Source of the DNA: a virus
Strand: one strand, 5' to 3'
Virus record (IMG/VR): IMGVR_UViG_3300025133_000356
Span: 1-34,672 of that record
DNA: 34,672 bases
Shown here: positions 1-34,672 of the stretch, one piece after another
Layout of the letters: every line of letters starts with the position of its first letter
Position numbering within the stretch: the first letter of the stretch is position 1
The notes under the pieces: generated by a model
Told to the model about the DNA's origin: nothing
Database searches by the model: none
The model's input: only the letters and a program-made list of their open reading frames with translations
Made by a program: the position numbers and the translations under genes

Positions 1-548
1 TGTATCACGGCAAAATCGCAACTAAGCTCAATCAGTTTTGGATAAAGCATTTGGTTGCCACCCTCATCTCCCAAGACAAATCCTGGATCTAATACTGGAT
101 TAATTTGCAGGCCGCTCATCGCACCGGCCAATCCACAATCTGCTGCGGAACCGCCGGAAATACCAGCAGAAGTATCGACTATTAAATTTGCAAATTTGAT
201 TTTTATTATCGGAGTGCCTTTAATTGCAGCTGCATTGCCTCGGGATCGCTCATAAGCAGGGTATAGCATAGAGGCCAAAAGAGAACATCTGCGCAAATTC
301 TCTCTTGCCTCCTCTGCAGAGTAAGCAGGTATCTGCCAAGCAAGCGACATCCTTCTTTTTGTACCCTGATAGATTTGAAATGGATCCATGCGTCCGTATA
401 CCGCCTCCTCGTTATATGTACTCTGAAACGAATCAGTCATACCGGTTAAAAAAGCCTTAAAGGCAACGCGAGTGGTCGAAGGAACATGATAAAAGTCTAG
501 TACTGTGCCACCTCCGCGCTTATAATATGAATTTGATGCATCAGCCAC
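1..548 (-). CDS. Probable baseplate / tail-tube-cap protein, 3' part outside window
   Basis: The frame is open from a GTG at 548 to the left edge (182 codons). A GAGGAAA ribosome site lies six bases before the GTG, and no ATG is available near it. It follows the tape measure gene by 19 nt. Visible features are a motif near residue 50 with the order YGRMDP then FQIYQGTKR, followed by SLAWQIPAYSAEEA and a Tyr-Pro motif (MLYPAYE). From memory, this combination is common in proteins encoded just after the tape measure of marine contractile-tail phages, where tube initiator/cap and hub genes sit (gp48/gp54 in T4). I assign the baseplate or tube-cap role by position and this resemblance; I cannot show homology to a specific T4 gene. 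The C-terminus is missing, so any LysM or other domain there cannot be seen. Confidence 0.6.
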   Translation of the reverse strand, partial: MADASNSYYKRGGGTVLDFYHVPSTTRVAFKAFLTGMTDSFQSTYNEEAVYGRMDPFQIYQGTKRRMSLAWQIPAYSAEEARENLRRCSLLASMLYPAYERSRGNAAAIKGTPIIKIKFANLIVDTSAGISGGSAADCGLAGAMSGLQINPVLDPGFVLGDEGGNQMLYPKLIELSCDFAVI

Positions 549-567
549 TTATAATTTCCTCTTTCAA

Positions 568-3354
568 CTAGGCTCCGGAGGCCTGCTTGACAGCTTTTTT
601 AACCAAGGGAACGAAATCATGCTCTCCTATTTGTAAGTAGAACGTATACTCGTTTTTGCCAATACCTGCTTGGCCGCGGCCAGTTGTTGTTCCAGGAGCT
701 GCAGCCGTCGTAAGGGCACCAGGGCGGTTGGGGCCCTCGGCAGCTGACATCGCTCCTGGCGCAAACTTAGTTGCCATAGCTGGAGATGTTATTTTTTCAG
801 CTGCAAATCCAAATTTTTCAGTGGCATTTGCAAATTCAATATAAGTATTGATCTTTTTACCTTCCATACCTTCAGCCAAGCTAGCCAATTCAGTGACATG
901 TTCTTTCATATTAGCCAAGTTTACGCCGCCGGCTTTTGCGATCTTGCCTAGTCCGCCAAACATTTCTCCCAGAGCAGCCACACCGTTATTATCAAACGTT
1001 TTCATAGCTAGGCCAATCATGGCAATACCAGCTGCCATTGCTGCGAAGCCGCCAAGAGCAAGATACGCGACGATGGCCATCTTTGCAGCTGTGAAAGCAA
1101 GAATTGCCATACCAGCTGACATTGCTAGCATGCCCAAGCCAGCTTCAATTGCGTTGTTACCTAGCATTGTAAAACCTAGAGCTATTAAATAGATACTACC
1201 ACCGATCATTAACATCGCAGCGCCGACGGCCAACAAGGGCAGCGAAGCAATAGCGCCGGCTTTGGCCACAAACAGCATGCCTATGGCCAGCGCACCCATT
1301 GCCCCAATCAGACCAAAAATTACTGGAATGGCGGCTCCGGCGCCTTTGTCAAATTGTTGAAAAGCGCTGGCAAGAGTAAAGAATGCCTCTGCAACCAAAT
1401 ATACAGCAGCGCCGAAGCCGGCTAACGCAACACCAACAGCAGCAATTGTTGCCGCCTTGCCCAACATGGCTGCATTTTTAGCAGCTCCAGCAGCTCCAGC
1501 TACGCCGCCGGCTGTTTGTGCAGCATTAAGCTCAGTCTGCGCGACGACTTCTGCCTGTATCAATCCAATTCGTGTATTTCTTGCAGCTACATCGGTTGCA
1601 TCATCAACTTTTCTTTCAGTGGCGGCCGCCATGCGCGCAATATTCTTGACCATGTCGGCGGCTGTTTCGGCGGCTGTGAGGGCGAGGCCTCTTTTTTTCC
1701 ACAGCACTATCCCTCGCCACACGACGGCCATGAAGACCAAACTAGGCACCAACCCGCCGGAGAGCATATCATTGAGTTTTGAAAATCCTACAAGAAGGTC
1801 GCGGGCCTTCTCGACGATTGGCTGAAGGTCGGCAGCAAAATTTTGCAAGATAACTTGTCCCATTTTAAATGTATCCATAGCCTTCGAGGCCTGCTCTTCC
1901 ATTCGTTTTGTCGAAGCAGCATTTAAGTTTTGTTTAGATATCATGTCATCATAACCAGACAAGCCCTGCTTAAGCATTGTTTGCGCCAAAGCCATATCCT
2001 TGATACCGGCAGCTGCCGCAAAAGCTTTAGGTCCAAATTTCGTTGCCAACAATTCAGCCTGCATGCCTGAAGCTTCAATTGATTCCAGGGTCATTCTTAT
2101 TCTTTCTTCTTCGCTAGCTTGCATCATTTCAACAGTGCCTATATACTGGCCGCCTAAGAGCGCATTCATTCTAGCAGCTGCTGTGGCGGCGCCTTCAAAT
2201 TGATCAAATTGAGATGTAAAGTCTAGCTGCGCACCTACTGTAGTTTTCAACGCAACAGCAGAAGCCGATATTTTGCCAAAAACTTCCATCATTTGATCGC
2301 CATAATGAGCCAGCTGGCTAGCAGCCTGAGCGAAATCTTCTTGTATTGCTTTGGCTGATTTTCCAATACTGTCTGCCAATCCGTATAACTGTTTTGTTAG
2401 TTTTTCAGCTTGTGGGCCTGTTTTTCCTAGGGCACCCATCATAAAATTGATGTTCTTTGATGCAATGCCGGCATCAACACCCGATTTTTCTATGACGGCG
2501 ACCAAATTTGACATTGAGTCTTGTGCCTCTTTCGCCATAAAGCGAAATCCACCAATAGTAGAATCCAATGCCGCATAAGCAGCTGCCGATTCCTGCACGG
2601 AAATTCCATTCCTCTGGTTAGAGAAGGCCATTCGTCGTATTTGCTCATCATACTGGCCGCCCGAAGAAGTTGCTTTTTCAAATCCAGCAATTGCAGTTGC
2701 ATTTGTCACCATAAGCGACAATGTCGCTTCTTGTAACTTCATTGCAGCTGAGCCGGCAATATTATCCATATTGAACTGTACTCTCAAGCTCTTGCCGACT
2801 TCTTTAATTGTCTGTCCAAATGAAGCAGTACCGGTTTTGGCAACTAGAAAGCTGCCTACCAGTGTTCCCTTCCAAGATTCAGTAACCGTTGCCAGTTCGC
2901 CGACAGCATCAGCTATTTTTTCAGCTTGGCTAACCAGCGCTGCTTTTGCTCTAATCTGCTCATGGTGGAGCGCGATTTGTTTTTGGAGATTTTCCAGTTG
3001 TTGGTCGTCAAGTGCTAGAATCTCACTCATCATATTGCGTTGTTCAATGAGCGCTGCGCGCTCGGTTGAACTCAACTTGGCCATCTCTTCTGCATTTTGC
3101 TGTAATTTGTTTATGCTTTTCAGCTCGACGGCAGCTTTTTCTTTGACGGTTTCGAGGTCGCCTTCTACGAGACTATGCATTTTCTCTGCATTTTCAACCA
3201 AACTTTGAAGAGTTTCTAATTCAGCTTGGCGGCCTAGAAATATTTCGCCTTGCATTTCTCGCAAACGAACATTAGCATCAGCAAGAGTTCTTGTACTCTC
3301 TACTTGCTGGGCTAGTAAATCTGCCTTTAGTTGTTCAACTGTTTCGTCGGCCAT
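568..3354 (-). CDS. Tail tape measure protein
   Basis: 928 residues. In the family this protein runs inside the tail tube and sets its length. The N-terminal ~125 residues are charged, heptad-like coiled coil. The middle is Ala/Gln/Lys rich and helical. Residues of about 620-785 form a long run of hydrophobic Ala/Gly/Ile/Leu segments that look like several membrane spans, as expected for a tape measure that reaches the inner membrane on ejection. The last 30 residues are polar. It is longer than T4 gp29 (590 aa), and at about 1.5 angstrom per residue would imply a tail near 140 nm, if that rule holds here. ATG start with an AGGA site 11 nt upstream. It lies after the tail chaperone and a small conserved gene, the usual place. 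Function is clear from architecture and context; no direct family motif was checked. Confidence 0.85.
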   Translation of the reverse strand: MADETVEQLKADLLAQQVESTRTLADANVRLREMQGEIFLGRQAELETLQSLVENAEKMHSLVEGDLETVKEKAAVELKSINKLQQNAEEMAKLSSTERAALIEQRNMMSEILALDDQQLENLQKQIALHHEQIRAKAALVSQAEKIADAVGELATVTESWKGTLVGSFLVAKTGTASFGQTIKEVGKSLRVQFNMDNIAGSAAMKLQEATLSLMVTNATAIAGFEKATSSGGQYDEQIRRMAFSNQRNGISVQESAAAYAALDSTIGGFRFMAKEAQDSMSNLVAVIEKSGVDAGIASKNINFMMGALGKTGPQAEKLTKQLYGLADSIGKSAKAIQEDFAQAASQLAHYGDQMMEVFGKISASAVALKTTVGAQLDFTSQFDQFEGAATAAARMNALLGGQYIGTVEMMQASEEERIRMTLESIEASGMQAELLATKFGPKAFAAAAGIKDMALAQTMLKQGLSGYDDMISKQNLNAASTKRMEEQASKAMDTFKMGQVILQNFAADLQPIVEKARDLLVGFSKLNDMLSGGLVPSLVFMAVVWRGIVLWKKRGLALTAAETAADMVKNIARMAAATERKVDDATDVAARNTRIGLIQAEVVAQTELNAAQTAGGVAGAAGAAKNAAMLGKAATIAAVGVALAGFGAAVYLVAEAFFTLASAFQQFDKGAGAAIPVIFGLIGAMGALAIGMLFVAKAGAIASLPLLAVGAAMLMIGGSIYLIALGFTMLGNNAIEAGLGMLAMSAGMAILAFTAAKMAIVAYLALGGFAAMAAGIAMIGLAMKTFDNNGVAALGEMFGGLGKIAKAGGVNLANMKEHVTELASLAEGMEGKKINTYIEFANATEKFGFAAEKITSPAMATKFAPGAMSAAEGPNRPGALTTAAAPGTTTGRGQAGIGKNEYTFYLQIGEHDFVPLVKKAVKQASGA

Positions 3355-3367
3355 AGAAGTTTAAATC

Positions 3368-3712
3368 CTATTCAAATGGCCATTTAAGACCAGTCTTTCT
3401 TTCAAATTTGCGCGTAGCTTGATCAAGCTTAGCTTTGCTCTTATAAGTTTTTGCATCGTTTAAACCAAATTCAGAAACTGCATCTAAATATTTTTTCTCT
3501 CCTACCAGCGCGGTGCTAAAAGCCTGAACCTGGGAAGGGGTACCTTTGATTCGAACGTTGGAAGGGATTCCAGCTTCTCTCCAAAACATTCTTCGAAGAA
3601 TATGCTTAATTCCGTATCCCAACAATCCTAAAAAGCTCTCGTTTACTTCGCCTCTGCTTTTTGCATTTAAATCAATTACGATTGGGGCAAAATTATCTTC
3701 TTTAATATCCAT
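3368..3712 (-). CDS. Conserved-looking small protein upstream of tape measure, unknown function
   Basis: 114 residues, ATG start with a GGAG site seven bases upstream. The N-terminus is acidic. A central segment (LGLLGYGIKHILRRMFWRE) could be an amphipathic helix. The C-terminal half is basic with many Lys/Phe and ends TGLKWPFE. It stands between the tail chaperone frameshift ORF and the tape measure (13 nt gap to the latter), and has its own motif-like promoter (3736-3744) just after a terminator, so it probably begins the transcription unit that carries the tape measure. A role in tail assembly or as a tape-measure partner is inferred from position only. I do not recognise a named family. 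Confidence 0.7.
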   Translation of the reverse strand: MDIKEDNFAPIVIDLNAKSRGEVNESFLGLLGYGIKHILRRMFWREAGIPSNVRIKGTPSQVQAFSTALVGEKKYLDAVSEFGLNDAKTYKSKAKLDQATRKFERKTGLKWPFE

Positions 3713-3735
3713 AAAATGTCTCCAACTCTTATAGA

Positions 3736-3744
3736 ATAAATAGT
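3736..3744 (-). promoter_or_regulatory. Putative late promoter motif, copy 1
   Basis: The coding strand reads ACTATTTAT here, 23 nt before the ATG of the 114-residue gene and directly after a predicted terminator. The same nine bases in the same orientation occur upstream of three other unit-leading genes (8594, 14338, 31600). It differs from the T4 late promoter TATAAATA. Confidence 0.45.
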
Positions 3745-3749
3745 TGTTT

Positions 3750-3781
3750 ATAAAATAAAAGACCAGACATAAGCCTGGCCT
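3750..3781 (-). terminator. Rho-independent terminator
   Basis: On the minus strand a seven-base stem (3781-3775 with 3766-3760, one G-T pair) encloses an eight-base loop and is followed by TTTATTTTA. It begins right after the stop codon of the frameshift ORF (TAA at 3784-3782), so it would end the sheath-tube-chaperone transcript before the next promoter motif. Confidence 0.6.
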
Positions 3782-3973
3782 TTATCTTCTTGCCTTTGAG
3801 GCCGCTTCTTCATGAGCCTCTTTTTCCATCTCAAATTGCTTTTGCAATCTTTGTACATACCACATTCGAATTATAGTTGGCAAGTTATATGCTTCCAAGA
3901 AACCCCATCCACCATGGTATTTCAATAAAAACAATTGCTCATATACATTCTGAATATAATCACTACTTAGGCC
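3782..3973 (-). CDS. Frameshift extension of the tail assembly chaperone (gp26-like)
   Basis: A 63-codon stretch in the +1 frame relative to the upstream gp26-like gene, overlapping its last codons and ending at TAA 3784-3782. It has no ATG, GTG or TTG before residue ~14, and the frame is open back only to about 4046, so normal initiation cannot give the whole segment. It reads like a real protein: VYEQLFLLKYHGGWGFLEAY, then LPTIIRMWYVQRLQKQFE and a charged helical tail. The 0-frame ends GAC TTT TTT TGG; slipping +1 (or -2) on the seven T residues leads into GGC CTA AGT and this frame. Tail-assembly chaperones just before the tape measure are known in many phages to be made as a short form and a frameshifted long form (lambda G/GT by -1, Mu-like by -2). 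Start coordinate given is the first codon after the T run. Confidence 0.6.
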   Translation of the reverse strand, partial: GLSSDYIQNVYEQLFLLKYHGGWGFLEAYNLPTIIRMWYVQRLQKQFEMEKEAHEEAASKARR

Positions 3974-4829
3974 AAAAAAAGTCCGAGGTAAACGGCACCT
4001 CCATGTCTTTCTCGTAGAAGCACGTCGAACACGTGAACGGTTGCGTCAAGTCAACCGTTGGAATACTTTTAGCATATTCTTTTCTTAGAAATCTTGAATC
4101 CATCGCCGGCATATTGTCAACGAAGTCATTAATAAAATGCTGATTTGTATTCTCATTAATTGAAGTAATAATCATCTTCAATTGGTTAGTAAGCAAAGAC
4201 GAAACTTTCTCAGTATTCTTGTTTCTAATATTGCTTTTGTTAATTAGCTGATTTTCTTCCTTGCCTGTTAACATGCGCACTGAAACTGTTGCGTTTGTTC
4301 TGGGCAATTGCACTTCAACGAAGCCTTCCTCGTTTATTTCTATTCCCTGTTCTGATAGGGCATCTGCCGTAACTACTTTTGCATCTTCAAGATCAAACTC
4401 GTGATCTTGCGAAGACCCGCATGCAGGACAAGAAACCTTTGTTTGATATTGCGGACCATAGCCAGTCACTCTGGCGCGAATAACAAGCGCATTCTTATCA
4501 CACACCAGCATATCATTTACTTTCACTCTCTTGTCAAGCACTATATTTTGTAGAAATCTATCTAAAGCAATTCCTTTTCGCAATAAAGCCTGTGAAGTTA
4601 ATATATCCTCATCTTTAGCTGTCATGAATCGAATTTCTAAGCTATCTTGGCCGGCCAAAGGATGGCCCTCTGGATAAAATTTACCCTGAGATGGCAAATC
4701 AACAAACTCTGTTGGAGCTGGCATCTGAAAAGATGCCGGTTGATTCTCTTGCTTAAGAAGATCGGGCATGGGAAGATCGGACGGGGTGTTCAGTGCGCCC
4801 GTGCGTTCTTCATTATTTCTCGCACCCAT
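3963..4829 (-). CDS. 26: gp26-like protein, probable tail assembly chaperone / baseplate hub component
   Basis: 288 residues; ATG with a GAGG site five bases upstream. After a low-complexity N-terminus (1-40) comes FVDLPSQGKFYPEGHPL and EIRFMTAKDEDILTSQALL, the segment I associate with T4 gp26-type proteins. Two Cys pairs (C134/C137 in SCPACG and C267/C270 in CSTC) could bind one zinc. T4 gp26 was long called a baseplate hub subunit; position two genes before the tape measure suggests a tape-measure chaperone. It is longer than T4 gp26 (208 aa). The C-terminus ends FFWPK on a T7 run that probably allows frameshifting into the next ORF. The 78-nt gap upstream (4830-4907) is A/T-rich with no clear promoter or terminator. 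Confidence 0.78.
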   Translation of the reverse strand: MGARNNEERTGALNTPSDLPMPDLLKQENQPASFQMPAPTEFVDLPSQGKFYPEGHPLAGQDSLEIRFMTAKDEDILTSQALLRKGIALDRFLQNIVLDKRVKVNDMLVCDKNALVIRARVTGYGPQYQTKVSCPACGSSQDHEFDLEDAKVVTADALSEQGIEINEEGFVEVQLPRTNATVSVRMLTGKEENQLINKSNIRNKNTEKVSSLLTNQLKMIITSINENTNQHFINDFVDNMPAMDSRFLRKEYAKSIPTVDLTQPFTCSTCFYEKDMEVPFTSDFFWPK

Positions 4830-4907
4830 TTTTACCTCTTTTGTCTTTTTCTAATATACAATATTTTAATAAAACTTTAAAGTCTTTTAAAATAATTATT
4901 GAAAATC

Positions 4908-5489
4908 TTACCTGGGAGTTTTGTCTCCCGCGGTGTTGACCGCCCAGTCATAACGGAAAGTAACATCTAGAGAAACCATTCCGTCTCCGGAATAATCTAG
5001 ATCTCCCCACTTTATGTCGGTAGGCCAAGCATTCTGAAGCCACCAACTTTCTGAAGTCTCAGTGTTGGGGCTGCGTTCGGAAGACGGGCCACCCTTGGAG
5101 GTCAAAGTTTTAATCTGAATCATGTTAAATGCACTAGTAGCGTCTGCTTTTGTGATGGTTCTCTCTGTGACCAGTTGAGCATTAGTCGGTATGACATATC
5201 CCATGTTAAGAAGTGACTCATAAAGACCGCGAGTCATATCGTTTTGGCCGCCTGGGTCAACAAACGATATCGTAACCGGCTCCCACTCCGCAACACCTGG
5301 ATAATAAAAAGTATGATTTAAATATTTATGTGGAGTCTCCCCAATCTTTACGCCCGGTCGGGAGGCTTTGGTAGCATAAAATTGTCCATTGCCGGGGAGG
5401 CCTGGAATCATGACGATAAATTTATATTGTCTCTTTGGCTCTACGTGGGCTTGCGCCCAGAAGAAGCTATTTCCTGGTTTTCCTGCCAT
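4908..5489 (-). CDS. 19: Tail tube protein (gp19-like)
   Basis: 193 residues. It forms the stacked hexameric rings of the inner tail tube through which DNA passes. Evidence: size close to T4 gp19 (163 aa), position directly after the sheath gene, and a typical beta-rich pattern: KRQYKFIVMIPGL near the N-terminus, KASRPGVKIGETPHKYLNHT, FYYPGVAEWEPVTISFVDPG, a Trp/Asp segment (WWLQNAWPTDIKWGDLDYSG) and MVSLDVTFRYDWAV near the end. The order of a tube beta-strand, YPG-x-W-x-P-V and a final DVTFRYDWA is characteristic of gp19-family tubes. ATG start with GGAGG ten bases upstream. The 61-nt gap to the sheath shows no clear promoter, so sheath and tube are likely co-transcribed. Confidence 0.88.
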   Translation of the reverse strand: MAGKPGNSFFWAQAHVEPKRQYKFIVMIPGLPGNGQFYATKASRPGVKIGETPHKYLNHTFYYPGVAEWEPVTISFVDPGGQNDMTRGLYESLLNMGYVIPTNAQLVTERTITKADATSAFNMIQIKTLTSKGGPSSERSPNTETSESWWLQNAWPTDIKWGDLDYSGDGMVSLDVTFRYDWAVNTAGDKTPR

Positions 5490-5550
5490 TTTCTACTACC
5501 CTCCAAAGGTGTTTCTATAATTAACTAGTTCTCTCCACTGTTTTTTTATT

Positions 5551-8535
5551 TTAATCTTCAAACGAAGCGCCGGATCTTGTGATTACGAAATCAAGTGCAA
5601 TGAACTCGATGGCTCGGGCAGGCTTGAGGAAGATCTTTGCATACATGATGTTTCTATCAATCAAGTCTTCGGTCGTAGTTGTCTTGTCCAGCACAACCCT
5701 GAAATCGGTTAACCCTAGTCCAATCTTAATCTCTTGCAAGAACGGCACGGCTCGACCGGTAAAGTTAGCCCAAGTTGCAGGAACGTTCTGTTCAAATAAG
5801 GTAGTTGCTGCAATTCGTGATATCTCTTTCTTGATGAAGATCATCAATCTTCTCACATTGATTCTATCTAGCGCAGAACGAGTCACCTGAAGCGTCTTTT
5901 GGCCGAAGATTACAATACCTTCTGCCGGGAAAGTGGCAATTGGGTTAATGTTTGCCTCATAAAGATCGTCTCGCATTTCTGATGTCAGGCGTTCACGGAC
6001 AGCGATGACTGGAACGCCGGCAGAGCCTTCTGTTAAGCCGCCGCGAGTAAATCCTGCGGGAGCGAACCATAAAGCTGATTTTGCCTGTGAGCTGGCCATC
6101 GTACCAATGCCGGCAATTGATGGCGGTACCCACAACATTGCGCCGTTGATCGTATCTCGAATTCGAATCCAGGGATAGTACGCACAAGCGTAACTTGAAT
6201 TCATCGAGCGATCTTTTAGGTTATCAATGGTGGCGGTGCTGCCACCAAAGGTCTCGGTACCAGATTCCCAAGTAGGCTGATACCCACCCTTAAGGTCGAC
6301 AACGGCTATAGCGTCGCCACGGTCCTCACAAGTATTTATCAGATGACTGGTGAGGCCTTCGTGCCAAATCCCAGGCATTGAAGCCATGTTCATCTCCACA
6401 ACTTCAGGATCAGAGATACTATCGATTGCTTTCTTGACGCTGTGGAAGGGGCTACTAGTCTTCTGACTAGTGTCTTCCATACTCGTGTTATTGAAAGGAT
6501 CTCTTTCGGTGATATTTACACCATCGAAGCCGCCGGCCAGAGGCATAGTAAAGCGATCATAGCCGGCATCAAGAATATCCTTGTAGGATCCAGACCAGGC
6601 AGTAACCGAATTTCCAGTACTGCGACTTCCGCTTGAATAATGTACCAAGCCGTCTTCGTCTGCGCGCAAATCATCTAGCGTAAAGATAAATGAAGTTTCT
6701 TTTGAGGCGTCGGCCATATCGGTCGACAATCGTCGGGCAACGTCTCGGTTACTTCGATCAAAATTAACGCCGTCGGCCGTCTCTCTAGAATCATATCCCC
6801 AATAAGCATCTTTCTCGCTGCCCAAGTTGCTATCAACAGACCCACTTCGTAAAGTGAATCTTGGGAATTCAAGTTTAATATCTACGCCTTCTGCGGGGCC
6901 GTCGTAGTTGACACCGCCGGTCCCAGCGTCATTGTTCAAGCTCATAACAGCGAAAGCTGTTGGCGAGGAAGATGCCATCTGCGCGGTATTAGCGTTGTTG
7001 GCTGCAATTTGAAGCGCTTTGACAACTGTTGCAGCACCCATAACATAGGCGTCGGAGTAAGCAGTCGCTTGATTGTGCTTGTCCATGGCTGTAACTTTAG
7101 TAGATACAAGCTTAAAGTCTTTTGGTTTTTCTGGGCCGTAGTAGCCGAATGGAAGAAGCAGGGGATCTGCCGTACCAGCATCGACATCGGAAGCTAATTG
7201 AACACGAATGTATTTCGACTGATTCCTATAGTTGCCGTACTCAATATATCTCTTAGTGCCCTCATCCCAGTCAGTATAGGCGTCGCCTATTTTTTTGCCG
7301 ACATAATTTACAGAATTCGGATTCAAGTTGCAGCTGGTAAATCTTTCCAATACTTTGACGGCCCCGTCGTTGTCGTCAAGTCTTCTCACGATGACAGTGA
7401 AGGAGCCATATGGATCTGCTGCGCTTCTAGCTAGTTTGACATCTTGAACCGAAATCTTAAGATTGTTCTGTGCCCACTCTCCACTGTCTAACGTCACTAA
7501 TCTAAACAACTTTGAAGTATGGCTTGGGTGCGTAGTGGGGTCGAAGCCGCCTTCGGGGACATTGACGCCGGCAGCATCAGAGTGTGACCGTAAATCCTGT
7601 GAAATAACCCAACCGGTTGTGGCTCGCTGTGCGCCTTCTCTGTGGTGTTGCCAGCCTGAAGTACCGTTGCCTAGGCCAAAAACCACACCAACAGATTCGC
7701 CGGCAGCAGTGCCGGTCGATAAGTCATTCACAGCTTTATCGTAAGTCTCGCCTAGCCAATAAGTTTCTCTATTTTCTCTATTCCTAGCCTGATTGCTGGT
7801 CAAAATTGGATTAGTGTTTAAAACTTTACGAATGTATTTGTTGCTATTCTTGTTGAAGTTAAAATCAGTCTTCTTAATAATAGCACCGTCAGCGTCTCTA
7901 ATCACTCCGGTAAAAGTATTTTTAGCTGCCTTATTGTAAATAAGGGTACAATTGGCTTCGGCCTTGGCCTCGGCGGCTCCCGGAATGGTACCGCTAAGAG
8001 CAAAAGATCCTTCTGTCAAATAAATGACAGCAGCTAATGAGCCGGTGACATCGCCGGCACCACCATTTGTAGCACCCGAGCCAGAAGGAGCAATGAACAA
8101 GCCGTATGCACCACCTTTGGTGGCCGGGGCCGTACCAATTTCTGCGCTGGTACCAACGGCGCCTTGGAGCCAAGTTTCCCAGCCACCATAGCCAGAATAA
8201 GCCTGTTTTTGAGGGTGTTCTTCACCTAGGAGACGTACGTATGTTAAAGGAGCAGCATTTCGTAACCAAGCTTGAGCGGCATACATGCCATACATCGGGG
8301 TAGTATTGTTTCCTTCCCTCCAAACGTCGCCACCCTGTCCTCCGGGGACAGGTGTGCCGAAGACATCTACGAATTCGGAAAATGACTCAACCCTAACAGG
8401 TCGCATGCTCGGACCTTTGGGGGCGCGGCCAATAATTACGGGACCTATGGGGTCGCCAATATCAGGTAATTGGGAATTATCGATCTCATCGATAAAAATG
8501 CCGGGGGATACAAACTTAAATTTTTTAACAGACAT
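5551..8535 (-). CDS. 18: Contractile tail sheath protein (gp18-like), enlarged
   Basis: 994 residues, against 659 for T4 gp18. The N-terminus (SPGIFIDEIDNSQ, then GPVIIGRAPKGPS) is the usual sheath start. The conserved C-terminal domain is at about 840-994, with RERLTSEMRDDLYEANINPI, ATFPAEGIVIFGQKTL, INVRRLMIFIKKEISR and a final ARAIEFIALDFVITRSG. These C-terminal pieces form the contractile core. The extra length is in the middle (about 100-650), Gly/Asn/Asp-rich, probably surface domains on the outside of the sheath. ATG with GGAGA eight bases upstream. It leads a transcription unit with the putative promoter at 8594, followed by the tube and chaperone genes. Confidence 0.92.
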   Translation of the reverse strand: MSVKKFKFVSPGIFIDEIDNSQLPDIGDPIGPVIIGRAPKGPSMRPVRVESFSEFVDVFGTPVPGGQGGDVWREGNNTTPMYGMYAAQAWLRNAAPLTYVRLLGEEHPQKQAYSGYGGWETWLQGAVGTSAEIGTAPATKGGAYGLFIAPSGSGATNGGAGDVTGSLAAVIYLTEGSFALSGTIPGAAEAKAEANCTLIYNKAAKNTFTGVIRDADGAIIKKTDFNFNKNSNKYIRKVLNTNPILTSNQARNRENRETYWLGETYDKAVNDLSTGTAAGESVGVVFGLGNGTSGWQHHREGAQRATTGWVISQDLRSHSDAAGVNVPEGGFDPTTHPSHTSKLFRLVTLDSGEWAQNNLKISVQDVKLARSAADPYGSFTVIVRRLDDNDGAVKVLERFTSCNLNPNSVNYVGKKIGDAYTDWDEGTKRYIEYGNYRNQSKYIRVQLASDVDAGTADPLLLPFGYYGPEKPKDFKLVSTKVTAMDKHNQATAYSDAYVMGAATVVKALQIAANNANTAQMASSSPTAFAVMSLNNDAGTGGVNYDGPAEGVDIKLEFPRFTLRSGSVDSNLGSEKDAYWGYDSRETADGVNFDRSNRDVARRLSTDMADASKETSFIFTLDDLRADEDGLVHYSSGSRSTGNSVTAWSGSYKDILDAGYDRFTMPLAGGFDGVNITERDPFNNTSMEDTSQKTSSPFHSVKKAIDSISDPEVVEMNMASMPGIWHEGLTSHLINTCEDRGDAIAVVDLKGGYQPTWESGTETFGGSTATIDNLKDRSMNSSYACAYYPWIRIRDTINGAMLWVPPSIAGIGTMASSQAKSALWFAPAGFTRGGLTEGSAGVPVIAVRERLTSEMRDDLYEANINPIATFPAEGIVIFGQKTLQVTRSALDRINVRRLMIFIKKEISRIAATTLFEQNVPATWANFTGRAVPFLQEIKIGLGLTDFRVVLDKTTTTEDLIDRNIMYAKIFLKPARAIEFIALDFVITRSGASFED

Positions 8536-8593
8536 TAATCAGCTCTCCTTTTGGAAAAATAAAACAGTATAGAAATCCAATATTATTTCTTAA

Positions 8594-8602
8594 ATAAATA
8601 GT
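8594..8602 (-). promoter_or_regulatory. Putative late promoter motif, copy 2
   Basis: ACTATTTAT on the coding strand, 58 nt before the sheath ATG, in a 94-nt A/T-rich gap. Same orientation as the other three copies. No terminator hairpin is seen in this gap. Confidence 0.45.
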
Positions 8603-8629
8603 GTTATGTTTAACCAAAAACCAAAATTA

Positions 8630-9511
8630 TTAATCTCTGTAAAAAGCATCTTTCTCTAGATTTTCGTTGATGTCTCCCAAAATAACCCTTTCCCTGGGTA
8701 TCTTTACTTCAACTGCATTTTCTCTAACAACGACGCGTGGCTTTGTTTGGTTTTTATCTTCACCCACTAAATAACCCATGACTTTGATGTTTATTTTGGT
8801 CTGAAACTTTCTTTCTTCTTCGGCTAAGTTATTAATATTATTATCTAATGCGAAATCACCCTCAATAAAAGTCTCATAATGATGGCCGTCCTCATATATA
8901 AAAACAGAGTTAATTCCACGAGGTTGAGGGAGTGTTGCAAAGGGGCCAATCAGGTCATTCATGTGCTGTTGGTATTCTGTTCTTAGCGTCACCGCATAGC
9001 TAACTTCAACAAAAACCGGAGCAGGGGCCGATATTGTTTGATAAACAACTTTATTATTTTTTCTTGGAAAATTAAGCTGCCCCCTCTTATACTTGGCACC
9101 AGCTCTTGCAAAATTTCTAGTTTTTTCTTGATTGATTCTCCTAGACACAACAATGGAGCCGCCTTGCTCATCGTTAACTTCCATGGTATTTCCAAAAAAC
9201 CTCTTCGTAAGGTCTTTATTGAAGCTAGTTCTCTCCAGTGTTATGACTGGCAGATTAAAAGAACCATCTCTATCATTTCTTAGACTCTTTTCTTGCTTGA
9301 CATTAAAAGATCTTTCTGTGCCAGTCCACAAAACTGGCACTTTCTTCCAGCCTTTGTTTTTTTGAACTCGCAAATCTAAAGTTTCATCAATCCAATTATA
9401 TAAAGCTTTGTCGATAGTTTCAATAGTGGAAGGTGTGATGATTTTTTCATGAATTATTGTTGGATCATCTACTTCGGCATAATCATGATTTTCATCTTTG
9501 CTACGTGGCAT
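8630..9511 (-). CDS. 15: Tail completion / sheath terminator protein (gp15-like)
   Basis: 293 residues from the ATG at 9511, which has GGGAGGG eight bases upstream. A longer in-frame version reaching 9577 would overlap the upstream gene by 77 nt and lacks such a site, so I reject it. The chosen start still overlaps the upstream stop by 11 nt. Features: VSYAVTLRTEYQQHMNDLI, GHHYETFIEGDFALDNN, KINIKVMGYLVGEDKN and a basic end RENAVEVKIPRERVILGD. T4 gp15 (272 aa) caps the tail at the head-proximal end after sheath polymerisation; size, neighbours (neck gp14-like before, sheath after) and this C-terminal pattern, which I associate with aquatic T4-like phages, support the assignment. Homology itself was not tested. 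Confidence 0.65.
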   Translation of the reverse strand: MPRSKDENHDYAEVDDPTIIHEKIITPSTIETIDKALYNWIDETLDLRVQKNKGWKKVPVLWTGTERSFNVKQEKSLRNDRDGSFNLPVITLERTSFNKDLTKRFFGNTMEVNDEQGGSIVVSRRINQEKTRNFARAGAKYKRGQLNFPRKNNKVVYQTISAPAPVFVEVSYAVTLRTEYQQHMNDLIGPFATLPQPRGINSVFIYEDGHHYETFIEGDFALDNNINNLAEEERKFQTKINIKVMGYLVGEDKNQTKPRVVVRENAVEVKIPRERVILGDINENLEKDAFYRD

Positions 9512-9992
9512 CGAACAAACCCTCCCTAGCTCTAATGGCCCGGGCAGATATCTCAATTCTATGATCAACCTGGCCAAACAACTGCTTTGGCTCTTTTAAA
9601 GTAACCAATTCATAGTAATAATCTCCATACAAAACAAAATCTCCCTCTCTAACGAACAGGTCTTGATCTTCTGTTAATCGTCTTTTGTGAAAATGTACTG
9701 TTATAGAGGCTTTTTTGTCTACTCCATAGTGATCTGTGAAAGTTTCTGGGCCTTCCCATTCAACTAAGGCATAAACCCTTACAGGGGGCAAAAAAGTCTT
9801 ATTGATCGCTTCGCCATATAAAGGATGAAAATCAGTAATCTCCAAATCGATTGGATAATATAAAACTTGCTGGCCTATCACCCTCTCTATAAGCTCATCA
9901 TTGACTTGTTTTACCAAATCCCTCTCTTTTTTCCCCAAAAACATTGGAGGAGGAGGAGCTGATGGCTGCGACCATTTATCTTTTTCTGCCAT
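9501..9992 (-). CDS. 14: Neck / head-completion protein (gp14-like)
   Basis: 163 residues; ATG with a G-rich (GGGGG) site about seven bases upstream. A Pro-rich N-terminus (SAPPPPMF) leads to NDELIERVIGQQVLYYPIDL, then FHPLYGEAINKTFLPPVRVY, and a beta-rich second half (VREGDFVLYGDYYYELV). The arrangement of a YYP-type strand followed by YGEAINKTF resembles the YYVPRE and FGEDLKNKF region of T4 gp14, which helps close the head and connect the tail. T4 gp14 is larger (256 aa), so this is a short form. It overlaps the start of the gp15-like gene and follows the gp13-like gene by 10 nt, the same order as T4 genes 13-14-15. Confidence 0.7.
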   Translation of the reverse strand: MAEKDKWSQPSAPPPPMFLGKKERDLVKQVNDELIERVIGQQVLYYPIDLEITDFHPLYGEAINKTFLPPVRVYALVEWEGPETFTDHYGVDKKASITVHFHKRRLTEDQDLFVREGDFVLYGDYYYELVTLKEPKQLFGQVDHRIEISARAIRAREGLFDAT

Positions 9993-10002
9993 CTTTTACC
10001 CC

Positions 10003-11277
10003 CTATCCGACAAAGACGCCCAATGGTGCATTCATAAGTATTTCATTGGCTGCTTTGGCAGTTTCTGATTGTTTTACTGTAAGCTTATTATAAGTCAACT
10101 CATCTAATATAGTTTTAAGCTCCTCTCTTAATTTTTCTTGTTCTTCTTTTGCTTGCGAAAGCAATTCGGAATGATTTAAAGTAACAGATTCTCCTGGGAT
10201 TGGAATAGTCGAAAACTTTCCGCGAATCTGTCCCAACATTTCTTTAGTCAAGGCCAAGCCAAAACGTCGAATCCATTGTTTACCAATGCTATTGATGCTT
10301 TTATATGGAATATTAGCAAAAGGCAGTGTGTTTAAATTATTAATGCCAGAAACACCAACTCTTCTATCCTCATCTTCTTCCCAAGCATTTTTATGAATAG
10401 TAAACTGAACCCACATCTTTCCAACCTGTGAACTTCTTGGTTGCGGATAAATTCGAATTTTATTATTTTTCAATTCATAACTATAGTGTGAGTTTCTTGT
10501 CCAAATGGCATCTTCATAGGCCATGGCCTGTAATTTATTCTGATAAGGAGGAATAACTTCGAAAGTAGAGTCATCCGCGAACATGCCATAAGTTGATAAA
10601 TTACCAACTGAATTCATTCCGCCATAATAACCAAAGAACCTCCACATTGCATGTGGCGTTTTAAAGAAAACTTTTTTAATATTTATTTTCTTATCATTGA
10701 TAAGCAAACTGCCCGAAAAGCTGCTGCTGATGACAGATTGTAAATCATAATCCTGCACCTTATCTTCAATATCAAAAGAAGCAGAATACTCATTTTCGTA
10801 TCCATCGAGGCCAATCTCTGTGCCGATCCCGTCTGCGACGCGGCCTGCATAAGCTAGCCTAAATTTAGGATATTTTAATTCTATGTTTGTGCCGGGAGAA
10901 ACATCATCTGATGATCCAGACAAAAGACCGTCATGGTCAAAAGAGCCAGTTGTGTCACCCAGCATATTTGGTAAAGAATTTTTAGCTTGATGAATATTAA
11001 TAATATAAGAATATTCCAAAACTGCTTCTTCATATGCTGAATATACATTTTGCTCTGTTAACTCGATATCTAAAACATCGCCGCCTAGCTTTTTAAAGGT
11101 ATAGGATACTTGATCGATGGCGCCAGAAACAAAGTTTGCATCGTATAATGAGGAGTTTGTGTCAGCATATATGCCGAACGCATAGCTTGTAATAGTCTCC
11201 GCAGTAGATCGGGTACCCGTGACAGGTAAAACAATCGTACTAGTCTGACTAGTCGGTGTTAAGGTGGGTGTTGCCAT
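10003..11277 (-). CDS. 13: Neck / head-tail connector protein (gp13-like)
   Basis: 424 residues; ATG with GGAGG eight bases upstream. After a Thr/Ser-rich N-terminus, residues ~65-95 carry LDIELTEQNVYSAYEEAVLE and YSYIINIHQAKN, a helical pattern I associate with gp13-type neck proteins and other head-tail adaptors. The middle holds an aromatic segment (MWRFFGYYGGMNSVGN) and a beta-strand region (NKIRIYPQPR, GKMWVQFTIHK). The C-terminus is an amphipathic helix with many Glu/Lys. It is longer than T4 gp13 (309 aa). It is the first gene after the terminator that closes the capsid operon and before gp14/gp15-like genes. An A/T stretch TTTATAAACT 30 nt upstream might act as a promoter, but this is weak. 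Confidence 0.62.
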   Translation of the reverse strand: MATPTLTPTSQTSTIVLPVTGTRSTAETITSYAFGIYADTNSSLYDANFVSGAIDQVSYTFKKLGGDVLDIELTEQNVYSAYEEAVLEYSYIINIHQAKNSLPNMLGDTTGSFDHDGLLSGSSDDVSPGTNIELKYPKFRLAYAGRVADGIGTEIGLDGYENEYSASFDIEDKVQDYDLQSVISSSFSGSLLINDKKINIKKVFFKTPHAMWRFFGYYGGMNSVGNLSTYGMFADDSTFEVIPPYQNKLQAMAYEDAIWTRNSHYSYELKNNKIRIYPQPRSSQVGKMWVQFTIHKNAWEEDEDRRVGVSGINNLNTLPFANIPYKSINSIGKQWIRRFGLALTKEMLGQIRGKFSTIPIPGESVTLNHSELLSQAKEEQEKLREELKTILDELTYNKLTVKQSETAKAANEILMNAPLGVFVG

Positions 11278-11317
11278 TCATGAAGCCTCCGATGTAGTAA
11301 TTAGTTTATAAAATTAG

Positions 11318-11351
11318 AAAACCCCGCCTCAGAATTCCAAGACGGGGTTTT
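11318..11351. terminator. Strong, probably bidirectional terminator after the capsid gene
   Basis: A nine-base perfect stem (11318-11326 with 11343-11351: AAAACCCCG / CGGGGTTTT) with a 16-base loop. On the minus strand it is followed by CTAATTTT; on the plus strand by TG after five T. It lies between the stop of the major capsid gene (11373) and the neck gene start (11277), and would end the scaffold-capsid transcript. Confidence 0.85.
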
Positions 11352-11372
11352 TGCTCTAATTAGCAGATCTTA

Positions 11373-12314
11373 TTAGACAAGATCTTTGACGACAACCAAG
11401 CCATACATATCAGGTCGGACCATCTGTTTGGCATAGCGAGTCATCACGCCCTTACGGGGCACGAAGTCCTCGGTACCGAAGATCGTCGGAGTGACCTGGA
11501 GAGGTACGTACGGAGCGTAAACATAGCCGCTTTCAAGGAAGCTTCCACCTTTACGGCCGACAAGAATAAGGTTGCGTAGGAAGTACGGATCAACATACAC
11601 GTCCCATTTCTTGCTAATGCTGCCAGTCTTTAGCGCACCAACAGTGCCTCTGTCAGTATCAACACCAACGTTGGCGCGGAATCCAGAGGTAAACTCAAGG
11701 AGGTTGGCAACTTCAGGTGAGGTCACGATGAAGTTAGCTCCGCCACGAAGAGTCTTTCTGTGGATAGCCGCCGACACATCGTTAATGGTCTCGACAAGAG
11801 TCTCATACCACTCACTGACAGTACCGGTGAAGTCCGGGCCGGCGATGTTGGCGGCGACTGCATGGTCAGCACCTGTTTCGCGGTTGACGAAACGGCCGGG
11901 CATGCGGGACCAGTAAAGAGTACCACCGGTCGCACCAACGACAAGATCCTCAAGAATCTCACGATCAATCTCTAGAGCAATGTGCTCGGAAAGAATTGAA
12001 GTAAGCTCGACCTCGGCATCCAAGTTGTGGTAGGCGTTAAGATCCTGACCAAGCTCTGGAGTCCACTTAGCTTTGAGCTTTCTGGTGATCGCCGTGACAG
12101 CCACGGAATCGACACGAATGTCAATCTCGGGAATATCAGTGCTAACCTCGTTAGTAAACGGGCCGGCCGGCGTGGTCGCATGCGATTCAAGCAACCACTC
12201 TGAAGCACCCTTGACTGCACCAAGTGCATTCGCGGGGTCGAAGTTATCAGCCGTTGCATATTCCCAAACTAGTGCCGCGCCGTTTCCGCCCAAAGTACCA
12301 GAAAGAGTCGTCAT
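11373..12314 (-). CDS. 23: Major capsid protein gp23-like, C-terminal part (frame broken)
   Basis: 313 codons from an ATG inside the first copy of a 62-bp repeat. It contains the C-terminal two thirds of a gp23-type capsid protein: IDIRVDSVAVTAITRKLKAK, WTPELGQDLNAYHNLDAEVE, LTSILSEHIALEIDREIL, NFIVTSPEVANLLEF and the closing KGVMTRYAKQMVRPDMYGL. The ATG overlaps the stop of the upstream half as ATGA, so reinitiation is formally possible, but no ribosome site is visible and the ATG corresponds to an internal Met (VTMTTLS) in the repaired protein. Deleting one repeat copy joins this exactly to the upstream half to give 597 residues (T4 gp23 has 521). The most likely reading is one gene with an artefactual or mutational duplication. 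Terminator follows. Confidence 0.88.
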   Translation of the reverse strand: MTTLSGTLGGNGAALVWEYATADNFDPANALGAVKGASEWLLESHATTPAGPFTNEVSTDIPEIDIRVDSVAVTAITRKLKAKWTPELGQDLNAYHNLDAEVELTSILSEHIALEIDREILEDLVVGATGGTLYWSRMPGRFVNRETGADHAVAANIAGPDFTGTVSEWYETLVETINDVSAAIHRKTLRGGANFIVTSPEVANLLEFTSGFRANVGVDTDRGTVGALKTGSISKKWDVYVDPYFLRNLILVGRKGGSFLESGYVYAPYVPLQVTPTIFGTEDFVPRKGVMTRYAKQMVRPDMYGLVVVKDLV

Positions 12315-12424
12315 GGTGACACCAGTGTTGGGGGTAATAACAAAACGAATAACGGTTTTGCCGAAAGAGTCGTCATGGTGACACCAGTGTTGGGGGTAAT
12401 AACAAAACGAATAACGGTTTTGCC
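12301..12424. repeat. Exact 62-bp tandem duplication inside the major capsid gene
   Basis: Copies at 12301-12362 and 12363-12424 are identical over 62 bases. 62 is not a multiple of three, so the second copy shifts the frame of the capsid gene. The duplicated segment encodes part of GKTVIRFVITPNTGVTMTTL. No inverted repeats or mobile element flank it. Confidence 0.97.
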
Positions 12425-13228
12425 CATGCCCGGTGCAAAAGAGGTCAAGCGACGCTGGAGCGTTCCGCCCGTAGCCGCGACGTTAATAGCCGACAAATTA
12501 TCTAGATTAAGCTCTTCTCCGCCGTCCTGGAATAGACTAGCCGAAAGGTCATAGATCATAGCTGCTGAACCGGAAAGATCCGGATCAAAGCGAACCAGTT
12601 TGCCAAAGTCATGAGCGCTGATGACGGTACCACCGACGCCAGAAATAATGCCGGCGGCGAGAACACCCTTGAGATCAGAAGCACCATCTGTAGCACCATT
12701 AACAGTGCCAGTTGCGTGGAGATAGATACCATCTCCAATCGTCACGTTCGCCAACGGAGCAGAATATCCATTGCGCAAGTTGTAGAATCCGCCGCCGTCA
12801 TTCGTGGAAAGATCAACACCACCAGTTACCTGGCTAGCGACCACGTTACCGCCATAGAGCGATGTCTGGGCGCTGTCACCTAGGCGCTCGTCAGTTTGGG
12901 TAAAGTCGAGGAAGAAGATGAGGCCTGACGGCAAACTCATCGGTTGCACGGAAACAAGGTCGTTGGCGACCAAGGATCCGAAAACTCGGCGGACGATCGG
13001 GAACGCTACAGAAGCGAAACCCTCAACACCACCACCAGCCATTGTGCTGGCCTCTTTTAATAGTTGTGAAGCCTGATTCTCAAGGAGTCGGGCCATTGCA
13101 TTCTTGGTATGATCAGCTCCGAGGCCTTCCAAGAGTCCAGTGCGTTCCCATTTATCCATTAGGGCAGCACCTTCTCTTTTTAGGTCGCGGCTAACAATAC
13201 CTTCAGTTAATTTATCTAAGACAGACAT
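12311..13228 (-). CDS. 23: Major capsid protein gp23-like, N-terminal part (frame broken)
   Basis: I start it at the ATG 13228 (GGAGG seven bases upstream, protein MSVLDKLTEG); an upstream in-frame start at 13279 would overlap the scaffold gene and has no such site. 305 codons to a TGA inside the repeat; the last ~16 residues (AKPLFVLLL and onward) are out-of-frame translation of the first repeat copy. Capsid features: MARLLENQASQLLKEASTM, then VAFPIVRRVFGSLVANDL, VSVQPMSLPSGLIFFLDFT, all typical for gp23. In T4 the N-terminal 65 residues are removed by gp21 after an (I/L)-x-E motif; here LLKE (E59) is the best candidate by position. It follows the scaffold gene by 23 nt. Confidence 0.9.
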   Translation of the reverse strand: MSVLDKLTEGIVSRDLKREGAALMDKWERTGLLEGLGADHTKNAMARLLENQASQLLKEASTMAGGGVEGFASVAFPIVRRVFGSLVANDLVSVQPMSLPSGLIFFLDFTQTDERLGDSAQTSLYGGNVVASQVTGGVDLSTNDGGGFYNLRNGYSAPLANVTIGDGIYLHATGTVNGATDGASDLKGVLAAGIISGVGGTVISAHDFGKLVRFDPDLSGSAAMIYDLSASLFQDGGEELNLDNLSAINVAATGGTLQRRLTSFAPGMGKTVIRFVITPNTGVTMTTLSAKPLFVLLLPPTLVSP

Positions 13229-13251
13229 GTTTAAACCTCCTATATATGTTT

Positions 13252-14301
13252 TTATGTTAAGCCTGCTAAGATTTTCCATCTCGAAAGAGATGAATCATCT
13301 TTCTTTGTTGCTTTTTGGTTTCTACCATGCAACAATAATCCAGCTGAAGAACTTTTCACGACTTCACTCAGTGATTGTGGCTGTTTTTTAGTTTTTGTGC
13401 TGCCCACTGCGTTTTGAAGAGTTTCGTAAATAACTTTTGCTTCTTCAACTGTTTCGGTTATTGATATAGCTTCGACAATTTTATTTTTTTGCCGCTCATT
13501 CAACGAGTCGCTAATCAAAACCTTATTCGTATATAATAATTTCGCACTAGACAAAGAAGATTCAGTTAATTTATCTCTTAAGAGGTAAATCACTTCCTTC
13601 ATTTCTTCTTTTTCTTTTGCATGAGTTTTATTTTCAAGTTTTAGACCTTCTAGTGCTTTCTTCATGGCCTCAAGTTCTTCTTTTACTTTGGTATCTTGGG
13701 CCCGGGCTAAAACTTGTTCTTGCGCATGATCTAAGTGCGCGGTGGGGACACCATTATTGCCCCAACCAGAAGAAGTGGGCTCTATATCGACAACCAACTC
13801 CTCCAGAATTGACGAAAGAATATCCTCGTCTAATTCAATTTCTTCCTCTAAACTTTCAACCTCTTCCTGCAAAGCACGGGGCTCGTCTTCTGGGACTTCA
13901 TCGCCTAGAATATCGGCCGCGAGATCTTCTTGGCTTTCTCCCGGGGGAGCGAGACCTTCTTCGTCCTGCATTTTCTTTGTCAGCTCGTCAAAGTCAATTT
14001 CGATTTCCTCTTCTTCCTCCGGACAGGGACAAAGCTTTTCGCCATCGACAGTAACAACAGGCATATCTTTAAGAGCAGAATCTTCTTCTGGGGGATCCAT
14101 CTCCAAGCCTGGTTCTTCCAAGCCCATCCCTTCTTCTTCGGCGCCTAGAGCCATTGGATCTTCCGGCTGCTCTAATAGGGCTTCAACTGCTTCTTTGATT
14201 TGATTTGAATACTTTTCTACTATCATGTCTTCGGCATTTTTGAGAGCTGCTTCGCGAAGAGCCTCTGCGTCGACTATAGCTTGTTCTAACATTGATGACA
14301 T
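13252..14301 (-). CDS. 22: Prohead core / scaffolding protein (gp22-like)
   Basis: 349 residues, very acidic in the first half with long Glu/Asp runs between about 50 and 180. The N-terminus (AIVDAEALREAALKNAEDMI, then EKYSNQIKEAVEALLEQ) is helical; residues ~200-260 form a Lys/Glu coiled coil; the last part is basic and Ser-rich, ending SRWKILAGL. Scaffold proteins fill the prohead and are degraded by the gp21 protease; acid-rich helical composition, size (T4 gp22 is 269 aa) and place directly before the capsid gene fit this. ATG with GGGAG eight bases upstream. Two promoter-like elements lie in the 156-nt gap before it, so scaffold and capsid probably form a separately transcribed high-level unit. 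Confidence 0.78.
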   Translation of the reverse strand: MSSMLEQAIVDAEALREAALKNAEDMIVEKYSNQIKEAVEALLEQPEDPMALGAEEEGMGLEEPGLEMDPPEEDSALKDMPVVTVDGEKLCPCPEEEEEIEIDFDELTKKMQDEEGLAPPGESQEDLAADILGDEVPEDEPRALQEEVESLEEEIELDEDILSSILEELVVDIEPTSSGWGNNGVPTAHLDHAQEQVLARAQDTKVKEELEAMKKALEGLKLENKTHAKEKEEMKEVIYLLRDKLTESSLSSAKLLYTNKVLISDSLNERQKNKIVEAISITETVEEAKVIYETLQNAVGSTKTKKQPQSLSEVVKSSSAGLLLHGRNQKATKKDDSSLSRWKILAGLT

Positions 14302-14337
14302 TTATAATCTCCCGGGTTGAAAACGTAAATTATCAGA

Positions 14338-14346
14338 ATAAATAGT
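14338..14346 (-). promoter_or_regulatory. Putative late promoter motif, copy 3
   Basis: ACTATTTAT on the coding strand, 36 nt before the scaffold ATG, in the longest gap of this part of the genome (14302-14457). Same orientation as copies 1, 2 and 4. Confidence 0.45.
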
Positions 14347-14368
14347 ATTGTAATAGAACAAAAGAAAA

Positions 14369-14376
14369 TATTTATA
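14369..14376 (-). promoter_or_regulatory. T4-type late promoter octamer TATAAATA
   Basis: The coding strand reads GGTATATAAATATTTTC, which contains the exact T4 late promoter octamer, 67 nt before the scaffold ATG and 22 nt before motif copy 3. An eight-base A/T match can arise by chance in an A/T-rich gap. Confidence 0.4.
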
Positions 14377-14457
14377 TACCCGTGACCTAGCAGGATAACG
14401 GATTGGCTAAAAAACGCTTCATAGGTTTATATAATATAGCGTGAAAAAGCACATTAT

Positions 14458-15411
14458 TTAATCTTTTATCTCTTCTAAAACCATTTTATATATTTTTCCT
14501 GTTTTATTATTTCTTATACTTAAATACTCTTCTTCCTCAATAACTGTCCAATCACCTCTATCATTTTTAAGATGTAAGTCGCCAGTATATAAATTTGCCC
14601 AACGTCTGGACGGCGATCCTAAATCATGCGAGTTATCACTGCCCGGTACTACATTGCCGGCTACTTCAAGTTTCTCTGTTGGGCTCGTAGTTCCGATGCC
14701 GACATAGCCAGACTGATCAACGACCAAGTGGTTTTCATTTGCATTGGCGCTGATTGCAAGGTGATTTAATAAGTTATTAGTAACATCACATCTAATGTTT
14801 GCCATCGTCGACCCGTCGCCACTCTGAAATATAATTTGGCCGTCGCCGTCGTCGGCGCTGCGAAGAAGAAGTTTGGGGTGTTCATCATTAAGCTCCAGCA
14901 GGGCACCTGGAGAAGTTGTACCAATCCCAACCCGGCCGGAAGGGTCAATAACAAAATGATCCTCGGCTGTGCCGGCACTAAATGCAAAATGATTTAATGT
15001 GTTAGACGTGGTGTCGCAACGCATATTGAAAAGTTGCGTGCTGGCCGCATTTTTAAATAAAATTTGGGAGTCGCCATGAGAATGGTTTGTTTTGAAAAGA
15101 AGCTTAGGGTGTTCGTCATTAATCTCCAATGATGCACCAGGAGAAACTGTTCCAATTCCAATCTTGCCAGTAAAACTATGTATATCGTCATCAGAATCAC
15201 CAAAACTAGTGCTGCCGGTGGCGCTAATATTTGTAACTTGCTGGTTAACAACATTGACTTTTAATTCATTGGCTACCAGAGTGCCAGAGACTTCTACGTC
15301 GCCCTTGAAAAAACTAGAACCAGTGATTTGATGTCTGGCAGTTGAAGAATCTCCAAAACGCGTGCTACCGGAAATAAGGAGCGCATTTTTTATAACTATC
15401 TTATCTGGCAT
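14458..15411 (-). CDS. Fibre / virion appendage protein with two DEHPKL modules
   Basis: 317 residues; ATG with AGGAG nine bases upstream. Ser/Gly/Thr/Asn-rich, as in phage fibres. The N-terminal part has VSGTLVANELKVNV and GSTSFGDSDDDIHSFTG. Two ~75-residue modules follow (about 85-155 and 160-230), each with IGTxSP, DEHPKLL, QI-F and an NxLNH core. The C-terminal domain (DLGSPSRRWANLYTGDLHLK, GDWTVIEEEEYLS, NNKTGKIYKM) is nearly the same as that of the 563-residue protein at 17403-19094, including 33 identical bases of DNA. Likely a trimeric fibre or head/tail decoration protein that contacts the host surface; the binding partner is not visible. It is the last gene of the appendage cassette. 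Confidence 0.72.
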   Translation of the reverse strand: MPDKIVIKNALLISGSTRFGDSSTARHQITGSSFFKGDVEVSGTLVANELKVNVVNQQVTNISATGSTSFGDSDDDIHSFTGKIGIGTVSPGASLEINDEHPKLLFKTNHSHGDSQILFKNAASTQLFNMRCDTTSNTLNHFAFSAGTAEDHFVIDPSGRVGIGTTSPGALLELNDEHPKLLLRSADDGDGQIIFQSGDGSTMANIRCDVTNNLLNHLAISANANENHLVVDQSGYVGIGTTSPTEKLEVAGNVVPGSDNSHDLGSPSRRWANLYTGDLHLKNDRGDWTVIEEEEYLSIRNNKTGKIYKMVLEEIKD

Positions 15412-15428
15412 GCGTCAAGCTCCTATTG

Positions 15429-17399
15429 TTAAGTAGAAGCCATGCCAGTGACTACCCACTGCATCATGCTGGCATTCGCTCCGACACATACAATATCAAC
15501 ATAGTCGCCTACTACGCATTGACTGCCAGAAAAATACAAGAAATCCTTGCCGTCGCCGGAAGGTCCGGTCCCGTCAAAAGATATTGCACCTGGGGTTCCA
15601 TTGCTGGAAGCATCATTGATATAGCCAAAAAGGTAATCATTTGTTTCATCGCCTCTAGCGATTTTTATTGAACCAACGTTGGCATTTACTATCATTGCAC
15701 GGAAATGATAACCCATGAATTGAAATGCCTGGTTGGTATTAACAGCTGTGGGCAAAGTAATGGTGGCAACACTGGCGCCGCCGTTGGATGCCTGGGTTTG
15801 AGTTAACTTAAAGATGCCGCCACTATAGCCCATCGCAGAAGTTACGTGCATGCTGGACAGATTTAAATCAGATCCACTGATTGCGGTCATCGTCTTCTTG
15901 GACATCCAGCCGCCATAAGCTCCATTATCTGCAGATGCCGCGTTAAAAACACCGTCATAGGTCTGGAATCGTATAGCAGCATGCGTATCGCCGAGCGTTG
16001 CTCCGCGGGAGTGTCGGAAATCGACATAAGGGCTGGTACTGGCAGTTGAATCCAAATTAACGGACAACATGGCGGTACCGCCATGTTTAAAGTTAATGTT
16101 CGCCGCCCCAGCATCTAAATTAATATCGCCGTCGACATCAAAAGTGAGATCTGCATTAGCTCCCTCGCTATCAAAAGTGGTAAGGGTTGTTGATCCGCTG
16201 CCGGCAACTTTTAAAGAAGCCCAGGCGCTGTGATTAGCAGCAATGCCGCTAGCTGCACCAGGCTGTGGTCGTGTCCATATCTTAAAAGATCCTGAAGTTG
16301 TTTCAAAGTCAAAGGCAGAGCTGCCGTCGTTGTTGATTGCTACTCGGCCTGATTCTGTATCTAGCTCGATATCTCCATCGACGTTAAAATATAAATCAGC
16401 GTTATCTGCATCGTCGTCAACAGTTGAAATTGTCGTTGCGCCATGTTGCGCAACCTGAATTTTAAATAAATCACCCGTATCCTGATCATCATAAATCGTA
16501 AATGCTGTATTATCACAGTCAAGTAAGAAATGAGGATCTTTGTTGTCTTTGATGTATACTTGACCGCCGTCTGAATCAAGGTAAATATCACCTGAAGATG
16601 AAAGAACTAAATTGCCGGTGCTGGTTGAAGCGCTAACATATGTGGTACCAGTACTCCAGCCAACTTTATGGCCGAGTGGAAGGAGTATTCCACTGGTGCC
16701 AAATCTAAACGATTCGTCGCTATTTACGTCGGAAAATAACACGGCGTCGGCAGTTGCTACGTTAATAGAGCCTCTTAGGGTACCGCCTCCTTTCAAGTCG
16801 ATTGTGTCGCCGGCAGCATCTAAAATAATATCTCCCGACGCATCAATTATTGCATCTGTAGCTGCCCATGTTGTATCGCCGTCACTAGCCACTGTAAAAG
16901 TCGAAGCGTTAGAGTCATCATATGACAATTTAAGCTGAGTACTTGTACTCAAGACTTCAAGTTGCGAGTCGGGATCCTGAACTCCAATGCCAATTTTTCC
17001 AGTACCATCAATAACCAGATCATTTTCGTCCGAACCGGCGGCAATTACAAGATGATTCAGCGCATTAGATGAAGCGTCGCAACGAATCCAGGCTAGCTGT
17101 GTGCCATCTGTACTTTTAAATGCAATTTGGCTATCGCCATTGCCACTGGTCTCGCTAGCTTGAAAAAGAAGCTTTGGGTGTTCATCTTTGAGTTCTAGCA
17201 GAACGGCAGGAGAAGTCGTTCCGATGCCGACTTTGCCGGTAGAGTCAACATGCAAAGCATTAACACCGGTACTATTGAGAGTAACAGTAGAGCCCGAAAG
17301 CACAACGGGTACCGAGCCTGAAATAACTTGATAACCAGCGGAATTACTACCGCTAATAACCATCCATCCACCATTAGATCCACTTACAACAACTGGCAT
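15429..17399 (-). CDS. Large fibre-like structural protein
   Basis: 656 residues; ATG with GAGG eight bases upstream, the site overlapping the stop of the preceding fibre gene. The N-terminus is repetitive Val/Ser/Gly (VSGSNGG, VISGSNSAG, VISGSVPV). One DEHPKL module lies at about 60-140 (GKVGIGTTSP, KDEHPKLLF, NALNHLVIAAG). The middle has beta-rich repeats with the pattern DGDTTW / ASGDIILDAAGDTIDL / DVDGDINLDAG, six or so units of aspartate-rich strands. The C-terminal ~150 residues differ from the neighbours (MGYSGGIFKLTQTQ, FQFMGYHFRAMIVNAN, LYFSGSQCVVGDYVDIV) and look like a globular tip. It is probably a fibre shaft with a head domain. Assignment rests on composition, repeats and neighbours. 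Confidence 0.68.
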   Translation of the reverse strand: MPVVVSGSNGGWMVISGSNSAGYQVISGSVPVVLSGSTVTLNSTGVNALHVDSTGKVGIGTTSPAVLLELKDEHPKLLFQASETSGNGDSQIAFKSTDGTQLAWIRCDASSNALNHLVIAAGSDENDLVIDGTGKIGIGVQDPDSQLEVLSTSTQLKLSYDDSNASTFTVASDGDTTWAATDAIIDASGDIILDAAGDTIDLKGGGTLRGSINVATADAVLFSDVNSDESFRFGTSGILLPLGHKVGWSTGTTYVSASTSTGNLVLSSSGDIYLDSDGGQVYIKDNKDPHFLLDCDNTAFTIYDDQDTGDLFKIQVAQHGATTISTVDDDADNADLYFNVDGDIELDTESGRVAINNDGSSAFDFETTSGSFKIWTRPQPGAASGIAANHSAWASLKVAGSGSTTLTTFDSEGANADLTFDVDGDINLDAGAANINFKHGGTAMLSVNLDSTASTSPYVDFRHSRGATLGDTHAAIRFQTYDGVFNAASADNGAYGGWMSKKTMTAISGSDLNLSSMHVTSAMGYSGGIFKLTQTQASNGGASVATITLPTAVNTNQAFQFMGYHFRAMIVNANVGSIKIARGDETNDYLFGYINDASSNGTPGAISFDGTGPSGDGKDFLYFSGSQCVVGDYVDIVCVGANASMMQWVVTGMAST

Positions 17400-17402
17400 A
17401 AT

Positions 17403-19094
17403 TTAATCCTCTATTTCCTGAAGCATCATTTTATACTTCTTTCCGGTTTTGTTATTTACCACCTCTAAATAGTCCTCTTCCTCAACAATTGTCCAATCAC
17501 CTTTATCATTTTTAAGATGTAAGTCGCCAGTATATATATTTGCCCAGCGATGAGCTGAAGATCCCAAATCATACGCATTGTCTGCACCTGGCAAAACACT
17601 TCCCGTAAGATCAGTTTGGCCGCTGACAGACAGCTTGGAAGTTGGACTCGTAGTTCCGATGCCGACGTTGCCACCAGACGCTACAACCAAATGATCTTCA
17701 CCAGAGCCTGCGCTGATCGCGAAATGGTTTAAAGCGTTTGACGTAGCGTCACAACGAAAATTAACCAACTGGGTGCCGTCCAGGCTTTTAAACTTAATCC
17801 CACCGTCGCCGTTGGCGTGGCTACTTTGTATTGTTATCGTCGGGTGCTCATCATAAATATGCAAGGCAGTGGCAGGAGCTACGATGCCGATACCAACCTT
17901 TGTGGTACCGCCGGATGCTGGATCTCCAAAATAGGCATAAGTGGTGTTTGCAGTCCCCTCTCCGACTAGCGAAAGTGTTGAGGTTGCTGCGGCGCCGGCG
18001 CTGGCCACGCCCATGTGGATAACGCCTTCTTCGGCGCCGGCGGTGACCGTGGTACCGGCGCCCAAGATCCACGCCATGTCCGCATCAGAATCTGCGGCGT
18101 CTTTACCGGTAAAGAAAATTGCGCCAACATCATCACCAGCTGCTTCGTCGGTGGTGCTCTTGTAAAACCTCAATATCGAATGAATAGCATCGTCATTAGA
18201 ATTTTCTATCAATACCTCGGGTTTATAAGTAACAGAGCTTTTGATATGAAGTAGCTCTGATGGGCTAGTTGTGCCAATACCGATCTTGCCATCAGACGCT
18301 ACAACCAAATGATCCTCACCCGTAGATCCATTAATGGAGAAGGATTCCATGATATTGTTTGTCACGGCGCATCTAATATTTGCCATCGTTGAGCCGTCGC
18401 CGCTTCGGAAAATGATCTGAGGGTCTCCATTCGCGGAGTTGCTGCGAAGAAGAAGCTTCGGATGTTCATCGTTAAGTTCTAATAAGCCCGTAAATTTATG
18501 TGTATCGTCAGACGAGTCGCCAAAGCTTGTGCTACCGGTTGAACTAATATTAACAATCGTTTCGTTGTGAACGTTAACTTTGTATTCGTTAGCAACCAAG
18601 GTGCCAGATACAAAAAGCGAACCGGTCATGCGCATTATTCCAGCCTGATAATCGTATGTTAAGTTTTTACTTCCGGATATCATTGTGCCGGCAGCGGTCG
18701 ATCCAGAATTGAAAAGTATTTGTGTATTTGAACTAGAAGCAAGAAGCTCTTTTGAGAGCATCTTTATGTCAGTTGAGCCTACAACAATCGACGAAACAGT
18801 GTCGACGTAATCTATTCTTGCCCACCTAGATCCGGTGGTGTAAACAAGCCAATCATCAACTTGCCAACCAGTATTGCCCTCTAAATTTGTTGAGCCGGCA
18901 GTATTAACTTGCCAATATTCTCCAGTACTGATTTTGCCCGAGCCGCTTGGCTCGCCAACAAGGCCATTTGCATATCCACCATTTGCATGGGAGCCAGTAA
19001 ATAAAAGGCCACCAGATAGTGCTGTGTTGGTACTAGCATTCCAATAGCCTCTGAATCTGGAAATTCCTATAAAAGATAAGCTGTCACTCGGCAT
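17403..19094 (-). CDS. Fibre / virion appendage protein with two DEHPKL modules
   Basis: 563 residues; ATG with AGGGGA upstream. The N-terminus (ISRFRGYWNASTNTAL, then YWQVNTAG, WQVDDWLVYTTGSRWARIDY) looks like a small beta-domain with conserved Trp and may attach to the virion. VSGTLVANEYKVNVHN and GSTSFGDSSDDTHKFTG match the 317-residue paralogue. DEHPKL modules occur at about 215-280 and 410-480. An Ala-rich insert between them (AAGDDVGAIFFTGKDAADSD) is unique. The C-terminal domain (RWANIYTGDLHLKNDKGDW, then NNKTGKKYKM) is shared with 14458-15411, which suggests gene duplication with later insertion. Likely host-contact fibre. The 124-nt gap before it (19095-19218) shows no convincing terminator or promoter. 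Confidence 0.72.
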   Translation of the reverse strand: MPSDSLSFIGISRFRGYWNASTNTALSGGLLFTGSHANGGYANGLVGEPSGSGKISTGEYWQVNTAGSTNLEGNTGWQVDDWLVYTTGSRWARIDYVDTVSSIVVGSTDIKMLSKELLASSSNTQILFNSGSTAAGTMISGSKNLTYDYQAGIMRMTGSLFVSGTLVANEYKVNVHNETIVNISSTGSTSFGDSSDDTHKFTGLLELNDEHPKLLLRSNSANGDPQIIFRSGDGSTMANIRCAVTNNIMESFSINGSTGEDHLVVASDGKIGIGTTSPSELLHIKSSVTYKPEVLIENSNDDAIHSILRFYKSTTDEAAGDDVGAIFFTGKDAADSDADMAWILGAGTTVTAGAEEGVIHMGVASAGAAATSTLSLVGEGTANTTYAYFGDPASGGTTKVGIGIVAPATALHIYDEHPTITIQSSHANGDGGIKFKSLDGTQLVNFRCDATSNALNHFAISAGSGEDHLVVASGGNVGIGTTSPTSKLSVSGQTDLTGSVLPGADNAYDLGSSAHRWANIYTGDLHLKNDKGDWTIVEEEDYLEVVNNKTGKKYKMMLQEIED

Positions 19095-19218
19095 AAATTA
19101 TTCCCCTACTAACATATAATTAGGCTGCTATAACTAAAATCGTCATGATAAGTTATAATATATGCGCTCCCCAAAAAGCCTTAACCTTGGCCGTTTCTTT
19201 TTGCAATCTTCTATATTT

Positions 19219-20292
19219 CTATCCAATACCCATGACTTTCCCAACTGTTGCAACGCTAGACCCCATAATTTTTCCAAGTGAGGTATTTGCGGTACCGCCA
19301 AATTTACTACCACCTACCCAAATATACTGGTAACACCCTATCGTCGTTCCAGTACTGGCGTAGGCACGGTTTGTAATATCTGTGGTGGGCGCGGATTGGG
19401 CTGTTTGCCAATCGTATGTGCCGGCTCCGACCGCTTTGCTGACGCCCCCTGGTCTAAAGTTATCAGAGGCGTGGGCGGCGAATGTATCTGTTGTAATATC
19501 ATCATATCCTAAACAAGCGGTTTCAGTGCCGTGAAAATCATCATCGCCGTCGACGCCATATGAAATACAATTTTTTATTGTTGTGCCATGAATTCCATAA
19601 GTTTGATCACCGCCAGAATTGTTATTGTATATACAGTTATATACATTTGCAGCGTATATTCCTTTACCAGCGGTTTTTTGATAATCTGTCTGTACAGTGC
19701 AGTTAATAACATGGCCGCGGCCATCAACGTTAATACCGTTGGTATTAAAATCCTGCACTAAACAAGAATAAACCGTGGCCACGCTGCTGCCGCCGTATTG
19801 ACCATCAATGCCAGTTGTTGCAGTCGAAGTGCCTTTATGAGTACATATAATCTGGCAACGATCAAGTGTCGCGCTTCCATAAAGTTCTACACCCCAAACA
19901 CTTGATTTTATAATACAATTAGTTGCAGTACCGCCGCCGTAGGTGCTAACTGAGAAAGCAGAAATGCCGACAGAGGTGCCGGTATATATAATTGTGCAAT
20001 GACTAATGGAGCATCCGCTAGCGCAGCTGACTACACCATGGCCACCGCCGCCGTCTCCAGAGTTGGTTATAATTACATCTTCTGGATTTCCTGTTGCACC
20101 AATAAAACTAAGGTTAATTCCACTTACGCCAGACTGAGCCTTGATAGTTTCAGTATATGTTCCAGCGCCAATATATATGTTATCACCGTTTGATTCAATA
20201 GCTAGAGCACCAGCAATTGTGAGCTTGGCATTATCCCAATCAGCACCACTATTGGAATTGTTGCCAGATTTACTTACATAGATATCCGCCAT
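19219..20292 (-). CDS. Right-handed beta-helix (pectate-lyase-fold) virion protein
   Basis: 357 residues. The start MADIYVSKSGNNSNSGADWD and LTIAGALAIESNGDNIYIGA, GTYTETI is the classic opening of a parallel beta-helix (DUF1565-like) protein. Rungs follow with repeated N-C-T/I pattern: ISHCTIIYTG, ATNCIIKSS, LDRCQIICT, VYSCLVQDF, VINCTVQTD, IKNCISYG. Each rung carries an Asn/His/Ser-Cys, giving a stack of Cys along the helix. Such folds serve as fibres, tailspikes or polysaccharide depolymerases; I see no clear catalytic Asp/Glu/Arg set, so enzyme activity is not claimed. The C-terminal 40 residues are Gly/Ala/Ser-rich. ATG with an unusual run of eight G nine bases upstream as ribosome site. 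Confidence 0.75.
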   Translation of the reverse strand: MADIYVSKSGNNSNSGADWDNAKLTIAGALAIESNGDNIYIGAGTYTETIKAQSGVSGINLSFIGATGNPEDVIITNSGDGGGGHGVVSCASGCSISHCTIIYTGTSVGISAFSVSTYGGGTATNCIIKSSVWGVELYGSATLDRCQIICTHKGTSTATTGIDGQYGGSSVATVYSCLVQDFNTNGINVDGRGHVINCTVQTDYQKTAGKGIYAANVYNCIYNNNSGGDQTYGIHGTTIKNCISYGVDGDDDFHGTETACLGYDDITTDTFAAHASDNFRPGGVSKAVGAGTYDWQTAQSAPTTDITNRAYASTGTTIGCYQYIWVGGSKFGGTANTSLGKIMGSSVATVGKVMGIG

Positions 20293-20308
20293 TGCACTGG
20301 GCCCCCCC

Positions 20309-21835
20309 CTAAGCTACTTCAACCCAAGTCTTGTCAGGATCAAACCATATAGTTGTATTTGAGCCGCTCGTGGCATATCCAATTATTCGTACAATGTCCC
20401 CAGAGCCACTAGGGGCAGTTGCGTCGCCGGCGCCGGCAGTTTCAGATAAATAAACTACGCTGCCGACGGCCTGGGTGCCATCAAGAGTATGCAGCTGCAC
20501 AAAACCCCTAATAAGTACGCCGTATCCGTGATCTGAATGTGTTGCTACTCCGAGGAGGCCTGTGGCTGTGGCCGCGGCGTCCGCGTCGATGGTCTCCCAG
20601 GTACCATCTGATTTAAAATAATATATTTTTCCTGCAGTTAATGAACCTATGTTGGAGCCCATACCGTAAATAACATCACCATCTGAGATTTTACCGGCAG
20701 CGTCTATGTCGAGGAAGCCGGAGACCACGTTAGTGAGGGCGTTGAAGGTACCGTTGACTGACACATCGCCGGCGCCATTTCCTATTGTGACATTTACCCC
20801 GTCTTCTTCATCTCCGGATGTAACAATAAGACCCGGCTGCAGTTCACCATCGTGAGAGGCAACACTAAGAGTTAACCTTCCTTCTTCGGCGCCATCGGTC
20901 ATGTCTGGAATATCTGCCTTAATGGTGGCATAAGTAGTTACTTCAGGGCTACCCGCGTCATTTTCACTAACAAAGGTAATATTACCAATAACATCATCGT
21001 CGGCAACATTAGCACCGTCTTTAAGGAATTTTAGTGTACCGCCAGTAGCGTCAGCGTTAGTGTTTTTGAGCGTGAGTACAGGGCATGCTGTTACACCGTT
21101 TCCTTCCAAGACTAGGCCGACATCGGCCTCGTGAGTTAAGGTAATCTCTTCGCTTGCGCCAAATTTAATTATCGATGCATCCGACTTGAGTGATAGGTTA
21201 TCTTTAACTTCGACAGAGCCGGCGTCTGTAAGCCTTAAAGTTTCTGTGTCGTCTGTTTGGGTGAAGATAAGATCTTTTGAATCAACGATCTGTTTAATAG
21301 TGACGTCTCCACTACCGCTCTCAGTAATTGTTAAAACGGATGTGCCACCATCTTGGAAGTCTATGATTCCAGTAACTGAATCAAGCGTAACGTTTCCTGA
21401 GTTTGTTGATGTAATTTCAACACCGGTGTGGCCGTCGACTTTAACATTACCCGCGTTTGAATCAATAGTAATATTACCAGATGATGTATCAATAGAAACC
21501 GCTGCATCGCCCGAACTAATATCGTCTGCAGCTGATGAGCCACCGCCGCCGCTAGCGGCAATAGAGCCGTCGTTAGTGAGGCGGACATCTTGGCCTGTAT
21601 CATCAGTAAAATAAAGATCACATGGGGTATTTGATTTAACCCAAAGCTGGCCATATGCATCAGTATCGCTATCAGCGTCCGCTTGTTCTTTGACAGTTAC
21701 GGTCCCTTCAACAGTTAGTTTTGTTTTCGGGCTGGTTGTGCCAATACCAACTTTATCACCCGATGCATCAACTGATAATGTTCCAGAATCTACTTCTAAA
21801 TTTGATAAATCTGATGTTCCTGCTTTAAATCCCAT
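20309..21835 (-). CDS. Fibre-like structural protein with beta repeats
   Basis: 508 residues; ATG with AGGAAA upstream. Near the N-terminus: VGIGTTSPKTKLTVEGTVTV, then LWVKSNTPCDLYFTDDTGQD. The middle carries short beta repeats of the type SGNITIDSNAGNVKVDGHTG / SGNVTLDSVTGIIDF. The C-terminal ~150 residues (SGFLDIDAAGKISDGDVIYG, GKIYYFKSDGTWETID, GVLIRGFVQLHTLDG, VVYLSETAG, IVRIIGYAT) form a domain I have seen in marine phage structural proteins, likely a compact fibre tip. It has no DEHPKL module, unlike the three downstream fibre genes. First large gene of the appendage cassette after the 152-residue protein. Role inferred from composition and context. Confidence 0.68.
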   Translation of the reverse strand: MGFKAGTSDLSNLEVDSGTLSVDASGDKVGIGTTSPKTKLTVEGTVTVKEQADADSDTDAYGQLWVKSNTPCDLYFTDDTGQDVRLTNDGSIAASGGGGSSAADDISSGDAAVSIDTSSGNITIDSNAGNVKVDGHTGVEITSTNSGNVTLDSVTGIIDFQDGGTSVLTITESGSGDVTIKQIVDSKDLIFTQTDDTETLRLTDAGSVEVKDNLSLKSDASIIKFGASEEITLTHEADVGLVLEGNGVTACPVLTLKNTNADATGGTLKFLKDGANVADDDVIGNITFVSENDAGSPEVTTYATIKADIPDMTDGAEEGRLTLSVASHDGELQPGLIVTSGDEEDGVNVTIGNGAGDVSVNGTFNALTNVVSGFLDIDAAGKISDGDVIYGMGSNIGSLTAGKIYYFKSDGTWETIDADAAATATGLLGVATHSDHGYGVLIRGFVQLHTLDGTQAVGSVVYLSETAGAGDATAPSGSGDIVRIIGYATSGSNTTIWFDPDKTWVEVA

Positions 21836-21850
21836 ATTATTATTTCCTTA

Positions 21851-22309
21851 TTATAATCCTATGCCCTCGTCTGTCAAGCCGGATCCGGTTAGAGCAAACA
21901 TTTGACTTGCAGGAATCCCTGTCAGCGTCGCGACAACTCTATATTCCCTACTTCCATTTGAATCGTTTGGGGCTGAGATGTAAATTTCCTTGCACTTGAC
22001 ATCTGAAAATTCATACGCATCCTCATCGGTATCCAATTCAACAAAATGTTTACCAGTTATAACATAGGATCCGGCAGTATCTTTGGAGGAGTTAAAATGT
22101 ATATAAACCTTACCAGTGCTAGAATCTCCATGCCTAATGACAGTGACACTTTTCGTCACATAAGGAAATACAATTTTATGCTCCTCGTTGTGACCTAAAG
22201 TCGCAGATCCAGTTATCCATGGCATACCAGAAACTTGATATGAACCGACGTTATGGAGCCCGACTCCATATTTTGTAAAGGGTTTCGGGGCGCTCTTGCT
22301 ATAAGACAT
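21851..22309 (-). CDS. Small beta-rich virion protein, possible head decoration
   Basis: 152 residues; ATG with AGGAGA seven bases upstream. Sequence alternates in beta fashion: KYGVGLHNVGSYQVSGMPWI, HKIVFPYVTKSVTVIRHGD, GKVYIHFNSSKD, HFVELDTDEDAYEFSDV, KEIYISAPND, REYRVVATLTGIPASQMF. No signal peptide or membrane segment. Small beta-sandwich proteins next to capsid and fibre genes often coat the capsid or sit at fibre joints; both are possible here. It follows the bS21 gene and begins the appendage cassette. I do not recognise a named family. Confidence 0.62.
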   Translation of the reverse strand: MSYSKSAPKPFTKYGVGLHNVGSYQVSGMPWITGSATLGHNEEHKIVFPYVTKSVTVIRHGDSSTGKVYIHFNSSKDTAGSYVITGKHFVELDTDEDAYEFSDVKCKEIYISAPNDSNGSREYRVVATLTGIPASQMFALTGSGLTDEGIGL

Positions 22310-22327
22310 TACATTTCTCCTATTATT

Positions 22328-22570
22328 CTAATTAGCCTGGGGAATTAATTTTTTCCTTCGCTGTGTTTCCGCTTTTCTCGCATTTTCTTTTTTACGCAGA
22401 CGCTCTCGTCTTTTCTTTGAAGATTTTTTTTCATGATACATTCTTGATCTAAATTCTTCTATAATTTTCTCTTTTTTAACTTTTTTAATAAATCTTCTTA
22501 TTAATCTATAAGGATCGCCCTTGACATCTCTCAAACTTACGACAACATTTGCGGGTCTTTTTTTAGCCAT
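22328..22570 (-). CDS. rpsU: Ribosomal protein bS21 homologue
   Basis: 80 residues, strongly basic (many Lys/Arg). It aligns along its whole length with bacterial bS21: a short N-terminal strand (NVVVSLRDVKGD), then PYRLIRRFIKKVKKEKII matching the bS21 motif of a small residue pair, RRF and a basic helix, then EEFRSRMYHEKKSSKKRRER matching the (E/R)-x-R-x-(F/Y)-(Y/H)-EK(P/K) motif, and a basic helical tail. bS21 joins the small subunit near the 3' end of 16S rRNA and affects initiation. Phage-encoded bS21 is known from aquatic phages, and has been proposed to bias host ribosomes to phage mRNA. It lies among late structural genes, not in an early region. ATG with GGAAA six bases upstream. Confidence 0.87.
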   Translation of the reverse strand: MAKKRPANVVVSLRDVKGDPYRLIRRFIKKVKKEKIIEEFRSRMYHEKKSSKKRRERLRKKENARKAETQRRKKLIPQAN

Positions 22571-22580
22571 CTGTTTTCCT

Positions 22581-22979
22581 TTAGATTAAGTGTTTCCACT
22601 TACCCTTTGCCATTCCGATTATACCATCAATATTAACGCCGGCGTCGGAGGCTGAGATACCGGCAAGAGGCGAATGTGTTGATGATCCTTCTGGTGCAGG
22701 AGTGGTATTTTCGAAAACATCAATATTTACTTTCGTAGATTCATTTAATCTGCGAATTCTTTCTTGACGCTGTTTCTCATATTCTTCTTCTCTGTGTCTC
22801 TGCGTGCTGGTATTTTCATTAAACACAACGGCTGCACTCTCAGTAACAACTTTTTGATTGCCCATACCCTGCGCAACTTCTTTAATAATGCCAGATAGCA
22901 CGCCCTCTTCAAAGATGCATTCTTTAATACATTCTTTAATAAGGGGTTTCAATACTTTTTTTAATTCATTCTTTTTCAT
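22581..22979 (-). CDS. Unknown protein, possible prohead-core or internal capsid protein
   Basis: 132 residues. The N-terminus is an amphipathic Lys/Ile/Glu helix (KKNELKKVLKPLIKECIKE, then FEEGVLSGIIKEV), similar in style to the start of the neighbouring 224-residue protein. Residues 60-80 are Arg/Glu/Gln coiled coil, the end is Gly/Ser rich and closes with GMAKGKWKHLI. Two Cys at ~18 and 22. ATG with only a weak GAG ribosome site. It stands between the bS21 gene and the protease region. A prohead role is inferred from position and the N-terminal helix; no family recognised. Confidence 0.6.
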   Translation of the reverse strand: MKKNELKKVLKPLIKECIKECIFEEGVLSGIIKEVAQGMGNQKVVTESAAVVFNENTSTQRHREEEYEKQRQERIRRLNESTKVNIDVFENTTPAPEGSSTHSPLAGISASDAGVNIDGIIGMAKGKWKHLI

Positions 22980-23002
22980 TGTTTACTCTTTGGTGTTTTT
23001 CC

Positions 23003-23677
23003 TTAATAGGTGGCGCCCACGCTTTTGCGTGGATTAATTGTAACCATCTGTCCGCCCTTATATTGCATCTCGCCTCCACTTCTGGGCTTGGGCTGTGCGT
23101 CGCGCGCGCGTCTCGCGGAGACTTCTTTTCTCCAGAATGCTTTTGAGGCTTCGTCGGCCTTCTTGGCGCGTTCGCGGTCTTCTTCGCGCCGGGCCCGGGC
23201 TTCTGGTGACTCCTCATACGCTTCTCTTTCCCACCCTTTGATAAATCCAGTTTTAAACTTACCGAGAGCTTCACGAGCTAGCTGTAGGTCTTCCTGTTCT
23301 TCTTTAAATCCCTGGTTAATGCCTCCTTTCTCATCTGGCCAATTGATATAGTGCTCCGGGGGCTCCATGTACTTTTCTACAAAAAGCGTATATAAATAGC
23401 GAAGAGTGAAGGAGTGCTCATTAGCAATGGACTGTTTGTCACGGTACTCACGTAAGGCAATTTCTTCTGCTATCTCTTTAAGTTTTAAATTTCCATATTC
23501 TTCTGTCTTCTTCCCCTTCCATTTTTCATCCCAGTGAGCCTGAGTTCCTGCCTCCGGAGGGGCAGTTTTTTTACCTAGGCCCAGAGCAGTTTTCGTACGA
23601 TCCCAAAGACCCTCGCCTAAGATGGTCTCGATCTCTTCCTTGATAATTTCTTTTAATCTTGTTTTTGTAATTTTCAC
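23003..23677 (-). CDS. Unknown charged protein with short N-terminal KITK/IIKEE peptide
   Basis: 224 residues from a GTG at 23677 with AGGGG upstream. The start (MKITKTRLKEIIKEEI, ETILGE, then GLWDRTK) is a motif I associate with many aquatic T4-like virion proteins. LGE fits the (I/L)-x-E pattern cut by T4 gp21, and gp21-type protease is the next gene upstream (four-base gap), so the first ~23 residues could be a removable capsid-targeting peptide. The rest is rich in Glu/Lys/Arg/Trp and strongly helical (REYRDKQSIANEHSF, ARARREEDRERAKKAD), ending with a basic tail. Core or ejected internal protein is a hypothesis. A 102-codon frame overlapping here in another frame is a shadow. Confidence 0.65.
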   Translation of the reverse strand: MKITKTRLKEIIKEEIETILGEGLWDRTKTALGLGKKTAPPEAGTQAHWDEKWKGKKTEEYGNLKLKEIAEEIALREYRDKQSIANEHSFTLRYLYTLFVEKYMEPPEHYINWPDEKGGINQGFKEEQEDLQLAREALGKFKTGFIKGWEREAYEESPEARARREEDRERAKKADEASKAFWRKEVSARRARDAQPKPRSGGEMQYKGGQMVTINPRKSVGATY

Positions 23678-23681
23678 GTAA

Positions 23682-24320
23682 TTACCCCTTTATAATATCA
23701 TCAATAATATTGTTAATTTTTTGCTCTTTTGTAAGAGTATTGTTGCTCTCGTTTAAATATACACTAATTTCTGTATCCACATTTCCTGATTGCTTTCTGA
23801 GATACGCGCCGGGAGTTGAAGGCTCGGAGACCATATCAAAACAAATCAGTTGAAAATCATCTTCAACCATTGTCTGCCCATTAGATTCCCTTACAGTTCC
23901 CAATCCTCTAGACGAAATTCCAAGCTTAATGCCGGCCTTCAAAAGATCTTTCAAAATTCTTCCTGCCGGCGTGTCCAGTACTTCGAATTTAGCCATGACA
24001 CTATCGCCATCCCACCACATTTTTGTAGCAAGATGTGAAGTGTTTTTAAGATTGACAACACTGTCATCCGGATGATCTAATTCGCCCAAGGCTCTGCGCT
24101 CGCGGATCGACTTTTGATAGTTTTCAACTTCTCTTTGTAAAGTTTCTTTGCGATAGATTCTACCATTGCCATTTTTAACGCCGGCTTTTTGACACACGCC
24201 GACCAGATAAACAGCACCATTATCCATAGCATTGCGTTTTTCTGATTCAGTCATGACGTCGAGCGCGCAGCGGCCATCCGGACAGAGTTCAAAGTATTCT
24301 TGTAATAATTGTTTTGACAT
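23682..24320 (-). CDS. 21: Prohead maturation protease (gp21-like, herpesvirus-fold serine protease)
   Basis: 212 residues, same as T4 gp21. It degrades the scaffold and trims capsid proteins during head maturation. Motifs: RIYRKETLQREVENYQK, then LGELDHPDD with the likely catalytic His83, and GIKLGISSRGLG with the nucleophile at Ser136 or Ser137; the second His/Glu of a triad is not certain. The C-terminus (TKEQKINNIIDDIIKG) may be removed by self-cleavage. ATG start, but the region before it (TTAGATAAAAAAT) has no clear ribosome site, and a GC-rich hairpin lies 13 nt upstream, so its translation may be weak or coupled to the mini-ORF. Neighbours are a possible substrate downstream and the portal-side genes upstream. 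Confidence 0.9.
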   Translation of the reverse strand: MSKQLLQEYFELCPDGRCALDVMTESEKRNAMDNGAVYLVGVCQKAGVKNGNGRIYRKETLQREVENYQKSIRERRALGELDHPDDSVVNLKNTSHLATKMWWDGDSVMAKFEVLDTPAGRILKDLLKAGIKLGISSRGLGTVRESNGQTMVEDDFQLICFDMVSEPSTPGAYLRKQSGNVDTEISVYLNESNNTLTKEQKINNIIDDIIKG

Positions 24321-24333
24321 ATTTTTTATCTAA

Positions 24334-24350
24334 GCGAGGCTCACCCTCGC
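24334..24350 (-). other. GC-rich hairpin before the protease start
   Basis: A perfect six-base stem (GCGAGG / CCTCGC, 24350-24345 with 24339-24334) with a five-base loop. On the minus strand it is followed by TTAGATAAAAAAT, not by T, so it is not a terminator in the gene direction. It contains the stop codon of the mini-ORF and lies 13 nt before the protease ATG, where it might influence translation. Confidence 0.45.
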
Positions 24351-24406
24351 CTGGTTTTACTTCCTTTGCAACAACGACGTACATCAGGAATATTTCTTTT
24401 TCTCAT
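24341..24406 (-). CDS. Possible 21-residue basic mini-protein
   Basis: ATG at 24406 with an excellent AAGAGG site seven bases upstream, TGA at 24343-24341. The peptide starts MRKRNIPDVRRCCKGSK and ends with TRRG: about eight basic residues and a Cys pair. It fills the 90-nt gap between the membrane protein gene and the protease, which lacks its own ribosome site, so it could be a leader that couples translation. It is too short to judge coding potential from the sequence alone. Confidence 0.35.
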   Translation of the reverse strand: MRKRNIPDVRRCCKGSKTRRG

Positions 24407-24410
24407 TGTT

Positions 24411-24713
24411 TTACCTCTTATTAATTTTTATACTCAAACCGTCGTCCTCTATAATGGAACTTATAAAGTAACTAGTACCTGCGGATAAGCAACCTAAAAT
24501 AAATGGATTAATATAATTATAATCAAAACTAAATAGTTCTGTTAAGCCGTTAATACTCCACAAAAATACACCAACCCAGAAACCCACACACAGGGGACAT
24601 TCAAATAATTTACCCAAGATACCCTTGGATGGTCGAATTGAATTAAAGATCGATCCATACAACAGAATAAAAGTCATGCCATAAGCACATAAAATAAAAT
24701 ATATTAATTCCAC
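24411..24713 (-). CDS. Small membrane protein with CPLCVGFW motif (DUF1360-like)
   Basis: 100 residues from a GTG at 24713, eight bases after the upstream stop (TAG at 24723-24721) with an AGGTG site overlapping that stop. An in-frame longer version from 24821 would run 101 nt into the upstream gene and I reject it. Three hydrophobic segments: residues ~2-24, ~40-58 and ~64-82. Between the first two lies KLFECPLCVGFWVGVFLW; a Cys-Pro-x-Cys-x-Gly-x-Trp pattern in a short membrane protein recalls DUF1360 proteins, whose function I do not know. It is odd among capsid genes; a role in membrane-associated assembly or in the host envelope is possible but unsupported. Confidence 0.62.
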   Translation of the reverse strand: MELIYFILCAYGMTFILLYGSIFNSIRPSKGILGKLFECPLCVGFWVGVFLWSINGLTELFSFDYNYINPFILGCLSAGTSYFISSIIEDDGLSIKINKR

Positions 24714-24720
24714 TTTACAC

Positions 24721-25287
24721 CTAGAATCTATATGCAGAGGCAAGGCCATATGGCTTGACGCCCGGGCGAATTGAACCTTTCTCCTCGGCATGGCGTCGGG
24801 GATCAAATTCAGTTGACTCATCTTCGAACGGCTCGGATAGTCTTCTCTCGAATTCTATTTCTAGGGCTCTCTCGTATTCCATTGAAGGCCTTTCTTCTTC
24901 AATGAATTTGCCAATAGCAAATAAAGTTAGCTGAGTTGTGTTATAGTCAGCTGACTCGACAATCGTTCCTTCTAGGGAAGAAAAAACATTTCCGCCCTGT
25001 ACGGAGTCTAGCGATATAACGCCTTTTCTCATTAGATAATCAAACATTCTACTTTGGGCGGTATAAACACTTTCTCCATACTGTTCTTTTGGGAAAGCGA
25101 CAACTTTTTTCTTCCCTGGCATCAATATAATATCAATATCATGATGGTCGAATATCATAACATTACCATCTGGAGTCTTTCTCGCATTAAGAGACATCTT
25201 CGCCTGAGTTGGATTCTTCTCTTCTGCCTCTCTGGCTAGTTCTTGACGAGATTGCTCTTGTTTGTTTATTGTAATTTTTATTGCCAT
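24721..25287 (-). CDS. Unknown soluble protein
   Basis: 188 residues; the ATG overlaps the preceding stop by one base (TAATG), so translation is coupled. After a charged N-terminus (NKQEQSRQELAREAEEK) there is GNVMIFDHHDIDIILMPGKK, then VVAFPKEQYGESVYTAQSRM, FDYLMRKGVI and DYNTTQLTLFAIGKFIEEER. The C-terminal part is acidic and ends with a polar tail. A DHHDID segment could bind metal, but it looks more like a strand-turn than a known active site. Located between a portal-adjacent protein and the membrane protein. It is a conserved-looking hypothetical; I cannot assign a family. Confidence 0.68.
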   Translation of the reverse strand: MAIKITINKQEQSRQELAREAEEKNPTQAKMSLNARKTPDGNVMIFDHHDIDIILMPGKKKVVAFPKEQYGESVYTAQSRMFDYLMRKGVISLDSVQGGNVFSSLEGTIVESADYNTTQLTLFAIGKFIEEERPSMEYERALEIEFERRLSEPFEDESTEFDPRRHAEEKGSIRPGVKPYGLASAYRF

Positions 25288-26096
25288 TATAGTTCCCCTA
25301 AAAGATTCTGTATATTGAGCACCTTCTTGACTAATCCGGAATCAATTTCCCGTCCTTTAAACTCATCGACAACTTTTAAAACTTCTTGTAGTTTCTTGTT
25401 CAACGTGTCGTCTGGCATTTCCGACAATCTGCTTTCAATGCTTTCGCGCAGACGACCAACTTCTTCATTCAGATAAATTTTAAGCTGCAATCCGTTATCT
25501 GAAAAAGATGTAATATATTTGCCCAACAATTCTTTCTGTTCAGACAACAAGTCTTTTGAATAGGTAGAATTATATTTCTGTAAAAACGTTTTAAAGGCTA
25601 AATTATCAATCTTGGGAAACTTAACTTCTCCTGTTGTCTTTTGTTCCGTTAAGAGATCGGCAACACGAGTCTCCAATACTAGCCTAGATTTTGCTGCAAG
25701 GTCGTTGTCATGGAAAAATTGGTAAATTGTTGCAGCATCCTTATACGAAGGTACAAAATTTTCAAAAACATTTTTTGAAATAGTCTTGTTGATCTTATTG
25801 ATTAGCCTTGTCTGCTGACCAAACACCTCTTTCGAATCAAGTTTTTGATGATCTTTTTTTACTTCATGCAAGAATCTACTAGCGGTATTAATATCTAAAC
25901 TTTTATGCTCTAACATTGCTTTATAAAGCTTAAGCTCTTTCGAAAGAATCGTACCTTTCTTGAAAAACTCTCTCACTAATACTAGTATTTTATCTTTTTT
26001 TTCTATCTCTTCCTTAACCGTACATTTTGTCATTTCTCGAATTAAGGCCTCGAAAAGAAAAAAAGTATTTCGTTTTTTGTTGTGCTTAAACTTCAT
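25287..26096 (-). CDS. Unknown helical protein encoded after the portal
   Basis: 269 residues, Lys/Leu/Glu rich, almost wholly helical, without signal or membrane segment. N-terminus KHNKKRNTFFLFEALIREMT, then VREFFKKGTILSKELKLYKA. The C-terminal half includes LLSEQKELLGKYITSF and a long coiled-coil-like run (GRLRESIESRLSEMPDDTL, LNKKLQEVLKVVDEFKG). It begins one base after the portal stop and its own stop overlaps the next start, so the three genes are tightly coupled. In T4 the small core genes 67 and 68 lie between portal and protease; this could be a functional analogue, which is inference from position only. Confidence 0.68.
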   Translation of the reverse strand: MKFKHNKKRNTFFLFEALIREMTKCTVKEEIEKKDKILVLVREFFKKGTILSKELKLYKAMLEHKSLDINTASRFLHEVKKDHQKLDSKEVFGQQTRLINKINKTISKNVFENFVPSYKDAATIYQFFHDNDLAAKSRLVLETRVADLLTEQKTTGEVKFPKIDNLAFKTFLQKYNSTYSKDLLSEQKELLGKYITSFSDNGLQLKIYLNEEVGRLRESIESRLSEMPDDTLNKKLQEVLKVVDEFKGREIDSGLVKKVLNIQNLLGEL

Positions 26097-26097
26097 G

Positions 26098-28038
26098 TTA
26101 TTTTTTTCCCTGATCTTCTAATTGGTCGAGAAGCTCTCTTATCTCATTATTCATAGCTAATATGTTTTCTTCTTCTTTCTTGTAAGTAGAATCTAAAGTT
26201 TCATAAATTCCAAAACGTGCTTGTTCTTGTGCTTCTCGGCCCGGAAAAACCTCGCCGGTCCTTGATCTGCTCGTTGCGCCGCGTTGATCAGACGAAACGT
26301 TTGCTTTTGCCCTCATATGAACCCGTCGGCGGCCGGTGCGGTGATAGTTTGGTCCCTTGTGGTGAGCCTTCCCTTTTTTGGCAACTGTCATATTATCATC
26401 GCGCTTTGCCGGCGGAAGAGTCTCTGTACCAGGCGGAGTGGCCAACAAATCACCCTCTTCAGGGCCGACGTCTTCGAGGCCGGCCTCTTCAGGCATTTCA
26501 CCTTCGCCGCCCATTTCTTCTCCGCCCAAATCTTCTCCGCCCAAATCTAAGCCGCCGCCGAGGTCGGCGCCGCCGCCCAGGGAATCCGCTTCGGCGGCTC
26601 CTTCAATCGACCTCTCCAGGGCAGATTCAAACTTGCGATCATGGAACATCTCTCTCTGTATTCGTACCATTTCTTCTTCCGGCAGATTAAACAGATTTTC
26701 AGCGACCCAGCGCTTACTAAAGAATCCTTCCGTAGCGGAGCTAGCAATATCAAACTTAGTTTTCCAATGTTCCAACTCTTGCAATTCTGCCAAACGTGAG
26801 GGATTGTTAAGGCTTAGGGTAAAAGATAACAAATCAGCCCCTCTATAACCCATTGTAAATAAATGAATAACACCAACCTTTTCAAGTTCCGAAACTATTG
26901 CGCGTTGGAGTCTTTGAATTGTTCTCGCAAAACGTATATCTTTTTGTGACAGCGTTGCTTCGTCTTCAGAGTCGTCGCCGCGCGAAAGATAGGATGCCGG
27001 TACTTTCAAAGCAGAGAACAATTTGTCTCTCAAATACTTGACGTCATCGATGTCTCCAGTATAAGTTCCGCCGGGCAAGGATTCAACTCTAGAGGATTGG
27101 CCACCGCGCACAGGAATATAATAATCTTCCTCAATGCTCATCGGGTTGTAACGCAAATCAACTCTGCCCGTATCCGGATCTACAATCTGATTTCGCTTCA
27201 TCTGTGTGAGAACTTTTTGCATATAAGTTTCCACGTCTGCGGGATTAATCGCGCCGACATCAATATAAAAAACTCTTCTTTCTGGCGATCTGACAATACG
27301 ATATGCCATCATCGCATCCTCAATTAACGTCAGCTGTCTCCAGATTCTTCTTGCAGGCTCCAAAATAGAGGTACCATACGGAGCATATCGATCATTTCCT
27401 AAAATCCTGAAATGTGCAACCTGCCAATTTTCAAAAGTCATTCCAGCATCGTTCCATTGAAACTGTACATAATTTGGATTTGCTTTATCTTCACCCTCCA
27501 ATCTCTCAACTTGCGCCGGCGGAATACCAGTTACGTATTTGATCCCCTCTTGTTCCTCAATATCTAGATAAAGAAAGAAGTCGCCGTACTTGCACATCGT
27601 ACGACACCAACCAAATAGATTGAAATCAATATTTAGAATACTATGATACAAAGTATCCAAGATATGTTTTATCTCTTCATTGGGGCACTTAATAGATAAT
27701 AAAGGAGTTAAGTAAGTTGAGGTTGTCATCTCATCAGCATATATATCTAACGCTGAGGCAATTTCCGGAGTGTATTCCATCTGGTCGAAATCAATATATC
27801 GATCTGCACGATTTTGATTTGCCATATATGCGGCTTGCATGGCCTCATAAGGGGAGCGAGTATCTTTTTTGAATGACTGGCCACTGGCAGATTTAAATTT
27901 AAGCCTATCTACTTGATGTCTTTTTAATTTACGTGGAGTCTGACGTCTGAAGTCAACCAAAGGTCCAGAAAGAAGTCGTGTAAGTTTTCTAAATAACTCG
28001 CTTTGATTGTTCTTGGGATTGTTTTTTCTATCAGCCAT
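26098..28038 (-). CDS. 20: Portal protein (gp20-like)
   Basis: 646 residues (T4 gp20 524). Twelve copies form the ring at one vertex through which DNA is packed. Typical parts: an N-terminus with RRQTPRKLKRHQVDRLKFKS, DRYIDFDQMEYTPEIASALD and IYADEMTT; the core with GDFFLYLDIEEQEGIKYVTG, WQVAHFRILGNDRYAPYGTS, EPARRIWRQLTLIEDAMMAY, RSPERRVFYIDVG; and LKVPASYLSRGDDSEDEATL, LSQKDIRFARTIQRLQRAIV, all hallmarks of gp20. The last ~170 residues are an extra low-complexity tail (many LGGE/GGG repeats, then basic MTVAKKGKAHHKG and a coiled coil), which accounts for the extra length. The terminase stop lies three bases before its ATG. Confidence 0.95.
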   Translation of the reverse strand: MADRKNNPKNNQSELFRKLTRLLSGPLVDFRRQTPRKLKRHQVDRLKFKSASGQSFKKDTRSPYEAMQAAYMANQNRADRYIDFDQMEYTPEIASALDIYADEMTTSTYLTPLLSIKCPNEEIKHILDTLYHSILNIDFNLFGWCRTMCKYGDFFLYLDIEEQEGIKYVTGIPPAQVERLEGEDKANPNYVQFQWNDAGMTFENWQVAHFRILGNDRYAPYGTSILEPARRIWRQLTLIEDAMMAYRIVRSPERRVFYIDVGAINPADVETYMQKVLTQMKRNQIVDPDTGRVDLRYNPMSIEEDYYIPVRGGQSSRVESLPGGTYTGDIDDVKYLRDKLFSALKVPASYLSRGDDSEDEATLSQKDIRFARTIQRLQRAIVSELEKVGVIHLFTMGYRGADLLSFTLSLNNPSRLAELQELEHWKTKFDIASSATEGFFSKRWVAENLFNLPEEEMVRIQREMFHDRKFESALERSIEGAAEADSLGGGADLGGGLDLGGEDLGGEEMGGEGEMPEEAGLEDVGPEEGDLLATPPGTETLPPAKRDDNMTVAKKGKAHHKGPNYHRTGRRRVHMRAKANVSSDQRGATSRSRTGEVFPGREAQEQARFGIYETLDSTYKKEEENILAMNNEIRELLDQLEDQGKK

Positions 28039-28041
28039 GTG

Positions 28042-29616
28042 TTATCCTTTCAGCAGCCAGACAAAATCTTTTTGCATTTTTTTCTGCTTATCTTTTTTTA
28101 TCTCGTCATACCCCAACATTCCTGGAATGTTGGTATTTAAATTTGTTGAAGATTTTTGCATTGAATTCAAAAACGCCTTCTTATACTCAATCTCGCGCTG
28201 ATTGACGCTAAAGACAGTATCTCTTATCCAGCATCCGATCGCGCAAGATGTTATCAAATCATCATTATATTTTTTCATAGCCTGGGGCCGGCCCATATGC
28301 CACACAAAAGTTTTCATTTCATTATACAGTCTTCTCGAATATATTTTAATTAGTTTATTTCTAACTAATTCCTCCATTTTTGCAATCACCAAGGGGCGCG
28401 TTTTTGACGTCATGCTAAAGCCTGGGACTGCATTCGAAGCATGCTCTCCCAGTACTGGATCGACATACTCGTGCGAAGATTTGTATGAATAATATATATT
28501 TGGATATCCGGATTCTTGCAGTTTATCCAGCACTGTCCAGCCAACAGAGTTATTTTCCACCGCCAACATACAGTTTGCATATTCAGCACCAACCTGCGAA
28601 AGCAAATTCGCAAACATATCTAAAGATGGCTTTCCCTTGTACTCTGCTACAATCTCCATTGTCTCTATTTTAAAGATATGAAAGGCAGAATAATCTTTGC
28701 CGTCGCCTCTCGCGACGTCAGCAACTAACAGATAGTTAAACTCCGGACTGTGTTCTTCCCAAATCCAAAAATTTCTATCGAAGCCAGTCCTATGTTTGGG
28801 TTCACATATTGTTTGTTCAATCCTAGTCATGTCGTCCGGATGAAAAACAGTTTCACCAGACATATTAAAGTTGCACTGGAGTTCTTGCGCAATTTGTCGA
28901 CGTGACATGTTCTTTGTTTCGTTCTCAAACCAGGCTTGATCGCGGTCGGGATGTACGTCCCAAGGCAGAATAGTGCCGAAAAAATCATTTTTGCTATCTT
29001 CCGCATCAATATAAGTTTGATGAAACCAATTACCAACGCCATTCGGCGTAGATAAGGCGATGCAGCGGCCGCCGGTTGATAGCGTCGGATACAAACCAGT
29101 CCAAAGTTCATCTAAACCTTCAACGTGTGCGGCCTCGTCGATAACCAGCAAAGATAGCGCTTCCGAACGTCCAGCGTCGGCACTAGTTGAAGATGCTTTA
29201 ATCTGTGATCCGTTAGTCAGTTCAAACGAAGTTCTATTATCAACACTAATGTTTGATATTCTTACCCACTCGGGAAGGTTCTTGATAATGGCTTTAACCT
29301 TTTTGACCAAATTAGAAGCCGTGCTAAATTTAGTAGCAATTACAAGAATATTCTTGTCGCGGTGAAACATCATCAGCCACACAATATAAGCTGCAGAGAT
29401 TGTAGAAATTCCTAGCTGACGGGCTTTCAATATTACGTTAAAACGATGATCATTGAAATCCTTAATTAATTCTTCTTGATAACCATACATTTTGAAAGGT
29501 ATCAAGCCCAACAAAGGGTGTGATATCTTAGCATAATTATTAATAAAATAGACAGGATCTTTGCCAGATCTTATTATTTCTTTTATTATCTGGTCTTTCG
29601 AAAGCTGATAGCTCAT
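28042..29616 (-). CDS. 17: Terminase large subunit (gp17-like)
   Basis: 524 residues (T4 gp17 610). It pumps DNA into proheads and cuts it. The ATPase domain has a deviant Walker A ARQLGIST (about 65-72), Walker B LLVIDEAAH (about 157-164, catalytic Glu161) and a coupling motif STPNGVGNWFH (about 189-199). The nuclease domain shows three acidic sites: LLVADVARGDGKDYS (Asp300), LAVENNSVGWT (Glu353) and NDDLITSCAIG (Asp451/452). It lacks the N-terminal extension of T4 gp17. ATG immediately follows the upstream stop region. No small terminase gene is obvious in the window; the 177-residue neighbour is a candidate only by position. Confidence 0.95.
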   Translation of the reverse strand: MSYQLSKDQIIKEIIRSGKDPVYFINNYAKISHPLLGLIPFKMYGYQEELIKDFNDHRFNVILKARQLGISTISAAYIVWLMMFHRDKNILVIATKFSTASNLVKKVKAIIKNLPEWVRISNISVDNRTSFELTNGSQIKASSTSADAGRSEALSLLVIDEAAHVEGLDELWTGLYPTLSTGGRCIALSTPNGVGNWFHQTYIDAEDSKNDFFGTILPWDVHPDRDQAWFENETKNMSRRQIAQELQCNFNMSGETVFHPDDMTRIEQTICEPKHRTGFDRNFWIWEEHSPEFNYLLVADVARGDGKDYSAFHIFKIETMEIVAEYKGKPSLDMFANLLSQVGAEYANCMLAVENNSVGWTVLDKLQESGYPNIYYSYKSSHEYVDPVLGEHASNAVPGFSMTSKTRPLVIAKMEELVRNKLIKIYSRRLYNEMKTFVWHMGRPQAMKKYNDDLITSCAIGCWIRDTVFSVNQREIEYKKAFLNSMQKSSTNLNTNIPGMLGYDEIKKDKQKKMQKDFVWLLKG

Positions 29617-29619
29617 TTG

Positions 29620-30153
29620 CTAGCCCCTCTGGTTTTTATTTGAGGGACGCTGACCCCATCCTCCTAGATTTAGAAATTCTTTAAATTTACCTTCCAATCT
29701 CTCTTCTGATGGCTTTAGTCTATCTTCAACATCTTTTAAACCACCAATCTTATACGTCTTGGCGACTGTAACAAAAACTCGTACTCTGGATGTTGACTGC
29801 ACTAAAATATCAACGTCGTCGCCGGCGGTCAAAGCCAAAGCATTGCCAGTTATCTTTTTATATTCTTTCTTGAGCCACTTTGCAATATCAGCACAGGTTC
29901 TATTACATTCGTTCTCAAAATTTGTATTATAAACGTCTTTTAGCTTGATGTCGGATTGATAAGACACGATAAGTTTGGTGCCGTCGACCCTGCACTTAAA
30001 GCCGTCCATGGTTCTAGAATCGAGAGCGGGATTCCCCTCCTCTCTCCTGAGACCAATCTTGATTGGCTCACCCTTATCATCTAGCGCGCCATCATATGCA
30101 TTGGCAGCTGCTTGAGCGATTCCTCTAATAATATCTAAAGTTACTTGTGACAT
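29620..30153 (-). CDS. Unknown protein next to terminase
   Basis: 177 residues, three bases before the terminase start. N-terminus QVTLDIIRGIAQAAANAYDG, then LDDKGEPIKIGLRREEGNPA and MDGFKCRVDGTKLIVSYQSD. A helical segment (CADIAKWLKKEYKKITG) and a beta-rich end (VDILVQSTSRVRVFVTVAKT) follow; the last residues are GGWGQRPSNKNQRG. It has the alpha+beta look of a small structural or packaging protein. I associate similar sequences with terminase-adjacent genes of aquatic T4-like phages, but no function is known to me. Small terminase is possible by location; I see no helix-turn-helix. Confidence 0.68.
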   Translation of the reverse strand: MSQVTLDIIRGIAQAAANAYDGALDDKGEPIKIGLRREEGNPALDSRTMDGFKCRVDGTKLIVSYQSDIKLKDVYNTNFENECNRTCADIAKWLKKEYKKITGNALALTAGDDVDILVQSTSRVRVFVTVAKTYKIGGLKDVEDRLKPSEERLEGKFKEFLNLGGWGQRPSNKNQRG

Positions 30154-30534
30154 TTAATTATCTCCTGGTCTCCAGCCGTTAAGCCATCTTTCTTCTCTGT
30201 CCTCAACGTATTGTATAAAACATTTTTCACAACATTCATACTTCAACATGTATATATCGTCCTGCAAGTTAAATGAATAATATTCGCAAACAGAACATTT
30301 TCTATTTGAATCTCTATTAATTAGTTTTTTAGATACTAAAAAACCATCAATTTCAACCTTTTGTGTTTCTTCTTCTCGAAGGCGGTGCTTTTGATCAATT
30401 AATTTTATCTGTTCAAGATATTCTTTTTCTTTATCAGGGCCCCAATTTGATCTAGGATTTTGTATTGCTTCGCTACCATATTTTTGCTTTATTGCTTTTT
30501 CCAAACGAGCAATATAATTCAAATCTTTTTTCAC
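30154..30534 (-). CDS. Zinc-ribbon protein of unknown function
   Basis: 126 residues from a GTG at 30534 that overlaps the upstream TGA (GTGA), with GAGG seven bases before it. An in-frame extension to 30609 lies inside the upstream gene and gives a Cys/Arg-rich start without a ribosome site, so I reject it. A Lys/Glu coiled coil (KEKEYLEQIKLIDQKHRLRE) is followed by CSVC and, about 25 residues later, CCEKC, a four-Cys zinc-ribbon pattern, then YVEDREERWLNGWRPG. It lies between the lysis-like group and the terminase group. Nucleic-acid or protein binding is plausible; no more can be said. Confidence 0.7.
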   Translation of the reverse strand: MKKDLNYIARLEKAIKQKYGSEAIQNPRSNWGPDKEKEYLEQIKLIDQKHRLREEETQKVEIDGFLVSKKLINRDSNRKCSVCEYYSFNLQDDIYMLKYECCEKCFIQYVEDREERWLNGWRPGDN

Positions 30535-30995
30535 TTCTGAGCCTCGACGGCAGCATAAAATATTCCAATAGACAACAGAGCGCCGGTGACGAGACCTAGC
30601 GTGACCCACAGGGCGGCATAATCATTGGGGCTTTCTGTCGCTATCTCTTGAAGGCGTGCTATCTCTTCTGTTTTAATACCTATTATTGAATCGCTGCTTT
30701 CTTTTAAACTGTCGTACCTGGCTTGAAGAGTGGACAGCCTCAAGGTATAATCTGCCTCTATCTTCTTAAGCTCATAATTTAATTTAAGCTCATACTCCAT
30801 CAAAGAATATTTTTTATCCGTATTGATTTTTGCAGCTGCAATTGGATCTAACAAGATGCCGGTATATGGTGCTTTTTGATTTGCCTGCATTACTGTGATT
30901 TGCCCCTCAAGCTCTTCTGTTTCTTGTGCTTTTGTTTGAAGCGGTGCTAAAACAATGCTAAGACTTATGACAATACTTAATAAAACTTTATTCAT
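30531..30995 (-). CDS. Secreted coiled-coil protein with C-terminal membrane segment (lysis candidate)
   Basis: 154 residues. N-terminal signal peptide (KVLLSIVISLSIVLAPLQT, likely cut near KAQ/ETE); no lipobox Cys, so not a classical outer spanin or u-spanin. Then APYTGILLDPIAAAKINTD, a region I recall from proteins in phages and bacteria, a long coiled coil (about 60-120) and a C-terminal hydrophobic segment (ALWVTLGLVTGALLSIGIF). Topology would span the periplasm and end in the inner membrane. With the adjacent membrane-anchored coiled coil and holin-like gene it may act in envelope disruption. The upstream gene stop is three bases before its ATG. Confidence 0.65.
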   Translation of the reverse strand: MNKVLLSIVISLSIVLAPLQTKAQETEELEGQITVMQANQKAPYTGILLDPIAAAKINTDKKYSLMEYELKLNYELKKIEADYTLRLSTLQARYDSLKESSDSIIGIKTEEIARLQEIATESPNDYAALWVTLGLVTGALLSIGIFYAAVEAQK

Positions 30996-30998
30996 TTT

Positions 30999-31370
30999 TT
31001 AAACCTCAAAAAGCTTTTTCATCTCTTCAGCTAAAACAGAAGGATCATCCTTGTGCTCACTGACTAAATTCTGAATTTCTTTCTTTTTCTTTTTCGAAAG
31101 CTCGTCTACTTTAATAGTATGCTCTTTTTCAAGATTTTTTAAGGTTTCTTGATAAACTAACACGATCTCTTCTCTTTGCTGCAGCTCTTTTTCATGGGCT
31201 GTTTTAATAACTTCAATCTCTTTTTGATAACTTTCTTTAGTAATGTCGAGTACTTTAAGGACATTAGCATTCGAACGTCTAAAAATTATCCACAGAACAA
31301 TAGTATAGATCAGCACCGCCGGTATATACCAGTAGTGCTTAATCCAAACCCAAGCTTTTTTCCAAAACAT
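30999..31370 (-). CDS. Membrane-anchored coiled-coil protein (inner-spanin-like)
   Basis: 123 residues from the ATG at 31370, five bases after the holin-like gene stop; a TTG at 31391 would overlap that gene and has no ribosome site. One N-terminal membrane segment (YWYIPAVLIYTIVLWIIF) is followed by a long Lys/Glu coiled coil to the end. One TM plus periplasmic coiled coil is the shape of Rz-type inner spanins. The typical pair for it would be an outer-membrane lipoprotein, which is missing; the secreted neighbour might replace it. No strong Shine-Dalgarno is seen, so translation is probably coupled to the holin-like gene. Confidence 0.62.
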   Translation of the reverse strand: MFWKKAWVWIKHYWYIPAVLIYTIVLWIIFRRSNANVLKVLDITKESYQKEIEVIKTAHEKELQQREEIVLVYQETLKNLEKEHTIKVDELSKKKKKEIQNLVSEHKDDPSVLAEEMKKLFEV

Positions 31371-31375
31371 ACTAA

Positions 31376-31558
31376 CTAGCTGCTTTTCCAAGCTTTGGCT
31401 AAGTCAACTGCAGCCTGCGAACCAATATAAATTACAGTCACCGCAACCCAATCCTCGCTATGTAAAGCACCCTGCATGGCCAAAAAAGTTGCAGTACCCC
31501 AAGCAAGAAGTTTTCTACTTACCAATTTTCCTATAACTCCATCAATGAACTCTTTCAT
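31376..31558 (-). CDS. Holin-like small membrane protein
   Basis: 60 residues; ATG with AAGGAG nine bases upstream. A charged start (MKEFIDGVIGKLVSRK) leads to LLAWGTATFLAMQGAL, then SEDWVAVTVIYIGSQAAVDL and a short basic end (AKAWKSS), giving two possible membrane segments. Small size, charge pattern and position first in a group of envelope proteins suggest a holin, which would form inner-membrane lesions at lysis time. No endolysin is encoded next to it in this window. It leads the transcript that goes on to terminase and portal and has motif copy 4 upstream, so it is likely expressed late. Confidence 0.6.
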   Translation of the reverse strand: MKEFIDGVIGKLVSRKLLAWGTATFLAMQGALHSEDWVAVTVIYIGSQAAVDLAKAWKSS

Positions 31559-31599
31559 AATTATTCTCCTTTATTAAAAGTCTTTAATTAAATCCTTAT

Positions 31600-31608
31600 A
31601 TAAATAGT
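31600..31608 (-). promoter_or_regulatory. Putative late promoter motif, copy 4
   Basis: ACTATTTAT on the coding strand, 41 nt before the holin-like ATG and directly adjoining the stop codon of the recombination nuclease gene (TAA at 31611-31609). Same orientation as copies 1-3. The opposite strand reads TATAAATA here. Confidence 0.45.
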
Positions 31609-34600
31609 TTAATGATTTACATTTGCAAATCTGTCTTTCTTTTCAATAATAATCTGCGTATCCACAATGTCTTTCAAGCTGTCCAAATGCGAAATAAGTA
31701 GCACAGTTTTAAACTGAGTCTTGATCATGTCCAGGATTCGAATAAAGCCTTCCATGTTTTCTTCGTCTAAAGCAGTGCCGGGCTCGTCTAAAATAAATAT
31801 GTCTCCCTTCGGAAGAGTAGATATATTTAATAGTGCCAAGCGAATAGCCATGGCAGCGATCGTCTTCTCTGCTCCTGAGCCCATTTCAATTGGCCTGGCA
31901 TCATATTCCGGATGTTTAATTAAGATGTCTAACTTCGTATCCTCATTAACAAACATAATTTCGAACTCAACAATGTTTGTAAGAATCTTCGATACTTCTG
32001 AATTAATCAAAGGCAAACGTTTTTTAATAATGTCGTAAGCAATTCCATTTGCATGCATACAGCGCATAAATAAATCATAGGCCGAATATTGTTCTTGCAT
32101 ATCTTTGTATTCTTCCTGTTCTTGTTCAACCTTTTCAAGTTGCTGCTCAAGCGAACCATTTGCTTTATACAAATCTAATACCTTTTTTTGACACTGTCCA
32201 TGCTTCATCTTCTGATCTTCTATCTTGTCTTTCAGCACTTTTTTTCTCTCCAGCAAACTTTCGAGATTTTCTATAGCCTCTTTGTTATCTTCGTATTGCT
32301 GTCTTTTGATACTCATTTCATTAACAATATTATTAGATTTGAGCATCCTTGTCTTATTCTTTTCAATCGATAGCTCCAGAGCAGATATCTCATTTTGTGT
32401 CGATGTTCTCTTTTCAACAACCTGCTCATACTTTGTAATATAATCATTAATTTTGTCTGGCTTTAAATCAGTTACAATATTCTGCTTTTCCTTCTTTGAG
32501 GCAGACAATTTCTCTACTGCAACAATTGTGCCGACGAGACCCTTCTTGGCTGTATACGCATCTTTAATGAATCTACAATGTGAAAATTCTGAACCGCATG
32601 GCACTTCATTTAAAAGCTGTATCTTTTTCTTTTGCCTTTCTAGTTGGCCTTCGAACCGGAGGATTTCTTTTTCGATTTCATCAAGTCTTTCATAATTCTC
32701 CTCAATAAGCTTCTGTTTTTCTTCAAGCGAAGCGACATCAAAAGCTTCCAAGAATTTTGCAAGCTTGTTAAACATCGTTTTGCTTTCTTGTAATTCTTCA
32801 TTTGATTTTTTATTTTGCTCTTTGTATTTATTTAGCAGCCCCTGTTGAGCATCCAGTGCTCTTTCTATCTCTGAAATATTAATTATTTCCGTCGGAAGAG
32901 AACGAATCTTGGCATCAATATCTGAATACTCATCCAACATTTGTTTTACTTCATTTTGAATGTTTTCACATTCTCTTTCTTTAGTTAGTTTAAGTGTATC
33001 ATTTCTAGCGAATTCCGTTCTGGCTTTTTTAATTTCGCTCTCAAATTCTCTCGCTTCAGAACGACGAAGGAGTCCTCTCATATCGGACGCGTCTTCTTTT
33101 GCTTTGCGAAACTTATTTTCAAAGATCTCCAAGTCAAGAAACTTGGCTAAAATCTCCTTTCTTCTTGTAGATCCTTCGCTGATATATGTTAAGGATCCTA
33201 GCTGAGATGCCATAGACGTTAACAAGAAGTCATCGATTGTTCCAAAGATCTTTCGAATATTCTTATCGGTATCGATACGGCTTAAGCCATTTAACTCTTG
33301 CTCTTCTCCGGTTGCATTATCAAGCACGCGAAAATCCACATCAGTTTTTGCTTCCGTAGTTACCTTGCCTTTCAGTTTCTTTTGGTATTTCTTGCTTGTT
33401 CTTTCAATCATGTAAGTTCTGGTACCGATGTCAACTTCGACATAACCCCTGCAATCTTCTTTATTCTGGTTTATAATATTGAGATTTTTTCGGTTGTGCT
33501 TGGATGTTGTGTTATAAAGAGTATACAGCATGCTATCAATAATACTAGACTTTCCAGAAAAATTCTTTCCTAGAATTCCAACGGTACCATTCATGTTAAA
33601 AAAATCTATGCTATTGTTCTCGCTATAATTGAATAAATTATCCCACTCTAAATGTTTTATTCTCCAACTAATATTACGACTAACTTCTTCCTGTTCTTCA
33701 ACAATTGCCTTATACTTTCTATTAAGCCCATAAACCTTTTGCAAGGTTTCGTCTTGAGCCTGAAAGTCTTTCAAATATTCATCGATTAACTCTTCTTGAA
33801 TTGCAGTATCTCTCAAGTCTTCTTGGACTAAGCCACTTGTTAGCTCTTCAACACTTCCGCGCTCGCCGGCTGCTCTACTTAAATATGTTATAGCTTCTGG
33901 CTTGAAGCGACTCTTGCTGGCTTCTACAGCTTTGCGTACAACTCCCAAAGGAAGATTGTTTTGTGATACCAAGCGTAGCCGGGCGCCCTTCTGTATTTCT
34001 GTGTTTCTAGGAATGCGTCCAGAAGGGGTAAGAGTAATTGTAATGAAAGGCTTGGGATTTTTAATAGAATGGTGCTTAACAGTGAATTTATCTTTGCTTT
34101 CAATATCCCAAATTAAATATCCCTTATTGTTTGTTTCTCCATGGTTCTGTTGGATCGTCGAGCCAGGATAGCGTATTTTACCCTCTTTGTCGAGGGCTTG
34201 ATTGGTTTTGTGTATATCCCCAAGAAAACCATAGTCAAAATCATTAAAGATACTAAGATCATTTTCACCCCTCTCCATTGTCCAGCCGGCGTCAGTTTGG
34301 CAATTTGATATAGATCCATGATAAAGTGCAATATTTATGCGTGAATTATCAGAAGGAGGTTGCCAGTTTCCCATATCGAACACAGATAGCACATTCAAGG
34401 AGAAATTACCCCTTAAAGCGACTTCTCCGGAATCACGGAGTAAGTATAGGTTTGGATGGCCAAGGGCGTTTACGATGGGTGTAAGCGCGTCCTGGCGGCT
34501 TGAATTGCGCAAGTTACCATCATGGTTGCCCAAAATGATATAAGTTGGCGCAATGTCTGCCAAATTACGAAAGAAATCAGAGCACATTTGCACGAATTCA

Positions 34601-34672
34601 GGACTAATTTGAGTCTTGGTGTGTGCAATGTCTCCACAATGAATTATATAATCCGGCTTTTGCTTAGCCAGC
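31609..34672 (-). CDS. Fused Mre11/Rad50-type recombination nuclease (gp47-gp46), 5' end outside window
   Basis: 1020 residues in view, and the frame stays open to the right edge, so the true N-terminus lies outside; an apparent start at 34593 is internal. The first ~250 residues are a metallophosphoesterase: YIIHCGDIAHTK, ILGNHDGN, ALYHGS and FLGDIHK carry the metal ligands of SbcD/Mre11/gp47. After a helical linker comes an SbcC/Rad50/gp46 ATPase: Walker A GILGKNFSGKSS (33551-33583), two long coiled coils around a hook-like CGSEFSHC (near 32577-32603), the signature MGSGAEKT, and Walker B IFILDEPGTALDEEN (near 31766-31803). In T4 these are separate genes that resect DNA ends for recombination-dependent replication. 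It precedes the late genes and is read in the same direction. Confidence 0.93.
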   Translation of the reverse strand, partial: LAKQKPDYIIHCGDIAHTKTQISPEFVQMCSDFFRNLADIAPTYIILGNHDGNLRNSSRQDALTPIVNALGHPNLYLLRDSGEVALRGNFSLNVLSVFDMGNWQPPSDNSRINIALYHGSISNCQTDAGWTMERGENDLSIFNDFDYGFLGDIHKTNQALDKEGKIRYPGSTIQQNHGETNNKGYLIWDIESKDKFTVKHHSIKNPKPFITITLTPSGRIPRNTEIQKGARLRLVSQNNLPLGVVRKAVEASKSRFKPEAITYLSRAAGERGSVEELTSGLVQEDLRDTAIQEELIDEYLKDFQAQDETLQKVYGLNRKYKAIVEEQEEVSRNISWRIKHLEWDNLFNYSENNSIDFFNMNGTVGILGKNFSGKSSIIDSMLYTLYNTTSKHNRKNLNIINQNKEDCRGYVEVDIGTRTYMIERTSKKYQKKLKGKVTTEAKTDVDFRVLDNATGEEQELNGLSRIDTDKNIRKIFGTIDDFLLTSMASQLGSLTYISEGSTRRKEILAKFLDLEIFENKFRKAKEDASDMRGLLRRSEAREFESEIKKARTEFARNDTLKLTKERECENIQNEVKQMLDEYSDIDAKIRSLPTEIINISEIERALDAQQGLLNKYKEQNKKSNEELQESKTMFNKLAKFLEAFDVASLEEKQKLIEENYERLDEIEKEILRFEGQLERQKKKIQLLNEVPCGSEFSHCRFIKDAYTAKKGLVGTIVAVEKLSASKKEKQNIVTDLKPDKINDYITKYEQVVEKRTSTQNEISALELSIEKNKTRMLKSNNIVNEMSIKRQQYEDNKEAIENLESLLERKKVLKDKIEDQKMKHGQCQKKVLDLYKANGSLEQQLEKVEQEQEEYKDMQEQYSAYDLFMRCMHANGIAYDIIKKRLPLINSEVSKILTNIVEFEIMFVNEDTKLDILIKHPEYDARPIEMGSGAEKTIAAMAIRLALLNISTLPKGDIFILDEPGTALDEENMEGFIRILDMIKTQFKTVLLISHLDSLKDIVDTQIIIEKKDRFANVNH

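Follow-up and report, generated by a model that had tools for sequence, protein, structure and literature searches.

The window analyzed here is the whole of IMG/VR virus record IMGVR_UViG_3300025133_000356 (34,672 bases). Its major capsid gene, gp23, lies in a T4-like phage neighborhood in which Pfam matches identify the portal protein gp20, a T4-type terminase, a prohead protease, a T4-type baseplate protein, and the tail sheath. No close DNA relative of the window was found in the phage collection searched, and the genome collection searched yielded a single partial relative, with 59% identity. As given in the window, gp23 is divided between two ORFs that follow one another on the minus strand, with a terminator-like hairpin downstream (Table 1). 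Both gp23 fragments match Pfam family PF07068 (Gp23) and PHROG 138, and the PF07068 scores of both are above the curated cutoff of 24.4 bits. The length of the N-terminal part in Table 1 is counted from the MSVL start; counted from an upstream ATG at 13279, the same ORF is 322 aa long.

Table 1. Features at the gp23 locus of the window (window coordinates)
Feature	Position	Strand	Remarks
62-bp unit, first copy (3' copy relative to the minus-strand gene)	12301..12362		Exact repeat
62-bp unit, second copy	12363..12424		Exact repeat; just one of the two copies is present in L082
gp23, N-terminal part	12311..13228	-	305 aa, of which the first 288 are native and the last 17, before the stop, are out of frame; PF07068, 42 bits; AGGAGG upstream of start
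gp23, C-terminal part	11373..12314	-	313 aa, starting at internal Met284 of the intact protein; PF07068, 199 bits; no Shine-Dalgarno sequence upstream
Terminator-like hairpin	11318..11351	-	Downstream of gp23; 15 pairs, loop of 4, T-rich tail

The original prediction placed an exact 62-bp tandem duplication at positions 12301 to 12424, and our analysis confirmed two identical, directly adjacent copies. An exact adjacent repeat of a 62-mer lies far beyond what chance would produce. At period 62, the matching run in the window extends for 62 bases and no further, which fixes the register of the repeat unambiguously and leaves no homology shared between its breakpoints. The unit codes for gp23 residues 269 to 289, GKTVIRFVITPNTGVTMTTLS. 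Its length of 62 is not divisible by 3, so that the second copy shifts the frame and splits the gene into two ORFs. That these overlap as ATGA was likewise borne out; the overlap is made up of a native internal Met codon and a stop that happens to occur once the frame is shifted. We looked for a Shine-Dalgarno sequence upstream of the internal ATG at 12314 and found none; the native start at 13228 is preceded by AGGAGG. No Rfam family or tRNA was found within the 34,672-base window, and an RNA element at the duplication site is therefore not indicated. Removal of one copy yields the single frame that had been predicted: positions 13228 to 11373 span 1,856 nt, which less 62 gives 1,794 nt, i.e., 598 codons including the stop, or 597 residues. 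The AlphaFold2 model of the intact protein was poor (mean pLDDT, 53; pTM, 0.31) and carries no argument here.

A search of IMG/VR with a 27-mer from the unit, with the window's own record left out, returned no record except IMGVR_UViG_3300025103_000476 (12,928 bases; referred to here as L082), and a search with the tail sheath protein returned the same record at 100%. L082 aligned end to end with window positions 4484 to 17473 in two alignments, with 100% identity over 4484 to 12362 and one mismatch over 12363 to 17473; there was no other indel. In L082, the two alignments share exactly 62 bases, and the unit is therefore present there once, at L082 positions 7818 to 7879. The L082 gp23 gene is one uninterrupted frame with normal neighbors, encoding 614 residues if read from an upstream ATG and 597 if read from the ATG with a ribosome-binding site, and the continuous gp23 reading that the original prediction obtained, VTMTTLSGTLGG, is present in it as real sequence. 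The sole mismatch corresponds to one residue in the protein encoded at window positions 15429 to 17399 (SINVATADA in the window and SISVATADA in L082). L082 may derive from a different sample than the window; its dataset, 3300025103, was not found named in the literature searched.

Comparison with gp23 of close relatives had been proposed as a check, and we made it with loci fetched by gp23, terminase, and sheath queries. The gene was one full-length frame in 83 loci; L082 is counted among these, and some of them come from a common contig or population. The nearest long relative, a 112.7-kb contig (L166), has an intact gp23 with 80% identity and an unchanged gene order. Internal breaks in gp23 were seen in just two loci, L008 and L101, and both were of other kinds; the remaining incomplete genes were cut by contig ends. 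No gp23 split of the window's kind was found in the relatives, and L082 and L166 both keep one frame. Internal breaks were also not found in the terminase (79 full-length copies) or the portal protein (60 full-length copies) of these loci. Among 24 relatives, mean identity was 15% for the unit-encoded residues 269 to 289, compared with 82 to 89% for residues 61 to 100 and 93 to 94% for residues 361 to 400. Judged by these identities, the duplication site is in one of the least conserved, fastest-varying stretches of gp23.

The two broken genes among the relatives were examined individually. In L008 (IMGVR_UViG_3300030106_005241, positions 4850 to 5010), the gp23 frame is broken within the same variable stretch. 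The break is an 8-base gap relative to the 95%-identical L195 (IMGVR_UViG_3300030104_007229); several clustered differences follow immediately, and there is no tandem repeat. The site varies among strains, and the gap may reflect either a genuine change or faulty assembly. We considered a recurrent natural split at the duplication site and rejected it, since the L008 break, lacking a tandem repeat, is a different event. In L101 (dataset 3300009418), gp23 has a one-base gap near position 19433 relative to L102 (dataset 3300025280). This gap is the only difference between the two over 19,989 aligned bases and is probably a consensus error.

We also assessed how often repeats and gaps arise in such sequences. 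The related loci (1.8 Mb) contained 25 entries for exact tandem repeats, with periods of 15 to 36, every one divisible by 3, as expected of repeats tolerated inside genes, and no frame-breaking exact tandem repeat was found there besides the 62-base repeat of the window. Forty-three pairs of near-identical overlapping contig stretches (two of them overlapping stretches of one contig), with 264 kb aligned, contained 20 gap openings totaling 27 gap bases, which places a clean 62-base surplus outside the usual differences between such contigs. The alignment fell into two pieces in just one of these pairs (L148 and L153), and there the pieces were parted by a diverged stretch and did not overlap.

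We conclude that the surplus 62 bases are very probably an assembly expansion rather than biology and that the contig is otherwise that of a normal T4-like phage. The true phage genome most likely contains the 62-mer once, inside one uninterrupted 597-residue gp23 gene. An assembly error was the first explanation offered in the original prediction, and it is supported by L082, with its single copy, its intact gp23, and one mismatch in 12,928 bases, and by the relatives, which keep one frame. Extra tandem copies are a recognized class of assembly error, with examples of 42, 240, and 654 bp, and their signature is below-normal read depth over the copies together with stretched read pairs (PMC2397507). 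The window resembles the tandem expansions described by Phillippy, Schatz, and Pop in 2008 (PMC2397507) in that an extra adjacent copy was included in the assembly; those expansions, however, were detected by alignment to reference assemblies, whereas that of the window was detected by means of a second contig of the same population. What marks an expansion artifact is an exact extra adjacent copy that is lacking in another assembly of the same sequence, and this is the relation of the window to L082.

As to how such an expansion could arise, the simplest explanation, and the probable one, is that two pieces with an exact 62-base overlap were joined end to end with the overlap left unmerged. 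Neighboring nodes of a de Bruijn graph overlap by k - 1 bases (PMC10462168). At a k of 63, such an overlap would give 62 bases, which is a numerical fit only. Variation among co-occurring strains in the fastest-varying stretch of gp23 would make the assembly graph branch, and strains may have played a part in this way. An abutted overlap should leave copies that are 100% identical and breakpoints with zero microhomology, as observed here. The zero microhomology is weak evidence for an artifact; about half of duplications with random breakpoints are also expected to show none. Literature searches on tandem-duplication artifacts in general found nothing specific, and those on the k values of sequencing-center pipelines found general metagenome papers only.

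The alternative that survives best, although we regard it as improbable, is that some phages in the population truly carry a recent 62-bp tandem duplication. Such a duplication would knock out gp23, and its carriers would be defective or would be kept by a helper phage or by reversion to one copy. The exactness of the two copies would suit a very recent event, and the window and L082 may represent different samples or strains; the single mismatch between them shows that their consensus sequences do differ slightly, and a duplication-carrying variant in one sample is therefore conceivable. However, the sole other contig of the population has a single copy, the breakpoints lack the short homology expected under replication slippage, and no comparable event was seen in the 1.8 Mb of relatives or among the near-identical contig pairs. 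Moreover, gp23 is essential in T4-like phages, and a genome carrying the duplication should therefore not dominate the consensus. If the duplication were nonetheless true, the phage would be unusual among T4-like phages in having a capsid gene that is split or that switches. Still more doubtful is a real and frequent 62-bp duplication that generates a two-piece or switchable capsid gene, with single- and double-copy genomes coexisting.

We give very little credence to a working split capsid, in which translation would terminate and restart at the ATGA, giving two polypeptides that assemble together. The overlapping ORFs do jointly contain every gp23 residue, and L008 has a different frame break within the same variable stretch. 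However, L082 and the large majority of relatives have an intact gene, the internal ATG lacks a Shine-Dalgarno sequence, and the ATGA is accounted for by a native Met codon and a chance stop, with the first product gaining 17 out-of-frame residues. The ranking of a true duplication and of a split capsid below an assembly error, as originally proposed, thus stands, given the single copy and intact gp23 of L082 and the single frame of the relatives. It is just as hard to believe that L082 is wrong, a real two-copy repeat having been collapsed into one and the window being correct: assemblies are also known to collapse tandem copies erroneously (PMC2397507), and the 62 bases of the repeat are close to common k-mer sizes, but with one copy the essential gene is whole again and matches 83 related loci in frame and alignment, and a collapse that did so would be a coincidence.

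With the surplus 62 bases read as an assembly expansion, the duplication is an ordinary finding. It serves mainly as a warning that an essential gene can be broken in a metagenome contig by one surplus overlap; such breaks can be tested for cheaply by aligning the contig with a near-identical one from the same population. Compared with gp23 of T4-like phages (PF07068, PHROG 138), to which both window fragments belong by their matches and of which the intact 597-residue L082 gene is an example, the window copy alone is interrupted by a surplus 62 bases. In a protein search of phage records, Mel-JY01 (47%), Flavobacterium phage immuto (49%), and RM378 (41%) outranked cyanophages (about 33%). The Far-T4 phages, which include Rhodothermus phage RM378, are reported to have structural genes near the capsid gene (PMC4360716), as does the window. 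The order of best hits hints at membership of the window phage in the Far-T4 clade, which we offer as a lead only.

Window positions 14458 to 22309, which lie between the gene for the prohead protease and the one that precedes gp23, contain a block of repeat-bearing, fiber-like genes with GIGTTSP motifs, and similar fiber-like genes occupy the same place in a relative, contig IMGVR_UViG_3300030333_008334 (L083, L166). Two 207-nt stretches in these window genes (14452 to 14658 and 17397 to 17603) are 75% identical to each other, and L082 ends within the second of them, at window position 17473.
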